Source: Pseudofrankia saprophytica
GTDB taxonomy: Bacteria; Actinomycetota; Actinomycetes; Frankiales; Frankiaceae
DNA: 64,000 bases
Direction: 5' to 3'
Assembly: GCF_000235425.2 (NCBI RefSeq)
Contig: NZ_KI912267.1
Span: 893,097-957,096, forward strand
Shown here: in pieces, positions 1 through 64,000 of the stretch
Layout of the letters: each line of letters opens with the position of its first letter
Numbering within the stretch: the stretch's first letter is position 1
Notes under the pieces: generated by a model
The model's database searches: none
What the model was told of the DNA's origin: nothing
The model's input: only the letters and a program-made list of their open reading frames with translations
Made by a program: the position numbers and the translations under genes

Positions 1-3000
1 CAGCCGACCTGACCGACGAGGCGACGTGCCTCGTCGGTCAGGTCTGGCCCGCGCCGGGCGCCGTACTCGGCCCGCAGCTCGGCGATCCGGCCCGGCGCGC
101 GCTCCTCGGCGCAGGACGCGATCTTCTCCCAGGACATCGTCGGAATGGTCCGGCTGTAGGCGAACCGCTCGGCCAGCACCAGCAGCCGGACCGCCTCGGC
201 CGGTGGCGTCGCCGACCGCAGCAGACCCCACACCCCCAGGGCGAACAGCGCCATGCCGCACACCGGGTAGTCGAGGTAGGGGTCGACCAGGCCCAGGACG
301 CGTTCCGTCCGGGCCAGGCACGCGCGGAACACCTCCGCCCCCTCGGCGACCTCCTCGCCGGTGCCGTGATACGCGAGCGCGGTCAGCAGGCTGGCGTCGG
401 CGAACATCAGCCAGGGCTCCACGCCGGTCCGCTCCTGACCCGGAAAGACGAAGGCGCGCATGCGCGCGGAGGCCCGCCGGAACGCCGCCAGCCCGGCGAC
501 CACGTCGCCCCGCGCGAGCGCGATCTCCCCCGCGACCGTCCCGAGGGCCAGCAGGCCACCGAGGACGTTGTCCGACTCCAGCAGTCGGTCCACCACGTGG
601 ACCTGCTCATCAGCCTCGTCAAGGCGGCCGGCGGCGACCGCGCACAGCCCGAGCACCGAGCGCAGCTGGATCAGGTCGTCGAGGGCGCCGAGCCGTTCGA
701 GCACAGGCAGCGCGGCCCGCGCGTGCGGGCGGGCGACGGCCGGACGCCCCAACTGCATGTGCAGGCCGGCGAGGTGCGCGTGCAGCATCGCGACGGCCCA
801 CGGGCCCTCAGCCGTCCCCTGCACCAGTGCGAGCGCCCGCTCGGCCGCGTCGATCGCGGCGGCCGGGTCGCCGGCGTTCTCCAGCAGGTAGCTGCGCCAC
901 TGCAGGGCGGCGACCGCGACGCCCGGATCCGCCGAGGCGACCAGCTCGTCCAGCCGCTCATCCAGGCAGGGCTCCGCGTCGGGCTGGTCCGGGTCGAACG
1001 CGAGCAGCACCGTCATCATGGCGTTGATCCGCGGGTCACCGCGGTCGTCCGTCCCGAGTTGGACGAGCAGGTCGCGGACCGGTCTGGCCCGGTCCCCCGG
1101 CGTTCCGATCATCGCGTTCTGCAACACGATCACCATGGCCGCCCGGGTCGTGTCGGCCAGCTCGTCCGGCGGCTGCCAGCCGGCCATCGTCTCCGCGACC
1201 GTGCCGGCCAGCGTGGCCACTCTGGTGTGGTCGCCGCGCAGCGACCACAGCCCGCCCAGACCGCGCAGCACCTCGACGACGACCTCCCGGTCGGCGTGCG
1301 CGAGCGCGTGGCGCAGGACGTCCGCGAGGTTCGCCTCCTCCTCGGCGAGCGCGTCGATGCCGGCGAACTGGTCCGGCCCGAACAGCAGCCCCGCCGCGGC
1401 GTCGGCGTGACGGATCGCCCAGGCCCGCCGGGCCGCCAGCGCCCGTTCCTCCTCGCCGGCCTGCGCGAGCCGCATCCGGCCGAACTCGCGCACCGTCTCC
1501 AGCATCCGGTACCGCACGCCGGCGCTCGTCTCGGCGACGGTCAGCAGCGAATGGTCGACCAGCACCTGCACCGCGCCGAAGGCGTCCGCGCCGAGCACGT
1601 CCTCGGCCGTGGCCAGCGTCACCCCGTCCTGGAAGACCGACAGCCAGCGCAGAGCGCGGCGCTCCCGCTCGGCCAGCAGGTTCCATGACCAGTCGATGAC
1701 GGCGAGCAGGGTCTGGTGCCGGTCCGGGGCGTTTCTGACCCCGCCGCGCAACAGCGCGAACCGGTCCGCCAGCCGTCGGCGGATCTCGTCGACGGACATC
1801 ATCCGCGTCTTCGCGGCGGCGAGCTCGATCGCCAGCGGGAGGCCGTCCAGCCGGGTCACGATGTCGGTCACGGCGTCGGCGGGAAGCTGCGCGTCGGGGC
1901 GGGCCGCGACGGCCCGTGCCCGGAACAGCTCGACCGACGCCGTCGGGCCGAGCGCGCCGAGCGGGTAGACCCGTTCCGCGCTGATCGCCAGCGGCGACCG
2001 CGACGTCGTCACCACCCGCAGGTCGCCGGTCGTGGCGATGAGGAACGCGACCAGGTCGGCGACGGCGTCGACGACATGCTCGCAGTTGTCGAGGATCAGC
2101 AGGCTCGGCGCCGAGCCGAGATGCTGGGCGATCCGCCCGCGCACGTCGGCGAGCTGCTGCGGGGTCAGCGTCCGCCGGCCGTGCACCGAGTCGCGCACCC
2201 CCAGCGCCGACCCGACCTCGCCGACGACGTCCTGCGGCGACGTGACGCCGACCAGTCCGACGAAATGCACGATCGGCCAGTCGACGGACCGGCCGAGGAC
2301 GTGCGCGAGCCGGGTCTTGCCCAGTCCGCCCGGGCCGACGATCGAGACGACCCGGGACGTGTTGACCAGCTCGGTCAGCGCACGGATGTCGTCCATGCGC
2401 CCGAGCAGGGGGCTCGCGTCGAACTGCAGTCCGGCGCGTACCGGTGGCTCGTCGAGGCGCAGCAGCTCCTGGTGCACCCGTTCGAGGTCGGTGCCGGGGC
2501 TGACGCCGAGCCGGTCGCGCAGGTCGGCCCGGTACCGCTCGTACCGGTCGAGGGCCGCGGCCGTGCCCCGGACCGCCGCCTCGCTGCGCAGCAGGCAGAT
2601 CAGTATCGCCTCGTCCGAGCCATCCCGGTCGAACGCCTCCACCAGCCGCGGCAGCGCGGCGGTGTGGTCGCCGGTCACGCACAGCGCGCGGCCCAGCAGC
2701 CCGGCGAGCTCGGCGCGATGCACGGCGGCCCCGCGGCGCAGCTCGGCCAGCGGATGGTCGTCGTCCTGCGGCGCCGCCAGCGCCTCGGCGAGCGCCAGCG
2801 CCTCCGTCGCCACGGCGCGGACCTCGAGCACGTCCCCGGCCGCGAGCAGGCGACGCGCACGCAGGGCGAGGTCCCGCAGCTGTAACGCGTCCACCTCGTC
2901 GATGGCGACGCCGAGCCGGTAGCCCTCACCGTCGCGGACGACGGCGTCCGGGCCACACTGGGCCCGCGTCCTGGAGATCAGGACCTGCAACGCCTTGCCC

Positions 3001-3167
3001 GCGTTCCCCGGGCCGTTCTCGCCCCAGACCGCCTCCGCGAGCCGGTCACTCGGTACCGTCTGCCCACCGCCGACGACCAGGGCGGCCAGTAACGCCTGCG
3101 GCCGCTCACCGACCACCGGCCGGCCGCGCCAACGCACCCGGTCGAGAACGGTCAGGACGATCGGCAC
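1..3167 (-). CDS. AfsR/SARP-type regulator, 3' end off window
   Basis: This is a large cytoplasmic transcriptional regulator read leftwards and still open at the window edge, so its C-terminus is missing. From the GTG start (VPIVLTVLD) come a winged-helix DNA-binding domain (about residues 1-90, RPQALLAALVVGG and LQVLISRTR) and a bacterial transcriptional activator (BTAD) helical domain. An NB-ARC ATPase follows, with Walker A GPGGLGKTRLA near 2320-2350 and Walker B LLILDN near 2090-2105. The rest is a long helical, TPR-like region. This order is that of AfsR/SARP activators of secondary metabolism. The target is not visible; a 16-bp inverted repeat lies upstream at 3391-3406. The start was chosen because the winged helix begins immediately after it. 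Confidence 0.88.
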   Translation of the reverse strand, partial: MPIVLTVLDRVRWRGRPVVGERPQALLAALVVGGGQTVPSDRLAEAVWGENGPGNAGKALQVLISRTRAQCGPDAVVRDGEGYRLGVAIDEVDALQLRDLALRARRLLAAGDVLEVRAVATEALALAEALAAPQDDDHPLAELRRGAAVHRAELAGLLGRALCVTGDHTAALPRLVEAFDRDGSDEAILICLLRSEAAVRGTAAALDRYERYRADLRDRLGVSPGTDLERVHQELLRLDEPPVRAGLQFDASPLLGRMDDIRALTELVNTSRVVSIVGPGGLGKTRLAHVLGRSVDWPIVHFVGLVGVTSPQDVVGEVGSALGVRDSVHGRRTLTPQQLADVRGRIAQHLGSAPSLLILDNCEHVVDAVADLVAFLIATTGDLRVVTTSRSPLAISAERVYPLGALGPTASVELFRARAVAARPDAQLPADAVTDIVTRLDGLPLAIELAAAKTRMMSVDEIRRRLADRFALLRGGVRNAPDRHQTLLAVIDWSWNLLAERERRALRWLSVFQDGVTLATAEDVLGADAFGAVQVLVDHSLLTVAETSAGVRYRMLETVREFGRMRLAQAGEEERALAARRAWAIRHADAAAGLLFGPDQFAGIDALAEEEANLADVLRHALAHADREVVVEVLRGLGGLWSLRGDHTRVATLAGTVAETMAGWQPPDELADTTRAAMVIVLQNAMIGTPGDRARPVRDLLVQLGTDDRGDPRINAMMTVLLAFDPDQPDAEPCLDERLDELVASADPGVAVAALQWRSYLLENAGDPAAAIDAAERALALVQGTAEGPWAVAMLHAHLAGLHMQLGRPAVARPHARAALPVLERLGALDDLIQLRSVLGLCAVAAGRLDEADEQVHVVDRLLESDNVLGGLLALGTVAGEIALARGDVVAGLAAFRRASARMRAFVFPGQERTGVEPWLMFADASLLTALAYHGTGEEVAEGAEVFRACLARTERVLGLVDPYLDYPVCGMALFALGVWGLLRSATPPAEAVRLLVLAERFAYSRTIPTMSWEKIASCAEERAPGRIAELRAEYGARRGPDLTDEARRLVGQVG

Positions 3168-3517
3168 CCACTCAGTCTAGGGACGGCGGACCGGCCCGGA
3201 GCCGGCCATGTGGCGGCCCGACGGGCGCCGAGGGCCACGCCCGCAGAGGCAAACACGGAGAGCGAGCATTCGGATGCGGCTGAGCCAGCCGCTGGCGGTC
3301 GAAACCTAGGCGCCCGGTGCGATCCCCTAGGGCCGACTTAGGTCAGCGCGCAGGCTGCGTCGCGGCAAACTCCGAACCGTGTCGCGCCATTGAGTCTATG
3401 GACTCACTGAGCCGACGCACATCACCAAGCCTGGGCCGAGGTGTGTCACGCCAGCGAGCCCATAGACGGGCTCTTCTGACTCGATTCGAGGATAGGACCG
3501 CGGCGGACCACAGCCGG
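3168..3517. other. intergenic region, no gene seen
   Basis: This is a 350-bp gap upstream of the AfsR-type gene and downstream of the NUDIX gene. It holds two palindromic CCTAGG hexamers at 3305-3310 and 3326-3331, spaced two helical turns apart, and the inverted repeat TGAGTC-TATG-GACTCA at 3391-3406. These may be regulator sites. No convincing coding sequence or RNA gene is seen. Confidence 0.5.
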
Positions 3518-4045
3518 TCAGAGACCCGGGGCCGGCACCGGCTCCACGAGACGGGCGAAGTAGGCGGCCATCGCGTCGGTGTGCGTCGGGAACACCAGCG
3601 GCCGCGGCTCGGTGAGCACCAGCCACTCCGTCGTCTCGTCCGTGGCCACCACCGGCGGCAGCTCGGCCCACGGCCGCTCGGGCAGCAGGCCGAACACCAG
3701 CAGAACCCCGCCGTCCCGGCCGCTGTGCACGTCGAACAGGCGGACGTCGGCCGGGTCCGCGAGGATGCCCGTCTCCTCGCGCAGCTCCCGGACCGTCGCC
3801 TCCCGCCAGACCTCGCCGACGTCCATGAAGCCGCCGGGCAGCCCCAGCTCACCGCGGCCGGGGTCGATGTCGCGGCGTACCACCACCAGGCCGCGCTCGC
3901 CCGCGGGCATGACGACGGGCAGCAGCGCCACCGCGACCGGAGTCGGATTGCGGTACGTCGTCTCACCGCAGGCGGCGCACACCCGTGGCCACGTCGCGTC
4001 GGGCCCATACCTCGTACCGCAGTACGAACAGAACGAGTTCTGCAT
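3518..4045 (-). CDS. NUDIX hydrolase with N-terminal zinc ribbon
   Basis: This is a probable cytoplasmic nucleoside-diphosphate-X hydrolase of about 175 aa. The N-terminus carries a four-cysteine zinc ribbon (CSYCGTRYG then CAACGE). The NUDIX box follows as GGFMDVGEVWREA-TVRELREETGI, matching Gx5Ex7REUxEExGU with the catalytic glutamates present. Zinc-ribbon NUDIX proteins of this form resemble the NudC/ADP-ribose pyrophosphatase-like group, but the substrate cannot be read from sequence. The start is put at MQNSFC, just before the ribbon; an ATG at 4093 is also in frame but adds only 16 unconserved residues. The gene is monocistronic, tail-to-head with the AfsR-type gene. Confidence 0.87.
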   Translation of the reverse strand: MQNSFCSYCGTRYGPDATWPRVCAACGETTYRNPTPVAVALLPVVMPAGERGLVVVRRDIDPGRGELGLPGGFMDVGEVWREATVRELREETGILADPADVRLFDVHSGRDGGVLLVFGLLPERPWAELPPVVATDETTEWLVLTEPRPLVFPTHTDAMAAYFARLVEPVPAPGL

Positions 4046-4110
4046 GAGCCTGGACCATAATCGGTCAGCGCCCAGCGCGGCGACCGACCTCATGGTCGGA
4101 ACACCTAGAG

Positions 4111-5436
4111 CTAGAGCCGGGCCAGGGGCGCGGTGGAAGCCCGTCGGGGCTCCGGCACGCCATGGGCGGCCAGGTACTCCAGGAGCTCGGCCGCGCGCTG
4201 CTCCCGGCCGCAGGCCTCGATCTCAGCCCGCAGCCGGCGGGCGGTGGTGGTGAAGGCGGGATCCCCGAGCACCTGCCGGACGGCGGCGCGAACCCGCTCG
4301 GCACCAGGTGTCTGGGTGCGCAGGTCCACGCCGACTCCGGAGTAGGCGACCCGGGCGTTGACCTCGATCTTGTCCTCGGTCTTGCCGGCGCCGACGATCG
4401 GGACGCCGTGGGCGAGGGCGAGCTGGACCCCGCCGTACCCGCCGTTGGTCACGAACACGTCGACGTGCGGCATCAGGTTGTCGAAGGGGATGAACCGCTC
4501 GACCCTGGTGTTCGCCGGCAGCGGCCCCAGCACTGCCGGGTCGGGACCACCGGTGACGGCGACGACGAGCAGGTCCTCCTCCCCCGCGAGGGCGGAGATC
4601 GCCGGGCGGATCAGCTGGTCGAGGTCGGTGGCGACCGTGCCCTGGTTGACCAGCACCACCCGCCGGCCGCCCGCCAGGTCGTCCCACCAGGACGGTGGCC
4701 GCCAGGTGAGGTCTGGCCGCGGGCGCGGCGGGCCGACGAACCGCACCTGGCCCGGAATGTCCGGCACGGGATATTCGAAGCCGGGTGGACTGAACTGCAG
4801 GTACAGCCTGGTCGCGCGCGGGAAGTCGAACACGGAGTCCCGGGTCGGCCGCAGGCCGAAGATCTGCCGGGCCTTGTTGACCTCGGTGGTCATGGGGCGG
4901 AACAACAGGTTCCGCATGGCGGCGTCCATGGCCCGGTTACGGACCCGGCCGACGGGACCGCCCACGGGCCGCAGGCCGAATCCGAACGGCGCCAGATCCC
5001 GGCTCGGGAATGCCAGGACGCTGATTCCGAAGCCGGCGAGCGGTGGCCCGCCAAGGTCCTGGACGAGGGTGCCGCCGATGAAGGCGGTGTCCCCCACCAG
5101 GACGTCGGCCGGCTCCTCGTCCAGCAGCGCCATCAGGTCCCGCACCTGACCGGCCACCGGAGCCGCGAACACCTCGGTCAGGTCGAATCGCAGTTTGCGG
5201 ATGCCGGACAGTTCCCGGCGCCGCGGGTAGTGGCCGTCGAGGCCCCGCTCGCTGTAGTCGTGCTCCGGGTTGGTGATCGGGTGAAAGGTCGCGCCCGTGG
5301 CGGCGATCCGGTCCGCGGACGCGACACCGGTGTACCAGCGCACCGAGTGGCCGCGCGCGACCAGCTCACGGGCGATCGGCAGGGCGGGCGCGGTATGGCC
5401 GACGGCGGGGACGGTGGCGAACAGAAAACGAGCCAT
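4111..5436 (-). CDS. GT-B (MGT/GT1-like) glycosyltransferase
   Basis: This 441-aa cytosolic glycosyltransferase belongs to the macrolide/UDP-glucuronosyl (GT1) fold family and would move an activated sugar onto a small lipophilic acceptor. The N-terminus MARFLFATVPAVGHTAP carries the usual GH acceptor-side histidine (H14). In the donor half the usual THGGxGT signature is altered to TNGGYGGV, so the diphosphate-binding histidine is replaced by asparagine. It is the last gene of a leftward operon, 9 bp after the hydrolase gene, and is probably controlled by the divergent TetR gene at 6743. Donor and acceptor are unknown. Confidence 0.85.
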   Translation of the reverse strand: MARFLFATVPAVGHTAPALPIARELVARGHSVRWYTGVASADRIAATGATFHPITNPEHDYSERGLDGHYPRRRELSGIRKLRFDLTEVFAAPVAGQVRDLMALLDEEPADVLVGDTAFIGGTLVQDLGGPPLAGFGISVLAFPSRDLAPFGFGLRPVGGPVGRVRNRAMDAAMRNLLFRPMTTEVNKARQIFGLRPTRDSVFDFPRATRLYLQFSPPGFEYPVPDIPGQVRFVGPPRPRPDLTWRPPSWWDDLAGGRRVVLVNQGTVATDLDQLIRPAISALAGEEDLLVVAVTGGPDPAVLGPLPANTRVERFIPFDNLMPHVDVFVTNGGYGGVQLALAHGVPIVGAGKTEDKIEVNARVAYSGVGVDLRTQTPGAERVRAAVRQVLGDPAFTTTARRLRAEIEACGREQRAAELLEYLAAHGVPEPRRASTAPLARL

Positions 5437-5445
5437 CTGATGGCC

Positions 5446-6246
5446 TCACCTTTCGAGGAACAGCGGGGCAGGGGTGGCGAGAGCGGCGAGGGCGGCGGGG
5501 GCGGTGAGGGGGAGGAGGTGGTTGTGACCGGGGACGATGGTGGTGCGGGTGTCGGGGAGCATCGCGGCGAGGTACTCGACCAGGCGGTGGGTGAACAGTG
5601 GGCTCTCGCCGCCGGCGACGAGGTGGACCGGTTGTTCGATCCGGCGGGCCAGCTCCTCGTCGAAGTGCCACCCGACGAGCGAGGGCACCTCGCCGGCGAA
5701 GCAGTAGCCGCAGTCGCGTTCGGCGCGTTCGAGACCGGCCTGGCCGAGGGTGGACGCGATCACGGACCGGAAATCCGGTCCGCACAGCGCGGCCAGGAAG
5801 GTGTCGAAGGCGGTGCGCAGGTCACCCTGGGCGGCGGCGCCCATCGCCGCGCCGATGGCGGGGCCGATCGCGGCGGCGACCGGCACCCGATCCGCCGGCG
5901 GCAGGAGCGGGTCGATGAGCGGCGGCTCGACGAGGACGAGCTCGCCGACCAGCTCCGGGTGGTCGAGCGCCAGTTGCAGCGCGACCACGCAGCCGGAGGA
6001 GTGCGCGAGCACCCGGGCCCGCTCGATTCCGAGGCGGCGCAACAGGTCCGCGCACTCGGCGGCGTGGTCGGCCACCGACAGCGGCTCGGCGGGTGCGGGG
6101 TCCGAGTACCCGGTGCGGGTGACGCGGATCCGGCGCAGGCCGGCGGCGGCCGGCTCGCGCTCGAACGGGACGAACCAGTCGGCGAAGGCCGCCGCGTGGA
6201 TCAGGACGATCGGCTGGCCGTCGCCGCCGGAGTCGGTGTATCGCAT
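5446..6246 (-). CDS. alpha/beta-fold hydrolase
   Basis: This 266-aa alpha/beta hydrolase is the middle gene of the leftward operon 6684-4111. An oxyanion strand VLIHAAAFADWF is followed by the nucleophile elbow AHSSGC, with Ser83 as the likely nucleophile; the first glycine of GxSxG is replaced by Ala81. A late VPGHNHLL gives a plausible catalytic histidine. No signal peptide is seen. The family covers esterases, lactonases and haloalkane or epoxide hydrolases, so the reaction stays open. The gap to the next gene is 9 bp, indicating cotranscription. Confidence 0.85.
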   Translation of the reverse strand: MRYTDSGGDGQPIVLIHAAAFADWFVPFEREPAAAGLRRIRVTRTGYSDPAPAEPLSVADHAAECADLLRRLGIERARVLAHSSGCVVALQLALDHPELVGELVLVEPPLIDPLLPPADRVPVAAAIGPAIGAAMGAAAQGDLRTAFDTFLAALCGPDFRSVIASTLGQAGLERAERDCGYCFAGEVPSLVGWHFDEELARRIEQPVHLVAGGESPLFTHRLVEYLAAMLPDTRTTIVPGHNHLLPLTAPAALAALATPAPLFLER

Positions 6247-6300
6247 GGAGCTTCTCCTTCTCGGTCTGTGGTCGGTCTGGGTTCGGTCTGGGGGTCGGGG

Positions 6301-6684
6301 TCAGTCGGCGTAGAGACGGATTTCGATGCCGTCGGGGTCGTGGAGGCCGACGAGGACGGTGCCGCCGTGGTGGCCGGTGACGAGGCCGCCGTGCTTCTGG
6401 TCGATCGCGGCCAGGTGGTCGGCCCAGGCGTGGACGCCGTCCCGGGTCGGGACGCCGAGCGCGACGAGGTCGAAGCCGGCGAGGGCGGCGGCACGCTCGG
6501 GGTCGTGCCGCAGCGCGATCGAGGTGGCGCCGTTCGGGGACGCCAGCGCGACGCCGCGCAGCTCGCCGTCCTCGGTGAACTCGATCGCCACCTTCAGCCC
6601 GAGCACCCGCAGGTACCACTCGCTGCTGGCGCGGACGTCGCTGACCGGGATCTTCACGTGGTGGATCGGTGCGAGGTCGGGCAT
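6301..6684 (-). CDS. VOC/glyoxalase-fold protein
   Basis: This protein of about 127 aa has the vicinal-oxygen-chelate fold. It begins HHVKIPVSDVRASSEWYLRVLGL and ends GTVLVGLHDPDGIEIRLYA, typical of glyoxalase/bleomycin-resistance/dioxygenase relatives. His and Glu residues at the usual metal positions (IHHVK, IEIRL) suggest metal binding, but the substrate is unknown. The start is put at MPDLAP because GGAGGAG lies directly upstream; an ATG 12 bp earlier is in frame. It is the first gene of the VOC-hydrolase-glycosyltransferase operon and is divergent from a TetR gene across 58 bp of repeats. Confidence 0.84.
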   Translation of the reverse strand: MPDLAPIHHVKIPVSDVRASSEWYLRVLGLKVAIEFTEDGELRGVALASPNGATSIALRHDPERAAALAGFDLVALGVPTRDGVHAWADHLAAIDQKHGGLVTGHHGGTVLVGLHDPDGIEIRLYAD

Positions 6685-6700
6685 GGGCTCCTCCATTTGA

Positions 6701-6748
6701 CTAGAGCTGACTCTAGCGACTCACTGGAGTACTCTCTAGCGAGTGAGT
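6701..6748. promoter_or_regulatory. divergent TetR operator region
   Basis: The short VOC/tetR intergenic region carries CTAGAG at 6701-6706 facing CTCTAG at 6711-6716. A direct copy CTCTAGCGA occurs at 6711-6719 and 6734-6742. The inverted pair ACTCACT (6719-6725) and AGTGAGT (6742-6748) overlaps the tetR start codon. This layout fits an operator controlling both directions. Confidence 0.55.
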
Positions 6749-7405
6749 GACTCCGTCAAGGACAGCCCGAGTCGGGTGAAGGACAAGCCGAGCCGGGCCG
6801 AGAAGACGCGGCTGACCAGGCGGCGGATCGTCGCCGCGGCGGCGGACCTGTTCCTGGACCAGGGCTACGGCGCGACGACGCTCGACCAGGTCGCGGCGCG
6901 CGCGGGCGTCGCCGTGCAGACCGTCTACTTCCACTTCGGGAACAAGGCGACGCTGCTCAAGGAGGCGCTCGACGTGGCCGCCGTCGGCGACGACGAGCCG
7001 GTCGCGCTGCTGGACCGGCCGTGGCTCGAGGAGCTGACCGCCGAGCCCGACCCGGTCCGGGTGATCGAGATCTGGACGATCGGCGGCGCCGAGATCATGG
7101 GGCGGGTGGCGCCGTTGCTCGCCGTCGTCCGCGGCACGGTGGGCACCGATCCCGACCTCGCGGCGCAGTGGGACGTGAACGAGCGCCAGCGCCGCACCGC
7201 GTTCCGCGCGCTCGCCGACCTGCTCGCCGACCGCGCGGCCCTGCGCCCCGAGCTCACCGTCGAGGACGCCGCCGATCTCGCCTTCCTGATCACCAGCGCC
7301 GAGAACTACATCGTCGCCACCGGCACCCTCGGCTGGTCACCGGAACGCTGGCGAACCACCACGGCCACGCTGCTCGCCCAGGCCCTGCTCGGGGGGGCAG
7401 CCTAG
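6743..7405 (+). CDS. TetR-family regulator
   Basis: This 220-aa TetR/AcrR repressor starts at GTG (MSDSVKD). The helix-turn-helix is GATTLDQVAARAGVAVQTVY followed by FHFGNKATLL, about residues 30-75. The C-terminal ligand domain is helical and unassigned. It is divergent from the VOC-hydrolase-glycosyltransferase operon, with an inverted repeat across its own start, so autoregulation and control of that operon are likely. The ligand cannot be inferred. Confidence 0.9.
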   Translation: MSDSVKDSPSRVKDKPSRAEKTRLTRRRIVAAAADLFLDQGYGATTLDQVAARAGVAVQTVYFHFGNKATLLKEALDVAAVGDDEPVALLDRPWLEELTAEPDPVRVIEIWTIGGAEIMGRVAPLLAVVRGTVGTDPDLAAQWDVNERQRRTAFRALADLLADRAALRPELTVEDAADLAFLITSAENYIVATGTLGWSPERWRTTTATLLAQALLGGAA

Positions 7406-7451
7406 CGACGGAGAGGGCGGGTGGGCCAAAGCGATATGGCCTCGGCGTGGA

Positions 7452-8738
7452 CTACCTACGCGCCGCCGGGCGAAGGTCGGCGGTGTCGGGGCCGTCGATC
7501 TCGGCCAGCAGGAGGCCGCTGCCGGCGTCGCGACGCAGTGCCGTGCCGAGGCGCGTCGCGGCCAGGCGGTAGTCGGGGTCGGCGAGGACGCGGCGGACGG
7601 TGTCGGCGATCTTCGCCGGGGAGGCCGTGCGGGCGATCGACCTTCCGGCGCCGTGATGCGCCACCCGTGCGGCGTTGTCGGGCTGGTCTCGCCCGTGCGG
7701 CAGGATGACGACCGGCACCCCCGCCGCGAACGCCTTGACGAGGGTTCCGTGCCCGCCGTGCGTGACGACGAGCGCCGCCTGGCGCAGGACCGCCGCGTGC
7801 GGCGCGGCCGCGACGACCGTCACCGAGGGGGGTGCCGTGATCGAGGCCGGGTCGATGACGGGGCCGGTCGTCACCAGCCCGCGGACCGGCAGCGTCGCCA
7901 GCGCGTCGACGACCCGTTGCAGGCAGGCCGCCTGGTCCTGGAACGTCGTCGACATCGACACGAGCACGAGCGGCTCGTCGCCGGGTGGTGGCTGCCACGA
8001 GCCCGGTGCCCACGCCGGGTCGTCGAGAACCGGCCCGACGTAGCGCACGGACGGCGGCAGCTCCGCCGGGAAGTCGAACTCGGCGCTGGTGAGCACCAGC
8101 TGGCGGCGGGCGTGGTGCACCTGGTCCTGGTAGTGCGCCACCGGGCTCAGGCCGTACGCGCCGCGGACCTCGTTGAGCCCTGGCAGGGCCGCGCCGTCCC
8201 ACAGTCGTTGGGACATGACGCCGAAGACCCGGTCCCGCAGACCGCCGAGCGGACCGCGGGCGAGCCGCAGACCCGGTCCGAACGGCGGCAGCCCGGGGGC
8301 CGGCAGCGGATAGATGTTCGGCATGAGCACGTCGAAGGGCGTCTGGGCGGCCTGGGCGGCCACCATCGCGCCGAACGCGAAGAACGACGTGAGCACGAGG
8401 TCCGGCCGGTCCGCGCGGATCGCGTCGGTGACGTCACGCGCGTAGCCTGCGGCCGGGCCGACGACGAGGTGGGCGATCATCTGCCGCACGAGCGTCGTCG
8501 GGCTGCGCAGCGCCCATTCCTGGTATGGCGCGTGCTCCGGCAGGTGGTCCGGCCGGTTGAGCCCGTGGCGCCATCGTTGGAAGGCCGCTCCGGTCGCGGC
8601 GACGGCGGGTGCCATCGAGTCCTCGGCGAGGACCGTGACCCGGTGGCCACGGTCCACGAGCCGGCGCGCGACGCCGAGCTCCGGCGCGACGGTGCCACCG
8701 CCGCCGTCGGTGAGGGCGAACAGGTAGGTCCTGCTCAT
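7452..8738 (-). CDS. GT-B (MGT/GT1-like) glycosyltransferase
   Basis: This 428-aa glycosyltransferase of the same GT1-like family is clearly a separate copy from the one at 4111. The donor-binding motif is intact: VVTHGGHGTLVKAFAAGVP, then GRDQPDNA. The N-terminus MSRTYLFALTDGGGGTVAPE lacks the usual acceptor-side GH histidine; TV occupies that place. Its ATG overlaps the stop of the upstream tetR gene by 4 bp (8735-8738), so the two are translationally coupled. Substrate unknown. Confidence 0.85.
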   Translation of the reverse strand: MSRTYLFALTDGGGGTVAPELGVARRLVDRGHRVTVLAEDSMAPAVAATGAAFQRWRHGLNRPDHLPEHAPYQEWALRSPTTLVRQMIAHLVVGPAAGYARDVTDAIRADRPDLVLTSFFAFGAMVAAQAAQTPFDVLMPNIYPLPAPGLPPFGPGLRLARGPLGGLRDRVFGVMSQRLWDGAALPGLNEVRGAYGLSPVAHYQDQVHHARRQLVLTSAEFDFPAELPPSVRYVGPVLDDPAWAPGSWQPPPGDEPLVLVSMSTTFQDQAACLQRVVDALATLPVRGLVTTGPVIDPASITAPPSVTVVAAAPHAAVLRQAALVVTHGGHGTLVKAFAAGVPVVILPHGRDQPDNAARVAHHGAGRSIARTASPAKIADTVRRVLADPDYRLAATRLGTALRRDAGSGLLLAEIDGPDTADLRPAARR

Positions 8739-9310
8739 CGGTCATCCTGCTTCCTGTCGAGCACGCCGCGCACCAGCGCGGTCATCGTGCGGATGGTCTC
8801 CGGCCGGCTGAGGGCGAGGTCGCGGCGCAGCAGCTTCCAGGTGTAGACGTCGGTGGCCGCGTGCAGGGCGTTGACCGTCTGCCGACGGGCCGCCGGCGTG
8901 GCAGGAAGGCTGGCGGCGAATGTTTCTTCGAGCCATCTCTGATGGGCGGCGCGGGCGTCGTCGAGCAGCCCGGCCAGGCGTCCCAGCCGCTCAGCGGACA
9001 TGGCCCAGTGGACGTTGAGGTCACCGAACCGCTCGTACTGCTCGACGAGGACCTCTACCGCGTGCTTCGGGTCCCCCCTGCGGACTGAGATCCGCAGTTG
9101 CTCGGTCTCCGTCCGCAGCAGCTCGATCGCCGCGAGCGTCGCGCCTTCCTTCGACTCGTAGTGGTTGAGCACGGTCTGGTGCGACACCTCCGCGGCGCTC
9201 GCGATATCCGCCAGCCGCACGTCCTCGTAGGCCTTGTCGAGCAGCAGCCGCAGGACCGCTCGCGCGATCCGTTCCCTGGTGGCCGCCAACGCGTCCGCCC
9301 TGTTCCCCAT
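8735..9310 (-). CDS. TetR-family regulator
   Basis: This TetR-type regulator of about 191 aa starts at MGNRADALAATRERI. The helix-turn-helix is VRLADIASAAEVSHQTVLNH followed by YESKEG. A start 180 bp upstream is in frame but would run through the operator repeats and add non-conserved residues, so I reject it. It leads a two-gene operon with the glycosyltransferase at 7452. Two palindromes just upstream are the likely autoregulatory operator. Confidence 0.88.
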   Translation of the reverse strand: MGNRADALAATRERIARAVLRLLLDKAYEDVRLADIASAAEVSHQTVLNHYESKEGATLAAIELLRTETEQLRISVRRGDPKHAVEVLVEQYERFGDLNVHWAMSAERLGRLAGLLDDARAAHQRWLEETFAASLPATPAARRQTVNALHAATDVYTWKLLRRDLALSRPETIRTMTALVRGVLDRKQDDR

Positions 9311-9332
9311 CCGCGCCCCTCCAGCCAACTCG

Positions 9333-9372
9333 CTTGAGTGCCAGTCAAGCATTTCGATTGAGTGGCGCTCAA
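9333..9372. promoter_or_regulatory. tandem TetR operator palindromes
   Basis: Two similar palindromes lie 23 bp upstream of the tetR start: CTTGAGTGCCAGTCAAG (9333-9349) and TTGAGTGGCGCTCAA (9358-9372). Both follow the pattern TTGAGTG-n-CnCTCAA or close to it. On the minus strand the first contains TTGACT, a possible -35, so repressor binding would block the promoter. Confidence 0.6.
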
Positions 9373-9537
9373 ACTTTGTCGGCAGCGCGACGCCCGGGGC
9401 GGCGTGCTGGTCGCCAGCGTCAGTGGACTGGCTGGCCGAGGACGACGGTGGGCAGTCCCGTGCCGGCCGACGCGCGCACCCGACCCTCACCGAGCGCTAC
9501 GTTGCACTGAGTCCAAAAAGTGCCTCGGGAGGCGATC

Positions 9538-10302
9538 GTGGCTGAGCAGATGTCCCAGTTCGAGGGACGCGTCGCCGTCATCACTGGTGGTGCGCGTGGC
9601 TTCGGCCGCGCGTTCGGCCGGGCGCTCGCCGAGCGCGGCGCGCACACGGTGCTGACCGACATCGACGAAGCCGAGGTCGACAGGGCCGCCGCCGAGATTC
9701 GCGAGGCCGGCGGCCAGGCGTCGGCCTACCGCCTCGACGTCGCCGACGACGCGGCCTGGGACGGCGTCCTCGCCGATGTGGTCGCCCGGCACGGCGGTGT
9801 CGACATCCTCATCAACAACGCCGGCCTGCACTCACTCGAGTACGGCGTCGACTGGGCGCGGCTCCCCGTGCCCAAGCTGCGGCGCCTGTTCGACGTGAAC
9901 GTGATGGGCGTGATGATCGGCACGCTCACCGCGCGCCCGCACATGCAGGGCCGGACGGGTGCCAACATCGTCAACATCTCGTCGTCGGCCGCGTTCAACG
10001 GCATGGGCGCCTATGGGGCGACGAAGGCGGCCGTGCGCGCGCTCACGCTCGCCTGGGCACGCGAGCTGGGACCCGAGGGCATCCGCGTGAACGCACTGGC
10101 ACCAGGCCTCCACGTCACCGACACCATCCGCGCGGAGTTCTCCCCGCAGATGATCGAGGGCCACCGCCACCATCAGTTCCTCGACCTCGAAGGCAGCGAG
10201 CAGGACATCGTCGACGCGATGCTCTATCTCTCCTCCGAAAGGGCTCGTTTCGTCACCGGAGAGACCATCCGCGTCACCGCCGGCTACGCAAGCTCCCTCT
10301 GA
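9538..10302 (+). CDS. SDR-family oxidoreductase
   Basis: This classical short-chain dehydrogenase/reductase of about 254 aa uses NAD(P)(H). It shows the cofactor motif TGGARGFG, NNAG, the catalytic serine in VNISSSAAF, and YGATK with catalytic Tyr and Lys, plus the C-terminal GETIRVTAGY typical of this family. The GTG at 9538 is chosen because GGGAGG lies 5 bp upstream; GTG 9520 is also possible. It is divergent from the tetR-glycosyltransferase pair. The substrate alcohol or ketone is unknown. Confidence 0.88.
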   Translation: MAEQMSQFEGRVAVITGGARGFGRAFGRALAERGAHTVLTDIDEAEVDRAAAEIREAGGQASAYRLDVADDAAWDGVLADVVARHGGVDILINNAGLHSLEYGVDWARLPVPKLRRLFDVNVMGVMIGTLTARPHMQGRTGANIVNISSSAAFNGMGAYGATKAAVRALTLAWARELGPEGIRVNALAPGLHVTDTIRAEFSPQMIEGHRHHQFLDLEGSEQDIVDAMLYLSSERARFVTGETIRVTAGYASSL

Positions 10303-10411
10303 CGAGAGACGAACCGCCTGAGAGCGCGCGGGCTCCGCAACACGTGCAGGGCCGCGTCGCCGGCGTTCGCCGCGATCGCCGCGATCGCCGGCCCCACCCG
10401 ACGAAAGGGCA

Positions 10412-10470
10412 TTGACGCGCCAGATCACGCGCGCCACTCTGAACGCATGTTCAGAACGGATGTTCAGAAC
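10412..10470 (+). promoter_or_regulatory. promoter and palindromic operator, probably leaderless
   Basis: TTGACG (10412-10417) and CACTCT (10435-10440), 17 bp apart, make a candidate promoter that would start transcription at about the ATG at 10447. The 18-bp palindrome TCTGAACGCATGTTCAGA (10438-10455) covers this start codon. A partial second copy, GTTCAGAAC, lies at 10462-10470. The TetR gene at 12787 is the likely binder. Confidence 0.5.
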
Positions 10471-11976
10471 GTGGAGGCGGCGACCGAGCCGTTCGACGTG
10501 GCCGTGATCGGCGGTGGTCCGGGGGGCATGGCGACGGCGCTGCGGCTGCAGGCCGCCGGCCTCTCGTCGGTGGTGCTCGAGGCGCACGGCCATGTGGGTG
10601 GATGCGCGGGCTACTACCGCAAGCGCGGCTTCTCCTTCGACGTCGGCGCCACCACGCTCGTCGACTTCACGCCTGGCGGCGTCGGCTCCGAGCTGCTCGA
10701 GAGCGTGGGCATGAGTCCGCTCGACGCCCGGGAGCTGCCGGGCTACGTCGCCCACCTCCCCGACCGCGAGATCGTGCTGCACCGGGATCCCGAGCTGTGG
10801 CACGCCGAGCGGCTGCGCAAGCTCGGCAGCACCGACCGGCATCGGGACTTCTGGTCGCTGCTCGACCGGTTGGCGCACACCTTCTGGCGGGCGAGCCGGT
10901 CGGGCGTCCGCCTCCCGGTACGCGGGCCGGCCGACGCGCTGCGCGACCTGCGAGCCGTCGGGGTGGCCGGCGTGCCGCTCGCCCGCTACGTGAACTGGAC
11001 GCTCGGGGACGCGCTGCGCCGGTACCACCTGCGCGACGACGCCGCGCTCGTCGGACTCCTGGGGATGCTGGTCGAGGACACCGTGCACGCGGCCGTCGAC
11101 GACGCGCCACTGATCAACGCGGCGCTCGGCGTGACGATCCGAGGCGCTGGCCTGAGCCGCCATGCCGGGGGCATGCATGGCTTCTGGGTTGCGCTCGTGA
11201 GGCACTACCGGGCGCTGGGGGGCCGGCTCCGCGTCGGAGCCGCGGTCTCGCGGGTGGAAGGCGAGGCAGGCGGCTACCGGGTGACGACCCGCCGGGGCAC
11301 GGTCGACGCCCGCCGGATCGTGTGCGCGCTACCCGCCGCCGCCACGGCCGCGATCTGCGCGGGGCTCCCGGTCGCCGGCAGGCTGCGGGCCTACCTGGAA
11401 CGCGACGCGGACGCGCTCGGCGGCGCGTGCGTGGTGTTCCTGGGCGTACCCGAGGACGAGGTGACCGGGCAGGAGCTCACGCACCATCAGTTCCTGCGGT
11501 CCTACGACCAGCCGCTGGGCGACGGAAACAACATGTTCCTCTCCGTATCCGAGCCCGGGGACACCCTCAGCGCGCCACCGGGGCACCGAGCGGTCATGAT
11601 CTCCACACACACCGAGCTGGCCGGCTGGGCGGGGCTCGAGGAGACCGAGTACGAACAGCGCAAGAAATGGATCGGCGAGCTGCTCGTCACCGGTGCGCGG
11701 CGCGCCTACCCGTCGCTCGGTGAGCGGGCGGTGATCGCTCAGACGGGCACGCCTCGCAGCTACGAACGGTTCGGGTTCCGCCCGGCGGGCGCCGTCGGGG
11801 GCGTACGGCAGAACCTGCGCAACACCAATCAGCGCGCCATCCCGCACGACCTCGGCGGCCGCGGCCTCTGGCTGGTCGGCGACTCGACCTGGCCGGGCCT
11901 GGGCACGGTGGCCTGCGTGCTGGGCAGCCGCATCGTCGCGGAGGGAATGCTGCGGGAGCGGGGATTCGGCCGATGA
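10447..11976 (+). CDS. CrtI-like FAD-dependent desaturase/oxidoreductase
   Basis: This 509-aa flavoprotein is of the phytoene desaturase/CrtD-CrtO type. The N-terminal dinucleotide-binding motif is VAVIGGGPGGMATALRLQAA, then VVLEAHGHVGGCAG. The C-terminal FAD motif GLWLVGDSTWPGLGT is also typical. Such enzymes desaturate, isomerise or oxygenate carotenoids or other polyenes. It overlaps the desaturase-like gene by 4 bp and heads a three-gene operon ending in a TetR gene. No crtE or crtB is in the window, so carotenoid modification is an inference. No Shine-Dalgarno is seen before the ATG, in keeping with leaderless translation. Confidence 0.82.
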   Translation: MFRTDVQNVEAATEPFDVAVIGGGPGGMATALRLQAAGLSSVVLEAHGHVGGCAGYYRKRGFSFDVGATTLVDFTPGGVGSELLESVGMSPLDARELPGYVAHLPDREIVLHRDPELWHAERLRKLGSTDRHRDFWSLLDRLAHTFWRASRSGVRLPVRGPADALRDLRAVGVAGVPLARYVNWTLGDALRRYHLRDDAALVGLLGMLVEDTVHAAVDDAPLINAALGVTIRGAGLSRHAGGMHGFWVALVRHYRALGGRLRVGAAVSRVEGEAGGYRVTTRRGTVDARRIVCALPAAATAAICAGLPVAGRLRAYLERDADALGGACVVFLGVPEDEVTGQELTHHQFLRSYDQPLGDGNNMFLSVSEPGDTLSAPPGHRAVMISTHTELAGWAGLEETEYEQRKKWIGELLVTGARRAYPSLGERAVIAQTGTPRSYERFGFRPAGAVGGVRQNLRNTNQRAIPHDLGGRGLWLVGDSTWPGLGTVACVLGSRIVAEGMLRERGFGR

Positions 11977-12794
11977 CCCCGACCGGTCCGCATCCGCTCC
12001 CCGCTCCCCCTGGACCGCCCGTCCTGGCGGACCTCGGGGCGGATCTGCTTGTCACCACCCGCCGGCAGCGGTGGATCGCGCTCGCCCGTCCGTTCGCCGG
12101 CGTGCTGTGCTTCGCGGCCGCGGCGTGGGCGGGCTGGTGGTGGCTCACCCCGATGATCGTCTTCGGGATCTTCGTCGCGGTCGTCACGGTCACCCACGAC
12201 GCTGTGCACGAGACACTCGGCCTTTCTCGACGCGCCACCGACTGGGCGCTGTTCGCGATGGGCCTGGTGCTCCTCGAGAGCGGGCACGCCTACCGCGCCA
12301 CGCACACCCGCCACCACCGCTTCTTCCCGCACCCCGACGACCCCGAGGGATACCCGGCCGAACTGTCGCTGGTCGGCGCGGCCTGCTACGGCCCGATCTT
12401 CCTGCCGCGGCTGTGGTGGTGGTCCTACCGCCAGGGGCGCGACCGCGGTTGGCTGCTGGTCGAGGCGGCGGCGCCGATCGCCGTGCTCACGGCGGGCGCA
12501 CTGGCCTGGCCGTACGCCCAGGGCCTGCTGGTCTACGCGGTGATGGTGATCGCCGGAAGCTGGGTGTACCCGCTCCTGACGGTGTACCTGCCGCACCACG
12601 ACTACGGCGACACTCCCCTGACCCAGACCCGCACGCTGCGAGGGAGGATCATCCCAGCCGTGTTCCTCGAGCTCACCTACCACCTCGAACACCATCTGTA
12701 CCCGCAGGTACCCAGCCACCATCTCGCCGCGCTCGCCCGCCGGCTCGACGGCTACCTCGCGGCGAACGGCGTACGGCCGGTGCGCGTTGTCTGA
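11973..12794 (+). CDS. membrane fatty-acid-desaturase/carotenoid hydroxylase-like protein
   Basis: This 273-aa integral membrane di-iron enzyme shows the three histidine boxes HDAVH, HTRHH and HLEHH, with several hydrophobic segments between them (for example FAGVLCFAAAAWAGWWWL). The pattern fits the fatty acid desaturase superfamily, including CrtR/CrtW-type carotenoid hydroxylases and ketolases. Its coupling to a CrtI-like flavoprotein favours a polyene or carotenoid substrate, but acyl lipids are equally possible. It starts inside the previous gene (ATGA overlap), and its end overlaps the TTG start of the TetR gene. Confidence 0.8.
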   Translation: MTPTGPHPLPAPPGPPVLADLGADLLVTTRRQRWIALARPFAGVLCFAAAAWAGWWWLTPMIVFGIFVAVVTVTHDAVHETLGLSRRATDWALFAMGLVLLESGHAYRATHTRHHRFFPHPDDPEGYPAELSLVGAACYGPIFLPRLWWWSYRQGRDRGWLLVEAAAPIAVLTAGALAWPYAQGLLVYAVMVIAGSWVYPLLTVYLPHHDYGDTPLTQTRTLRGRIIPAVFLELTYHLEHHLYPQVPSHHLAALARRLDGYLAANGVRPVRVV

Positions 12795-13392
12795 CACCCG
12801 AGGGCGCGTCCTCGACGCCACCCTGGCCTGCCTCGTGCGCCAGGGCTACGGGGGCACGACCGCGCGGGCGATCGCGCAGGTCGGCGGATTCGCCCCCGGC
12901 GTGATCTACTACCACTTCACCGACCTGGACGACGCCCTGGTCGCGGCCCTCACCCACACCTGCGACCTGCGCATCCAGCGGTACCGGGACGAGCTGTCCG
13001 GCATAGACCGGGCCGGCCGGGCCGTGGAGGTCCTCCGCCAGCTCTACCTCGAGGACACCGAGGTCGGCCACATCGCCGCCGTCCAGGAGATCTACGCCGG
13101 CGCGCGGCCGGGATCGCGGCTGGCCGCCCAGCTGACGCTGGAAACCCGGCGCTGGGAGGAGGTGGCCGTCGAGCTGCTCGCCACGCTCCTGGACGGCAAG
13201 CCGTTGGCCACCCTGGTGCGCCTGCCCGTGCTGGCGAACGCCGCCGTCGCCTTCTATCTCGGCGCGGAGACGCTCGCCCACCTCGACAACGACTCCTCAC
13301 GGGTGATGGAGTTCTTCGACCAGGCCGCCAGGCTCGCCGGGTACTTCGACAGAATCCCCCGGCTGCGCAAGCGCGGCCACCAGCCCTTCTGA
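12787..13392 (+). CDS. TetR-family regulator
   Basis: This 201-aa TetR-type regulator starts at TTG 12787, inside the end of the desaturase gene. The helix-turn-helix is GGTTARAIAQVGGFAPGVIY followed by YHFTDLDDALV. As third gene of the CrtI-like operon it probably binds the palindrome at 10438-10455 at the operon head and so controls itself. Its effector is unknown. Confidence 0.87.
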   Translation: MSDTRGRVLDATLACLVRQGYGGTTARAIAQVGGFAPGVIYYHFTDLDDALVAALTHTCDLRIQRYRDELSGIDRAGRAVEVLRQLYLEDTEVGHIAAVQEIYAGARPGSRLAAQLTLETRRWEEVAVELLATLLDGKPLATLVRLPVLANAAVAFYLGAETLAHLDNDSSRVMEFFDQAARLAGYFDRIPRLRKRGHQPF

Positions 13393-13449
13393 CGCCGATC
13401 CCGGCACCGGGCGGCGAGGCCCACGGAGCCGCGAGCGGGTTTCCCTCCC

Positions 13450-15786
13450 CTACCGGCCGGAGGCGGCGCGGATGTGGGCGAGGTGTCCAGCGACCGTGGC
13501 CGTCAACGGATGGTCGGTGTCCAGCAGCCGTTGGCAGTCGGTCAGCGTTGCTTCCAGCAGGTTGATCGCCTCATCCGTGCGTCCCGCCGCCTCGTAGCCG
13601 AGGGCGAGGTTCCTCCGGGACGTCAGCGTCGCCGGATGGCCCGAGCCGAGCACCCGCTCCCGGTCGGCGAGGGTCCGCTCGTAAAGCGCCAACGCCTGCT
13701 CGACATGTCCGGTCACCAGCTGGGCGTTCGCGAGGTTGTTCCGTGAGGTCAACGTGTCAGGGTGGTCCGCGCCGAGAGTTCGCTCCCGGTCCGTGATGGT
13801 GCGCCGGTGAAGCTCGATCGCCTGGTCGAGCCGTCCGGCGGTTCGGTAGGCGACGGCCAGATGGCCCTGCGCGGCCAGCACGGACCGGTGGTCGGCACCA
13901 AGTACCCGCCGCAGGCTGGCGAGCGCGCGTTCGTGTAGCTCGACGGCCTCGTCCACCCGCCCGGCGGCGCGGTAGACGCCTGCCAGGTTGGTCAGGGAGA
14001 TCAGCGTATCGGGGTGCTCGACGCCGAGTACCCGTTCTCTGCGGGCGAGCGTCCGCTCGTGCAGGTCGATCGCCTCGTCGACCCGGCCGACGATCTGAAA
14101 CGCGGCCGCCAGGCTGTTCGTCGACGCGAGCGTGCTGGGATGATCCCGGCCGAGCAGCTGCTCGCGTTCCGCGAGGTTGCGTTCGTACAGCGGTATCGCG
14201 GTCGCCAGCTGCCCCTGCTCCTTGAGGTAGGCACCCGCGTGGTCCACGAGCCAGCACCGGTCGTCGAACGCCGGACCGGGGCCAGGCAGCGGGTGGCCGG
14301 CGGCGGCCAGGACATGCGGCAGGAGGACCTGCCAGACCGGCCACCCGCCCGGGTCGCCCGTGACCTCGTCGGGGGCCGCGTCGCGCAGCAACGCGGACAG
14401 CCGCGCCCGACGCGCCGCGGCCCGCTCTGGTGGCGTCGCCCGGCGGGTTTCGGCCGCGACCAGTCGGTGCACGACGAGCAGGTCCCGGTCCCGGCGGGCC
14501 AGGCTGTAGCCGACCAGCGCGCCGACCGCGTCGGCCCAGCCGTCGCCGCCATCCAGTTCCAGGACAGCCGCGTGGTCCGGCCCGAGGGTGGCGCTGTCGG
14601 GGCGGCCGGCGAAAAGGGCGAGGGGAACCGGGTCCGGGGCGCACCACGCGCACAGCTCCAACAGTTCGACCGCCGCCGGCCGCTCGGCCTCGAGCCGCCG
14701 CACGGACAGGTTCCACAGGCCGGCGATCCCGCTCTCGGGCCGCCCGGCCAGCAGCCTGACGTACTCGGCGACGGGCATGTCAGTCTCGTCGAGGTAGCCG
14801 GCCGCCTGGTCGAGCGCGAGCGGCAGGTCACCGACCAACTCGGCGACCAGGCCAGCCGCGGCCGCGTCGAGGTCCGGCACCCGGTCTCGCAGGAGCGCGA
14901 CCGACGCGCCCCGGCGCAACGCCGGCACGGGAACCGCGGCCCCAAGCCTGCGGACAGCCCGGCGCCGCGAGGTCAACAACACCCGGCCCCCACGCGAAGG
15001 CTGAAACCGGGTGATCGTGTCGATGTCCTCGACGTTGTCGAACAGCACGAGCCAGGACGGCACGCCCTGCAGCGCCGCCCACACGGCTTCCGCGTCGGCC
15101 CCGGCAGCCAGGCCCAGGGAACCAGCGAGCCCGGACAGGTGCTGCCCGACGAGATCGGCCCGCTCCGCCGGCACCCAGTACACGACGTCGAACTCGGCCG
15201 CATGCCGGTACGCGTACTCGACGGCGAGCGACGTCTTGCCGACGCCACCCATTCCGTCCAGTGCCACCAGCGCGACCCGAGACTCCTCGGACAACCTGGA
15301 CAGCCTGGCATGGACTTCTGCGAGCAGGTCGTCGCGGCCCACGAACCGTGGCAGCCGGCTCGGCAGGTTCCACACCACCGGCCCGCGCGACGCGGTGCCC
15401 TGGCGTAGCGGCTCTCGCACGCCACGCGGGGCGAACACCGAATTGTGCGGGTACAGCTCGCGCGCCGCGCCCAGGAGCCGGTCGCGACCGTCGCGCAGGG
15501 CGCCGTCGCCGAGGGCTCGGGACACCGACGACCAGAAAAGCAACGCCGTCGGCGCCGCGAACGGGACATGAGCGGCGGGGAAACCAGCGCGGTCCAGGAC
15601 CATGCGGGCGGCATCGCGGTCACCGAACACCGCCGCGAACGCGTCCATCTCCGCGCCCGTCAAACTCTCGCCCACCGGCACCCCCGGGCCAGGACTCACC
15701 CGCCCCGCGCGGGCGACTCCTCGCACCGGACATCGTCGCATCCGCCCGCGGCGGTCGGATCCGCCGGGACGGTCCTGCTCGGACAT
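13450..15786 (-). CDS. EAD1-NB-ARC-TPR STAND protein
   Basis: This is a STAND-class NTPase of about 778 aa. Its N-terminal segment (LTGAEMDAFAAVF, MVLDRAGFPAAHVPF, FWSSVSRALGDG, AARELYPHNSVF) matches my knowledge of effector-associated domain 1 (EAD1), an adaptor domain that pairs STAND proteins with separately encoded effectors. Then come the linker LPRFVGRDDLL, an NB-ARC domain with Walker A GMGGVGKTS and Walker B WLVLFDN, and at least five TPR/kinesin-light-chain-like repeats (HPDTLTSRNNLA-type) up to the C-terminus. The start is uncertain; downstream GTG codons near 15667-15690 are possible. No effector with a matching EAD1 is in the window. Confidence 0.82.
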   Translation of the reverse strand: MSEQDRPGGSDRRGRMRRCPVRGVARAGRVSPGPGVPVGESLTGAEMDAFAAVFGDRDAARMVLDRAGFPAAHVPFAAPTALLFWSSVSRALGDGALRDGRDRLLGAARELYPHNSVFAPRGVREPLRQGTASRGPVVWNLPSRLPRFVGRDDLLAEVHARLSRLSEESRVALVALDGMGGVGKTSLAVEYAYRHAAEFDVVYWVPAERADLVGQHLSGLAGSLGLAAGADAEAVWAALQGVPSWLVLFDNVEDIDTITRFQPSRGGRVLLTSRRRAVRRLGAAVPVPALRRGASVALLRDRVPDLDAAAAGLVAELVGDLPLALDQAAGYLDETDMPVAEYVRLLAGRPESGIAGLWNLSVRRLEAERPAAVELLELCAWCAPDPVPLALFAGRPDSATLGPDHAAVLELDGGDGWADAVGALVGYSLARRDRDLLVVHRLVAAETRRATPPERAAARRARLSALLRDAAPDEVTGDPGGWPVWQVLLPHVLAAAGHPLPGPGPAFDDRCWLVDHAGAYLKEQGQLATAIPLYERNLAEREQLLGRDHPSTLASTNSLAAAFQIVGRVDEAIDLHERTLARRERVLGVEHPDTLISLTNLAGVYRAAGRVDEAVELHERALASLRRVLGADHRSVLAAQGHLAVAYRTAGRLDQAIELHRRTITDRERTLGADHPDTLTSRNNLANAQLVTGHVEQALALYERTLADRERVLGSGHPATLTSRRNLALGYEAAGRTDEAINLLEATLTDCQRLLDTDHPLTATVAGHLAHIRAASGR

Positions 15787-15915
15787 CGGCCCGAGGCGCC
15801 GTTCACGGACTCCGCGACTCCGGGACGCGGCGACGCTGCGGAGACGCGGTGTGATGGCACTGCGGTGATGCGGCACCGCGGTGATGAACCCGCTGCCTGC
15901 TCGCACCGGCCGGTT

Positions 15916-16530
15916 CTAGCGCGCCCCAGCCGCGCCGGCGGCCAGATCGTCGATCGTCCGCTCGATCCGGCGCATCTCCTGGGACATCAGAGCCGGGTCG
16001 TGGAAGGCGTTGGTGAGGAGGGCCGCGCCCAGCACCCTGGCCAGCAGCGACGCCGCCTCGGCTGGCGCGTCAGGCACGCCGAGCTCGCGGAACTGCCGGG
16101 TGGCCCAGTCCAGGACGGCACGCGGCAGCAGGCCGGCGCATTCGTGCAGGCCACCGTCGAGCCTGGCGAGGTCCGCCGAGAGCCCACCGATCGGGCAGCC
16201 GCTCTCGGCCAGGAGGTCGGCCGCGTCGGCCCAGTTCCGCGCGAGCCCCGCCAGGCGGTCCCTGGGTGTCGTCCCCCTGCCGAGGATGGCGAGCAGCTCG
16301 TCGATGCGCTGCGCGTGCCCGTCGACGACGGCGCGGATGAGGTCGTCGCGGGTCTTGAAGTAGTAGTACACGTTGCCGAGCGGCACGTCGGCGGCCTTCG
16401 CCACCAGCGCCAGGGTCGTTGCCTGGACGCCGTGGCGGTGCACGAGGTCGGTCGCGCTCGCGACCAGCCGTTCGCGCTTCCCGGCAACGGCCGCCCGTGG
16501 CCTGGCCGCTACCAGCTCTGAGTCAGTCAT
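15916..16530 (-). CDS. TetR-family regulator
   Basis: This 204-aa TetR-type regulator has the helix-turn-helix VQATTLALVAKAADVPLGNV followed by YYYFKTRDDLI. It is divergent from the MFS exporter gene across 89 bp that contain a 22-bp palindrome, the classical arrangement for ligand-induced derepression of an efflux pump. The start MTDSELVAARP is the first in-frame ATG. The C-terminal ligand pocket cannot be assigned. Confidence 0.88.
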   Translation of the reverse strand: MTDSELVAARPRAAVAGKRERLVASATDLVHRHGVQATTLALVAKAADVPLGNVYYYFKTRDDLIRAVVDGHAQRIDELLAILGRGTTPRDRLAGLARNWADAADLLAESGCPIGGLSADLARLDGGLHECAGLLPRAVLDWATRQFRELGVPDAPAEAASLLARVLGAALLTNAFHDPALMSQEMRRIERTIDDLAAGAAGAR

Positions 16531-16576
16531 CTCACTTATGAGTCTATCCGCGCCCCGCCGACCCAGTTAGAGTCCT

Positions 16577-16598
16577 CTTAGTTAGTTAACTTACTAAG
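16577..16598. promoter_or_regulatory. TetR operator palindrome upstream of exporter
   Basis: A 22-bp palindrome has outer arms CTTAGT (16577-16582) and ACTAAG (16593-16598) around the self-complementary core AGTTAACT (16584-16591). It lies 21 bp before the exporter start and is AT-rich against its surroundings. It probably binds the divergent TetR protein. Confidence 0.65.
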
Positions 16599-16619
16599 AC
16601 CCCCTCCTGGAGATCATCG

Positions 16620-18113
16620 ATGACAGTCCCCGTCCCGAAGCAGTCGGTGCTCGCGACGCGGCGCGGCAAGCGGATCCTGACCCTGCTCTGCGCGGTCGGA
16701 TTCCTTGACTTCGTCGACGCGTCGATCGTCAACGTGGCCCTCCCGTCGATCCGCGACGACCTGGGCTTCACCGTCCAGAACCTGCAGTGGGTGCTCGGCG
16801 GCTACCTGCTCACGTACGGCGGGCTGATGCTGCTCGGCGGACGCGCGGCCGACCTGCTCGGGCGCCGCCGGATCCTGCTCGCCGGCACGGTGTTGTTCCT
16901 CGCGTCGTCGGCCGGCGCGGGCCTCGCGCGGGACGACACCGCGCTCGTGGTGTTCCGGCTCGCGCAGGGGATCGGCGCGGCGATGATGCTCCCGGCGGCG
17001 CTCTCGCTTCTGACGACCACGTTCAGCTCCCCCGAGGACCGGGCCAAGGCGCTCGGCGTATGGGGTGCCCTGGCCGGCCTGGCCTCCGCCGTCGGCGTGT
17101 TCCTCGGCGGAGTCATCTCGTCCGGGCCCGGCTGGCGCTGGGTCTTCTTCGTCAACCTGCCCGTCTGCCTGGCCGTGGTGGCCGCGACACTCCGTCTCAT
17201 CCCGCGCGACGCCGACCGCGCGCGGCTGGCGAACTTCGACGTGCTCGGCGCCCTGATCGTCACCGCAGGCATGCTTCTCCTCGTCTACACGATCGTCGAA
17301 GCGCCCGGGCGCGGCTGGGGCGCGGGGCGCACGATCGCCGGGTTCGTCGGAGCGGCCGTCCTGATCCTCGCGTTCGCCGGGAACGAGCTGCGCCACCGCA
17401 ACCCCCTCGTTCCCTTCTCGATCTTCCGTGTCCGGGGCCTCGGCGCGGCCGACATCACCCAGGTCCTGGCCATGGCCGGCTTCTACGCGATGTTCTTCTT
17501 CGTCACCCTCTACCTGCAGAACGTGCTCGGGTTCTCCGCGATCGAGGCGGGGGCGGCGTACCTCCCGACGACCATCGGCGTCGCCATCGCGGCCGGGGTG
17601 GGCGCGCAGCTGATCGCGCGGCTGGGCACCCGGCCGGTGATCGTGGCCGGCTCTCTCCTGGGCGCGGGCGGGATGTTCTGGCTGTCCCGGATCCCCGCCG
17701 ACGGGTCCTTCCTCTCCGACGTCCTCGGACCGATGCTCGTCCTGGCCGTCGGGCTCGGCCTGGTCTTCGTCGGTGTCACGACCGCGGCGCAGACCGGCGT
17801 GCCGGCGGAGACCGCCGGGCTCGCGGCTGCGTTGATCAACGCCTCCACCTGGCTGGGCGGGGCGCTCGGCGTCGCGATCCTCAGTGCGGTCGCGGCGTCC
17901 CGCACCCAGGACATGACCGCGGCCGGCGCGACGGACGGGGTGGCCCTGACCGAGGGCTTCCAGAGCGCGCTGCTCGTGGCAGCGGCGTTCCTGCTCGCGG
18001 CCACCGTCGTCGCGCTGCGCGCCCCGAACCCGCGCCCAGCCGGTCCGGCCGCGGCGATGGCGGCTCCGGCTGAGACCGCCGCGGCCGCGCCGACGGCGGC
18101 CGTCGAGGGATGA
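16620..18113 (+). CDS. MFS drug exporter, DHA2 (14-TM) type
   Basis: This 497-aa integral membrane proton-drug antiporter is of the EmrB/QacA type. Motif A occurs as GGRAADLLGRRRIL, and the antiporter motif C-like GALAGLASAVGVFLGGVIS follows in the fifth helix. About 14 hydrophobic segments are visible. The C-terminal tail is alanine-rich and unconserved. GGAG lies 6-10 bp before the ATG. Regulation by the divergent TetR gene is likely. The exported compound is unknown. Confidence 0.9.
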   Translation: MTVPVPKQSVLATRRGKRILTLLCAVGFLDFVDASIVNVALPSIRDDLGFTVQNLQWVLGGYLLTYGGLMLLGGRAADLLGRRRILLAGTVLFLASSAGAGLARDDTALVVFRLAQGIGAAMMLPAALSLLTTTFSSPEDRAKALGVWGALAGLASAVGVFLGGVISSGPGWRWVFFVNLPVCLAVVAATLRLIPRDADRARLANFDVLGALIVTAGMLLLVYTIVEAPGRGWGAGRTIAGFVGAAVLILAFAGNELRHRNPLVPFSIFRVRGLGAADITQVLAMAGFYAMFFFVTLYLQNVLGFSAIEAGAAYLPTTIGVAIAAGVGAQLIARLGTRPVIVAGSLLGAGGMFWLSRIPADGSFLSDVLGPMLVLAVGLGLVFVGVTTAAQTGVPAETAGLAAALINASTWLGGALGVAILSAVAASRTQDMTAAGATDGVALTEGFQSALLVAAAFLLAATVVALRAPNPRPAGPAAAMAAPAETAAAAPTAAVEG

Positions 18114-18137
18114 CGAGCGACGTCGATCGCCGGCGTC

Positions 18138-18173
18138 GGCGCCGGCGTGGTCGGTACCGACCACGCCGGCGCC
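18138..18173. terminator. 36-bp perfect palindrome after exporter gene
   Basis: This perfect inverted repeat has 18-bp arms and no loop, centred on GGTACC; the left arm is GGCGCCGGCGTGGTCGGT. It lies 24 bp after the exporter stop and before the methyltransferase gene. It is probably a transcription terminator, though no T-tract follows. Confidence 0.6.
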
Positions 18174-18346
18174 GCGTCCCGTGCGCGGGTGCTCAGCGGC
18201 CAGAGGCCGGCCCTGAGGGCAGTCCACCTTCAGCCCGCATCGGGCCGTCATCGCCGCGGCCGCCCCGGTGCTACGACGGACCGCCATTCGCCCGGGCGTT
18301 CGACCCAGATGCCCGGCCCGGGAAGGTGGACGGCTACGTTTCCGCC

Positions 18347-19006
18347 ATGACGCAGCCGGCGTACCTCGACGCCACCCGAGCCGCCTACGACGCCGTCGCC
18401 AGCCAGTACGCCGCGCTGTTCGCCGACCCGCTGGCGGGCAGACCGCTCGACCGCGGACTGCTGACCGGCTTCGCCGAGCTCGTGCGCACCGCGCCGCCCG
18501 GCCCGGTGGCGGACCTCGGCTGCGGCCCCGGCCACCTGACGGCGATGCTGCACACGCTTGGCCTCGACGCGTTCGGCGCCGACCTGTCCCCCGCGATGAT
18601 CGCCCTTGCCCGCCAGGCGTATCCGCGGTTGCGGTTCGACGTCGCCACGATGACCGGCCTCGACCTGGCCGACGGCGCGCTCAGCGGCATCGTCGCCTGG
18701 TACTCGATCATCCACATCCCGCCGGCCGAGCTACCCGGCACCATTGCCGAGTTCCACCGCCTCCTGACTCCTGGCGGACAGCTTCTCCTGGCCTTCCAGA
18801 CCACCGACCAGCCCGACGGCCCGCCCCAGCCGTTCGACCACAAGGTCACCACCGCTTACCGGTGGCCCACCGACACCGCCGCGGCCCTGCTCCGCGGCAC
18901 CGGCCTCGCCGAGACCGCCCGCCTCGTCCGCACGCCTGGCGACACCGACCGCTTCCAGCAGGCCTTCCTGCTCCTGCACAAGCCCACGTCAGGGGACGGG
19001 GCGTAG
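18347..19006 (+). CDS. SAM-dependent methyltransferase
   Basis: This class I methyltransferase of about 219 aa has motif I VADLGCGPGHLTAML, the acidic loop GADLSPAMIALAR, and later VAWYSIIHIPPAELPGTI with LLTPGGQLLLAFQ, the usual post-motif strand. It is a small-molecule-type (Methyltransf_11/25-like) enzyme and the acceptor is unknown. The start MTQPAYLDATRAAYD is chosen because the conserved N-terminal helix begins there; the reading frame is open upstream through the palindrome but looks non-coding. Confidence 0.86.
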   Translation: MTQPAYLDATRAAYDAVASQYAALFADPLAGRPLDRGLLTGFAELVRTAPPGPVADLGCGPGHLTAMLHTLGLDAFGADLSPAMIALARQAYPRLRFDVATMTGLDLADGALSGIVAWYSIIHIPPAELPGTIAEFHRLLTPGGQLLLAFQTTDQPDGPPQPFDHKVTTAYRWPTDTAAALLRGTGLAETARLVRTPGDTDRFQQAFLLLHKPTSGDGA

Positions 19007-19122
19007 AGCCAACGGGCGTAGCTCACCGGTCCCCCGCCGCCCTCCGCGACGCGACGAAGAACCGCGCCGTCGGCGACCTCCACCGGCGAGCCGCGCGGTT
19101 GGCGGGACTTTCGAGGGCAGAG

Positions 19123-19150
19123 TTGACATACCGTCCGGTTGGTTTATTCT
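19123..19150 (+). promoter_or_regulatory. promoter with overlapping TetR operator (site 1)
   Basis: TTGACA (19123-19128) and TATTCT (19145-19150), 16 bp apart, form a good promoter. The predicted transcription start falls at about the ATG at 19157, so the mRNA may be leaderless. The operator copy at 19127-19145, read on the minus strand, matches the copy at 19928-19946 at 15 of 19 positions (consensus AAACCRACYRGAYGGTATG). Confidence 0.65.
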
Positions 19151-19156
19151 AGGTAC

Positions 19157-19813
19157 ATGCCAGGTGAGACAGCAGCGATGGTGCCCGCGACCGCGAAGGG
19201 GGAGGCCACCCGCGCCTTCCTGCTCACGACCGCGGCGCGGGTGTTCGCGGAGCGTGGCTACGTGGGCACGACGATGGCGGACCTGATCGGGGCATCCGGC
19301 CTGACCAAGGGCGCCTTCTACTTCTACTTCCGTTCCAAGGCGGACCTCGCGCTCGCCGTGCTGACGGATCAGAAGACCCGCTGGCTGGAGTGGGTCACCA
19401 CCCGGCTGGCGGACCAGCCCCGCGCCGTCGACCAGCTGGGCGCCCTGTTGCCGGCGATGCTGGATCTGATCGCCAGCGAGCCCGGGGCGTGGAGCGTGAC
19501 CAGGCTGACGAGGGAGCTGGCGACCGAGTCCGCCCTCGCTGACACCGTCGGCGAGCCGATGGCCGAGTGGGTGGAGATGGTCGCGGACATCGTGCGCCGC
19601 GGCCAGGCCGACGGCGACCTGCGAGCCGACCTCCGTCCCGACGACGTCGCCGTCGTGCTGGTCGCGGCGTTCGACGGCCTGAAGGCGATGTCGGACATCC
19701 TCGACGGCCCCCTGGCGACCTCCCGGTTTCCCGACCGCGCGCGCACCCTGAACAGACTCGTCGAGCTGGCACTGCGCGGCCCGGGCCAGGACGGCCCGGG
19801 TAACTCCGCCTGA
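19157..19813 (+). CDS. TetR-family regulator
   Basis: This TetR-type regulator of about 218 aa starts at MPGETAAM. The helix-turn-helix is YVGTTMADLIGASGLTKGAF followed by YFYFRSKADLAL. The sequence resembles the gamma-butyrolactone-receptor-like branch (a TKGAFYFYF-type recognition helix), but that is only suggestive. Matching operators in front of this gene and of the following SDR gene point to autorepression and control of the SDR/PEP-mutase-like genes. Confidence 0.88.
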   Translation: MPGETAAMVPATAKGEATRAFLLTTAARVFAERGYVGTTMADLIGASGLTKGAFYFYFRSKADLALAVLTDQKTRWLEWVTTRLADQPRAVDQLGALLPAMLDLIASEPGAWSVTRLTRELATESALADTVGEPMAEWVEMVADIVRRGQADGDLRADLRPDDVAVVLVAAFDGLKAMSDILDGPLATSRFPDRARTLNRLVELALRGPGQDGPGNSA

Positions 19814-19927
19814 CGGCATCGACAGCCAGATTCCCGGACCAACCGGCAGGGCACCCACCCGCGGGGCGGGCCGGTCGGACCGACATGCCCGCGCGCGGAC
19901 CACCCGGCACGGGCATGCCTCCAAAAC

Positions 19928-19946
19928 AAACCGACTAGATGGTATG
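19928..19946 (+). promoter_or_regulatory. TetR operator (site 2) before SDR gene
   Basis: AAACCGACTAGATGGTATG lies 11 bp upstream of the SDR start and is the second copy of the operator at 19127-19145 (inverted there). Both have the ACC...GGT dyad typical of TetR sites. Confidence 0.65.
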
Positions 19947-19956
19947 GAGCGACATC

Positions 19957-20742
19957 ATGGATCTTCACGGACAGACTGCCCTGGTGACCGGCGGGTCGAC
20001 CGGCATCGGCGTCGCCTTCGCGCACGAGCTCGCCTCCCGTGGCGCCGACATCGTGCTGGTAGCCCGCAGCGAGGACAAGCTCCGGGCGAACGCGGCTGAG
20101 ATCACGCGACGCCACGGGGTGCACACCGAGGTGATCGCCATCGACCTCGAACAGCCCGGCGCCGTCGACGAGATCGCCAGGCGGCTGGATGCCGTCGACC
20201 GGCCGGTCCACGTCCTCGTCAACAACGCGGGCTTCGCCACCCACGGAGACGTCGCGACGGCCGACCCGGCCCGCCTGACCGCGCAGATACGGCTCAACTG
20301 CATCGCCGTGGTGGAGATGACGGCCCGGTTCCTGCCCGCGATGACCGCGCGCGGCGACGGCATCATCATCAACGTCGCGAGCACCGCCGCGTTCCAGCCG
20401 ATGGCCCACATGGCCGTCTACGGTGCGTCCAAGGCGTTCGTCCTCTCCTTCACCGAAGCCCTGTGGGCGGAGGCCAGGCCGGCCGGCGTCCGCGTGCTGG
20501 CGGTGTCCCCCGGCGCCACCGACACCCCGTTCTTCGACGTGGTCGGCGCCGAGGAGGCGTCGGTCGGCCGGCGCCGTACTCCCGCGCAGGTCGTGGCCAC
20601 CGCCCTGCGTGGTCTCGAGAGGGGCCGCCCGTCCGTCGTCGACGGCACCATGAACAAACTCGTCGCGGGGCTGCCCCGGACGCTGCCCCGGCCCGCCGTG
20701 GTCCGGATCGCCGAACGGTCGGTCCGCCCAGGCGACCACTGA
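19957..20742 (+). CDS. SDR-family oxidoreductase
   Basis: This SDR enzyme of about 261 aa has the cofactor motif TGGSTGIG, VLVNNAGFATHG, a serine in INVASTAAF and the catalytic pair YGASK. An arginine in VLVARSEDKL at the end of the second strand suggests NADP(H) preference. The start MDLHGQ follows GGAG at 7-bp spacing. The TetR operator lies immediately upstream. It is followed 72 bp later by the PEP-mutase-like gene. Substrate unknown. Confidence 0.88.
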   Translation: MDLHGQTALVTGGSTGIGVAFAHELASRGADIVLVARSEDKLRANAAEITRRHGVHTEVIAIDLEQPGAVDEIARRLDAVDRPVHVLVNNAGFATHGDVATADPARLTAQIRLNCIAVVEMTARFLPAMTARGDGIIINVASTAAFQPMAHMAVYGASKAFVLSFTEALWAEARPAGVRVLAVSPGATDTPFFDVVGAEEASVGRRRTPAQVVATALRGLERGRPSVVDGTMNKLVAGLPRTLPRPAVVRIAERSVRPGDH

Positions 20743-20814
20743 CGTACAGGCAAACTCACTCATGCTCGAGCTGATCTGATCTGACCGAGTTCCACATCCC
20801 GAAAGGCCGTTGCC

Positions 20815-21639
20815 ATGCCCGGCTCCGAGATCTACGAGCGCTTCCTGGCCCTGCACACCCGCCCCGGCGGGCTCGTCATGCCCAACGCCTGGGACGGGCT
20901 GTCCGCCCTCCTGCTGGCCGACGCCGGTTTCGAGGCCATCGGGACGTCATCAGTCGCGCTCGCGGCCACCCTGGGCCGCCTCGACGGCCGGCACGCCGTC
21001 AGCCGCCAGGAGCACCTCGACCACGCGGCCCTGCTCGCCCGGCTCACCGGGCTGCCCATCAACGGCGACTTCGAGGACGGCTACGGCCAGACGCCGTCCG
21101 ACGTCGCCGCGACCGTCGAGGCCGCGATCGACGCCGGGATCGCCGGAATCGGCATCGAGGACACCTCAGGCGACCCGGAACAGCCCATCCGTCCCTTCGA
21201 CCAGGCCGTCGACCGAGTTCGCCACGCCGTCGCCGCGTCCAAGGGCCGCATCGTCATCACCGGCCGGACCGACAACTACCTCAAGGGCCGGCCCGACCTC
21301 GACGACACCATCCGCCGCCTCACCGCCTTCGCGGAGGCCGGCGCCGACGTCCTCTACGCGCCGTACCCGCCGGACCTCGCCGCCGTCACCGCCATCGTCA
21401 CAGCCGTCGCGCCCAGGCCGGTCAACGTCGTCGTCTCCCCCGCGGACAGGACCCTGACCGTCGCCGAGCTCCAGCAGGCCGGCGTGCGGCGGATCAGTCT
21501 CGGCGGGGCCCTCTACGCCCATGCCATGGCCGCGCTCCAGCAGTCGGTCACCGCGCTCGCGGCCGGCGACCTCGCCTCGGCCACCACCGGCATGAGCTTC
21601 CGCCAGATGTCACGCCTACTCGCCCAGACCAGGGCCTGA
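20815..21639 (+). CDS. isocitrate lyase/PEP mutase-family protein
   Basis: This 274-aa TIM-barrel protein of the ICL/PEPM superfamily has VMPNAWDGLSALLL, the metal-binding region NGDFEDGYGQTP and AGIGIEDTSG, and the later strand IVITGRTDNYLKG. The lyase signature KKCGH of true isocitrate/methylisocitrate lyases is absent, as in the widespread actinobacterial group of unknown reaction (C-C or P-C bond enzymes). AAAGG precedes the ATG. It is probably cotranscribed with the SDR gene. Confidence 0.85.
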   Translation: MPGSEIYERFLALHTRPGGLVMPNAWDGLSALLLADAGFEAIGTSSVALAATLGRLDGRHAVSRQEHLDHAALLARLTGLPINGDFEDGYGQTPSDVAATVEAAIDAGIAGIGIEDTSGDPEQPIRPFDQAVDRVRHAVAASKGRIVITGRTDNYLKGRPDLDDTIRRLTAFAEAGADVLYAPYPPDLAAVTAIVTAVAPRPVNVVVSPADRTLTVAELQQAGVRRISLGGALYAHAMAALQQSVTALAAGDLASATTGMSFRQMSRLLAQTRA

Positions 21640-21681
21640 GCGGAGGACGACCTGGTCGCGCGGTCCGCAGGCGAGCATGTT

Positions 21682-21707
21682 GTTCCTGCCCGAATTCGGG
21701 CAGGAAC
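21682..21707. terminator. 26-bp perfect palindrome between convergent genes
   Basis: Perfect 13-bp arms (left arm GTTCCTGCCCGAA) meet at an EcoRI-like GAATTC centre with no loop. It lies between the PEP-mutase-like gene and the end of the thiolase-like gene and probably terminates both. Confidence 0.65.
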
Positions 21708-21790
21708 GTGGACCTGATGGGGGCGGGTACGCATCGTGGCTCGCATGCCCGTGTCGCTGCCTGGCCGGGTCGACGATCCGGGAAAGGCGG

Positions 21791-22969
21791 CTACCGGGAC
21801 AGCAGCACTCCCCCACCCGGGGAGGCGCCCACGCCCGACGCGTAGAGCGCGATGCTGGCGTCGGCGATCTGGTTGACGGCCGTGCCGCGCAGCTGCCGGA
21901 CGCCCTCGAGCAGATGGGTGATGCCCTGCAGGTAGACCTCGGCGAGGTTTCCCCCGTGGGTGTTGACCGGCAGGCGGCCCTCCCGGCGGATGCCGCCGTC
22001 GGCGACGAACGGGCCGCCCTCGCCGATGTCGCAGAAGCCCCAGTCTTCGAGGCTCATGATGACCGACGGGGTGAACCCGTCGTAGAACAGCGCGACGTCG
22101 ACGTCGTCGGGTCCCAGGCCGGCGCGCGCATAGAGGTCGCGGGCGGCGCGGCGGTGGCCGGTGCTGACGTAGTCCTCGTCGATGGTGTTGAACGACGCGG
22201 TGGCCCACTTGTACTCGCCCGTCGTCGCGACGGCGCGAATGCTCACCGGCGGGTGGCGCAGGTCCCGGGCGCGTTCGGGGGTGGTGACGATGAGCGCGGC
22301 GGCGCCGTCGGACTCCATGCAGCAGTCCAACAGCCGGAGCGGGTCGCAGACCAGTCGGGAGGCGTGATGCTCCTCGACGGTGATCTCCTCGCGGAACCGC
22401 GCGTCGGGGTTGTGCACGGCGTTGCGCCGCGCGTTGATCGTGACCTCGGCGAACTGGTCGGTGGTGGTGCCGTAGAGCGCCATGTGCCGGCGCGCCTTCA
22501 TCGCGTAGATGGCCGCCGGGAGCGCCATCCCGAACGGCGCGGTGTACGACGCCGCGAGCGGGATCGCCTGCCCCGGCTGCACGCCGGCGGCCACCGACCG
22601 GCCGAGGCGCGCCTGCTGGATGAGCGAACGCACCACCACGACGTAGTCGGCCAGGCCGGTCGCGACGGCGGCGTAGGCGTTGGCCACCGCGCCCGGCACG
22701 CCCGATCCACGCCCGCCCCAGACCAGCCCCGAGTACCGGAACTCCTTGGTACCGAGCGCGACGGCGAGGTCGGCCGGCAAGGTCGGATCGTCGCAGTAGC
22801 CCGCGAAGCCGTCGATGTCAGGGGCGTCGAGCCCGGCGTCGGCGCAGGCGTCGAGGACCGCGTCGAGCGCGATGCGGCCCAGGCCCAGCGGCGCGAGCGA
22901 GCCTCGGGTGCCGTAGGCCGAGTGCCCGATCCCCACGACGCACGCCGCGTCCCGGCGGAACTCGCTCAT
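21791..22969 (-). CDS. thiolase-like protein lacking the usual cysteine (Ltp2-type?)
   Basis: This 392-aa thiolase-fold protein has the SCP-x/lipid-transfer-type core (SDGAAALIVTTPERA, VDVALFYDGFTPSVI, LPVNTHGGNLAEVYLQG). The loop where thiolases carry their nucleophilic cysteine reads GGRGSGVPGAVANAYAAVA, with no cysteine. That fits the Ltp2-like aldolases that cleave acyl-CoA side chains with a DUF35 partner rather than a classical thiolase. Its start overlaps the DUF35 gene stop (ATGA), which supports a complex. A CoA-thioester substrate is inferred. Confidence 0.82.
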   Translation of the reverse strand: MSEFRRDAACVVGIGHSAYGTRGSLAPLGLGRIALDAVLDACADAGLDAPDIDGFAGYCDDPTLPADLAVALGTKEFRYSGLVWGGRGSGVPGAVANAYAAVATGLADYVVVVRSLIQQARLGRSVAAGVQPGQAIPLAASYTAPFGMALPAAIYAMKARRHMALYGTTTDQFAEVTINARRNAVHNPDARFREEITVEEHHASRLVCDPLRLLDCCMESDGAAALIVTTPERARDLRHPPVSIRAVATTGEYKWATASFNTIDEDYVSTGHRRAARDLYARAGLGPDDVDVALFYDGFTPSVIMSLEDWGFCDIGEGGPFVADGGIRREGRLPVNTHGGNLAEVYLQGITHLLEGVRQLRGTAVNQIADASIALYASGVGASPGGGVLLSR

Positions 22970-23457
22970 GACAGCCTCCGGAAACAGGGCAGGGCCAGCT
23001 CGTCCCCGCCTCCGTCTCGCGCCCCGTCCCCGCCTCCGCCTCCGCCCTTGTCGCCGAAGGCGACCGGCGCGAGCGCGACCCGGTCGCCGACGCGCAGGTC
23101 GTCCGGGCTCCAGGCGTCGATCACGTTGCTGAGGATGCGCACGGGGTCTCCCTCGGTGCCCTCGAGGGTGACGACGGCGACGTTGTAGACCGCCGGTTTC
23201 TCCGGGGTGCCAGGCCGGGTTCGGTCGGGCACCCAGATGTAGGAGTAGACGGTGCCGGTGCCAGGCAACGTCGACCAGCCCCACTCCACCGAGCCGCAGC
23301 GGTAGCAGCCGTCGGTGGGCGGATAGCGGTGCGCGCCGCAGGATGCGCACCGCTGCACGTCAAGGCGCCCGGCCGCGGCCGCGCGCCACATCCCCTCGTT
23401 GATCGGTGCCACGACGGGATCGGGCATGCCGGCTGGACGGTTGACGGCATCACTCAC
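22966..23457 (-). CDS. DUF35 zinc-ribbon/OB-fold protein
   Basis: This DUF35-type acyl-CoA-associated protein of about 163 aa has the rubredoxin-like zinc ribbon CASCGAHRYPPTDGCYRCGS near residues 38-57. An OB-fold part follows (TGTVYSYIWV, YNVAVVTLEGTEG). A glycine-rich, probably flexible tail of about 25 residues is unusual. The GTG start (VSDAVNRPAG) is chosen over an upstream ATG because the ribbon position then matches the family. It is sandwiched in one operon with the thiolase-like gene (4-bp overlap) and the amidohydrolase (40-bp gap). Confidence 0.84.
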   Translation of the reverse strand: MSDAVNRPAGMPDPVVAPINEGMWRAAAAGRLDVQRCASCGAHRYPPTDGCYRCGSVEWGWSTLPGTGTVYSYIWVPDRTRPGTPEKPAVYNVAVVTLEGTEGDPVRILSNVIDAWSPDDLRVGDRVALAPVAFGDKGGGGGGDGARDGGGDELALPCFRRLS

Positions 23458-23497
23458 CTGTACGTCCGCTCCCAGTCTCTTTCTGATGCCTGTGACG

Positions 23498-24712
23498 TCA
23501 GTCCACGAGGCCGAGCAGGCGCGCCGCGTTGCCACGCATGATCATGCGCACCTCGCGGTCGTCGAGGCCGTCGAGCTTGTCCACCCACTCGATCGCGTGC
23601 GCGACGCCCTCCGGGTGCGGGTAGTCCGAGCCGAACAGCACCCGCTCCGGACCGATCGCCCGCACCAGCCCGACGACGTCCTCCTCGTAGAACGGCGAGA
23701 CGTAGAGGTGCTCCATGAGAACCTCGCTCGGCCGCCCGATCACCTCGCCGCCGGGCCAGTAGCCCTTGCGGCCCATGTGCGCCGCATGGTCGACGTCGTG
23801 CAGGAGCGGGACGACCCAGTTGATGCCGCACTCGAGCGCGACGACGGTCAGCCCGGGGAACCGGCCGAACAGGTTGTTGAGGACGTAGGAGGCGAGTGTG
23901 TCGGCCACCGGCTTGCCTGCGGTGAGGTACCACTGGAACGGGGTCTGGCCCTGCAGCGGGGGTGTCGCCGCCTCACCGAACTGGACGCCGAGGGTGGCCA
24001 GGTAGCGCGGGTCGGTGCTGTGGAACACGAGCTTCACGTTCGCGTCCTGCAGCCGCGACCAGAAGCCGTCGTAGACGGGGTCGACCGGCGAGCGGCCCCA
24101 GAGCGGGCCGGGCTTCATGACGACGGCGCGCGCGCCGGCCGCGACGACCCGGTCGATCTCGGCGATGGCCAGCTCGGCGTCCGTCAGCGAGATCATCGGG
24201 GCGGTGATGATCCGGTTGTCCCGGTTGAAACCCCACTCCTCGTCGAGCCACCGGTTGTAGGACCGGATGTTCGCGTACAGGGCGGGAATGTCGTCGTGCA
24301 GCTCGTTCTCGGCCTGCAGCATCGCGGTGCCGAGCATCAGCCCGGCCTGCACCCGCTCGGCGTCCATCTTCGCCAGCCGGGGGGCGCGCTGCATCATGTC
24401 CGGGTAGTCCCAGCCCCGGATGAGTTCGCGGTGGACGAAGCCGTCGGTGCTGTCCGGGTTGTCGAGCATCGTCCGCAGGGAACCGGGCGCGCCGATGTAG
24501 TCCGTCTGGATCACCCGCATGTACCGGAACTGCCGGTCGCCGAAGTAGAGCTTGCCGCGGCCCTTCTGGTCGACGCGCACGTTGATGACCCGGTCAGCGA
24601 ACGACGGCTCGATGAAGCGGCTGAAGCAGTCGTACGGCTCGTAATAGTGATGGTCGGCGTCGATCAGCTGGTAGCCGAGGTCCGGACGGGCGACGACGGT
24701 TTCGGTACTCAC
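23498..24712 (-). CDS. amidohydrolase (ACMSD/amidohydrolase-2 type)
   Basis: This TIM-barrel metal-dependent hydrolase or decarboxylase of about 404 aa is of the amidohydrolase 2 family. The first strand is LIDADHHYYEPYD with metal-site acid/histidines. Later metal/active-site regions are KLVFHSTDP, ECGINWVVPLLHDVDH and the C-terminal aspartate motif LFGSDYPHPEG. The GTG start follows GGAGG (spacer TCCCT). With the thiolase-like/DUF35 pair it forms an operon that looks catabolic for a ring or CoA-thioester compound. The exact reaction is unknown. Confidence 0.86.
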   Translation of the reverse strand: MSTETVVARPDLGYQLIDADHHYYEPYDCFSRFIEPSFADRVINVRVDQKGRGKLYFGDRQFRYMRVIQTDYIGAPGSLRTMLDNPDSTDGFVHRELIRGWDYPDMMQRAPRLAKMDAERVQAGLMLGTAMLQAENELHDDIPALYANIRSYNRWLDEEWGFNRDNRIITAPMISLTDAELAIAEIDRVVAAGARAVVMKPGPLWGRSPVDPVYDGFWSRLQDANVKLVFHSTDPRYLATLGVQFGEAATPPLQGQTPFQWYLTAGKPVADTLASYVLNNLFGRFPGLTVVALECGINWVVPLLHDVDHAAHMGRKGYWPGGEVIGRPSEVLMEHLYVSPFYEEDVVGLVRAIGPERVLFGSDYPHPEGVAHAIEWVDKLDGLDDREVRMIMRGNAARLLGLVD

Positions 24713-24864
24713 AGGGATCCTCCCGACTCCGTGGGCCGATGAGCCGGGCTCACAGCGGCCGAACAGCGCGATGCTGGTGGTGATGCTCAGGGGCACGGTC
24801 GCCCCGGTAGATCATGATCAGCCTGCTCGCGACCACAACCACGGGACGCCGCGCCGGTCCATGA

Positions 24865-24880
24865 GAGTAAGCATGTACTC
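24865..24880. promoter_or_regulatory. inverted repeat upstream of amidohydrolase operon
   Basis: GAGTA-AGCATG-TACTC is a 16-bp inverted repeat 153 bp upstream of the amidohydrolase start. Its middle shares AAGCATGT with the repeat before the P450 gene (25680-25707), so one regulator, probably the TetR protein encoded at 25000, may bind both. Confidence 0.45.
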
Positions 24881-24999
24881 ATCTCGCCTTCAAGGCCAAG
24901 CCAGGCCGGTTCGTCCCCGGAGCGCCAGAACTCGGCTTCGGGCCGTTGGCCTGTGGTTTCGCGATGACGACCTGCCGGACAAGCCCTCGTTCCGAGCCA

Positions 25000-25635
25000 C
25001 TATCCGAACGGGACTGTCGAGCCGGGGGGCGCGAAAGCCGCGACAAGCGTGCGGACCAGGTAGGGGCCGGCGTCAGCGGCGGCCAACCGGTTGGCGTCCA
25101 CGTCCTCCGCGGCGGCGTGCATGAGCGTGAGCATCACGGTGACGAGCCACGAGCCGGGCAGGTCGTCGCGGAAGACGCCCTCCGCCTGACCGCGCTCCAC
25201 AAGTTGGCCGACACGCCCGAGGATGCCGTCGTGCACGTCGCGGATGCGCTCGTGCGCCAGCTCACGCGACGCGGCGCCCAGCACGCCACGGTGCTGCTCG
25301 ATGGTCCGCCACGAGGAGGTCACGAGCGTCGCCAACGCCCCGACCGGGTCACCGGAGAGATCGAGGCCGTCGAACACGGCGTTTGCGTGGCCGATCGTGC
25401 GGGCGAGAACGGCTTCGACCAGGTCGGCCCGGGTCTTGAAGTGGCCGTAGAGCGTGATGCGGCCGACGCCGGCCTCGGCCGCGATGTCCGCGATGCTCAC
25501 GTCCGGGTCGCGCCGCAGGCTACGCGTGGCCGCATCCAGGATCGCCTCCACGTTGCGGCGCGCATCGGCCCGCTGGGCCCGCTGCCCGGTCGAGCCGCTA
25601 CCGCTCACCGTTGCCCGACCCTCCCAGACGATCAT
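25000..25635 (-). CDS. TetR-family regulator
   Basis: This TetR-type regulator of up to 211 aa has the helix-turn-helix VSIADIAAEAGVGRITLYGH followed by FKTRADLVEAVL. The ATG at 25635 has no Shine-Dalgarno; a GTG at 25608 is preceded by GGGAGG and may be the real start. It is divergent from the P450 gene, with two inverted repeats between them, and lies 288 bp upstream of the co-oriented amidohydrolase/DUF35/thiolase-like operon. It is thus the obvious candidate to control both. Confidence 0.88.
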   Translation of the reverse strand: MIVWEGRATVSGSGSTGQRAQRADARRNVEAILDAATRSLRRDPDVSIADIAAEAGVGRITLYGHFKTRADLVEAVLARTIGHANAVFDGLDLSGDPVGALATLVTSSWRTIEQHRGVLGAASRELAHERIRDVHDGILGRVGQLVERGQAEGVFRDDLPGSWLVTVMLTLMHAAAEDVDANRLAAADAGPYLVRTLVAAFAPPGSTVPFG

Positions 25636-25639
25636 CGAT

Positions 25640-25707
25640 AACCCGTACTCATGGGTTCGAGTTCACGGTAGCGTGCCGAATAACTCGTACAAGCATGTTC
25701 AAGTTAT
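25640..25707. promoter_or_regulatory. divergent operator region, tetR/P450
   Basis: Two inverted repeats lie between the divergent starts. AACCC...GGGTT spans 25640-25657, directly in front of tetR. A 28-bp imperfect palindrome spans 25680-25707, with arms ATAACTCGTACA and TGTTCAAGTTAT (10 of 12 pairs), directly in front of the P450. Confidence 0.5.
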
Positions 25708-25715
25708 GAGGAACC

Positions 25716-27053
25716 ATGCCCCTCAGCCAGCTCTGCGAGAACTGCCACCAACTCATCACGGCCCGAGACGAGCACGACCTCGCGACCATCGCCGAGGCCC
25801 ACCTCGACACGCATGCCGACGCCGTGATCGCACGGCTCGCGCCCGAACTGATGGACGCGGCTGCGATCGTCGAGGCTCTGACGACCCAGGAGGGGCGCGC
25901 CAACCCGTTCCCGCTCTACGAGCGAGCGCTCGAACTCGGCCCGGTCTCGGTCATCGCCGACGGCTGGTATCTGGTTTCCAGCTACGCCGAGGTCAACCGC
26001 GTACTGCGCGATTCCCGTTTCGGGATCGCCGAGCCCGACGACGGCTCGACCGAGCACGACGCATTGGCGGCTTTGAACCGGTCGATCCTGCGAGCCAACC
26101 CGCCCGAGCACGGCCGGATGCGATCCCTGATCTCCTCGGTGTTCACCCCGCGCCGGGTCGCGGCCCTGCGGCCGGCGATCGAGAACGCGGTCGACCTGCT
26201 CCTGGACGGGCTGTCGGGCGCGGGCGCCGCGGGCGCACCCTTCGACTTCATGGAGGAGTTCGCGTTCCAGCTCCCGGTCTCGGTGATCTGCGAGCTGCTC
26301 GGCGTACCGTCCTCCGACCGCCACCGGTTCCGGGCGCTGGCCGCGGACCTGACCGTCGCCCTGGAGCTCACGGCCGACCCCGCCGTCCTGGACCCGGCCG
26401 GCGCGGCGGCACGGGAGTTGTCCCGCTACTTCCGGGAGCTGATCACCGAGAGCCGCGCCGACCCGGGCGACAACCTCGTCAGTGCCCTGGTCGCCGCCCG
26501 CGACGCCGACGATGGCCGGCTTTCCGACGTCGAACTGGTCGCCAACCTGGTCGTCCTCCTGGTCGCGGGATTCGAGACGACCACGAACCTGCTCGGCAAC
26601 GGCCTCGCGATCCTCTTCGAACGGCCCGGGTTGGCCGCGCGGCTGCGTTCCGGGGACGTCCCGACCGCGGGATTCGTCGAGGAGGTTCTGCGCTACGACT
26701 CACCGGTCCAGGCGACCATGCGGGTGGCACGCGCGGATGGCCTGACCGTGGACGGGACACCGGTCCCGAAGGGTGGCCAGCTCCTCCTGCTGATCGGATC
26801 GGCCAACCGGGATCCCGACCGCTATCACGACCCCGCCAGCTTCGACCCCATCCGCCCCGGCAGTGCGCCGCTCGCCTTCGGCGCCGGCGCGCACGTCTGC
26901 CTTGGCAACAGCCTGGCCCGGCTCGAGGCAGGAACGGCATTCCCCCGGCTACTCGACCGCTTTCCCGACCTGGCGCCCGCTGGAACGCCCACCCGCCGAG
27001 ACCGCCTCGTCCTGCGCGGCTACGAGATCCTCCCGGTGACCATCACCGCGTGA
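25716..27053 (+). CDS. cytochrome P450 with N-terminal Cys/His extension
   Basis: This 445-aa soluble P450 monooxygenase has the I-helix VAGFETTTN (about residue 283), the ExxR motif EEVLR (about 321) and the heme loop FGAGAHVCLG with the cysteine thiolate (about 388-397). The first 45 residues are not part of a normal P450: they carry C7, C10, H28 and H32 (LCENCHQ ... EAHLDTH), with zinc-finger-like spacing. No membrane anchor is seen. GAGGA precedes the ATG. Divergent from tetR at 25000; substrate unknown, and redox partners are not in the window. Confidence 0.92.
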   Translation: MPLSQLCENCHQLITARDEHDLATIAEAHLDTHADAVIARLAPELMDAAAIVEALTTQEGRANPFPLYERALELGPVSVIADGWYLVSSYAEVNRVLRDSRFGIAEPDDGSTEHDALAALNRSILRANPPEHGRMRSLISSVFTPRRVAALRPAIENAVDLLLDGLSGAGAAGAPFDFMEEFAFQLPVSVICELLGVPSSDRHRFRALAADLTVALELTADPAVLDPAGAAARELSRYFRELITESRADPGDNLVSALVAARDADDGRLSDVELVANLVVLLVAGFETTTNLLGNGLAILFERPGLAARLRSGDVPTAGFVEEVLRYDSPVQATMRVARADGLTVDGTPVPKGGQLLLLIGSANRDPDRYHDPASFDPIRPGSAPLAFGAGAHVCLGNSLARLEAGTAFPRLLDRFPDLAPAGTPTRRDRLVLRGYEILPVTITA

Positions 27054-27145
27054 CGAGGCAGGGCGAGCCCGGGACCCGAACCTGACCCAGAGACGTCCTC
27101 GATGGGCCAGAAACGTGGCTGCGTCTCCGGTGTCGGCGTCAGGAA

Positions 27146-28042
27146 TCAGCCGGGTCCGTCGCTCGCGGACGCCAACAGCGGCACCACCACATTGCTGACG
27201 GGCGTCGGGATGCCATGTGCCCGGCCACGTCGCAGGATGACACCGTTGCGGGTGTTCCATTCGAGCGGCCGGTCGGCTTCACGGTCGGCGAGGATGGAGC
27301 TTCCCAGGTCGGCCGGGTTGGCCTGGAAACTGTCGACGATCTCCTGCGGCACCTCGTCGCCCAGGACCGCGCCTTCGGCTCGGGCGACCTCGAGACACTC
27401 CCGTAGGTAGTCCAGGGACAACTGGGCGATGTCAGCGCGGCCAAACATGCCGGAACGGCGGCCGCTGAGGGCCATCAGCCCGGCGACCGCGTTCTGAAGC
27501 AACTTGCGCCACGCCACGGACGTGAAGTCCACGGCCAGGTGGACCGAGCACTGAGTGCCGCGCAGTGCCTCAAGCACCACGCGGGCCGCCGGTCTGTCCG
27601 GCACGGTCAGGCGGGCTTCGCCGCGCAGCCACACCGAACCGTCGGGCCGGACCTGGGCCGGGAACCACACGACAGCGGGCAGTACTGGGCAGTCGGGGAC
27701 GTGGGGCGCGACGGTCGACTCCTGCTCGACGCCGTTCTGCAGAACGCAGACAATGGTGCCCGGATGGCACAACGCCGCCAACCACGGCGCCGCCGCGTCG
27801 ACCTGTGTCGACTTGACGGCGAGGAAGACAAGGTCGACCGCCTCTTCGATCTGCGCTGGATCGATCCGCACAGGACCCGGCACGACGACGAGACCTTCGG
27901 CATCCTGCAGCACCAGGCGCTCACGAGCCGTGCGGCCACATAGCAGCGGGGTGCGGCCGGCCTTGTGCAGCGCCGCCGCGACCGTGGTGCCGATCGCCCC
28001 CGGACCCACAACCGCGACGGTTGGATTCACGGACGTTGTCAT
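27146..28042 (-). CDS. 2-dehydropantoate 2-reductase-like protein (PanE/ApbA)
   Basis: This NADPH-dependent ketopantoate-reductase-family protein of about 298 aa has the Rossmann motif VAVVGPGAIGTTVAAAL. The family core follows as LVFLAVKSTQ, VCVLQNGVEQE and the C-terminal helical domain with FTSVAWRKLLQNAVAGLMAL and NTRNGVILRRGRAHGIPTP. The window lacks other pantothenate genes, and actinobacteria often hold several paralogues, so a different 2-oxoacid substrate is possible. The ATG is taken as start although AAAGG abuts it; GTG at 28030 has better spacing. Convergent with P450. Confidence 0.84.
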   Translation of the reverse strand: MTTSVNPTVAVVGPGAIGTTVAAALHKAGRTPLLCGRTARERLVLQDAEGLVVVPGPVRIDPAQIEEAVDLVFLAVKSTQVDAAAPWLAALCHPGTIVCVLQNGVEQESTVAPHVPDCPVLPAVVWFPAQVRPDGSVWLRGEARLTVPDRPAARVVLEALRGTQCSVHLAVDFTSVAWRKLLQNAVAGLMALSGRRSGMFGRADIAQLSLDYLRECLEVARAEGAVLGDEVPQEIVDSFQANPADLGSSILADREADRPLEWNTRNGVILRRGRAHGIPTPVSNVVVPLLASASDGPG

Positions 28043-28208
28043 CCTTTCTGGATAGTCGATCGCCGCGGGGCCGGTCGAACCCGGCCACGAGGAAGGCCGT
28101 CTCGAGCCAGGTGACGGTGTCCCGGCGGTTCCGCCCCGCCCGAAGATCCATCGGGCTGCGATATAACCGAAGCTGGGCGAATCCCACGGCTGCCGACGGG
28201 TCGGGGCA

Positions 28209-30539
28209 ATGGGCACGGTGATCCTCACTGGGGGTGGCGTGGTCGAGGTGCCGGCAGGAGTGGCGCCGCTCGACGACTTCGACCCTCGCCGGATCGGGCC
28301 CTACGTACTGCTTGGACGGCTGGGCCACGGCGGCATGGGCAGCGTCTACCTGGGGCACCGCGACGACGCCGACCCGAACGGCGGCGGCCCGAACGGCGGC
28401 GGCCCGCTCGTCGCGATCAAGGTGATCCGCGGGGACCTGGCGCAGGTTCCCGCGTTCCGTGCCCGCTTCGAGCGGGAGGCCCGGGCAGCGCAGAAGGTCC
28501 ACCATGCGTTCACGGCCGCGGTGATGGACGTGGATACGGCCGGTAGCCGGCCCTACCTCGTCACCTCCTACATCCAGGGGCCGACGCTGGCAGCCCAGGT
28601 TCGTGACGACGGGCCGCTTCCCGCGACGAACCTGGAGTGGCTGGCGGGGGCGATCGCGGGGGCGCTGCGGGCGATCCACGCGGTCGGGGTGATCCACCGG
28701 GACCTCAAGCCGGCGAACATCCTGTTGTCGCCCTTCGGCGCCCGAGTGATCGATTTTGGTATCGCCCGCGCGCTTGACGCCACGACGATGGCCACCGAGG
28801 GCACGATCGGCACTCCGGCGTTCATGGCACCGGAGCAGGTCCTCGCCCAGGAGGTCACGGCGGCGGCCGACGTCCACGCCTGGGGCGCCGTCCTGGTCTT
28901 CGCCGCGACCGGCCACGCCCCGTTCGTCGGCGACACGATTCACACGATCATGCGCCAGGTCGTGGAGGAGACGCCCGACCTCGCCGGTCTTCCCGAGTCG
29001 CTGCGTCCGCTCGCCGCTCGCGCCCTGCTGAAGGACCCCGCGGACCGGCCCACCGCCGCGCAGCTCGTCGAGGCGATCCACGACCTCCACGCCGCTACGA
29101 CGCAGACAGCGCCTCCGGAGCAGGGCTCTGGCCCCGGCACCACCGGGCAGGGCCCGAGTCCCGGCGCGACCATCGAGGCCGATGCGCCGCAGGCCGGGCC
29201 GACCGGCGGCGGAGCCGGCCGGGTTGCCAGCACGACCGAGCCGGTCGTCGTTGTCGGCGGAGCCGACCAGGCCGTGGACAACCGGTTCCCGCCGCCGGCT
29301 CCTCCACCCTCCAGCCGGCCAACGCACCGCCGCCGCGGGCTCATCACGACGCTCGCCACGGCGCTCGCCGTCGTGATCGCCGTCGTGATCACCTCGGTCG
29401 TCCTGACCAGCGGCGGCGGAACCGGCGGCGGCGAGGACGACCCGACGCCCGCGGCCCATTCGCGGGCGACCTCGATCCCGACGGCCACAGGCACCGGTGC
29501 CAGCCCTTCGGGCACGGCCTTGCCCTCGCCCTCACCTGAGCCCGCGATCACGACAGCCACGCCCCTCGGCCAGCCCCTGACCGGACCCACCGACTCGGTG
29601 ACCTCGGCGGTGTTCTCCCCGGACAGCCGCACCCTGGCGGTCGGCAGCGACGACGCCACCGTGCGGCTGTGGGATGTCTCGAACCCGACCCGCCGCAGCC
29701 CTCTCGGCCAGCCCCTGACCGGGCCGCCCGGCACCGTGGTGTCGTCCGTGGCGTTCTCCCCGGACGGCCACACACTCGCCGCCGGCGGTGGCGACCGGTT
29801 CCACTCGCTGAGCGGTGCGGGCACCGTACGGCTGTGGGACGTGTCGAACCCGGCGAGCCCCAGACCGCTCGGCCAGCTCCCGACGGGCAACGCCGGCTCG
29901 GTGTGGTCGGTGGCCTTCTCGCCGGACGGTCACACCCTCGCCGCCGGCAGCGACGACTCCACCGTGCGGCTGTGGGACGTGTCGAACCCGGCGAGCCCCA
30001 GGCCGCTCCAGCAGCTCCCGACCAACATCAAGGCCGACGTGGAGTCGGTCGTCTTCTCCCCGGATGGCCGCACGCTCGCCGCCGCGATCGCCATCACGGC
30101 CCAGCTATGGGATGTCTCCAATCCGGCGAACCCCACCCATCTCGGCGAGGTGGCCGCGAGCGGCGCCGGCGGGGCGCGAGCGGCGGCGTTCTCCCCGGAC
30201 AGCCACACGCTCGCCGTCGGCTGGGGCGACGGCGCCGTCCGGTCGTGGAACGTCTCCGACCCGGCGCACCCCACCCAGCTCGGCCAGCCGCTGACCATCC
30301 CAGGCGCCAGCGTCACGTCGGTGGCGTTCTCTCCCGACGGCCACGCTCTCGCCGCCGCCACGGTCGGAAGCGGCGGGCACCTGTGGGACATCTCGAACCC
30401 GGCGAGCCCCAGGCCCATCGAGTTGTCGCTGGCCGGCTCTCCCATCACCAGGCTTTCCACCGTCGTCTTCTCGCCTGACCGCCGCATCCTGGCGGCCGCC
30501 AGCTACGACAACGTAGTGCAGCTGTGGAAACTCAGCTGA
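28209..30539 (+). CDS. Ser/Thr protein kinase with C-terminal WD40 repeats
   Basis: This protein of about 776 aa has a Hanks-type kinase domain at residues 30-295: glycine loop GRLGHGGMGSVYLG, lysine in VAIKVI, catalytic HRDLKPANI (about 164), VIDFGIA and the APE-equivalent MAPEQ. Then comes a proline-rich linker, one membrane segment GLITTLATALAVVIAVVITS (about 377-397), and six to seven WD40 repeats (VAFSPDGHTLAAGS, VRLWDVSNPA) outside. It is likely a membrane receptor kinase that senses through the propeller. No substrate gene is obvious. Several in-frame starts are possible within the first 60 bp. Confidence 0.9.
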   Translation: MGTVILTGGGVVEVPAGVAPLDDFDPRRIGPYVLLGRLGHGGMGSVYLGHRDDADPNGGGPNGGGPLVAIKVIRGDLAQVPAFRARFEREARAAQKVHHAFTAAVMDVDTAGSRPYLVTSYIQGPTLAAQVRDDGPLPATNLEWLAGAIAGALRAIHAVGVIHRDLKPANILLSPFGARVIDFGIARALDATTMATEGTIGTPAFMAPEQVLAQEVTAAADVHAWGAVLVFAATGHAPFVGDTIHTIMRQVVEETPDLAGLPESLRPLAARALLKDPADRPTAAQLVEAIHDLHAATTQTAPPEQGSGPGTTGQGPSPGATIEADAPQAGPTGGGAGRVASTTEPVVVVGGADQAVDNRFPPPAPPPSSRPTHRRRGLITTLATALAVVIAVVITSVVLTSGGGTGGGEDDPTPAAHSRATSIPTATGTGASPSGTALPSPSPEPAITTATPLGQPLTGPTDSVTSAVFSPDSRTLAVGSDDATVRLWDVSNPTRRSPLGQPLTGPPGTVVSSVAFSPDGHTLAAGGGDRFHSLSGAGTVRLWDVSNPASPRPLGQLPTGNAGSVWSVAFSPDGHTLAAGSDDSTVRLWDVSNPASPRPLQQLPTNIKADVESVVFSPDGRTLAAAIAITAQLWDVSNPANPTHLGEVAASGAGGARAAAFSPDSHTLAVGWGDGAVRSWNVSDPAHPTQLGQPLTIPGASVTSVAFSPDGHALAAATVGSGGHLWDISNPASPRPIELSLAGSPITRLSTVVFSPDRRILAAASYDNVVQLWKLS

Positions 30540-30655
30540 CTGCGAAGACTTGTTCGGCGGTCAGTCATGCGCAGGTGAGCGGAACCCGCCCCGCTCCTCC
30601 TACTGACCGGGCGCAGTGCGGAAAGGCCTTCTTCACCACTTGACGGCACAGGGCG

Positions 30656-31726
30656 TCAGACCGTCGTCGGCGTGGCGCGGGGCTCGTCGCCGGGGCGCTG
30701 GGCCGGAAGCCAGGGGGGCTCCCGTAGCACCGGACGTAGGTAGACGTCCGCGGCGCGGCCCTCAACGCACCGGACCATCGCGCCGTACCCCGCGCGGATG
30801 CCATCGAACAGGATGCCGCGGTCGCGGGTGAACCGCCCGACCTTGTGTGATCCCGCCGGGCAGACGACGTCGAGCAGTTGGTAGGCCTGACCTGGCGCCG
30901 GAGGGGTGGCGGGATCGAGGATTGCCTGCACACGTTCCTGGTCGCGCTGTGCCTCCAGGAATGCCTTCCCCAGGCCAGAACGCATCTTCTCCAGCCGGCG
31001 GGCCGCATACTGCTCCACCGGGCCGACGTCGTCCCGGCGGGAGCCCTCCGGCTTGGTACGGAACACGACGATATGGCTCGCGCCATCCTCAATGGCCGTC
31101 AGGACGGGATGGGAGAGCAGCACGCCGCCGTCGAGGAGCAGATCGCCGTGGTAGGGCACGGGCGGACCGCCGACAACTGGGAGGCAGGCAGTTGCCCGGA
31201 GGACGGTCTTGAGGTCCTCCTTCGAGGCGAACTCGCTGATAGTCCGTGCCTTGATGTCCGGGATGGACGACACCGTCACGTGCAGCTTCAGGCCGGCGTC
31301 GAGCACCGCCTGAAAATCGAGCGGGTTGCGCCGCTCCATAATTTCGTCGATGACGAAGTCCAGTGACATCACCGGCTCACGGCGCAGCACGCGGCGCGGG
31401 TCAAAGAAGCCGGGTTCGATGAGGTGGTCGTAGTAGCAGGCAAGTGCCTCCCAGCTGGCGCCGGTGACAAAGTAGGCACCATTGAGCGCGCCCGCCGAGA
31501 ACGCGTACACCGCGTCGAGGCCGGCCGTCAGCCCCATGTCGTTGAGGGCGACCATCATCGCGCCGGAGACGATCCCCCGCATCCCGCCGCCCTCGATCGC
31601 CAACGCGACACGATGAGGGTCGGTCCGCGATCCCGGGCGGCTGCCGGCGCGGCGGCGTTCGAGAAGGACATCCACTACGGAATTTCCCACGCCTGTCCCC
31701 GTCCCCGCGGCACGTCGCGCCGCCAT
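30656..31726 (-). CDS. patatin-like phospholipase
   Basis: This 356-aa patatin-family acyl hydrolase has the oxyanion loop IEGGGMRGIVSGAMM near residues 44-58. The nucleophile serine lies in AFSAGALNG (first glycine of GxSxG replaced by alanine), and the catalytic aspartate in LLLDGGVLL. The Ser-Asp dyad is therefore complete. The N-terminal 35 residues are basic and non-conserved. Patatins cleave membrane lipids and act as effectors in several bacterial defence systems; its place beside a NACHT protein makes that worth testing, though it is divergently transcribed. Confidence 0.85.
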   Translation of the reverse strand: MAARRAAGTGTGVGNSVVDVLLERRRAGSRPGSRTDPHRVALAIEGGGMRGIVSGAMMVALNDMGLTAGLDAVYAFSAGALNGAYFVTGASWEALACYYDHLIEPGFFDPRRVLRREPVMSLDFVIDEIMERRNPLDFQAVLDAGLKLHVTVSSIPDIKARTISEFASKEDLKTVLRATACLPVVGGPPVPYHGDLLLDGGVLLSHPVLTAIEDGASHIVVFRTKPEGSRRDDVGPVEQYAARRLEKMRSGLGKAFLEAQRDQERVQAILDPATPPAPGQAYQLLDVVCPAGSHKVGRFTRDRGILFDGIRAGYGAMVRCVEGRAADVYLRPVLREPPWLPAQRPGDEPRATPTTV

Positions 31727-32039
31727 CTTCAGACCTTTTCTGACACGCGCCGCCTCAATTGACCCAGGCGAGACGAGTCCCGCCGCGGTCTCGCCCGGCG
31801 GGCGGGCCAGCCAGCAGTTACGAAGAAGTGCGGCCCGAGCCTAGGAGTCCGACACGGCCGCGTCCACCGTGAACCGACCGCAAGTCCCTCAGTCGACCGG
31901 CCGGCACCCTTCTGGGCCGGATCGGCGACCCGTACGGCCCGCCGCCGAGTGACCACACGCTAAGGTCTGAACCGTTGTTGGGTTCAACTGACAGCTCCTG
32001 TCGGGGGGAGGCTGGTGTTGCGCCGGCTGAAGGTAATAG
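31727..32039. promoter_or_regulatory. divergent intergenic region, patatin/NACHT
   Basis: The 313-bp gap separates two divergent genes and must hold both promoters. GAACC-n7-GGTTC (31969-31985) lies 55 bp before the NACHT start and could be bound by that protein's own HTH domain. No gene is seen. Confidence 0.4.
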
Positions 32040-35000
32040 ATGACTAATCCACCGTCGTCAGCACGGCCCAGTCCAGGCAGACCGGGGCGGCAATCGACGC
32101 CTCCCCAGGTGAAACCCGGCCCGTTCCAGGACTTCGTCCTGGAACTGTGGAATTTCCGAGAGTCTTGCGGGTCGCCGCCCTTCCGACAGATGGCCAGCTC
32201 CGTGTCGGGCACCAGCAAGGACTCGATGCGACGCGTCGTGGGCAGCGGAAAGCTGGAGCCCTTGGCTCGGGTGCTGGAGTTCGTGAAGGCACTCGACGGC
32301 GACGAGTCCTACTGGACCAACCGGTGGAACCAGACCAACGCGGCTCTCCTCCGCGAACGCCGACCAGCCGCGCGGAATCCAGGTCCTCCACCCGCGGGCG
32401 CGACGGCGACCCCGTCACCGTCCACCTCGTCGCCGGCCACGCCCTCGCCGCCAGGGCCAGGTACACCGCGCCCTGCAATGTCCAGCGCCGCGAACTCCGA
32501 CCTGGCGTCCGGCCCAGTCGCGCACCCGTCCTCAGCCACGCCGCCAGAGGCGATGTCCACGCCGTCGCCGGCCACGCCCTCGCCGGCCGAGCCGAACGCA
32601 CCGCCCTCAGCGGTCTACGGGACGCCGAACTCACGCTCCACGACCGACCCGAGCGCTCAGCCGTCCCCGGTGTCGGCGCCGTCCTCGCCCGTGCTGTTCA
32701 CGCCCTCTCCGGTGGAGACGCACGCTCCGACCTGGAAGCCCGCGACGCCCGACCAGACGCCCGGACCGGACCCGCGCCCAGGCGGCCCACCGACGCCCTC
32801 CCCTCCGTGGGTCGAGCCGTCGTCCGAGGCCAGGGAGGTCGCGGACAAACTCGCCAGGACGGTCCTGGGTCAGTGGACGAAGGAACTAGATCTTCGGCGG
32901 ATCTGGGATCCCGCACCTCTTCCCGTCTCCTGGATGGAGGCTCCGCCAGACCTGGTGGAGCGCTGGGAGCACATCGACAGCGCCCTGCGCCAGCTGCGAA
33001 CGGAAGGGGCGCGAGGGGAACGGCTTGCGGCCGTCGCGCCGCCATGGCTCGCCGGCGGCGACACCCAGATCGCCGACATCTTCAACACGCTTCCGACGCG
33101 GCGCCTAGTGGTGCTGGGCGATCCGGGCTCGGGCAAGTCGATCCTGCTCGGCCGCCTGGTCGTCGACCTGCTCAGGGAGCGCCGGCCCGGTGGCGCGGTG
33201 CCCGTGATCGTGTCGGCGGCCTCCTGGAACCCGACGGCTCAGGATCTGTGGCCCTGGTTGACCGGCAGGCTGGTCGCCGCGTACCCGGGCCTGGGCCGGC
33301 CGATGCCGGGCCAGCACTTCGTCCGGCGTTCACACCGCGTCCGCGAGGTGGACGCGCTGCGCGAAGCGAACCTGCTGGTACCGGTCCTCGACGGCCTCGA
33401 CGAGATCCCTGGCCGAGTCCAGGCACAGGCCATCGCGAAGATCAACGAGGCGTTGCCCCCCGAGGACGGCATCGTCGTCTCCTGCCGCGTCTCGGAATTC
33501 CGCAGCGCCCTGCGCGCGGCGCCCAAGCTACGGAACGCGTTCGGCATCACCCTGCGCGATCTTGAGCCGGACGCTGTCAGGAACTACCTCGAACACGACG
33601 CCGGAGACGACCGGTGGGATCCGATCATTCCCGTCCTCGGTGGCAGTTCGCCGGTCGCGCAGGTGCTGCGGGTCCCGCTGTACGTCAGCCTGGCACGCAC
33701 CATCTACAACCCCCATTCCGGAAACCTCGGGGCTGGCGCGGCCGGGCGGCCGACTGGCGTGGGCCGGAGTCCGGGTGAGGCGCCTCGCGGAGGCCTGCCG
33801 GACCCGGAGGAGCTCCTCGACGAGGAACGCTTCCAGACGCCGGACAAGGTGAAGGACCATCTCTTCCGCGCCTTCATCCCGGCGGCCTATCGCCGCACGA
33901 CACCATCGCCGGGCCCGCGGGGCCCGACGCCGGCCGGCAGATGGTCCCGACGCATAGGCGGCCCCGGGCGTTATACAGCCGAGCAGGCCGAACGGTGGCT
34001 GACCTATCTCGCCAGGCACCTGAAGCGCAACGCGGACAACGTGACCGACCTGGACTGGTGGGATATCCGGCGAGCTGTGCCGCGGCCGCTGGCCGGGGCT
34101 GTCGTGGGTGCCATCTGCGGTCTCGCCACAGGGCTCGTCGCCCTCACCGACCCTCGGCTCGGCGTCGGCCTGGGAGTGGGGATGCTCACGGCGCTGGCCG
34201 TAGCCCTCCCTGTGCGGTTTCTCGCCGATCGGCGCCGCTCCGAGGCGGCTGGGAGCCACCCAAACGGGCGGATCCCGCTGCGGAAGGACCGCACACTGGC
34301 CAGCAGCCTCGTCTGTGGCGTCGTGGGCGGCCTGGCCGGCGGAGTCCTCGGCGGCGCCGCCAGCATGGTCGGCATAGGCACGGCATCCGGACTGCTCAGC
34401 GCGACCGCCGGGGCTCTCGCGGTCGGCCTTGGGATCGGCGCGAGCGGCGGGCGGCTGGGCGGTGCGCTGGGTGCAACGGCGGGAGGGTGCGCCACCGCGC
34501 TCACGGCGGGTGTCGGTCAGGGCGTGCTCCCCGCGATCATCGACGGGCTCGCGATCGCGCTGGGCGCCGGGTTCGCGGTCGGGGTCGGCGGGGCCGATGA
34601 GCCCGCCGAGAAGCTGCGCTGGTCCTCGGCTGGCCTTGTGGGCGGCCTCGCCATCGGGGCGGGTGTCGGGGTGGGCGCCGTCCTGGGGCTCGGTGCGAGC
34701 CTGTTCAACGGCCTCATCGCCGGCCTGACGGCTGGCGTCGCGGCCGGCCTGGCGACGGGGATGCGCGGCGCGGCACCCACGGATCTGACGTTGGCGGCCG
34801 GGCCCAGGACGCTGTATGCCCGTGACCGGAAGACCTTCGCGGTCGTCACGACCATCTTCGGCGTCACCATGGTCTTCGGCACCTATGTGCCTGAGGGCTA
34901 CAACGTGAGCCTCGGCGCCGCCTTCGCGGGCGCCCTGACCATAGGGCTCACCGGCGGCTTCCTCCATGCCTGCTGGGGGACGTTCGCGATCGCGCGTGCC

Positions 35001-35153
35001 TGGCTCGCGATACGCGGCGAGCTTCCTTGGGACCTGATGGGATTCCTCACCGACGCCCACGAGCAGCGAGGCGTGCTGCGCCAGGCCGGCGCCCATTACC
35101 AGTACCGTCACGCCGAGCCCCAGCGCCACCTCGCCGAGCGCGCCGACCACTGA
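32040..35153 (+). CDS. XRE-HTH/NACHT NTPase with multi-TM C-terminus
   Basis: This 1037-aa protein has an N-terminal XRE-like HTH (about residues 30-95: PFRQMASSVSGTSKDSMRRV and LEFVKALDGDESYWTNRWNQ). A long Pro/Ser/Thr linker follows, then a NACHT ATPase with Walker A LGDPGSGKS (about 359-367) and Walker B VLDGLDEIPG (about 448-457). From about residue 680 a glycine-rich, multi-pass membrane region contains many zipper-like helices (VGAICGLATGLVAL, GLIAGLTAGVAAGLATG). NACHT STAND proteins are innate-immune-type switches; here the likely output is the membrane module. AAGG precedes the ATG. Specificity unknown. Confidence 0.85.
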   Translation: MTNPPSSARPSPGRPGRQSTPPQVKPGPFQDFVLELWNFRESCGSPPFRQMASSVSGTSKDSMRRVVGSGKLEPLARVLEFVKALDGDESYWTNRWNQTNAALLRERRPAARNPGPPPAGATATPSPSTSSPATPSPPGPGTPRPAMSSAANSDLASGPVAHPSSATPPEAMSTPSPATPSPAEPNAPPSAVYGTPNSRSTTDPSAQPSPVSAPSSPVLFTPSPVETHAPTWKPATPDQTPGPDPRPGGPPTPSPPWVEPSSEAREVADKLARTVLGQWTKELDLRRIWDPAPLPVSWMEAPPDLVERWEHIDSALRQLRTEGARGERLAAVAPPWLAGGDTQIADIFNTLPTRRLVVLGDPGSGKSILLGRLVVDLLRERRPGGAVPVIVSAASWNPTAQDLWPWLTGRLVAAYPGLGRPMPGQHFVRRSHRVREVDALREANLLVPVLDGLDEIPGRVQAQAIAKINEALPPEDGIVVSCRVSEFRSALRAAPKLRNAFGITLRDLEPDAVRNYLEHDAGDDRWDPIIPVLGGSSPVAQVLRVPLYVSLARTIYNPHSGNLGAGAAGRPTGVGRSPGEAPRGGLPDPEELLDEERFQTPDKVKDHLFRAFIPAAYRRTTPSPGPRGPTPAGRWSRRIGGPGRYTAEQAERWLTYLARHLKRNADNVTDLDWWDIRRAVPRPLAGAVVGAICGLATGLVALTDPRLGVGLGVGMLTALAVALPVRFLADRRRSEAAGSHPNGRIPLRKDRTLASSLVCGVVGGLAGGVLGGAASMVGIGTASGLLSATAGALAVGLGIGASGGRLGGALGATAGGCATALTAGVGQGVLPAIIDGLAIALGAGFAVGVGGADEPAEKLRWSSAGLVGGLAIGAGVGVGAVLGLGASLFNGLIAGLTAGVAAGLATGMRGAAPTDLTLAAGPRTLYARDRKTFAVVTTIFGVTMVFGTYVPEGYNVSLGAAFAGALTIGLTGGFLHACWGTFAIARAWLAIRGELPWDLMGFLTDAHEQRGVLRQAGAHYQYRHAEPQRHLAERADH

Positions 35154-35524
35154 CCCACGCGCTGGTCGCCGAGCACGCCGGCGGCCGAGCGCGCCCGGGC
35201 CGCCCGGCGCATGCCGCCGTCGCCCGCACCCGCGCCGCACACATACGCCCAGGTCGCGTGGCCTCGCGACCGGAGGGCCACGCCAGAGCCGCCGGCGAGC
35301 GCGCCCCCCCCACCCCGCGCCGCGGCGTCCGCGTCCGCGTCCGCGCCACCCGAGGTTGGCGCAGGGCGTGCGCCAACCTCGCCCATCAATGTGTGCGCCA
35401 TTCTGCGTTTGAGCGCGCCATGAGACAACCATTGCCTTTCGCGAACCCACTTCTAACAATTCTGGTCATGCACCACGCCGCCGGCACGTCCCCACCCTGC
35501 CCGCACCGGGCAAGAGAAAGGGTG

Positions 35525-35548
35525 ATGACCATGGAAACCTACGACTAA
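35525..35548 (+). CDS. possible leader peptide (7 codons)
   Basis: The short frame ATG ACC ATG GAA ACC TAC GAC ends at TAA, with GAGAAAGG just upstream at 35513-35520 and a GTG one codon before. It stops 40 bp before the hairpin at 35589. It could be a regulatory leader peptide for the downstream operon. The evidence is only the ribosome-binding site and position, so confidence is low. Confidence 0.2.
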   Translation: MTMETYD

Positions 35549-35588
35549 GAGACGGCCGGCGCACCCGACCACTCTGAGAAACGGGGGG

Positions 35589-35628
35589 CGGGCGGCGCCG
35601 GGAGACCCACGTCTTCCGGCGCCGCCCG
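35589..35628 (+). terminator. strong hairpin, possible attenuator
   Basis: The outer stem is CGGGCGGCGCCGG/CCGGCGCCGCCCG (35589-35601 with 35616-35628). It continues inward with AGAC/GTCT to a 4-nt loop, giving about 18 pairs. It lies between the tiny frame and the OmpA-like gene and could terminate read-through or attenuate the operon. Confidence 0.55.
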
Positions 35629-35746
35629 TGGTCTTCCTGAAGGTCTCGGCTCGGGCAGCGCGACGAAAATCCTCACGAGAAAAAGCCATCCTTTCCTGGA
35701 CCGCCTCACCATTCTTCCCCCGTCGACCCTTTGTTTAGGAGGAGAT

Positions 35747-36304
35747 GTGGCCGACAACCTCCGGCAGACCCGATATGCCCGTCCGGGCCGGTCCCGGCGC
35801 AGGGGCGGGTCGTGGCTCCTTCTCGCGGGCGTTCTCGCCGTCGTCCTGGGCGTGGGCTGGTTCGTCCTCGCGCCAGCCGGCACACCGCCGCCCGCGATCG
35901 CCGCGGCACCGCACGCGAGCCGTCTCCTTCCGAACGTCTCAGGGGACCCGCTGGGGCCGCTGCCCGGGTGCGACGGCGAGGTCACGATTCCCGCCATCCT
36001 GCTGTTCGACCTGGACTCGGCGCGGCTCCGTCCCGAGGCGGGCGCGACGCTGCGCGACTGGGCCAGCGCCCACCAGTGCGGCGACCGCCCCATCACGGTG
36101 AGCGGCTACGCGGACGGGCTTGGCGACGACAACCCCGGCTACCTGCTCGATCTGTCCCGGCAGCGGGCATCCGCCGTCGCCGACGCGCTCGTCGACGGCG
36201 GCCTCGAGCGGGCCCGCATCACCGTGCGGGGCCACGGCGCCGAGGGCGCACCCCCACACATCGCCGCGCCCGAGTTCCGGCGCGTGATCATCAGGATTGG
36301 TTGA
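35747..36304 (+). CDS. OmpA-like peptidoglycan-binding protein, membrane-anchored
   Basis: This 185-aa protein has a basic cytoplasmic N-terminus and one membrane segment (SWLLLAGVLAVVLGVGWFVLA, about residues 22-42). Its outer OmpA/MotB-type domain reads ILLFDLDSARLRPEAGATL, VSGYADGLGDDNPGYLLDLS, RQRASAVADALV and ITVRGHGAEG. Such domains bind peptidoglycan. The GTG at 35747 follows AGGAGG at 4-bp spacing. It is first in a tight run of genes: the next starts 5 bp after its stop. MotB, ZorB and ArfA-type proteins share this layout, but no MotA-type channel partner is evident here. Confidence 0.83.
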   Translation: MADNLRQTRYARPGRSRRRGGSWLLLAGVLAVVLGVGWFVLAPAGTPPPAIAAAPHASRLLPNVSGDPLGPLPGCDGEVTIPAILLFDLDSARLRPEAGATLRDWASAHQCGDRPITVSGYADGLGDDNPGYLLDLSRQRASAVADALVDGGLERARITVRGHGAEGAPPHIAAPEFRRVIIRIG

Positions 36305-36309
36305 TCGAC

Positions 36310-37137
36310 ATGGAAATCACGCGAGGTGCTCGTCCTCTGCGGTCGGCCGTCGGCCTGGCCCTGTCAGCCGTCATCACGCTGACCGGCGTGGGCTGCGCGA
36401 GCCACGGCAACACCCACACTGCCGTCGACGACTGCTCGGCGTACCAGGACCCCTACAGCCGGGCGCCGAGCGGAGTGGCGCCCTCCCTCCAGGTGATCGC
36501 CGTGGATGTGCCCGACAACGGCGAGGGCATGGAGCAGACGGTGCTCGACGTCACCAAGCCGATCATGGCGGACGCGCTCGAGCACGGGGCCTTCGTCCAC
36601 CTCCTGACCAGCGGCGGTGTCGACCAGGAGATCAGGACATCGCCCTGCATGGCCGGGATCAACGGCTCCCAGTTCCTCATCGCGTCGGGCTCGCGGGCGC
36701 ACGACCGGGCGGACTGGACGGACAAGGGAGACGAACTGGCCGTCATCGCGGGCGCCTTCACTCGGGAGCAGCCCGTCTCCCCGCATGGCAGCCTCACCAG
36801 GGTTCTCGCGGTCGTCGGTGGCGTCGTGCGCGACGCCCGGGCGTCCGGAAAGGTCGGCGACATCGACGTCACCGTCGTCACCAACCTTCTCGGTAACACC
36901 ACGGCCGAGGACTGCCTGAGCATGGACAACATGACATTCCGACCCGACATCGCTGAAAAGATTGTGGACCGCTGTTTCACCTCCGGCCAGGTGGGGGCGT
37001 TCGACGGTATTCATTCGCTTCGTTTCGCCGGGGTCGGTGGCTACGCGCGCACGACGAATCAGGTACTTCTCGCCGAAAGTGTCGCCGAAGCACTCGGTCC
37101 CCGTCTCAGCCCCATGTTCAGGCAGGGAGCACAGTGA
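36310..37137 (+). CDS. exported protein of unknown function, possibly vWA-like
   Basis: This 275-aa protein has a signal peptide ending in LTGVGCASHG; the cysteine resembles a lipobox, though position -3 is glycine. The mature part has a hydrophobic strand VIAVDVPDN followed later by FVHLLTSGG, LTRVLAVVGGVVRDA and DVTVVTNLLG, an alternation that suggests a Rossmann-like von Willebrand A fold, but the standard DxSxS site is absent. Cysteines recur (CSAY, SPCMAG, EDCLSM, DRCFT), possibly in disulfides. I do not recognise the family. It overlaps the next gene by 1 bp (TGATG). Confidence 0.75.
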   Translation: MEITRGARPLRSAVGLALSAVITLTGVGCASHGNTHTAVDDCSAYQDPYSRAPSGVAPSLQVIAVDVPDNGEGMEQTVLDVTKPIMADALEHGAFVHLLTSGGVDQEIRTSPCMAGINGSQFLIASGSRAHDRADWTDKGDELAVIAGAFTREQPVSPHGSLTRVLAVVGGVVRDARASGKVGDIDVTVVTNLLGNTTAEDCLSMDNMTFRPDIAEKIVDRCFTSGQVGAFDGIHSLRFAGVGGYARTTNQVLLAESVAEALGPRLSPMFRQGAQ

Positions 37138-37757
37138 TGGGCCAGGAAATCGTAGGTGCGTCGCACCCGTCCTCCGCCACGTCGACGATGACCATCGAGG
37201 ACCACCGCGGGCCCGCCGCGGGGATCCTTTCCGACGACGCAGGCGCCGCCGGACCGCCAGAGGGTCGCTCGGGTCGCCTGCGCGAGCCCTGGGAGCACCA
37301 CCTCAGGCCGCAGTATCTGCGCAGTCGGCACCCCCTGGCCGCGACCGTCGCCCTCGTCGTCGCCTCGGTCGTGTGCCTCCAGTTCATCGCCTCCGACGCG
37401 GTCGAGCGCCTCGCGCTGGGCATGTCCCTGCTTCTGTGCACCGCCGGCGCGACCCTGGCGGGCAACGCGGGCGGGCTCGAGCGTTACCGGACCGCTCTTG
37501 CCCGGGTCATCCGAACCAGCCGCGACCTGGAGCAGCGCCGGAAGGCATTGGAACTGCTCCCGCCTCGGTTCGTCGTCCGCCGCCGCAAGGTCGTCGCCGG
37601 AGCATGTGTGGCTCTCGGCGCCCTGGCGCTCGTGGTCGCCGCCTGGCGCACCGACGTCCACGACGACGCCTTCGCCCTGGTGATCGCGGCGCTGACGGTG
37701 CTCAGCTGCTCGGCGCTGGGCTGGTACCTCGGCTCGCTCATGCGCCCACTCGACTGA
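37137..37757 (+). CDS. four-TM membrane protein, unknown
   Basis: This 206-aa protein has a polar N-terminal tail of about 60 residues and then two hydrophobic helices (PLAATVALVVASVVCLQFIA and LALGMSLLLCTAGATLAGN). A charged linking helix follows (LERYRTALARVIRTSRDLEQ), then two more hydrophobic helices (KVVAGACVALGALALVVAA and ALVIAALTVLSCSALGWYL). I do not recognise a family. GGGAG sits 7 bp before the ATG, which overlaps the preceding stop. It is third in the envelope operon. Confidence 0.75.
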   Translation: MGQEIVGASHPSSATSTMTIEDHRGPAAGILSDDAGAAGPPEGRSGRLREPWEHHLRPQYLRSRHPLAATVALVVASVVCLQFIASDAVERLALGMSLLLCTAGATLAGNAGGLERYRTALARVIRTSRDLEQRRKALELLPPRFVVRRRKVVAGACVALGALALVVAAWRTDVHDDAFALVIAALTVLSCSALGWYLGSLMRPLD

Positions 37758-37788
37758 TCGCCCTTCGTCCTCGGAGGAGGAGCAACTC

Positions 37789-38898
37789 ATGAAACTGCTG
37801 TCCCCCAGGCACCGCCTGCGCCCCGAAAAGGTGGCCAAGACCGCACTTCGCGGCATCGAGAGGACTATTGCCAGTCCCGATGCCAGGCCCGGCCTGGTCG
37901 ACGGGCAACGCGATATCGCTCTGGCCCAGATCGACTCCGGAACGCATCAGCGGACCGGGCCGCATGACGTGAAACGCGCCGAGCTTGACGCCCAGATCAG
38001 CAGGAACGCCCGACGTCGAACCGCCAAGCTCGCCGTCATCAGATCGCGACGGGAACAGGCGAACAGGCAGTACGACGCGGAGCGATCCCATGCCGACGAC
38101 TGGCGGCTAGCCGGACTCGGCTGGCGGTTCACCTCCGTCCGTACCTCCGGATGGCTGCGCGTCCTGCTGCTCATGTTCCTGGCGGCGCTGGACTTCAAGG
38201 TGTTCGCCGACGCCTGGGCCTACGTCAACCGCGCCGAGTCGGGCCTGGTGCACTATCTGCTGGGCGGCGGAGTCGGGCTGGGCGTGTTCGTCGTCGGCAT
38301 GGCGTTGGCCCACGGGCTGAGCCAGGTGTTCCTCGACCGCGCGCAGCGCGGCTTGCTGGAAGACGCCGACGCGGGCCTCGTGCATCTGGACGAGGATCTG
38401 CGCCGCCGGCTCGTCCTGGCGCGGCCGGTACTTGGGCGGGTCGTGATCACGGGGGTCATCTTCATGGTTCTCGTGCTGCTCGGGATGCTCGTGCGGATGG
38501 GCGCCGACCTGAACAGCGCCGACCGGCCCGCCGTCATCATGCAGGCACTGATCCCGCTCGTCGGCGTGGCGGCCGAGTTCTGGCTGACCGACCCGCTGGA
38601 CCGTCCGGAGCGCCTCGCCGGCCACAGGGAACGCAGGCTGGCCGGTCCGGGATGGCTCGAGCAGCTGCGCGTCAACGCCCGCACCCGCGAGGAGACGAAG
38701 ATCGTCGCTATCGCGACGGAGGGTGAAGACGCCAAGAACGTCCAGCGCGCGACCTACGGACACGCTCGTGACCTCGTCTGGGTGGCGCAGACCGACGCCG
38801 GTGTCATCGACCTCGAACCGCTTGACGTGCACCAGTCCGGCCCACACCCGTCAGCCATCAGCCGGCCGGAGCCGTGGGCTCGCCGGCACACCGACTAA
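37789..38898 (+). CDS. membrane protein with basic N-terminal helix and four TMs, unknown
   Basis: This 369-aa protein has a long charged, helical cytoplasmic N-terminus (about 1-115, including RNARRRTAKLAVIRSRREQA). Four hydrophobic segments follow: LRVLLLMFLAALDFKVFADA, YLLGGGVGLGVFVVGMALAH, RVVITGVIFMVLVLLGMLV and MQALIPLVGVAAEFWL. The charged C-terminus spans about 275-369. GGAGGAGGAG precedes the ATG at good spacing, and the preceding gene ends 31 bp upstream. The family is unknown to me. Partner of the OmpA-like protein is a guess from the operon. Confidence 0.75.
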   Translation: MKLLSPRHRLRPEKVAKTALRGIERTIASPDARPGLVDGQRDIALAQIDSGTHQRTGPHDVKRAELDAQISRNARRRTAKLAVIRSRREQANRQYDAERSHADDWRLAGLGWRFTSVRTSGWLRVLLLMFLAALDFKVFADAWAYVNRAESGLVHYLLGGGVGLGVFVVGMALAHGLSQVFLDRAQRGLLEDADAGLVHLDEDLRRRLVLARPVLGRVVITGVIFMVLVLLGMLVRMGADLNSADRPAVIMQALIPLVGVAAEFWLTDPLDRPERLAGHRERRLAGPGWLEQLRVNARTREETKIVAIATEGEDAKNVQRATYGHARDLVWVAQTDAGVIDLEPLDVHQSGPHPSAISRPEPWARRHTD

Positions 38899-38930
38899 CC
38901 CGGCCGGCGGCGACGCCGGAAGGTATGCGC

Positions 38931-38966
38931 GGCCGGTGGCGCCCAGCGCTGGGTGCGCCACCGGCC
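38931..38966 (+). terminator. hairpin terminator within envelope gene run
   Basis: Perfect 12-bp arms GGCCGGTGGCGC (38931-38942) and GCGCCACCGGCC (38955-38966) surround a self-complementary loop, 32 bp after the four-TM gene. It probably ends the first transcript or reduces expression of the PIN and Hsp70-like genes beyond it. Confidence 0.6.
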
Positions 38967-39036
38967 CGCGGCCCAGTGACTGACTCGTCGCCGCCGCCCG
39001 GGCGACCGTTGCCGACAGGACCTCGGAGCCTAGAAG

Positions 39037-39720
39037 ATGACGCTCACTCAGCCCCTTTCACCGCTCTATCTGACGCTGACCGTGTTGGGGCTCGTGATGT
39101 CGGCGCGAATGATCCCCGGGCTCCTGCTCGGCCGTGGGCTGGGCTCGCTGCTTCTGCCACGAGGCCTGCTGCGTGCGTTGGTCCTCCTTCTGGTGTTCGC
39201 GGCGCTGACCAGTGTCGCGGTCAGGGCCGCGAGCGACACGGCGATGACTACCAAAACCGACAGAAGTCCACGGCAGATCTACGTCGCCGACAGCAACATC
39301 TTCATGAACCGGCCCAAGGGCGCTGCCGCGCCCTGCGTGGCCCTGATCGAGAGCGCCTACCTGGAGAACCCGGCCGTCTACCTGTACATCCACCAGGTGG
39401 TGATTCTTCAGGAGGCACTGACGTCCGTGAACGACCCGGACGGGGTTCAGAGGTCGAGGCTCGACTTGGTGGCTGGCTACCGTCGCATCCCGGTCGCCAC
39501 GCCGCCACCCGCGGGTGATCTGGAAACGGTCTCCAGGATGTTCGACCTCAACGAGCGTTTCAACCTCAATGATCTGACGCTCCTGGAGACCGCCCTCCGG
39601 CGCGGAGTCCCTCTCCTGACCACGAATACAAAGATGCGTGGCCAGATCGATGGTCATGCCTCACGGAGGCAGCGGTACGGCGGCGTACGGCTTGTGGACC
39701 CCTGCCCCGGCCTTACATAG
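39037..39720 (+). CDS. membrane-anchored PIN-domain nuclease-like protein
   Basis: This 227-aa protein has two hydrophobic N-terminal segments (about 8-33 and 43-63) and then a PIN fold. Strand one is IYVADSNIFM with D85, then VVILQEAL with E126. The later acidic helix is FNLNDLTLLETALRRG with D179 and E184, and the last strand VPLLTTNTKM has N197 where many PIN ribonucleases have Asp. It therefore looks like a membrane-tethered, possibly active RNase. Most PIN toxins are soluble and have an adjacent antitoxin; none of the standard antitoxins is here. Confidence 0.78.
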   Translation: MTLTQPLSPLYLTLTVLGLVMSARMIPGLLLGRGLGSLLLPRGLLRALVLLLVFAALTSVAVRAASDTAMTTKTDRSPRQIYVADSNIFMNRPKGAAAPCVALIESAYLENPAVYLYIHQVVILQEALTSVNDPDGVQRSRLDLVAGYRRIPVATPPPAGDLETVSRMFDLNERFNLNDLTLLETALRRGVPLLTTNTKMRGQIDGHASRRQRYGGVRLVDPCPGLT

Positions 39721-39747
39721 CCCGCGGGCCGCGGATGCCGGAAATCA

Positions 39748-39939
39748 ATGACTGACGATAGGGCTGACCCACCGGTCCGCGGCCGAAGGTCTTACGAATC
39801 CGACCTCGACAGGGCGCTCTGTCGTGCCGTCGAGACACCACCACGCGTGAACGGCGGGACGCCCGCGGGAGACCTCTCTCGTCTCTGGCACCAACCGCCG
39901 AACCACGCGTCAATCCGACCCGCCGCGGGGAGACAATGA
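39748..39939 (+). CDS. small protein of unknown function (63 aa)
   Basis: This 63-aa, polar, proline/arginine-rich reading frame sits between the PIN and Hsp70-like genes. Its stop overlaps the Hsp70-like start by 4 bp (ATGA), and the PIN stop is only 27 bp upstream, so it is likely translated and coupled. No conserved motif is recognised and it may be a co-factor or only a coupling frame. Confidence 0.5.
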   Translation: MTDDRADPPVRGRRSYESDLDRALCRAVETPPRVNGGTPAGDLSRLWHQPPNHASIRPAAGRQ

Positions 39940-41732
39940 TCAGTAGATGGCCAGTGGTGGCCGCCATCGACTTCGGTACCCACAGCACTGGCTTCGCCTG
40001 GACCGAGGTCACCGAGGAGAACCGCGACCCGCGCCACCGCCGCCCGCTCGCCCGGTTCACCTGGCCGGGGGCACCGCACGGCGCGAACTTCCCCAAGGAC
40101 CTGTCCGCGCTACTCCTGGGCGCGAACGGCGAGGTAGTCGCCTGGGGGCATGAGGCGAGGCGAGAGTGGGTCGACCGGGTGGAGACCGGCCACCACGGCC
40201 ACGCCTACATCACCGGGTTGAAGATGGCCCTCAAGGCAGATGCCTACCACGGCCCCAGGCAACCAGGAACCGGCGCCTGGACCGTTGACACCCCGGCAGC
40301 GGCGTTTCCCCTTGTCGTCGCCTCGCTGCGCCGGATGTTCCAGCTCGCACTCGACGACATCCAGAAATGCGGATATCGCGAGGACCAGATCCGCTGGTGC
40401 CTGACCGTCCCGGCGATCTGGGACGACGCGGAGAAGCAACTCATGCGCGACGCCGCGCGCGCGGCGGGTATGCCAGCCGACCAGGAGCGTCTGCTGTTCG
40501 CGATCGAGCCCGAGGTGGCCGCGCTGCACTGCCAGATCCATCTGGCAAGAGTGTTCGGCACCCCGGACGAAACGGCCGACGTCACCGACATCGGCAGTCG
40601 TTTCCTGGTGGTCGACTGCGGCGGCGGTACCGTCGACATCACCTCCTACCGGGTGGACACCAGCCCCGACGGACAACCTCAACTCAGCCAGTTGAGCCGG
40701 GCGACCGGGGGCAGGCTCGGTTCCGAGTACATCGACGAGGAGTTCGTCAACAAGGTGCTTGTTAACCGCCTCGGCGGCTTGGAGGTGATCGACCGGATCC
40801 GCGCCCGATCCCCGCGAGCGCTGCTCGAGATCCTCCAGGCATGGGAGGGGGTCAAAAACTCCATGACCGCCCACCTCGACGAATCCAGCGACGGGGTCGT
40901 GGTCGATCGCGACGTGCTGCTGCCCCTTCCCGGCGAGGTGCGGGACCTGCTGGACGAGGTCGCGCTGGAACGCATCGCCGCGTTGCCCGGCGGCCGCAAC
41001 CGGATCCAGGTGTCCGCTGAGGAGACCCGAACGCTGTTTGAGTCCGTCGTCGGGCCCATCGTCGTACTGGTGCGCGACCACCTCGCCGAGATGGTCGCGC
41101 ACGACGGCCCCGCGACGGCTCCGGAGCACCTGCTGCTTGTCGGCGGCCTGTCCGAGTCGCACTACCTCCAAGCCCGGCTGCTGCGAGAGTTCGGCGACAC
41201 AGTTCGGATCATCGTGCCCCCACAGCCGTCGGCCGCCGTGCTGTTCGGGGCCGTGCACTTCGGCTATGAGCCGGAGATCATTCGTATGCGGCGCACCCGG
41301 TACACCTACGGCTGTGCCTCCGGCCAGCAGTATGACCCGGCGCATGACCCGGTGGACCGATGGTTCCAGGACGACCGCGGGCGCGACATGTGCCGTGGCC
41401 GGTTCGACATCTTCGTCCGCAACGGCGATGAGCTCGCGCCTGGCCAGGAGATCACTCACCGGTTCGTGCCGAACTACCGCGCCGAGAAGCGCGCCAGCTT
41501 TGGCTTCTACCGGACACAGAGCCGGACACCGCGGTACGTCGACGAGCCCGGCTGCGAAACGATCGGCGAGCTGTCCCTCGAATACGGCGAGGAGATGATG
41601 GCCCTGCCCTTCGAGCGGCGTGGGCTGACCGTGCGACTGCGGTTCGGCGAGACCGAGATCCGTGTCATTGGCGCGACTACCGACACGGGCCTAGAAGCGA
41701 TCATCACCCTGCGGCTCGACACGGCATATTGA
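39936..41732 (+). CDS. Hsp70/HSPA12-like ATPase
   Basis: This 598-aa protein has an actin-like ATPase fold as in DnaK but divergent, closest in style to HSPA12-type Hsp70s. Phosphate 1 is AAIDFGTHSTGFAW (about 9-22), phosphate 2 is LVVDCGGGTVDITSY (about 225-239), and the adenosine motif is LLLVGGLSESHYLQ (about 398-411). The C-terminal 160 residues are beta-rich and not a normal DnaK substrate-binding domain. It lacks dnaJ and grpE neighbours. Such orphan Hsp70s occur with conflict and stress operons. It ends the seven-gene run. Confidence 0.82.
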   Translation: MISRWPVVAAIDFGTHSTGFAWTEVTEENRDPRHRRPLARFTWPGAPHGANFPKDLSALLLGANGEVVAWGHEARREWVDRVETGHHGHAYITGLKMALKADAYHGPRQPGTGAWTVDTPAAAFPLVVASLRRMFQLALDDIQKCGYREDQIRWCLTVPAIWDDAEKQLMRDAARAAGMPADQERLLFAIEPEVAALHCQIHLARVFGTPDETADVTDIGSRFLVVDCGGGTVDITSYRVDTSPDGQPQLSQLSRATGGRLGSEYIDEEFVNKVLVNRLGGLEVIDRIRARSPRALLEILQAWEGVKNSMTAHLDESSDGVVVDRDVLLPLPGEVRDLLDEVALERIAALPGGRNRIQVSAEETRTLFESVVGPIVVLVRDHLAEMVAHDGPATAPEHLLLVGGLSESHYLQARLLREFGDTVRIIVPPQPSAAVLFGAVHFGYEPEIIRMRRTRYTYGCASGQQYDPAHDPVDRWFQDDRGRDMCRGRFDIFVRNGDELAPGQEITHRFVPNYRAEKRASFGFYRTQSRTPRYVDEPGCETIGELSLEYGEEMMALPFERRGLTVRLRFGETEIRVIGATTDTGLEAIITLRLDTAY

Positions 41733-41911
41733 TCATGTGCGCGAGATCGGTGTCTCGTCAGGAGCCTGCAGGGACCCTGTCGACATGGCGCTGGCGCACT
41801 TGCGGATCAGTGACGGCCACACATCATGATCGCCATGCTCGGACAGTTCAGGGTCGCCCGAACCATGTCCGTTTCGATCACCGAATCGTGATCATTGAAG
41901 GTCCCGCGAAC

Positions 41912-41965
41912 AGGTGGTGTGTGGGCGTGGCAGGGATCGAACCTGCGACCGCTCGCTTGTAAGGC
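41912..41965. repeat. att site, left copy (tRNA-Val 3' fragment)
   Basis: These 54 bp are identical to 48296-48349. They span from the anticodon stem through the 3' end of tRNA-Val plus 10 flanking bases. The sequence diverges at once on both sides. This is not a functional tRNA because the 5' half is absent. Confidence 0.85.
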
Positions 41966-42332
41966 CGAAGCCTGCGAGCGCTGTCCTGACCAGCCTTTTC
42001 GCACCACCCGCGCGAACGAAGACGCAACAGGCGAATTGTCTTCGGATAGGGTAGCAGGTCCCAGCCATCTGTCGCGCGCCGCTCACTCCTGCAAGCAATC
42101 GCTTGCAGGAGTGCGCAAGCATCGCTCACTTGCCAGCGCCTCGATGCTCCCTCGGTAGCCCGCACGCACGCGCACCCGCCGTCACGCTGAGTAGCCAGAC
42201 AAGTCATTGATGGTGTCAGCCGTAGGTCACGCTCCAGCAAGGCGAGTACCGCGCTGGCCGAGGTTCGAGTCAGGTCAGAACGTGAATCGGTCCCATTACA
42301 GACGTCAACCGCAGGCGTGAGATGATCGGCAC
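41966..42332. other. left-end non-coding region of the element
   Basis: The 367 bp between the att copy and the PIN-like gene hold CGAAGAC/GTCTTCG inverted 7-mers (42017-42023, 42038-42044) and the hairpin 42084-42113. These may be integrase arm sites or a terminator. No gene is seen. Confidence 0.45.
42084..42113. repeat. 13-bp-arm hairpin near left end
   Basis: CACTCCTGCAAGC (42084-42096) pairs with GCTTGCAGGAGTG (42101-42113) across a 4-nt loop AATC. The GCTTGCA core recurs in the palindrome at 46721-46748 in the same element. Confidence 0.6.
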
Positions 42333-43706
42333 GTGAAGCAGGCTTTCCGCGCATGGTACCCGCTCGATGACGAGGAAAAGAAGGAAATTTACAAGTCAGG
42401 GATTGTAGTCCTTGATACGAATGTTCTCCTAGAATTATACCGATTCTCGACCGAAACGCGAGATGAGGTACTTACGGTTCTCGCCAAGGTTCAAGACCGA
42501 CTCTGGATTCCATATCAAGTCGCGCTCGAATTTCATCGAAACCGGCTCGTGACGATGGGAAACGCGGGGAAAGAGGCGACTGAACTTTTCAGGGAAATCG
42601 CCAGCTCCGAGAGCAACGTAATCGAGAAGTTCCGGACAGCTGCAAAGCGGCGCGGGATTCGTGACCTAGACGAGTCGCGAATCGCAGCTAGCTTTGACGC
42701 GCTACGTTCGCTTGCCGGCGAGCTTGGGCCACAAGAGCCGTTCGAGCTTCCAGACAGCGCAAGTGATGATGCGATACTGAGCCGAATTACAGACCTGTTC
42801 GATGGCAGGGTTGGCCAAGAATTTGACTCTGACCGGCTAGCACGTGAATCAACAACGGGAACCAAGCGCCTGGCCGCCAAGATTCCTCCCGGGTATGCGG
42901 ATACTAAAGAGAAGGGAGTTGACGCATCGCTAGGTGACTACTTTGCGTGGCGTCAGATCCTCGATGAAGTCCAGCGTGAGCCACGCAGTGTGCTTCTAGT
43001 GACGAACGATCAGAAAGAGGACTGGTACCAGAGAATCAAGGGAAAAATCTTGGGTCCCCGACCCGAACTGTCGGCAGAAATCATGAAGGTCGCCGGGGTG
43101 CGACTCCATCTTGCTACGACGCAGACGTTCCTAAGTCAGGCAAAAAGATATCTCGATGTATCAGTCAGCGATCGCGCGGTTGATGAAGCAGCAGCGGAGT
43201 CCGAGCCTGGAAGGCCCGATTTTGATAGGGTTGTGGCAGACCTCTTAGCAGAAACTGGGCGAGCTCATAGGGGTCCCTCCGCAGGATTGGAGCGATATCG
43301 CGCATTTGAGTCTCTATGCATGAACGCTCTGAGGGAACTTGGATGGCTCGCGACATCGACAGGGCGAGGAGACTATGACGCCGAGGTTCCGCTCGCCACA
43401 CCGGACGGGAATCCGGCGGGGCGCATAATATTTGACTTTTCCACCATAGAGGCCTTCCGGGGAAACTCCGGAGCCAGGGGCCGAGTTGTTCGACTTGAAG
43501 AGCGAATGCGGAATATGGTCGACCGGTACCCATATCCGGTCGTCCTCGTGAATCCCGGACCTGATCCGATTACTTTCCAGACACCTCCCAGCGGGAGGTA
43601 TTCATGCCCTTGGGGCGACTACCCTCGCTTTCAGTCGATTACACTGAGAAATCTCTTGACCGGCTCTTTTGATCTTCCCGTTGAGGGGATCGTTCCAGCC
43701 GAGTAA
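42333..43706 (+). CDS. PIN-like (DUF4935-type) nuclease with C-terminal domain
   Basis: This 457-aa protein begins with a PIN-like domain: GIVVLDTNVLLELYRFSTE, RLWIPYQVALEFHRNRLV, then SLGDYFAWRQILDE and VLLVTNDQKEDWY. These are the acidic positions of the PIN_8/DUF4935 family found in defence islands. From about residue 310 a separate domain follows (MNALRELGWLA, GDYDAEVPLATPDG, IIFDFSTIEAFRG, YPVVLVNPG) that could be a nuclease-like or sensor domain; I cannot assign it. Base composition is far lower in GC than neighbours, a sign of transfer. The start is GTG. Likely cargo effector against invaders, by inference. Confidence 0.83.
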   Translation: MKQAFRAWYPLDDEEKKEIYKSGIVVLDTNVLLELYRFSTETRDEVLTVLAKVQDRLWIPYQVALEFHRNRLVTMGNAGKEATELFREIASSESNVIEKFRTAAKRRGIRDLDESRIAASFDALRSLAGELGPQEPFELPDSASDDAILSRITDLFDGRVGQEFDSDRLARESTTGTKRLAAKIPPGYADTKEKGVDASLGDYFAWRQILDEVQREPRSVLLVTNDQKEDWYQRIKGKILGPRPELSAEIMKVAGVRLHLATTQTFLSQAKRYLDVSVSDRAVDEAAAESEPGRPDFDRVVADLLAETGRAHRGPSAGLERYRAFESLCMNALRELGWLATSTGRGDYDAEVPLATPDGNPAGRIIFDFSTIEAFRGNSGARGRVVRLEERMRNMVDRYPYPVVLVNPGPDPITFQTPPSGRYSCPWGDYPRFQSITLRNLLTGSFDLPVEGIVPAE

Positions 43707-43795
43707 TGCTCGCACGATGTGCTAGTAGCCGGGAGTCTTCCCGGCCCACTGCTCGGCCTCATTGATAAGGATGCGGCGCTGGTCTGACCGGTGGG

Positions 43796-43879
43796 GTAGC
43801 GGGTAGCGGCAGGAGTCGGGGCACGTGGCCCCACGCAAGCCATTCGGTGGGCTTCCGCCGCGTGACCGCTACCCGCTAC
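43796..43879. repeat. inverted repeat pair 1
   Basis: GTAGCGGGTAGCGG (43796-43809) is inverted as CCGCTACCCGCTAC (43866-43879), 14 of 14 pairs with a 56-bp spacer. Each arm is itself an internal tandem of GTAGCGG. Confidence 0.75.
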
Positions 43880-43910
43880 GTCGGGCCATTGTTGCAGCGT
43901 GTCGGGGGTA

Positions 43911-43950
43911 GAGGGTGTAGCGGCGGGTGTAGCGCCGCCGCTACACCCTC
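43911..43950. repeat. inverted repeat pair 2 (hairpin)
   Basis: GAGGGTGTAGCGGCG (43911-43925) is perfectly inverted at 43936-43950 with a 10-nt loop that carries another GGTGTAGC. Confidence 0.75.
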
Positions 43951-44124
43951 GCCCAGCCGCTACAGGCGCCGTGAGACACGAAGGCTCGTCGAGTCGGCAG
44001 AGCGGCGCCCCGGACGCGGTGTGGCGATCAAGTGTGAAGTCGTCCGCGTCGTCGCCCGCCACGCGACGGGTGTAAGCCGGCCGATCGCCATGTGGCGGTC
44101 GATCGGGCCGCGCGGCGCCGGGAG

Positions 44125-44208
44125 GTAACGGGTAACCGCTCGTTCGGTCCGGCGCGGGCGCTGGGAGCCGTTTCTGGGCCGCGCTCCGATGATGGGGTTA
44201 CCCGTTAC
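44125..44208. repeat. inverted repeat pair 3
   Basis: GTAACGGGTAACC (44125-44137) is inverted as GGTTACCCGTTAC (44196-44208), 13 of 13 pairs with a 58-bp spacer. It mirrors pair 1 with G to A changes. Confidence 0.75.
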
Positions 44209-44241
44209 ACCTGGACGTTCATGCAGCTCAGACCACGTGCG

Positions 44242-44293
44242 GGGTGTAACCGCGTGTGTAACTCGGCGGTTACACCCTTCGCTGGCGGTTACA
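44242..44293. repeat. inverted repeat pair 4 plus extra copy
   Basis: GGGTGTAACCGC (44242-44253) is inverted as GCGGTTACACCC (44266-44277). A further GCGGTTACA follows at 44285-44293, overlapping the end of the small gene. Confidence 0.75.
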
Positions 44294-44558
44294 TCGCCGG
44301 GCGATGGATTGCGGGGGACGTAGGTGCGCCGGTCCAGCCGTTCCAGGTGTCCGGGACCAGCGCGGCGACGACGGCCGCGAGTACGTCTCGGTCGGATGCG
44401 ACGTCGTCCGCTGGTCCGTAGACGAGGATGATCGTGGTGTCGCCGAAGATGCCGACGAGCATCGCCCCCTCGGGGAGCGTGGCGACCTGCGCGGCCAGTT
44501 CGGCCGCTGTGGTGCCGGGGGCCACCGTAACGGTGGCTACCGGGCTGTGGGCGCTCAC
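44289..44558 (-). CDS. small protein of unknown function (89 aa)
   Basis: This 89-aa protein starts at GTG (VSAHSPVATVTVAPGTT), overlapping the stop of the gene before it by 4 bp (GTGA), so the two are coupled. It shows an alternating strand/helix pattern (AMLVGIFGDTTIILVYGPAD) and ends TWNGWTGAPTSPAIHRPAM. I do not recognise a family. It is probably an element-encoded accessory protein. Confidence 0.65.
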   Translation of the reverse strand: MSAHSPVATVTVAPGTTAAELAAQVATLPEGAMLVGIFGDTTIILVYGPADDVASDRDVLAAVVAALVPDTWNGWTGAPTSPAIHRPAM

Positions 44559-45037
44559 AGCGCCGCCGCCGACCGCGTCCGGCCCATGCCTGCGAGCATT
44601 GCGGGGACCTGGAACCTGTCGGTCATCTCCCAGATCACCCAAGACCGTGACGTCCCGTCCGCGATGACGATCACGGGATGCGGGACGATCACTACGCCAG
44701 CTTCCCACGCGCACGGGGGCCGAACCCCGCATGTGATCACGGCACCTGGGCCGTCCCACAGCCCCCGTTCGTCGACCAGGAGCCGCGCGACTTCCAGCGC
44801 CACCATGCTCCCAACGGGAGACACCAGCGCCGGGCAGAGGGCCAACACGCGACCTGCGCCCTGAGCCACCAGCGACCGGGCGATCGTGTCCGGCCAAAAC
44901 CGCTTCGCCGGAACGAACCTCGGCGCTGGCGACCCGTCCACCAGCACGCCCGCGCGCATCGGTAGCGGATACGGCCGCCAGGGCACCGGAACGGGTCCTG
45001 ACTCGTTCCCGTCCAGTTCGATCGTCACCACCGGCAT
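44555..45037 (-). CDS. protein of unknown function (160 aa)
   Basis: This 160-aa protein starts at MPVVTIELDGNESGPV, with GGGAGG 4 bp upstream. It is rich in hydrophobic strands (GRVLALCPALVSPVGSMVAL, GAVITCGVRPPCAWEAGVVI) and has no clear membrane helix or catalytic motif. It is cotranscribed with the 89-aa gene and divergent from the regulator at 45322. Function unknown. Confidence 0.65.
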   Translation of the reverse strand: MPVVTIELDGNESGPVPVPWRPYPLPMRAGVLVDGSPAPRFVPAKRFWPDTIARSLVAQGAGRVLALCPALVSPVGSMVALEVARLLVDERGLWDGPGAVITCGVRPPCAWEAGVVIVPHPVIVIADGTSRSWVIWEMTDRFQVPAMLAGMGRTRSAAAL

Positions 45038-45321
45038 GGCGCCTCCCACGGTCGCGCTCGACAAGGCCATCCGCGCACGCGGGCGGCCCGGAGTCAGTCA
45101 GACCGACATGTCCGATCCGACCAGCAAGCGCAACTATCCGGGGTCAGGAGAACGCCGAAAGTGACAACTCGGGATGGCACCCGGAGGACATCGGCGCGCG
45201 TGTCCAGGACAGCGATGGGGACATTTTTCGGGCCATTCGCCAGGACGGTGCCCGTCCGGGCTGACAGCGCGATGCACGCCCGCGACGATCAGGGGATCGC
45301 CACCGAACCGCCGAGGAAGCC

Positions 45322-46701
45322 ATGCCCCCGAGCCCCCGACCGCGCACGCTCCTGGCGCTCTTGCTCGTCCAGCGGGAGTGGACCGTAGAGCAGTTCCGCA
45401 GCGCATACGCGGATACCGCGACCAGCCTTTACCGCAAGGCTCACGCCGTCAGCGACCGCACCGCGAAACGCTGGGTTGCGGGAGCCATCGACCGCCCGCA
45501 CCCGGTTTCGCGGCGCGTCCTTGAGACGATGTTCGACGCTGACGTGAAGGCCCTCTTCGGGCCGCCCACCGCCACCGCCGGCCGTGACACGTCACTCGTC
45601 CCAGGCGGGATGGTCACCGATGCGCAAACGGGCGACGATGGTGATGCCATGCCCACCGCTCCAGCGGAGGTGAGTTCAGCGAACCGCCGTGACCTGCTGA
45701 ACGCCGGAATCGCGCTTGCCACGACCACCGCCACCGGCGACCCTCTCGAACGGGCCGAACGTATTTCTCGTGCCATGGCCGCAGCGGCGCCCGACCCGCT
45801 TACGCTCGCCCAGCTCCAACACGGCATCCACTACCTTGCGGGTAGCTTCGCCGCCACCTCACTGACCGAGCTGACACGCCCGATCGAGCGGGCCTGGAAC
45901 GACGCTGAGTCCTTGCTGGAGACACGCGTATCCGGCGGCACCCGTCGGGATCTGGAATCCGTGGCAGGGCAGTATGCCTTCTATCGGGGACGCCTCGCCG
46001 CAGATATGGGCGACGACACCGCAGCGCTCACCTTCCTTGTTCTCGCCGGGCAGCACGCCAAAGCAGCGGGCGACACCCTTCTTTCCGGGTCGGTCGCCGC
46101 CATGCGCTCCGAACTCGCGTTCTTCGCCGGTGACTTCGGTGGCGCAGCCGCCATTGCCGCAGAGGGGGCGATCGGCGCTCACCCGTACCTGGTGCCCGTG
46201 CTCGCCGGTTCCTGTGCTCGCGCGTTCGCTCAAGTCGGGGATACCGACGCCACGCTGACCGCGCTACGCACCATGAGCGACAACGTGTGGACCGGAAAAA
46301 TTCAGCCTGGCGTCGACCCCGGCGACGAGGAAGCCTACGAGGCGTACAGCGCCATCGCGCTGGGCTACCTCGGGCACGGCGACACGGCGGAGGTGCACGC
46401 TCGTAATTCGCTGGCATTGGTAGGGCGGGAAGGGCGTCACATGCAACTGGCGGGAACCCATCTCGCGTTGGCCCGTGCATTCATCCGGCGGTCCAAGCCC
46501 GAGCCGGAGCTAGCAGCGGCCGCGCTCCGCGATGCCCTGCACGCCGGGCAACGCAGCGGTGGCGGGCGCACCACCGGCCGCGCTGTCGGCATCTACCAAC
46601 ACCTCGCCGCCAACCCACGTTGGGCGCGGCTCCCCGCTGTCCGGGACCTGGGCGCGCTACTGCGCGAGCATCGATCACTCGCCGCAGCTTCGGCGGTCTG
46701 A
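45322..46701 (+). CDS. regulator-like protein with helical (TPR-like) C-terminus
   Basis: This 459-aa protein begins with a helical region that looks like a DNA-binding domain (WTVEQFRSAYADTATSLYRK and AVSDRTAKRWVAGAIDRPHP). A long alanine-rich helical array follows (LAADMGDDTAALTFLVLAG, MQLAGTHLALARAFIRRSKP), like actinobacterial XRE/TPR regulators. AGGAAG precedes the ATG. It is divergent from the 44555-45037 pair and is the best candidate for the element's own control protein. A perfect palindrome terminates it. Confidence 0.75.
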   Translation: MPPSPRPRTLLALLLVQREWTVEQFRSAYADTATSLYRKAHAVSDRTAKRWVAGAIDRPHPVSRRVLETMFDADVKALFGPPTATAGRDTSLVPGGMVTDAQTGDDGDAMPTAPAEVSSANRRDLLNAGIALATTTATGDPLERAERISRAMAAAAPDPLTLAQLQHGIHYLAGSFAATSLTELTRPIERAWNDAESLLETRVSGGTRRDLESVAGQYAFYRGRLAADMGDDTAALTFLVLAGQHAKAAGDTLLSGSVAAMRSELAFFAGDFGGAAAIAAEGAIGAHPYLVPVLAGSCARAFAQVGDTDATLTALRTMSDNVWTGKIQPGVDPGDEEAYEAYSAIALGYLGHGDTAEVHARNSLALVGREGRHMQLAGTHLALARAFIRRSKPEPELAAAALRDALHAGQRSGGGRTTGRAVGIYQHLAANPRWARLPAVRDLGALLREHRSLAAASAV

Positions 46702-46720
46702 AGACGTTTACCAGCGCTTG

Positions 46721-46748
46721 CAGCCCGCTTGCAATTGCAAGCGGGCTG
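46721..46748. terminator. 28-bp perfect palindrome after regulator gene
   Basis: The arms CAGCCCGCTTGCAA and TTGCAAGCGGGCTG meet without a loop, 20 bp after the regulator stop, and are followed by CTTTT. It is probably an intrinsic terminator. Confidence 0.7.
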
Positions 46749-46890
46749 ACTTGGATCTTTTGGATGCGCCCGTTCGTTGGACAGGTGTGACCTGCCTCGG
46801 TCGCGACGACGCGACTCGGGGCGTCACGTCCCCTCAACCCAGCCCACCGTGCGCCTACTGCGCGCGGCGGCGTCTGCGATAGGAGTCTTC

Positions 46891-46992
46891 ATGACTGACC
46901 TCAGGAGCATTTCTTTTGGCCGCTTCGGACGCGAACGACCGGCGAACGATCGCCCGCATCGCCTCCCACACATCCTGGGCACGGACCCCTGA
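46891..46992 (+). CDS. possible small protein (33 aa) overlapping next gene
   Basis: An ATG with AGGAG 5 bp upstream opens a 33-codon frame (MTDLRSISFGRFGRERPAND) that overlaps the next gene's start in another frame. It may be a coupling leader for the TTG-start gene. No family is recognised. Confidence 0.25.
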   Translation: MTDLRSISFGRFGRERPANDRPHRLPHILGTDP

Positions 46993-47197
46993 CCGAACCG
47001 CCCGTACACAACCCGCACGCAGCCGCTTCCGCGACCGGTTCTACGAACAGGTCGATCCTGACGGAGTCCTTGCGCCCGACGAACGGGAGCGCCGGGCCGA
47101 GAGTGCCCGTCGCGCCTATTTCACAGCGCTGGCCCGCCGGTCCGCACTCGCACGGCGAAAGAACAAGAACCGAGAGTCCCGACAGACCAACCGCTAA
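46916..47197 (+). CDS. small conserved basic actinobacterial protein
   Basis: This 93-aa basic protein reads RRTIARIASHTSWARTPDRT, then FYEQVDPDGVLAPDERERRA and ARRAYFTALARRSALARRK. I recognise this pattern from many actinobacterial accessory regions, where it sits next to XRE-type regulators; no function is established as far as I know. The start is TTG, with AGGAG 8 bp upstream. It is convergent with the integrase, and the two are separated by a 50-bp palindrome. Confidence 0.75.
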   Translation: MAASDANDRRTIARIASHTSWARTPDRTARTQPARSRFRDRFYEQVDPDGVLAPDERERRAESARRAYFTALARRSALARRKNKNRESRQTNR

Positions 47198-47215
47198 CCC
47201 AATAGCGTCGACATA

Positions 47216-47265
47216 GCGAAGGGCGGTTGGGCTCGGCCACGTGGCCGAGCCCAACCGCCCTTCGC
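47216..47265. terminator. 50-bp perfect palindrome between convergent genes
   Basis: The 25-bp arms are perfect with no loop, centred on CACGTG; the left arm begins GCGAAGGGCGGTTGGG. It separates the small basic-protein gene and the integrase end and is probably a bidirectional terminator. Confidence 0.75.
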
Positions 47266-47276
47266 GTTTCTCGAGC

Positions 47277-48224
47277 TTACTCCTCCGACATGATCCGGTC
47301 GTACGTCCGGCGCGCGCGGGCATTCCGCGCGCTCGCACCGTAGCGGCGGAGCATCTGCGCGGACGTCCAGCCGTTCAGCTCCATCAGGTCGCCTTCGCTC
47401 CCGCCGTTGTCCAGCCACGTGTGCGAGAAGTGGTGGCGGAACTTGTGCGGGTGAACCGGAACGCCGCATTCCTCGCCACGCCGCGCGATCATCTGGTAGA
47501 TGCCGTTCGCGGTCATCGGGTCCCGGTTGTTCACTCCGAGCCAGAGGTTGTCGCGGTGGGCCTGCGAGTGCCGAGCGCGGACGCGGATGTAGCGGTCGAT
47601 CGCTCGTGCGGCCGTGTGGCTGAACCGTACGATGCGCTGCTTCCGGCCCTTGCCCCGGACCAGCAGCTCCCGCGACACAAGATCCAGGTCGCTCCTGCTC
47701 GGGTCCTCCGGGTTGTACCGAATCCCGGCCATCTCCGCCAGGCGGATACCCGTCGCCTTGAAAAGCTCGATGATCGCCGCGTCGCGCCGGTCGACGAACG
47801 TCTTCCCGCGACACGCCTTGACCAACATCGCCAACTCATCCTCGGTGAACACCGGGACGACCTTCTCCCCCACCCTCGGCGGCTTCAGCCGCGCCATGGG
47901 GTTCGGAAGCTCCTCCTCCTCGGCGAGCCACCGGAAGAACTGCTGAAGCGCCCGGAACTGGTTGTTGGCGTAGCTGTCGCTGTACCGGTCGAGCAACCAC
48001 GCGAGCCACGCCCGGACGTCGTCCGGCGAGACGTCAGCCCAGTCGCGACGCTCCGTGTTCGCCAACAGGTGCGCGCCCGCGAACCACTGGGTCGCTTCGA
48101 CGTAGGTCGTGATGGTCGACGGGGATTTTCCCTCGGCCGCGAGATGGAGCCGGAAGGAAGTGATCATTGGCTGGAGCGGGCCAGCGTTCAAGATCCGACG
48201 CTGCCGCGTCCGGGACGCCACCAT
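47277..48224 (-). CDS. tyrosine integrase/recombinase
   Basis: This 315-aa phage-type integrase catalyses site-specific insertion. It has an N-terminal SAM-like core-binding domain (MITSFRLHLAAEGKSPSTIT, YANNQFRALQQFFRWLAEEE). The catalytic domain has the arginine in TGIRLAEMAGI, lysine in RGKGRKQRIV, HKFRHHF (H-x-x-R), a tryptophan in WLDNGG and the tyrosine in MLRRYGAS. All pentad positions are present. It reads away from the tRNA, 81 bp beyond its 3' end, the usual place for tRNA-targeting integrases. Confidence 0.92.
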   Translation of the reverse strand: MVASRTRQRRILNAGPLQPMITSFRLHLAAEGKSPSTITTYVEATQWFAGAHLLANTERRDWADVSPDDVRAWLAWLLDRYSDSYANNQFRALQQFFRWLAEEEELPNPMARLKPPRVGEKVVPVFTEDELAMLVKACRGKTFVDRRDAAIIELFKATGIRLAEMAGIRYNPEDPSRSDLDLVSRELLVRGKGRKQRIVRFSHTAARAIDRYIRVRARHSQAHRDNLWLGVNNRDPMTANGIYQMIARRGEECGVPVHPHKFRHHFSHTWLDNGGSEGDLMELNGWTSAQMLRRYGASARNARARRTYDRIMSEE

Positions 48225-48295
48225 GAAAGTTTACCTCTGTTGCAGCGATATCCGACAGGGCCGCAATCCGGCCTGACTGAATCGGCGCAGGTCAG

Positions 48296-48349
48296 AGGTG
48301 GTGTGTGGGCGTGGCAGGGATCGAACCTGCGACCGCTCGCTTGTAAGGC
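48296..48349. repeat. att site, right copy (in tRNA-Val)
   Basis: This is the partner of 41912-41965, 54 of 54 identical. It covers the 3' 44 nucleotides of tRNA-Val and 10 bp beyond, so insertion restored a whole tRNA at this end. Confidence 0.85.
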
Positions 48350-48377
48350 GAGTGCTCTCCCGCTGAGCTACACGCCC
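48306..48377 (-). tRNA. tRNA-Val (anticodon TAC)
   Basis: This 72-nt cloverleaf has acceptor GGGCGTG/CACGCCC with discriminator A, and D-arm AGCTCAGCGGGAGAGC. The anticodon stem is CTCGC/GCGAG with loop CTTACAA (anticodon TAC), and the T-arm is GCAGG-TTCGATC-CCTGC. CCA is not encoded. The 3' half is the integration target. Confidence 0.95.
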
Positions 48378-48435
48378 GGGAGTCCAGCCAGAGTACGCAA
48401 TGGGGCGTACCGGAGGGGCTGCCGGCGCTGTGATC

Positions 48436-49074
48436 TTACCGGTCGCCGGCCTCCTCGGGATGACGGCCGGCGGTGGCGGCCCGCCCGGGCCCGCGGCCGA
48501 ACAGGCGCGCCAAGGCGGCCTCGACGTCTGCTGAGAGGTTGGAGCCTTCGGGTGGTCCCGGTTCGGCGTCGGCGGGCGCTGGCCTTACCTGGCTGCCGCT
48601 CATCCGGTCCGGGTCCGGTTCGCTGGACGGGGAAGGGATCGCCCGGGCGGGCAGGGCGGGCACAGGCGTTCCGGGTGCCGCCCCGCCCTGGCCCGCCGTG
48701 CCCGGACGCGCCTTGCCCGTCGAGGTGGCACTGCCCGGATGAGCTCCGCCCTGACGAGTGGCACCCGAAGGCGCTGCGCCTGAACGCGCTATGCCTGAAC
48801 GCGCCGTGTCCGGGCGGTCCGCGCCGAGTTGGCCGGTTTCCGGAGCCGCCGGGTCGGTGCGGGCGCCGCAGTCTCGGCAGACGACCAGGCCGAGGGCCTT
48901 CGCCAGGTGGGTGGAGCCGCAGGTGGCGCAGCGGTCGAAGGGTTGGCGCCAGTCCGGCTGACGCTGGCAGTCCGGGCAGACGAGGACCTGTTCACCGCCG
49001 AGGACCGCCCGGCCCCACGGGCTTGCGCCGCGGGCCGGGTCGGTCTGGCGGGTGTGACAGCGATAACACGGCAC
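48436..49074 (-). CDS. zinc-ribbon protein with disordered C-terminus
   Basis: This 212-aa protein's first 70 residues hold four CxxC pairs (CYRCH, CPDCQ, CATCG, CRDCG), enough for two zinc ribbons. The remaining 140 residues are Gly/Ala/Ser/Pro-rich and repeat-like (ARSGIARSGAAPSGATRQGG), probably disordered, with a short helical end VEAALARLFGRGPG. The function is unknown. It lies between the tRNA and the peroxiredoxin gene, outside the integrated element. Confidence 0.75.
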   Translation of the reverse strand: MPCYRCHTRQTDPARGASPWGRAVLGGEQVLVCPDCQRQPDWRQPFDRCATCGSTHLAKALGLVVCRDCGARTDPAAPETGQLGADRPDTARSGIARSGAAPSGATRQGGAHPGSATSTGKARPGTAGQGGAAPGTPVPALPARAIPSPSSEPDPDRMSGSQVRPAPADAEPGPPEGSNLSADVEAALARLFGRGPGRAATAGRHPEEAGDR

Positions 49075-49124
49075 GACGATCCACCCCCGCTCGCGGTACC
49101 GCTCTCGCCGGTCTTTCCCGGGTC

Positions 49125-49583
49125 CTACAGGGCGGCCAGCGCCTTGAGGTACTCGGCCTGGTCACGGGCGTCGGGGATCGCGTTGACGACCTTCCACTGC
49201 ACGACACCCTCCTTGTCGATGACGAAGGTGCCGCGCACGGCGATGCCCTTGTCCTCGTCGAAGATGCCGTAGGACTTGGCGACCGCGCCATGCGGCCAGA
49301 AGTCCGCGAGCAGCGGGAACTCGTAGCCCTGCTCGTTGGCCCACACCTTGTGCGCGAACGCCGAGTCGACGGAGACGGCGAGGACCTGCACGTCGTCGTT
49401 CTGGAACGAGCCCAGGTCGTCGCGGACGGAGCACAGCTCGCCCTGGCAGACGCCGGTGAACGTAAGCGGGTAGAAGATCAGGACGACGTTGCGCCGCCCC
49501 CGGAAGTCGGACAGGGTCACGACCTCGTTGTTCTGGTCCTTGAGCGAGAAGTCGGGGGCGACGGCGCCGACATCGACGGTCAC
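49125..49583 (-). CDS. peroxiredoxin (AhpE/BCP type)
   Basis: This 152-aa thiol peroxidase that reduces hydroperoxides has the active-site strand [20 protein letters not shown]46 is the peroxidatic cysteine within PxxxTxxC. A second cysteine at C51 is in the position of the resolving cysteine of BCP/PrxQ enzymes. The rest ([34 protein letters not shown]) matches AhpE-like proteins. It lies near DUF3052 and aceE; as I recall, mycobacterial ahpE has a similar neighbourhood. Confidence 0.9.
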
Positions 49584-50001
49584 GTGATCATCCTCCGGTC
49601 ATGGCCTGTGCGCGGACGCGCGTGCTGAGCCAAGCATGCCATCGCGCCGCGACCGACTCGTCCCGCCGTTGCCGCCCCCACAGGCGCGCGCTTGCCCCCG
49701 TCTCGCGGAATCCGGCGCGTCTCATGGAATCCGCCCCGCGCCGTCCCGACGCCGCGACAATGCCGGTGGCGACGACGACGCGGCGACAGCCGCCCCGCCG
49801 CCGCGGTCACGGCACGGCACGGCAGACATGGCAGACACGGCACGACACGCACGGCACGGCGGCCAGGGCACGGCGACGAACTCCGCGCCAAAGACACGCG
49901 ATGTTCAGCCGCGAGGTGTCCAATTGCAGCCAGATAGCCCCATCGGCGCTACTCTGAGCGCGGCCGGCCGCCAGCCGGGCCGCGCGGAGGGACGAGATCC
50001 A
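49584..50001. other. non-coding gap with GGCACGGC-type low complexity
   Basis: This region lies between the divergent peroxiredoxin and DUF4234-type genes. 49805-49870 is rich in short repeats of CACGGCACGG form. Promoters for both genes must be here, but no motif is clear enough to call. Confidence 0.4.
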
Positions 50002-50469
50002 GTGACGAACCCAAGTGCGACACCACAGTGGGCGCCGCCTCAATCGCCAGGACCGGACACATCGGCGGGAGCCGGATGGGGGGTGCTGGGCAAGCACCGT
50101 AACCCGGTCGCCGTATGGCTAGGCCTTCCCCTGATCACACTGGGGATCTACGGCCTGGTCTGGATCTACAAGACGAACCGTGAGCTGAGCCAGTACGACC
50201 GTCGGATCAACGTCAATCCGGCCATGTCGGTTCTGGCGTGCACATTCGGCGCGATCCTGTTGGTGCCACCGTTCGTCGCGGTATGGCGGCTGTGCACCCG
50301 GACGGCACAGGCGCAGCGCGCGGCGGGCGTGCCCGAGGTGAGCACCGGCCTCGCGTTCCTGCTGTTCCTGCTCGGCTTCGGCCCCTTGTTCCTCCAGCTG
50401 GAGATCAACAAGATCTGGTCCCGGTACCCGGCGGCCGTCGAGGGCCAGCAGGTCCCCCTCGCGGCCTGA
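50002..50469 (+). CDS. DUF4234 family membrane protein
   Basis: This 155-aa membrane protein has a polar N-terminus. The family block NPVAVWLGLPLITLGIYGLVWIYKTNRELSQYD follows, then two more hydrophobic segments (LACTFGAILLVPPFVAVWRL and LAFLLFLLGFGPLFLQLEIN). The GTG start is chosen because GGAGGG lies upstream and the protein then begins at VTNPSATPQ; the frame is open further upstream but low-complexity. The family's role is unknown. Confidence 0.82.
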   Translation: MTNPSATPQWAPPQSPGPDTSAGAGWGVLGKHRNPVAVWLGLPLITLGIYGLVWIYKTNRELSQYDRRINVNPAMSVLACTFGAILLVPPFVAVWRLCTRTAQAQRAAGVPEVSTGLAFLLFLLGFGPLFLQLEINKIWSRYPAAVEGQQVPLAA

Positions 50470-50803
50470 CCCACCGCCGGACCGCTCCGCTCGCGGCTCG
50501 GGCCGGTTTCCGGCCACCATCCCGCATCCCGCCCGCCGGTCCCTGCCCCGTCGGCCGCCTTGTCGTCCCGTCGGTCATTGCCGGGCGATGGCGGTCATGC
50601 TGTTCGGTGTCAGGCGGCGCACGAAGATCCACCGGACCGCGCGAGGCCGGTGAGAACGAATCGACCTTGGGCGCCGACCGAACGCCACCGGGACCCCGAC
50701 CCGCCGGGCGGGTCGGCCCAGAACGGGCATATCGCCGATTGGCATATCACCTTGGGCGAACGAAAGCCATGGGCCGGAGATGCCAGGTGTGCACACGCGG
50801 CGA

Positions 50804-50819
50804 CACCACTTTAGTGGTG
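50804..50819. terminator. short hairpin CACCACT/AGTGGTG
   Basis: Perfect 7-bp arms surround TT (50804-50810, 50813-50819), between convergent genes. It is a possible terminator. Confidence 0.4.
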
Positions 50820-50886
50820 GCGGGCCGCGCCCCCGGCCTGCCGGTGCCTGATGTGGCGCGACCGGCCGAGGGCGCGGACTAGGTCC

Positions 50887-50908
50887 GTCCGCGCCCCGCG
50901 GCGCGGAC
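50887..50908 (-). terminator. hairpin after DUF3052 gene
   Basis: GTCCGCGCC (50887-50895) pairs with GGCGCGGAC (50900-50908) across a 4-nt loop, 18 bp beyond the DUF3052 stop. Confidence 0.5.
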
Positions 50909-50925
50909 CGCCGCGCTGCCGGGAG

Positions 50926-51363
50926 TTACCTGTGCCGGACGCGCTGGGACTTGGGGGCGGCGAGGCGCATGCAAGTCCATTCCTGGGCGACGTTGACCGT
51001 GCTCGTCTGCACAAGGCCGGCAGTCGGCACCGCGTCGAGAACGTCGCTCGGTTCGACGTGGCCGGAGCGTCCGGCCTTCGGTGTCAGCAGCCAGATGATT
51101 CCCTGGTCGGAGAGCTGACGCCGGGCGTCGATGAGCGCGTTGGCAAGATCACCGTCATCGTCCCGCCACCACAGCAGCACGATGTCGACGACGTCGTCGG
51201 AGCCTTCCGGCACAAGCTCGGTCCCACTGGCGGCGACGACAGCCTCCAACAGGTCGCCCGCGATGTCGTCGTCCTCGTTGATGGACTGCACCATGGTTCC
51301 GGCGACGACTCCCAGACGCTCCGCACGTCGCTGACCCTCGGCGTTCGCCGCGGTCGGACTCAC
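50926..51363 (-). CDS. DUF3052 family protein
   Basis: This 145-aa actinobacterial protein reads DLLEAVVAASGTELVPEGSD, DVVDIVLLWWRDDDGDLANA and GIIWLLTPKAGRSGHVEPSD, matching the DUF3052 pattern. No catalytic motif is known. The gene is commonly near aceE in actinobacteria, as here. The start MSPTAANAEGQRR is the only good one. Confidence 0.85.
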   Translation of the reverse strand: MSPTAANAEGQRRAERLGVVAGTMVQSINEDDDIAGDLLEAVVAASGTELVPEGSDDVVDIVLLWWRDDDGDLANALIDARRQLSDQGIIWLLTPKAGRSGHVEPSDVLDAVPTAGLVQTSTVNVAQEWTCMRLAAPKSQRVRHR

Positions 51364-51430
51364 CCTCCGCTACCTCCTGCTCGTATGCCTGACGGGCGAG
51401 CGTAAGCCCGCGCGTCCCGGTCGGACAAAC

Positions 51431-51453
51431 CTCACGGCCCTGCTGGCCGTGAG
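51431..51453 (-). terminator. hairpin CTCACGGCC/GGCCGTGAG
   Basis: Nine-bp arms (51431-51439, 51445-51453) with a 5-nt loop lie between yjbQ-like and DUF3052 genes. It is a likely terminator for the former. Confidence 0.45.
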
Positions 51454-51634
51454 CCCCGCCGTGACCTAAGTCCACCGGACCATGCGGTGACAACGCAAGT
51501 GCCACGCCGCTGGTTGTGGACAACCGGGTGTATGCCGTCCGTTCTATGGCACCTCAACTGGACAAACCCGGCCAAGACGCCGAGCCCTGCCTCGATGTCA
51601 AGACATGGCACCAACGGAGCACCGCGGACCCTCC

Positions 51635-52039
51635 TCAGCCGGAGAGGAAGGAGAAGCGGACGGTCCGATCGGGGTTGTCCACGTTCAGGTCGACCAGAGC
51701 GACCGACTGCCAGGTCCCGAGGGCGAGCCGGCCACCGATCACCGGCACGGTAAGCGACGGCGGGATGAACGCGGGCATGACGTGCGAGCGCCCGTGCCCC
51801 GCGCTGCCGTGCGCGTGCCGCCAGCGGTCGTCCGCGGGCAGCAGGCCGGCGAGGGCGGCGAGCAGGTCCTCGTCGCTGCCTGACCCGAGCTCGAGGATCG
51901 CGACACCCGCCGTGGCGTGCGGCACGAAGACCGACAGCAGCCCGTCCCCGCGGCCGGCGACGAACCGGCCCGCCTCCCCCGTCAGGTCATGGACCCGGTC
52001 GCTACGCCCGGTCCGTACCGAGATCGTGGTCGTATCCAT
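51635..52039 (-). CDS. YjbQ/UPF0047 family protein
   Basis: This protein of about 134 aa belongs to the YjbQ family (secondary thiamine-phosphate synthase activity reported for some members). Family motifs VFVPHATAGVAILE, HAHGSAGHGRSHVMPAFIPP and the C-terminal GTWQSVALVDLNVDNPDRTV are present, with the conserved histidines. The start MDTTTISVRT is preferred; in-frame ATGs upstream add only Arg/Gly-rich residues. Confidence 0.86.
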   Translation of the reverse strand: MDTTTISVRTGRSDRVHDLTGEAGRFVAGRGDGLLSVFVPHATAGVAILELGSGSDEDLLAALAGLLPADDRWRHAHGSAGHGRSHVMPAFIPPSLTVPVIGGRLALGTWQSVALVDLNVDNPDRTVRFSFLSG

Positions 52040-52412
52040 GCCGCGCATCATCGCCGCCCGGCTCGCGCCGGCCCCACCCCGCCCACCGCGCTTCACGCCG
52101 CGCCCACGCCGGCCAGCCAGCCCGCCCGATACCGGGGCGATCCGGGCCGAGGCGGGAGTGTCGGCGGCGTACCGAGCGCCTCGGGACGAGGCCGGTGGGC
52201 GCCGGAGCGTCAGGGCATACGGTGGGGCGCGGCGAGCGTTGATTTTGCTACGCAGTTTCGTTGACGTTCGTCACAGTCGACGCGGCGGAACTCGGCGTTA
52301 ACCGGGGTGTGCGTGACGTCCCTGCCGGGACGGAGCACCATGACGTCAGCATGTCCGCCCAGGCACGACCTGCCTGGGATGGCCATCACCCGAGGGCTAG
52401 GAGCAGAGGAAA
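52040..52412. promoter_or_regulatory. aceE upstream region with leader hairpin
   Basis: This region between divergent yjbQ-like and aceE contains the palindrome TGACGTCA (52341-52348). The hairpin CCCAGGCA/TGCCTGGG (52358-52365, 52371-52378) lies 34 bp before the aceE start codon. These may control aceE; the regulator is unknown. Confidence 0.4.
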
Positions 52413-55214
52413 GTGGCACAGGACAGTAATCGGAAGTTCTCGGTCATCACCGACGGACTACCAAGCCAGCTGCCCGACGTCGACCCGTCGGAAACCAGCG
52501 AATGGCTCGAGTCCCTCGACGCCGTCATCGCCGAGCAGGGACGGGGACGCGCCCGTTTCCTCATGCTCAAACTCCTCGAACGAGCCCGCGCCAACGCGGT
52601 GGGCGTACCGTCCCTGACCAGCACGGACTTCATCAACACGATCTCCCCGGAGCAGGAGCCCTGGTTCCCCGGCGACGAGCACGTGGAACGGCGCATCCGG
52701 GCATACATCCGGTGGAACGCCGCCATCATGGTGAGCCGCGCCAACCGTCCCGAGTACAACGTGGGCGGACATATCGCCACCTACGCGTCGAGCGCGAGCC
52801 TGTACGAGGTCGGGTTCAACCATTTCTTCAGTGGCAAGGATCATCTGACCAGCTCGCCCGGCAGCTCCTCCGGCGACCAGATCTTCATTCAGGGCCATGC
52901 CTCCCCCGGTATCTACGCGCGCGCGTTCCTCGAGGGCCGGCTCAGCGAGACACAACTGGACGCCTTCCGGCGCGAGGGCGTTCCCGGCGGTCTTTCCTCA
53001 TACCCGCATCCGCGGCTCATGCCCAACTTCTGGGAGTTCCCGACCGTCTCGATGGGCCTCGGCCCGATCGACGCGATCTACCAGGCTCGTTTCAACCGCT
53101 ATCTGCTGAACCGCGAGATCAAGGACACGTCGGGCAGCCGGGTGTGGGCGTTCCTGGGCGACGGCGAGATGGACGAGCCGGAGTCGATCGGCGCGCTCGG
53201 CGTCGCCGCCCGTGAGGAGCTCGACAACCTGATCTTCGTGGTGAACTGCAACCTGCAGCGCCTCGACGGGCCGGTCCGCGGCAACGGCAAGATCATGCAG
53301 GAGCTGGAGGCGCTGTTCCGCGGCGCCGGCTGGAACGTCATCAAGGTGGTCTGGGGCCGGGACTGGGACCCACTGCTGGCCAAGGACACCGACGGCGCGC
53401 TCGTGAACAGGATGAACACGACGCCGGACGGCCAGTTCCAGACGTACTCGACCTCGCCCGGCTCCTACATCCGTGAGCACTTCTTCGGCTCGGACGCGCG
53501 ACTTCGCCGAATGGTCGCGGATCTTTCCGACGACGACCTGCGCAAGCTCTCCCGCGGTGGCCACGACTACCGCAAGCTCTACGCCGCCTACAAGGCCGCC
53601 ACGGAGCACGCGGGCCAGCCGACGGTCATCCTCGCGCACACCATCAAGGGCTGGACGCTGGGCAAGGACTTCGAGGGCCGCAACGCGACCCACCAGATGA
53701 AGAAGCTCACCAAGTCGGAGCTCAAGGAACTGCGTGACCGGCTCTACCTGGAGATCCCGGACTCGGCCCTGGAGGCGGACCTGCCGCCGTACTACCACCC
53801 GGGCCCGGACTCCGAGGAGATCCAGTACATGAAGGAGCGCCGGTCCGCGCTCGGTGGCTCGGTGCCACGCCGGGTGGTGCGCGCCAGGCCGCTGCCGCAG
53901 CCGCCGGCGTCGATGTTCGACATTCTGCGCAAGGGTTCGGGCAAGCAGCCGGTGGCGACGACGATGGCGTTCGTCCGGCTGCTGAAGGACCTCATGAAGA
54001 GCAAGGAACTGGGCGCCCGGTTCGTGCCCGTCATCCCGGACGAGGCCCGCACGTTCGGGATGGACGCGATGTTCCCGACGGCGAAGATCTACTCGCCGCA
54101 TGGCCAGAAGTACGAGTCCGTGGACCGGGACCTGCTGCTGTCCTACCAGGAGTCCGAGTCCGGCCAGATGCTGCACGAGGGCATCAGCGAGGCCGGCTCG
54201 ATGGGCTCGGTGATCGCCGCCGGTACGGCCTACGCGACGCACGCGCAGCACATGATCCCGGTCTACGTCTTCTACTCGATGTTCGGCTTCCAGCGGACCG
54301 GCGACCAGATGTGGGCGTTCGGCGACCAGCTCGGCCGCGGCTTCCTGCTCGGCGCCACCGCCGGGCGCACGACGCTCAACGGTGAGGGCCTGCAGCACCA
54401 GGACGGCCACTCGCTGCTGCTCGCGTCGACGAACCCGGCCTGCGTCGCCTACGACCCGGCGTTCGGCTTCGAGATCGCGCACATCACCCGGGACGCGCTG
54501 GACCGGATGTACGGCGAGCGCGACGAGAACGTCTTCTACTACCTGTCGGTCTACAACGAGCCGTACCCGCAGCCAGCCGAGCCGGCCGGGCTCGACCCGG
54601 CGCAGGTGATCGCGGGCATGTACCGGTTCCGGGCCGCCGAGGAGCTCCCGTCCCCAGCCGCCCCTGGCGGCGACGGGGCGGCGGCGCCGCGGGCGCAGCT
54701 GCTCGCCAGCGGCGTGGCGATGCGTTGGGCGCTGACCGCCCAGGAGATGCTCGCCGCCGACTTCGGCGTGGCCGCCGACGTGTGGTCGGTGACCTCGTGG
54801 AACGAGCTGCGCCGGGACGCGCTGCAGTCGGAGCGCGCGAACCTGCTCAACCCGGAGCAGCCGGAGAGTGTGCCCTTCGTCACCCGGATGCTGGCGGGCA
54901 CGCCCGGACCCGCGGTCGCGGTGAGCGACTGGATGCGGGCGGTGCCGGACCAGATCGCCCGGTGGGTGCCCCAGCCCTACACCTCGCTGGGTACGGACGG
55001 CTTCGGCCGTTCGGACACCCGCGCGGCGCTGCGCCGGCACTTCAACGTCGACGCCGAGTCGATCGTGGTGGCGACGCTCGAGTCGCTGGTGCGCACCGGT
55101 GAGATCAAGGCGAGCGTGGTCGAGGAGGCGATCGCCCGCTACGACCTGCGCGGCGCCGCCGCCGTCGCCGGCACCCCCGCCGGCGAGGCCGACGAGCGCC
55201 CCATCTCCGGCTGA
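52413..55214 (+). CDS. aceE: pyruvate dehydrogenase E1, homodimeric
   Basis: This 933-aa homodimeric E1 decarboxylates pyruvate with thiamine diphosphate and passes the acetyl group to lipoyl E2. The TPP/Mg motif is [19 protein letters not shown] ... [14 protein letters not shown] (about 245-295). The N-terminal [40 protein letters not shown] and the central [10 protein letters not shown] regions match the AceE family along its whole length. GTG start with GAGGAAA upstream. Actinobacteria carry aceE apart from E2, as here. Length is normal (about 900 aa). Confidence 0.97.
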
Positions 55215-55235
55215 CGTCGGGCCCGGAACACGCGG

Positions 55236-55275
55236 CCCGGTCCGGCTGGTGGCGATGGCTCCCAGCCGGACCGGG
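55236..55275 (+). terminator. aceE terminator hairpin
   Basis: CCCGGTCCGGCTGG (55236-55249) pairs with CCAGCCGGACCGGG (55262-55275), 14 perfect pairs with a 12-nt loop, 22 bp beyond the aceE stop. Confidence 0.7.
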
Positions 55276-55323
55276 TCTGCCCGGACCGTGTTGGCCGGGG
55301 GCGCCGGCCAACCCGGGCGCCCC

Positions 55324-55363
55324 GAGCGGCCTGAGCGGCCTGAGCGGCCTGAGCGGCCTGAGC
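55324..55363. repeat. 9-bp tandem repeat
   Basis: GAGCGGCCT is repeated four times in perfect tandem and followed by GAGC. It lies in non-coding DNA after aceE. Confidence 0.8.
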
Positions 55364-55966
55364 CAGTCCACGCCCCCGCGGGCGACACTCGGTGATGGGC
55401 CGGCGAGGCGCCCGCCGGTCCGCGGTGGCCAGGACGGCATAGATCGTCACCACGATCGGAAGGCCTGCCCACGAAGGGTCCCCGGGCATATGCCGACAGC
55501 ATTCATAACCAGTGCCACTGGTCGACTCCCACCGAGCCGCGTCGGCATTGGCTACTATGAGTATCCGTCGGGCAGTGGGACGCCCTAGTTCATCCGCTCC
55601 GATAGGCCTGGATGATCCCGAGACGGGACAGTCCGCCTGTTTGGGTGCGATGGCACCGACGCGGCACTACGCTGACGAGGCTGACGCTCAGTGTTCACTG
55701 GCGGTCCAGCCCCTGGTTGCACTGGGAGAGAGACAGCCCAGTGCCGCCTGGGGAAGGACGTCCGGCGCTCACTGGCGGCGGCAGGGCGTCAGCGGCGCGG
55801 CCCGGCCGGCCACCAACCGGCAGGCACGGCCGCGTCCGCGCCGCGCCGTCGGTGCGTGCCCACGCGCCCGTCGGCGGGCTGTACGCATCCGCGGCGAAAG
55901 TGCTCGACGTGGAAGCGCCAATGGCGAGGAGGACACGTGAAGGCTGGCGTGACGAATGCCCCCCCG

Positions 55967-55992
55967 TTGATTTTTGCCGACGCAAAGATCAA
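55967..55992. promoter_or_regulatory. AT-rich inverted repeat
   Basis: TTGATTTTTGC (55967-55977) faces GCAAAGATCAA (55982-55992), 10 of 11 pairs with a 4-nt spacer. It is unusually AT-rich for this genome and lies 109 bp before the 56101 gene, so an operator or RNA hairpin is possible. Confidence 0.4.
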
Positions 55993-56100
55993 CAGGGAAA
56001 CCGCACTCTGGGTTGGCCAGGAGCACCACTGTGACCTGGGCCGCAGGGTAGCGGGCGGGGCCGCGCCAGGCGCCGCCCATCCGGCCACCGGAGCGGCCAC

Positions 56101-56946
56101 ATGATCCTTCGCGCCCGCCGTATCGAACGGCTCGAGGAACACCCGAACCTGCGTGGCATCCTGGGCATCCTCGCCCAGCTGGTCCACACCTCCGACGGCG
56201 AGCTGGCCCAGCTCGCCGCCGAGTGGCGCAACTCGCCGGCACTCGCCGTCGCCAGGGACCGGGCTCTCTCGCCCGAGTCGCCTCTGGTCGTCGAGGTACT
56301 GGCCGCGTTCGACGCCCTGTCGGCCATCTACGCCGACGACCTGTCCGGCGCCGAGTACGTCACGATCGAGCCGTCCGTCACCGCGACCGCGCTGCGGTCG
56401 ATGCGCGACGCGCTCGCCGCCGCCTACGCCCGGCCGATCCTGTCGCGCTCGGAGTACGCCGGCCTGATGCGTCCATGGCGCACGGTGTACCCCCGGGTCC
56501 GCTCGCACGAACCCGATCTCGGCCCATCCGCCGCGGACGTCAAACGCGTGCTGGCCGCGCTGCCGAGGCTCGCCGTGCGCTGCCACGACCCGCGCAGCTC
56601 GGAGGTCTTCGAGGGCCTGCTGGTGACCGCGCTGACCCGCGACGAGTCCGACCACCAGGAGGCGATGGACGCCGCCTTCGGCACCGCCGTGCTCACCGGC
56701 AGGCGCCGGGTGTGGACGTTGGTCCGCCGCAGCGCGGCCGAGGGCTTCTGGCGTCCTTGTCAGGACTGCCGCGGCGGCGGCGCGCTGCTGACCCAGGACC
56801 CGTCGTCGGAGGCCCGCGTCATGGAGCTCTGCGCGGACCTGGCCTGTGCGCTGCTGGTCGAGGACCTCCTCGACCCGGTGCTGTGCGCCCGCCTGACGAC
56901 CCCGCTCACCGCCCTCATCCCGCTGCAGGACCACTCGGTCCACTGA
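56101..56946 (+). CDS. helical protein of unknown function
   Basis: This 281-aa, mostly helical protein reads LRGILGILAQLVHTSDGELA, VEVLAAFDALSAIYADDLSG and VKRVLAALPRLAVRCHDPRS. A CQDCRGGG segment near residue 220 resembles half of a DnaJ-type zinc site. No signal peptide or membrane segment is seen. I do not recognise a family. The codon pattern is normal for the genome and the frame is intact, so it is probably a real gene. Confidence 0.68.
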   Translation: MILRARRIERLEEHPNLRGILGILAQLVHTSDGELAQLAAEWRNSPALAVARDRALSPESPLVVEVLAAFDALSAIYADDLSGAEYVTIEPSVTATALRSMRDALAAAYARPILSRSEYAGLMRPWRTVYPRVRSHEPDLGPSAADVKRVLAALPRLAVRCHDPRSSEVFEGLLVTALTRDESDHQEAMDAAFGTAVLTGRRRVWTLVRRSAAEGFWRPCQDCRGGGALLTQDPSSEARVMELCADLACALLVEDLLDPVLCARLTTPLTALIPLQDHSVH

Positions 56947-57024
56947 CCGGCACTCGGGGTCCACTAACCGGCCGTCGCGAGCGCGGACGGCGTTCTGGGG
57001 GCCGCCGACCCGTCGCCAGGCAGC

Positions 57025-58797
57025 TCAGTTCGGGCGGTAGACGATCAGACGGGCACCGTTGGGCGTGATGGTGATGCTTCGCACACCATCCGTGACCTCG
57101 CCGTCGCGGGCGAACGGGAGCGTCCTGACCGGCTCGGCCGAATCCGTGCCCCGGCGCGCCGCCCGGCCCCGCCTGCCCGCCGACGCGGCGGCTCCGACGG
57201 CGGAGACCTGGATGCGCGTGACCGTCCGCTTCTCGTAGACCCGGCTGCGCCGCAGCTGGCCGGTGAGCACGGCGACGACGAGCCGCGACCTGGCGAACGG
57301 GCTGACGCCGTCGACGAGGCGCAGGTCCAGCAGGGCCTCATCGAGCCGGGACCGGTACGTCGGGGCGAAGCCGGACGGGCGGTAGTTCCCGTTTCCGGCG
57401 AAGAGCAGCCACAACCGGCGCCGCTGCAGGCCGCTCGGCGCCGAGGCGCCGACCGGCCAGCCCACGCCCGTGGGGCCGTACCTCGCGCCGCGGCGGGTGG
57501 CCCGCGGGCGCGGCGGGCCCGAGGCGTCGAAGGCGGTCATGTCCACCTCGATCGGCGGGTCGTTGCGCAGCACCCAGGCCAGCGCCACGACCATCGAGGG
57601 CCACTTCCCGAACCGCTTCTCGAGCCGTTCCCTGATCGCGACCATGTGGGCGTAGCCACCCAGGCTGGCGGTGTTGAGGAACACCCCGTCGAACCGCTCG
57701 CCGTCGGGGTCGATCCCCTCGAGACGCCCGACGTCGACAGCGACGGCGGCGCCCTCGCGGACCGCGCGGGCCGTCTCGGCGATGCCGGTCGAGAGGCCCA
57801 GGTCCGCGGCGAAGTGGTTCAGGGTGCCGACCGGGAACAGGGCGAGCGGCAGACCGTGCGCGAGCGCCTTGGCGGCGGCCGCGCTGACCGTGCCGTCACC
57901 GCCGGCGACGCCGAGCACCCGGCTGGAGCCGGCCGCCTCCTCGAGCGCCTCCTCGAGGTCGTCATGCGGCCCCACCTCGACGACCTTGGCGAGCGGTAGC
58001 TCAGCCCTTAACTGCCCAGCGACGTCCGGACCCTGGCCGAACCAGGCGCCCGAGCCGGACCTGGCGTTGACGACCACCGTCAGGCCGTCGCCGTCCGGCA
58101 GGGCCGGCACCGAGGCCGACGCCGGCCGGGCCCTGGCGGGCGTCCAGGACCGCCGGGGCATCACCTTCGTCGTCGCGACCGCGCAGGCCGCGCCGAGCGC
58201 GGCGCCGACGACGACGTCGCTCGGGTAGTGCACCCCGATGTAGACCCGGGAGAACGCGACGAGACCCGCGAGCGCGCCCACGGGGGCGGCGGCGCCCGGC
58301 GCGTCCAGCGCCACGGCGGTCGCGAAGGCGGCCGCGGACGCGGAGTGCCCGGACGGGAACGAGAACGACAGGTGCTCGCGGCGCGGCCGGCGGACGAGCG
58401 GGACAGCGTGGTTGACGGGCCGACCCCGCCGGAAGACCATCTTTGCGGGGCCGTTGGTGACGGCGCTCGCGAGCCCGAGCGCGAGCAGGCCGCGCCCGGC
58501 CGCCCTGCGCCGCCGGCCTCGGGTCAATCCGAGGGCGCCGGCGACACCCCACCACAGCAGGCCGTGGTTGGCCGCGTGCGACAACCGCGGGAGCAGGGGG
58601 TCGGCGATCGGGCGAGTACCGGCGAGGGCCCCGAACAGCGCCCGGTCGGCGGCGCCGACCCGCGACGCCACGCCGCGCACGGCACGTCTCTTCTGGGAGG
58701 CGGACACCGTGATCCTGGGGGCGGCCTCCGTCACCGCGGCGCGCGCGGCGTCACCCGCACGACCGACCGGTCGCCGCGCCCATCGACTCTCCGCCAC
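57025..58797 (-). CDS. PAP2 phosphatase fused to diacylglycerol kinase
   Basis: This 590-aa two-domain lipid enzyme has an N-terminal PAP2 phosphatase within membrane helices: KMVFRRGRP (K-x6-RP), SFPSGHS and SRVYIGVHYPSD carry the catalytic histidines. From about residue 235 a diacylglycerol/sphingosine kinase domain follows, with LTVVVNARSGSG, VLGVAGGDGTVSAAA and FPVGTLNHFAADLGL. Fusion of opposing phosphatase and kinase activities suggests phosphatidate or polyprenyl-lipid recycling. The C-terminal beta domain is complete (FDGVFLNTASLGGYA, LLFAGNGNYRPSG). Confidence 0.9.
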   Translation of the reverse strand: MAESRWARRPVGRAGDAARAAVTEAAPRITVSASQKRRAVRGVASRVGAADRALFGALAGTRPIADPLLPRLSHAANHGLLWWGVAGALGLTRGRRRRAAGRGLLALGLASAVTNGPAKMVFRRGRPVNHAVPLVRRPRREHLSFSFPSGHSASAAAFATAVALDAPGAAAPVGALAGLVAFSRVYIGVHYPSDVVVGAALGAACAVATTKVMPRRSWTPARARPASASVPALPDGDGLTVVVNARSGSGAWFGQGPDVAGQLRAELPLAKVVEVGPHDDLEEALEEAAGSSRVLGVAGGDGTVSAAAAKALAHGLPLALFPVGTLNHFAADLGLSTGIAETARAVREGAAVAVDVGRLEGIDPDGERFDGVFLNTASLGGYAHMVAIRERLEKRFGKWPSMVVALAWVLRNDPPIEVDMTAFDASGPPRPRATRRGARYGPTGVGWPVGASAPSGLQRRRLWLLFAGNGNYRPSGFAPTYRSRLDEALLDLRLVDGVSPFARSRLVVAVLTGQLRRSRVYEKRTVTRIQVSAVGAAASAGRRGRAARRGTDSAEPVRTLPFARDGEVTDGVRSITITPNGARLIVYRPN

Positions 58798-58975
58798 GTC
58801 CGCAGGCTAACCGGGTAGGTCCGCGGCCATCTAGCCCAGGGCACGTTCTACTCAGATGTGGGTTCGACGGAGATCGTGAATGGGGCGTCACCGCGCCGGG
58901 GCATCCGCCCGCCAGCTCGCTCACGACGCCGCGCCAAGGCCGTCATGGCGGCGCGGCGGAGCGGGTCACCGCGGA

Positions 58976-59281
58976 TCAGACTCCGGCGGGGATGCCGGCG
59001 CGGCGCGCGGCCACCGGACGGGGAACGCGTGGCGGGCCGTACCTCGCCGGGCCGCGGCGGGGTTCCACCGTGCGCCCGGTGGGAAGGATCTCGCCGGTGT
59101 CCTCGAACATGATCACCCCGTTACAGAGCAGGCTCCAGCCCTGGTCGGGATGAGTACGCACCACCCGGGCCGCGTCCCGGTCGGCGGCATCCGCGGTCGG
59201 ACAGACCGGCTGATGCTGACAACAGCGGCTCGCGTGAACGGTGTCACTATGGGCGCCGCTCGCGGCGCCGTCGCTCGGCAT
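58976..59281 (-). CDS. DUF5999-like small protein
   Basis: The core CCQHQPVCPTADAADRDAA, HPDQGWSLLCNGVIMFEDTG and EILPTGRTVEP matches small actinobacterial proteins I know as DUF5999, with conserved Cys/His that could bind metal. Known members start just before CQHQP. Here the nearest in-frame start is ATG at 59281, 20 codons earlier, and the frame stays open to a GTG at 59380 through a run of seven T. The C-terminal 35 residues are Arg/Pro-rich. The start is uncertain. Confidence 0.65.
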   Translation of the reverse strand: MPSDGAASGAHSDTVHASRCCQHQPVCPTADAADRDAARVVRTHPDQGWSLLCNGVIMFEDTGEILPTGRTVEPRRGPARYGPPRVPRPVAARRAGIPAGV

Positions 59282-59925
59282 GGGGGCGGAGCCATGGGCA
59301 GAGGCTGGGTCGGCGGTGTCGTCAGACCCGTCGGCACCTGCCCACGCCGCCCGCTTAAAAAAACTCACCTGCACGGGCACCAGACGTTACGCCTACCGGT
59401 TACAGCCGTCACAACGACCTGCTGGCTACCGTCCCGGCGTGTTTTCATAGCAGGTTGCAAATCTGCCCAAACCAGGACCCGCCTCGATCGCGGAGGGTAT
59501 CCGAACAGGCTCGACACCCCGCAAAATTGCCACCGAGAGTAGCCAACGCGGGGACCACATCGCCACGAACCGGCGACCTTCCCCACCTTCCCCCGCAAAG
59601 CCTCCATACCAGACGCGCGGCGTCGCCAACCGGACACCCAGCACGAGCCCACTGGCAGCCCTTCTGGATCTTCCGACGACGAGCTGGCGGGCCGCGAAGG
59701 GTCCGGCGGCCGACGCGTGGACCCGCGATGGGCGGGACGCCGGTCCCGGACGCGGCGCGCGCAAACGGTAGGTTACTGACCTGCCGCCCTGCGAGACCTT
59801 CGGGTGCCCGGCGAGAATGAGACGCCGGCCGAGGTGGGGCGCGCCACGGGCGGATGCCCTCGACATGCGGCGCGCCGCCGCGATCGTCGGTCTGGGGAGC
59901 TTCGTCCTCGACAGGGAGAGGGACG
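59282..59925. other. intergenic region, no gene seen
   Basis: These 644 bp lie between the DUF5999-like gene and the GT2 gene. They contain an A7 run (59357-59363) and otherwise no clear repeat, hairpin or coding frame. Part is likely the shared promoter region of the two divergent genes. Confidence 0.45.
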
Positions 59926-61365
59926 GTGGAGGACGAATCCGTGGATGCCGTCCGCCGGCCAGCCGTCACCGGCCAGGACGTCACGGCCGTCGCCGACCGG
60001 CCCGCGGCCACAAGGCATCCCGACCCGGTGAGCGGTCACGCGGCGAGCAACGGCCGCTCCGCGTGGAACGCGCCCGACTGGCACAGCCGCGCCGCGCCCG
60101 GCGAGTCGCCCCAGGTCGAGGTGTCGGTCGTGATGCCCTGCCTGAACGAGGAGGCATCGGTCGGCGACTGCGTACGCGCGGCGCGAGCAGGACTTTCGCG
60201 GCTTGGCCTGGCGGGAGAGGTGGTCGTCGTCGACAACGACTCGACCGACTCCTCCGCCGCGCGCGCCGCCGCGGCCGGCGCCCGGGTCGTGGCCGAGCGG
60301 CGCCGCGGCTACGGCAACGCCTACCTCACGGGCTTCGCGGCCGCCCGCGGCCGGATCATCGTCATGGGCGACGCGGACAGCTCCTACGACTTCACCGCCA
60401 TCGACGCCCTGGTGACCCCGCTGCTGCGCGGCGAGGCGGACTACGTGCTCGGCTCCCGGCTGGGTGGGCAGATCCTGCCTGGCGCCATGCCCTGGCTGCA
60501 CCGCTACATCGGCAACCCGGTGCTGACCGCGATCCTCAACCGGCTGTTCGGGGTCCGGGCCTCCGACGCGCATTCCGGCATGCGGGCCTTCACCCTGGAC
60601 GCCTACGCCCGGATGGCGCTGCGCAGCGAGGGGATGGAGCTCGCCTCCGAGATCGTGGTGGCCGCGGCCCGCGCCGAGCTGCGCTGCGCGGAAGTGCCGA
60701 TCACCTACCACCCTCGGGTGGGCGCCTCCAAGCTCGACTCCGTCCGCGACGGCTGGCGGCACCTGCGATTCATGCTGCTGCTCGCCCCGCGCCACCTGTT
60801 CGTCCTGCCCGGTCTGCTGCTGCTGGGGCTGGGCCTGCTCGGGCAGGCGTCGTTGCTGGTCGCCGCGGCGACCGACCCGGCGCGCGTGGCCGGCGGCCCC
60901 GGCGTCCACGGCGCGTGGGAGCCATATGGCTACTACGGGACGCTGCTCTGCCTGGTCGCCGCGCTGGTGGGTGGGCAGCTCGTGCTGCTCGGCGCGTTCG
61001 CGGACGCGCACCACGGCCGGGTCGGCTGGCGGATGCCGGGCCAGCGGCCGCCCCGGCTGGTCCGCTGGCCGCTCACCCCCGGCCGGGGCGGGTTCCTGGG
61101 GAGCACCCTGTTCACCGCCGGCCTGGTGGCGGCGGTCGTGCTGGGCTTCCTGATCGCGGCGACGACGAGCGGCCAGGACCCCACCGGGGTGGCCCGGGTG
61201 ACGGCGCCGTGGCCGGGCTGGTCGCCGCGCCTGGGCGCGCCAGCCGCGCTGCCGGCGGTGGGGCTCGCGCTGACGGCGGCGGTTCTAGGCCTGCAGGGCA
61301 TGCTCGGCACGCTCTACCTGCGCCTGGCCGCGACGGCGACGGCGACCGGCGCGGCCACGCGATGA
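59926..61365 (+). CDS. family 2 glycosyltransferase with C-terminal TM helices
   Basis: This 479-aa enzyme has a cytosolic GT2 domain of the dolichyl-phosphate-mannose synthase type: VVMPCLNEEASVGDC, VVVVDNDSTDSS, and the metal motif VMGDADSSYDF (DxD). About four hydrophobic helices follow (LLLLGLGLLGQASLLVAAA, LLCLVAALVGGQLVLLGAF, FTAGLVAAVVLGFLIAAT, ALTAAVLGLQGMLGTL). It probably makes a polyprenyl-phosphate sugar donor. The GTG start follows GGGAGAGG. It overlaps the next gene by 4 bp. Confidence 0.87.
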   Translation: MEDESVDAVRRPAVTGQDVTAVADRPAATRHPDPVSGHAASNGRSAWNAPDWHSRAAPGESPQVEVSVVMPCLNEEASVGDCVRAARAGLSRLGLAGEVVVVDNDSTDSSAARAAAAGARVVAERRRGYGNAYLTGFAAARGRIIVMGDADSSYDFTAIDALVTPLLRGEADYVLGSRLGGQILPGAMPWLHRYIGNPVLTAILNRLFGVRASDAHSGMRAFTLDAYARMALRSEGMELASEIVVAAARAELRCAEVPITYHPRVGASKLDSVRDGWRHLRFMLLLAPRHLFVLPGLLLLGLGLLGQASLLVAAATDPARVAGGPGVHGAWEPYGYYGTLLCLVAALVGGQLVLLGAFADAHHGRVGWRMPGQRPPRLVRWPLTPGRGGFLGSTLFTAGLVAAVVLGFLIAATTSGQDPTGVARVTAPWPGWSPRLGAPAALPAVGLALTAAVLGLQGMLGTLYLRLAATATATGAATR

Positions 61366-63032
61366 CGGCCGCCTCCGTGGCGACCGGGCCCGAGGGTGTC
61401 GGTGCCGACGAACGGACGGCGGGGACGCACGCGGCCGGGCACCTGGCCGGCGAGGCGCTCCCCCGCGGCCGTGACCCGCTTCGGCGGCTGGCGGTGGCGG
61501 CCCGGCGGCACTGGCTGTTCGCCGTGTTCCTCCTGGCCGGCAGCGGGCTGCGGTTGCTGGCGATGTACGCCTACCGGCCGGCCTTCGAGTTCTCCGGCGA
61601 CTCGTACGCCTACCTGACCCTCTCCCGGCTCCACCAGCCGGACCCGATGCGCCCCGCCGGCTATCCGGTCCTGCTGAGCGTGCTCGCCCAGACCCACAGG
61701 CTCGCCGTCATCCCCGCGGTCCAGCACGTCGCCGGGCTGGGAATCGGCCTCGCCGTCTACGCGCTGATGCTGCGCCGCGGGATCGGGCCGCTGGTGGCCG
61801 CGCTCGCGACCGCGCCGGTGCTGCTCGACGCCTACCAGCTCGACATCGAGCACTTCGTGATGGCGGAGACGCTGTTCCTGGCATTGCTGGTCGGCGCGCT
61901 GGTGGCCCTGCTGTGGTCGCCTCGGCCGTCGATCGCCGCGTGCGCCCTGGCCGGCGGGCTGCTCGCCGGCGCCGGCCTGGTGCGCACCCTGGGCGTCGTG
62001 CTCGGGGTGCTCGCGTTCGCCTACGTCGTCGTCCGGCGGCTCGGCTGGCTGCGGGCGGCCGCGTTCGCGGTGGTACTCGCGGCGCCGCTGGCCGGCTACG
62101 CGACCTGGTACCACTCGTACGAGGGGACCTACGCGCTGTCCGGCGGCGACGACGCCTGGCTGTACGGCCGGGTCGCCCCGATCGCCGACTGCGACAGGCT
62201 ACGGCTGAGCGCCGAGCAGCTCGTCCTCTGCTCCCCCCACCCACCGGCCGACCGGCCGGGCCCGAACTACTACGTCTGGTCGGACACCAGCCCACGGTTC
62301 CAGCTCACCGGAACCGACGAGCACAAGAACCAGGTGCTCGGCGGCTTCGCCCACGAGGTGATCCGCCGCCAGCCGGTCGACTACGCCCGGATGGTGGCCG
62401 CCGAGGTCGGCCACTACTTCGCCCCCGGCCGCTACACCGGCTACCGCGACTGGCCGGACGGCTCCTGGCGCTTCCCTGCCGCCGACACCCCGCGCTACTT
62501 CCACGTCAGCGAACCGCTGCTCGACTTCGACGAGCGACACCCGCCCAGGATCGTCCACGACTGGGCCGCCGGCCTGCTGCGCGGCTACCAGCGCTTCGCC
62601 TACACCCCCGGGCCGTTGCTGGCCGTCCTCGTCGTCCTCGCGCTCATCGCGACCGCCTTCGGCCTGCCCCGGCCGCGCCTTCCCGGCAACCGCCGACGTG
62701 GCCGGGCTGATGACGTCCTCGATCCGCCCGGCGACGACGCGACGCCCAGCGAGACCACCGGCTCCGCCGACCAGGCGGGCGCTGCCGCGACAGGCGCCGC
62801 CGGCACGGGCGCCGCCGGGACGGGCGCCGGCCACGCGGTCGATCCCACCGTGGGCGAGCGCCGCCGGATTGGCGCCGACTGCGCGCTGCTCACCGCGCTC
62901 GGCCTCGCGGTCCTGGTCGTCCCCTCCGCGACGGTCTGCTTCGACTACCGGTACATGCTCCCGGTCCTGGTCCTCTTCCCGCCCGCCGCCGCGCTGGCGG
63001 TGCGCCAGTTCCGCCTCGCCCGCGCCGGCTGA
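61362..63032 (+). CDS. GT-C-type membrane glycosyltransferase
   Basis: This 556-aa polytopic protein has about 9-11 membrane helices and a large middle loop. The first outer loop has FEFSGDSYAYLTLSRLHQP, with an aspartate in the position of GT-C/ArnT/PMT-type active sites. Its middle part is soluble (about 245-400) and a low-complexity Ala/Gly/Thr stretch interrupts the C-terminus. Cotranscribed with the GT2 gene, it probably uses that enzyme's lipid-linked sugar to modify an exported target. Acceptor unknown. Confidence 0.82.
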   Translation: MTAASVATGPEGVGADERTAGTHAAGHLAGEALPRGRDPLRRLAVAARRHWLFAVFLLAGSGLRLLAMYAYRPAFEFSGDSYAYLTLSRLHQPDPMRPAGYPVLLSVLAQTHRLAVIPAVQHVAGLGIGLAVYALMLRRGIGPLVAALATAPVLLDAYQLDIEHFVMAETLFLALLVGALVALLWSPRPSIAACALAGGLLAGAGLVRTLGVVLGVLAFAYVVVRRLGWLRAAAFAVVLAAPLAGYATWYHSYEGTYALSGGDDAWLYGRVAPIADCDRLRLSAEQLVLCSPHPPADRPGPNYYVWSDTSPRFQLTGTDEHKNQVLGGFAHEVIRRQPVDYARMVAAEVGHYFAPGRYTGYRDWPDGSWRFPAADTPRYFHVSEPLLDFDERHPPRIVHDWAAGLLRGYQRFAYTPGPLLAVLVVLALIATAFGLPRPRLPGNRRRGRADDVLDPPGDDATPSETTGSADQAGAAATGAAGTGAAGTGAGHAVDPTVGERRRIGADCALLTALGLAVLVVPSATVCFDYRYMLPVLVLFPPAAALAVRQFRLARAG

Positions 63033-63060
63033 CTCCGCCCGCCGCCAGCCGAAACTCGCC

Positions 63061-63504
63061 TCACCAGCCGGCGAGGTGGGCCTCGATCTTCGGACAGGTG
63101 TCCATCACGACCCGTAGACCGGCCGCCTCGGCTCGCGCGGCCGCCGCCTCGTCGCGCACGCCGAGCTGCAGCCACACCGCGCCAGCGCCCGCGGCGATCG
63201 CGTCGTCGACCACCGGGCCGGCGAGCCCCGAGCGGACGAACACATCCACCACGTCGACCTTGACCGGGATGTCGGTCACCCGGGCATAACCCTGCTCGCC
63301 CTCGAAGGCCACCCTCGACGGGTGTACGGGAATCACCCGCTTGCCGTGCTCACGCAGGTAGTGGGCGATCCGGTAGGCCGTCCGTGCTCTGTTGTCCGAC
63401 AGTCCCACCACCGCCCAGGTCTCCGTCTCGACCAGCAGCGCCCGGACCGTCTCGGCATCTCCGTATCGCACGCCTGTCGCAACCACCACCCGCGCCCTGG
63501 TCAT
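63061..63504 (-). CDS. CoA-binding domain protein (YccU type)
   Basis: This protein of about 147 aa has a Rossmann-like CoA-binding fold: WAVVGLSDNRARTAYRIAHY, GKRVIPVHPS, VDVVDVFVRS, GAGAVWLQLGV and VVMDTCPKIE. The single-domain form is widespread and its role is not settled. The start MTRARVVVATG is preferred. It is divergent from the HAD gene; the two start codons are 23 bp apart. Confidence 0.87.
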   Translation of the reverse strand: MTRARVVVATGVRYGDAETVRALLVETETWAVVGLSDNRARTAYRIAHYLREHGKRVIPVHPSRVAFEGEQGYARVTDIPVKVDVVDVFVRSGLAGPVVDDAIAAGAGAVWLQLGVRDEAAAARAEAAGLRVVMDTCPKIEAHLAGW

Positions 63505-63527
63505 CCCCGACCCGCGACGATGGGGGC

Positions 63528-64000
63528 ATGACGGCGGAGCGGCACGCGGCGGCGGACGGCGCCACGGGAACACCCGGGACGGTCGACGGCGGCGGCCCAC
63601 GGGCGGTGATCTTCGATCTGGACGGGGTGCTGATCGACTCCGAGCAGGTGTGGGACGCGGTCCGGCGGGAGCTCGTCGCCGAGCGCGGCGGCCGGTGGGC
63701 GCCGGACAGCACCCGGGTCATGATGGGCATGTCGACGCCGGAGTGGGCCGCCTACCTGGTGAGCCTCGGCATCGGGATGACGGCGGACGAGGCGACCGAC
63801 GAGGTGCTGCGCCGGCTGGGTGAGCGCTACGGCGACGCGCCGCCGCTGATCGACGGCGCGGTGCGGGCGGTCCGGGCGCTGGCGGCGGCCGGGCTGCCGC
63901 TCGCGGTAGCCTCCTCGTCGCCGCGCGACGTCATCGGGCTGGTGCTGCGCTCGGCCGGTCTCGCGGACGAGTTCCGGACGTTCGTGTCGTCGGAGGAGGT
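63528..64000 (+). CDS. HAD hydrolase (beta-phosphoglucomutase-like), cut by window
   Basis: This is the N-terminal 157 residues of a HAD-superfamily phosphatase. Motif I is VIFDLDGVLIDSE with both aspartates, a helical cap follows, and motif II is LAVASSSPRDVI. This combination resembles the GmhB/beta-phosphoglucomutase/CbbY group. The rest lies beyond the right edge, so the substrate cannot be judged. The ATG at 63528 follows TGGGGGC. Confidence 0.88.
   Translation, partial: MTAERHAAADGATGTPGTVDGGGPRAVIFDLDGVLIDSEQVWDAVRRELVAERGGRWAPDSTRVMMGMSTPEWAAYLVSLGIGMTADEATDEVLRRLGERYGDAPPLIDGAVRAVRALAAAGLPLAVASSSPRDVIGLVLRSAGLADEFRTFVSSEE

Follow-up and report, generated by a model that had tools for sequence, protein, structure and literature searches.

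Natural fusions in which a cytochrome P450 shares its polypeptide chain with another domain include P450 BM3, CYP116B and the flavodoxin-P450s, all of which carry redox domains. The literature matches for zinc-finger P450 fusions look unrelated in the portions of those papers available, and no literature on Pseudofrankia with cytochrome P450 was found. DUF1059 (PF06348) is a family of proteins of ~50 residues in which two Cys, followed by two His, are conserved. None of the papers naming DUF1059 appears, from the parts of them at hand, to concern its function; the accession PF06348 yielded no literature mention, and the term DUF1059 is absent from the papers retrieved on small zinc-finger proteins. 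Here we describe a P450 of Pseudofrankia saprophytica with an N-terminal extension that resembles DUF1059.

The window, that is, the whole 64,000-nucleotide stretch of DNA analysed, derives from a genome of 9.98 Mb. The open reading frame with a Cys- and His-bearing N-terminus that a first-pass annotation had reported is present in the ORF list and its translation (Table 1). The protein matches the Pfam p450 model with an E value of 3.8e-30 and a score of 105.5 bits, compared with the cut-off of 22.8. A motif search located the I-helix signature AGxxT as AGFETT at residue 284, ExxR as EVLR at residue 323, and the heme-loop signature FxxGxxxCxG as FGAGAHVCLG at residue 388. The P450 core is complete, with heme loop, ExxR and I-helix motif intact. 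An NCBIfam scan of the protein yielded ten matches, all ten below cut-off.

Table 1 Features of the P450 locus in window coordinates, and of a gene pair in a genome of the same family (last line).
Feature	Position	Strand	Basis
Cytochrome P450 gene with N-terminal extension, 445 aa	25716..27053	+	ORF and translation, Pfam p450, P450 signatures
N-terminal extension, residues 1-45	25716..25850	+	Kept by G033, partly lost in P. asymbiotica, absent in the two nearest homologues outside the genus
DUF1059-like Cys2His2 domain	25734..25814	+	Profile and shuffle tests, ligand spacing, dN/dS of residues 4-33
Candidate ligands C7, C10, H29, H33	25734, 25743, 25800, 25812	+	Translation
Linker, residues 34-45, apparently unconstrained	25815..25850	+	dN/dS 1.5 versus G033
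P450 domain, from M46	25851..27050	+	Alignment with Streptomyces and Embleya homologues
Heme-binding loop FGAGAHVCLG, C395 as proximal ligand	26877..26906	+	Motif search
Shine-Dalgarno-like GAGGA before ATG 25716	25708..25712	+	Sequence; AGGA in start-codon scan
Divergent TetR-family regulator	25000..25635	-	Pfam TetR_N, E 7.1e-10
Palindrome, 8 of 10 positions symmetric	25682..25705	.	Same site in three orthologues
Another P450 and a DUF1059-like gene in G001, same orientation	L093:3704-5080 and 5429-5572	-	

The N-terminus of the window protein is MPLSQLCENCHQLITARDEHDLATIAEAHLDTHADAVIARLAPEL, followed by M46. Two near orthologues were available for comparison, from P. asymbiotica (G028) and from another Pseudofrankia genome (G033). 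The G033 protein begins MTTSQLCEDCHQVITAPRADDLAALVAAHLADTHTNAG and keeps all four candidate ligands, and that of P. asymbiotica begins MTTVERATAGAHLDTHASA, both Cys residues being gone via an in-frame gap. The window and G033 extensions have SQLCE(D/N)CHQ...DLA...AHL.DTH in common. The first-pass annotation had described two Cys and two His residues, which are present, but with a spacing of x17 and with His28 and His32; the pattern is C7-x2-C10-x18-H29-x3-H33. In G033 the spacing is C-x18-H-x4-H. The description as zinc-finger-like is supported: the four candidate ligands correspond to the Cys-Cys-His-His set of DUF1059, and from the second Cys onward G033 shows the spacing most frequent in that family. 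A classical C2H2 zinc finger has the pattern C-x2-4-C-x12-H-x3-5-H with a hydrophobic core, and this assignment was rejected on the Cys-to-His gap of 18 residues versus 12.

Searched against 396 genomes of the phylum, a profile made from the extensions of the window protein and G033 gave matches in 77, the genome of origin included and the others weak; several of these matches are stand-alone small proteins resembling DUF1059. The reverse search covered 12 genomes and took as its profile an alignment of 13 small DUF1059-like proteins, 6 rows of which had first been found via the extension; it recovered the G033 extension with an E value of 2.2e-7 and that of the window with 9.6e-4. Both rank directly after the stand-alone DUF1059 proteins, and the first match thereafter to anything other than a small DUF1059 protein has an E value of 0.089.

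A further profile was built from 40 DUF1059 proteins at places found by the Pfam PF06348 model. Fifty of 55 loci were extracted (L075, L082, L085, L086 and L092 were left out) and ten of these were removed, namely five that duplicated others exactly or nearly so, two that belong to a different protein type, two that carry an in-frame TGA and one that had been misread. Not all of the 40 proteins retained reach the Pfam cut-off; seven were extended to cover the complete small protein, and L116 and L117 are also matched by the extension profile. Over 40 residues the G033 extension scored 25.7 bits and that of the window 11.6. Among shuffles of equal length, the G033 score was reached by 0 of 3000, and again by 0 of 3000 with Cys and His fixed; the window score was reached by 0 of 3000 and, with Cys and His fixed, by 3 of 3000. 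Longer N-termini scored 24.6 bits (G033), 9.4 (window) and 0.3 (P. asymbiotica); against shuffles only 40 residues long, and thus less well matched, G033 was equalled by none of 3000 in either test and the window by 10 of 3000, or 8 of 3000 with Cys and His fixed. By these tests the similarity to DUF1059 beyond the Cys and His residues exceeds chance. Between the second Cys and the first His, 39 of the 40 proteins have x18, and the two His form H-x4-H in all 40.

The Pfam DUF1059 model gave 14.9 bits and an E value of 0.031 for the G033 extension, below its cut-off of 21.1, and no match for the window extension. Because this score lies under the cut-off, the extension is termed DUF1059-like and not a member of the family. 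Scans of the extension against Pfam, NCBIfam and PHROGs gave weak matches only, none over a cut-off where one exists; apart from DUF1059, the weak hits in Pfam were to magnetochrome (MCR) and Znf_XAF1_N. The latter was rejected, its best match having an E value of 0.0069 and 16.2 bits versus a cut-off of 27. Taken as a whole, the extension resembles the widespread small-protein family DUF1059, and the domain looks borrowed from there. A 47-residue DUF1059-like gene was also observed in G001, 348 bp upstream of another P450 on the minus strand of L093.

Some DUF1059 proteins are probably selenoproteins. The 17 listed matches L182-L198, from 12 other genomes of the phylum, each contain one in-frame TGA, in every case at the first conserved Cys, as in MAYEFR[TGA]RDAGADC; the position was read directly in 14 of the 17 and from the DNA letters in three. 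A SelB match over cut-off occurs in 11 of the 12 genomes, the exception being G427, which is 78% complete, and in two of four comparison genomes. Neither DUF1059 nor PF06348 occurs in the main text of a review from 2026 on the prokaryotic selenoproteome (PMC13188914).

Among 35 genomes of the family, this P450 was found in three of the eight Pseudofrankia genomes searched. The orthologue of P. asymbiotica is 88% identical over residues 25-445 and that of G033 is 78% identical; alignment of the core yielded 89% and 79%, respectively. The next homologues found come from Streptomyces sp. NBC_00271, with 62% identity in the alignment and 60% by tblastn, and from Embleya sp. NBC_00888, with 56%. 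The Cys-Cys-His-His pattern was found in the in-frame sequence upstream of none of 35 further P450 homologues (10 and 26 genes checked, less L024, which starts at a contig end and has only 17 upstream residues). A plasmid collection searched with the G033 N-terminus returned three records, which align only from query residue 36 or 45 onward. A profile containing the extension matched in 116 of 393 genomes of the class, the window and G033 by construction. All 18 places examined from that search, picked mostly for long open frames though not taking every such frame, are stand-alone small proteins that end 9-22 residues after the match. Within what was searched, the extension is restricted to this orthologue group. 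Since the core is closer to P. asymbiotica than to G033, the domain was probably present in the common ancestor of the three Pseudofrankia and later cut in P. asymbiotica.

Comparison of the window with G033 gave a dN/dS of 0.205 for the finger (residues 4-33), 0.36 for the core and 1.5 for the linker (residues 34-45, 10 codons). Only 22 differences, 10.5 synonymous and 11.5 non-synonymous, underlie the value for the finger; with these small counts, the binomial probability that neutral change would yield the synonymous excess is 0.004-0.013. Over the whole extension, dN/dS was 0.47 for the window versus G033 (42 codons), 1.24 for the window versus P. asymbiotica (27 codons) and 0.47 for G033 versus P. 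asymbiotica (25 codons). Judged by these substitutions, the finger is constrained between the window species and G033 and the linker is apparently unconstrained.

The divergent TetR-family regulator adjoins the P450 in all three loci, and the two orthologous regulators are 87.7% and 81.4% identical to that of the window. When eight window genes, the P450 included, were compared with the two orthologous loci, the regulator was the only one of the seven neighbours with a close match in both. The palindrome AACTCGTACA-N4-TGTTCAAGTT, kept in all three orthologues, lies between the two genes just upstream of the ribosome-binding site and is a candidate TetR operator. The adjoining thiolase-like, DUF35-like and amidohydrolase genes are closely matched in P. 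asymbiotica; in the G033 region the thiolase-like and DUF35-like genes have only 33-34% matches and the amidohydrolase none. The P. asymbiotica amidohydrolase (L034:3042-4093) gives two separate alignments, one over residues 5-240 and one over 311-432, which suggests an internal deletion of ~70 residues. Elsewhere in the window, a 776-residue open reading frame at 28209-30539 appears by eye to encode a serine/threonine kinase with C-terminal WD40-like repeats.

The extension is almost certainly translated, and the strongest case is provided by G033. Its in-frame ATG, GTG and TTG codons within the first 160 are GTG 1, which follows GGAGGT, GTG 13, ATG 133 and GTG 140; codons 14 to 132 contain none, and the equivalent of M46 is CTG. 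ATG 133 and GTG 140 fall deep within the P450, so translation of this P450 must include most of the extension. In the window, AGGA stands suitably spaced before ATG 1, while no Shine-Dalgarno match precedes ATG 46. A mis-called start, with the protein beginning at M46, is therefore very improbable even though the annotated start of the Streptomyces protein (WP_328760387.1) and the first in-frame start codon of the unannotated Embleya locus are equivalent to M46, and ATG occupies this position in both the window and P. asymbiotica; the purifying selection on the finger relative to G033 also argues against it. Homologues starting after residue 45, which the first-pass annotation had regarded as a sign that the extension is not translated, thus exist in Streptomyces and Embleya, but the G033 orthologue retains the domain and lacks a start codon at that point. 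The same annotation had pointed out that CxxCH would fit a c-type heme site. C7-E-N-C10-H11 is indeed present, the motif is found in both the window and G033, and the magnetochrome matches (E values of 0.011-0.19 for window pieces and 0.038 for G033, 11.8-15.8 bits versus a cut-off of 30.4) point in the same direction. However, c-type heme is attached outside the cytoplasm, and the first 45 residues include no hydrophobic export segment, the highest 15-residue mean hydropathy being 0.56 in the window and 1.05 in G033; moreover, the extension matches DUF1059 over its length. We consider a heme attached here and feeding electrons to the P450 extremely unlikely.

Decay of the domain is a more serious rival, given its loss in P. 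asymbiotica and the drift of the window copy. By this account the extension is DUF1059-like by descent, the window copy is already inactive and deletion has begun in P. asymbiotica, the closer relative, which is without the Cys half. The shortened His spacing of the window copy, its score of less than half that of G033 and the whole-extension dN/dS above one between the window and P. asymbiotica agree with decay, but the window copy retains each of the four candidate ligands and the low dN/dS of the finger versus G033 speaks against it; we regard this account as possible, though less likely than not. Another reading starts from the replacement of the first Cys by probable selenocysteine in several genomes. 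This residue would then be chemically active in DUF1059, the domain would be a redox-active thiol or selenol metal site, and the fusion would make the P450 a thiol-redox- or zinc-gated oxidase. We think this improbable; such a P450 does not appear to be described in the available portions of the literature on zinc-finger P450 fusions and on P450 fusions.

The reading we prefer, and hold to be on balance somewhat probable, is a tethered Zn(Cys2His2) accessory domain that was gained by fusion, is not needed for catalysis and may be in decay. We infer that in the ancestor of the three Pseudofrankia a P450 gene gained a DUF1059-like Cys2His2 domain before its old start, now M46. The number and spacing of the conserved ligands point to a single Zn(II), which would most likely be bound by C7, C10, H29 and H33 in a small structural module, between a Cys-x2-Cys turn and a helix that carries the His residues, the module sitting on a flexible linker of 12 residues. 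Since the linker is seemingly unconstrained and the core is that of a complete P450, an accessory role is the simplest reading: the domain would provide a surface for docking or stability outside the catalytic core, and the P450, putatively under control of the adjoining TetR regulator, would work as an ordinary P450. That P. asymbiotica has lost the Cys half speaks against the extension being essential. AlphaFold prediction of residues 1-60 from the single sequence yielded an all-helical model with a pLDDT of 78 and no zinc finger, and prediction of the full protein from a two-sequence alignment gave a pLDDT of 38.5; neither model is usable. A PDB profile search with the 13 small DUF1059-like proteins identified no credible relative, the best match having an E value of 0.22.

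The fusion ties a well-assayed enzyme to a widespread, uncharacterised family of tiny proteins, so that P450 activity could serve as a readout of what the domain does. In nature the domain occurs in three forms, intact in G033, slightly altered in the window and half deleted in P. asymbiotica, which constitute a ready-made comparison.

Compared with stand-alone DUF1059 proteins, the extension likewise possesses two Cys, x18 and two His. Both have a similar hydrophobic and acidic pattern between the ligands and place the first Cys ~6-7 residues from the Met. The extension has Cys-x2-Cys whereas DUF1059 mostly has Cys-x6-Cys, and the window has H-x3-H in place of the H-x4-H of DUF1059, which G033 matches. 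In addition, the extension is fused to a P450, and where DUF1059 proteins continue beyond the His residues it has an apparently unconstrained linker instead. Bacterial P450s of solved structure, the nearest being 8yhn and PikC, exhibit the same complete catalytic core and heme loop, and none of the best 60 of 256 (E below 1e-30) aligns before residue 33 of the window protein. As in P450 BM3, CYP116B and the flavodoxin-P450s, the window P450 has an extra domain on the same chain; unlike them, it bears a putative zinc domain and no known electron carrier.

Follow-up and report, generated by a model that had tools for sequence, protein, structure and literature searches.

The first four genes (g1–g4) of a seven-gene run in Pseudofrankia saprophytica are, by sequence comparison, a second and strongly diverged copy of an OmpA–vWA–TM–TM cell-envelope cluster of the Frankiaceae; in Frankia, Parafrankia, and Pseudofrankia, the main copy occupies a conserved chromosomal locus. 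The run lies in a stretch of 64,000 nucleotides, which is called the window below. We consider with moderate confidence that the run is a composite, in which the diverged copy of the envelope cluster is followed by the separately acquired genes g5 and g7. The first-pass annotation had seen in it a single undescribed seven-gene system; the “undescribed” part of this proposal holds for g1–g4, a conserved gene set for which no description was found in the open-access literature and which is apparently undescribed, while the union of OmpA, PIN, and Hsp70 proteins in one system was not upheld.

All seven genes are directed rightward (+ strand), and the intergenic distances from g1 to g7 are +5, −4, +31, +138, +27, and −4 bp, so that the gene order, strand, and spacings proposed from the first reading are borne out by the ORF coordinates. 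The 138-bp gap between g4 and g5 (38899..39036, +) separates the four conserved genes from the remainder of the run. It does contain the hairpin noticed earlier, a strong one, the folding of which exceeds that of shuffled sequence (z −2.9); no site resembling a terminator, with its T run, was found at this hairpin, and a promoter and terminator scan of positions 35100–42400 found none. The genes g1–g4 form four open frames with high third-position G+C, and they are certainly real genes because their orthologues occur in the same order in other genomes. Codon bias of g5 and g7 resembles that of g1–g4, which, together with the common direction and the small gaps, makes co-transcription of the run possible.

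The distribution of the cluster was traced with g4 and g2. A g4 search of 58 relatives found the gene in 28 genomes, all of them Frankiaceae, and showed that the window’s own genome has another copy of it, which is more typical. This core copy (C1, about 958.4–961.8 kb, L030) comprises four orthologues in the same order as g1–g4. In the loci fetched from relatives, g1, g2, and g4 occur together in 12 of 12 cases (tblastn), and g3 was detected in 11 of the 12 (phmmer). When an alignment of g4 was used as the query against 84,980 species genomes (a contig scan with a single g4 sequence gave no match, and the alignment was needed), 20 loci were obtained, all from Frankia, Parafrankia, or Pseudofrankia. 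The 20 contigs, many of which come from the same genomes as the 12 loci so that the two sets overlap, carry g1–g4 in order, except that g1 is missing in one at the contig edge and g3, hidden by divergence, is missing in one.

The vWA profile built on g2 gave a concordant picture in the Frankiaceae sample of 35 genomes: 28 have one clear copy each, save the window’s genome with two, and one extra weak match (E 0.005) was seen in genome G011. All examined Frankia, Parafrankia, and Pseudofrankia genomes possess the vWA gene in one copy and the window’s genome possesses two; it was not found in three other genus groups of the family, one of which comprises five genomes. No further genome was matched by the g4 profile among 346 of the phylum, nor by the g2 profile among 296, and the g4 search of known plasmids gave no match. 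A methyltransferase gene lies upstream of the core locus, usually together with a Ser/Thr kinase gene.

The window copy of g4 is 30–33% identical to every core copy, whereas the core copies share 55–98% identity with each other. The window copy is therefore no recent duplicate: it is either an old paralogue or was imported from a lineage outside the sample.

The divergence is seen in g1 and g2 as well. The g1 gene (35747..36304), the start of which is preceded by the Shine–Dalgarno sequence AGGAGG, encodes a peptidoglycan-binding protein of the OmpA type, anchored by a transmembrane segment at the N-terminus. Its earlier assignment as an anchored OmpA-like protein is confirmed by the PF00691 score (52.7 bits at a curated cut-off of 27.2) and by one transmembrane segment. 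The protein retains the Asp of the YxDGxG motif and the Arg of LSxxRA, which are known peptidoglycan-binding residues. The core orthologues of g1 are lipoproteins with a lipobox-like cysteine, instead of which the window protein has a plain membrane helix (LLLAGVLAVVLGVGWFVLA) with no acidic residue.

The g2 gene (36310..37137) encodes an exported protein, probably a lipoprotein: transmembrane-segment analysis predicted a signal/lipobox, in agreement with the export suggested before. Its AlphaFold model, built on 14 sequences with a pLDDT of 78.7, has vWA domains as the best structural matches (Z about 12 over about 165 residues), and on this model the protein is of the von Willebrand factor A fold. 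In the core copies, the metal site (MIDAS) keeps Asp66, Thr163, and Asp192, and position 68 is occupied by a polar residue, Ser or Thr in all but one of the 13. The window protein still carries Asp66, Asn70, and Thr163 in a degenerate site, where Ser68 is replaced by Pro and Asp192 by Asn; moreover, it is devoid of two cysteines, aligned at positions 263 and 270, which are constant or nearly so in the core copies. With Pro68 and Asn192, the window copy counts as a diverged homologue of the core cluster and not as its equivalent. Taken together, the helix-anchored OmpA protein and the lost vWA metal site suggest that the partner of the window copy was probably lost or changed.

The two following genes encode membrane proteins, and neither these nor g2 matched any curated family. 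The orthologous family of g3 (37134..37757) was restricted to the Frankiaceae in our searches, the g3 profile giving only marginal other matches in the phylum sample. The g4 protein (37789..38898) has four transmembrane helices placed between two long, coiled-coil-like helical arms, one at each terminus. The description of both as four-TM proteins is right for g4; for g3, at least three transmembrane segments were predicted, three of them clear. The g4 model (pLDDT 67) gave no stable fold match, its best hit in the Foldseek/VIA-align comparison being a designed helical protein (Z 8.8).

Beyond the hairpin, the gene content is of a different nature. The g5 gene (39037..39720) encodes two transmembrane helices and a PIN-like domain. 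Of the “membrane-tethered PIN protein” of the first reading, the membrane part is thus retained, while the PIN assignment is weakened by a PF01850 score of 16.9 bits, under the Pfam cut-off of 23.6; the Asp and Glu positions typical of PIN look present by eye, and the last acidic position is represented by TTN. No relatives of g5 were found in 297 genomes of the class (E 1e-5), in 35 genomes of the family (E 0.01), or in plasmids. The small g6 frame (39748..39939) is present where a 63-aa protein had been proposed, but its coding status is doubtful: G+C by codon position is 0.70/0.62/0.67, compared with about 0.7/0.5/0.85 in the neighbours, and no family match was found in profile libraries. 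Because of this non-coding-like pattern and the lack of a family match, g6 is perhaps not a gene.

The last gene, g7 (39936..41732), encodes a divergent Hsp70-family ATPase. The earlier call of an Hsp70-type ATPase is substantiated by PF00012 (23.6 bits at a cut-off of 20.6) and by the ATP-site motifs DFGT, DCGGGT, and GG, which are largely kept in the homologues; among solved structures, it matched DnaK/Hsp70 only, in a comparison that included no HSPA12 model. Homologues with 32–38% identity were found in four other Frankiaceae genomes and eight Streptomyces plasmids. In three of the Frankiaceae loci (L047, L048, and L056), the homologue has a Ser/Thr kinase gene on one side and a coiled-coil gene on the other, the fourth locus ending at a contig edge. 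In the five Streptomyces plasmids that were read (L051–L055), the Hsp70 gene is followed by a coiled-coil gene of the same kind, and in front of the plasmid Hsp70 genes lies a small divergent gene, helix-turn-helix-like and with a weak match to DUF6003. A coiled-coil partner is therefore present downstream of every g7 homologue whose 3′ flank was read; this partner was not found in the window’s genome. Nor was an OmpA, vWA, or PIN gene of the run’s kind found in the neighbourhoods of the g7 homologues. The search of known phages with g7 yielded none, and viral contigs gave only distant partial Hsp70 matches. The Hsp70 and coiled-coil pair looks like an undescribed mobile unit, no description of which was found in the open-access literature.

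These data allow one to ask if the window copy is simply a decaying duplicate without function. Such decay would explain the change of the vWA residues Ser68 and Asp192 and of the two cysteines, all constant or nearly so in the core copies, as well as the loss of the Hsp70 partner and the non-coding look of g6. However, the four frames remain open with high third-position G+C. The OmpA peptidoglycan residues have been retained, as have Asp66, Asn70, and Thr163 of the vWA domain and the ATP-site motifs of the Hsp70, and we consider decay rather unlikely. In the composite reading that we prefer, the PIN-like g5 and the Hsp70 g7 would be separately acquired neighbours, brought together in a strain-variable region beside a tRNA-Val hot spot, and g7 would derive from the Hsp70/coiled-coil unit, having lost its partner here.

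The genomic setting of the run is as follows. A 6.4-kb integrative element (41912–48377) begins 180 bp past g7. It is bounded by 54-bp repeats and encodes a tyrosine integrase (47277–48224, − strand). The distal attachment site is an exact 54-bp copy of the tRNA-Val 3′ end (41912..41965), and the proximal repeat copy (48296–48349) lies within tRNA-Val(tac) itself (48296..48377, − strand). The element also carries a PIN_8 protein (42333–43706) in a stretch of low G+C (0.58) and a 459-aa protein (45322–46701) which the searches assigned to no family. In congeners (L091, L093, L095, and L096), one to two 3′ fragments of tRNA-Val occur nearby in each genome. These extra fragments, found in several congeners, mark stacked integrations and hence an integration hot spot. 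To the right of tRNA-Val, synteny is preserved in six congeners; on the left side, which includes the run, there is none, so the run lies in a strain-variable stretch. On the other flank, a protein that combines a NACHT domain with several membrane segments at the C-terminus (32040–35153) is located immediately upstream of g1, and a Ser/Thr protein kinase fused to WD40 repeats is encoded at 28209–30539.

The first-pass annotation suggested a sensor of envelope damage or phage entry coupled to RNA cleavage, and proposed to look for recurrence of the OmpA, PIN, and HSPA12 genes together. The searches revealed no such recurrence: g5 is without relatives and the g7 homologues are never beside OmpA or PIN genes, which for these two genes is the outcome that the annotation had named as refuting its proposal. 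As to phage sensing, the only match to the defence models was that of the generic OmpA domain. Since g5 and g7 were not found with g1–g4 elsewhere, the seven genes probably do not represent one defence system, and the single-system reading was rejected after the g5 and g7 searches in the class, the family, and plasmids, and the survey of g7-homologue neighbourhoods, had revealed no co-occurrence.

A strain-specific assembly can nevertheless be real without recurring elsewhere. One can imagine a seven-gene system peculiar to this strain, composed of a rewired envelope copy, a PIN nuclease, and an Hsp70, in which envelope damage or phage entry leads to RNA cleavage. The genes are contiguous and co-directional with short gaps, they lie in a variable region beside the tRNA integration hot spot and adjoin the NACHT protein, and the lost vWA metal site would fit a new partner. 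Still, g5 or g7 never recurs with g1–g4 in the searches, the normal partner of g7 is a different protein that is absent here, a strong hairpin and the 138-bp gap precede g5, defence models recognise the generic OmpA domain only, and the PIN assignment is weak; this possibility therefore appears distinctly unlikely. The idea of a new envelope-sensing, RNA-cleaving response, in which the window copy is coupled to the orphan Hsp70 and to a PIN RNase held at the membrane, has in our estimate only a slim chance of being correct.

For the Frankiaceae cluster, the function can only be inferred, and we suggest an envelope-complex role. The OmpA protein g1 would hold peptidoglycan, while the vWA lipoprotein outside the membrane would bind a protein partner, in the core copies via its metal site. 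The g3 and g4 proteins may form a membrane platform whose long helical arms extend to the cytoplasmic side, and the whole complex could tie the wall to membrane or cytoplasmic partners during hyphal growth. The core cluster is the main useful result of this analysis, as a plausible lineage-specific wall–membrane complex of these filamentous bacteria, among which nitrogen-fixing symbionts are numerous. The window copy, in turn, reveals which parts of the four-gene cluster can change.

Among the known systems, Zorya shares with the run a membrane-anchored OmpA protein near membrane proteins, and we considered an ion-driven stator of the MotAB/ExbBD/ZorAB kind, in which g1 would correspond to MotB/ZorB and g4 to MotA/ZorA. 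The OmpA domain of g1 does follow one membrane helix, weak ZorB model matches were obtained (E 1.1e-5), and g4 has four membrane helices with long helical arms. The role of the acidic residue in helices of the ZorB type is known from MotB. In one Zorya system this residue is D24 (PMC11890865). The g1 helix is without such a residue, the core orthologues of g1 are lipoproteins without a helix anchor, and g4 has no MotA/ExbB family match, which makes a stator highly improbable. More generally, neither g3 nor g4 matched a MotA-like family, and the low-confidence g4 model had no clear fold match. PADLOC gave no match to the ZorC/D, ZorE, or ZorF/G effectors among the run and two tested neighbours. 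Membership in Zorya was thus rejected on the g1 helix and the missing effectors, and the ZorAB likeness noticed at first fails on the same points, with no MotA-like protein recognised; unlike Zorya, the run has no recognisable MotA-like ZorA, no ZorC/D/E, and no acidic helix residue.

What defines the vWA- or Hsp70-containing conflict systems of actinobacteria is either a MoxR ATPase or a GTPase (PMC7159879). The region has the ingredients Hsp70, vWA, PIN, and NACHT in common with them, and its host is likewise a multicellular actinobacterium. However, no MoxR ATPase or TRAFAC GTPase was identified among the run’s genes and the tested neighbours, and therefore neither core arrangement described there is present.

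With the OmpA-family peptidoglycan anchors (PF00691: Pal, YiaD, and YfiB), g1 shares the OmpA domain and the peptidoglycan-binding Asp and Arg; it differs from them in being actinobacterial, in having vWA and membrane proteins as partners, and in scoring far under all their equivalog cut-offs. The Hsp70 of the Hsp70/coiled-coil unit, found in Streptomyces plasmids and in Frankia, can be aligned with the whole of g7 at 32–36% identity, although g7 lacks both the coiled-coil partner and the kinase or small helix-turn-helix gene that flanks the unit. The nearest relative of g1–g4 is the core Frankiaceae cluster, from which the window copy is distinguished by its helix-anchored OmpA protein, its degenerate vWA metal site, and its other neighbours.
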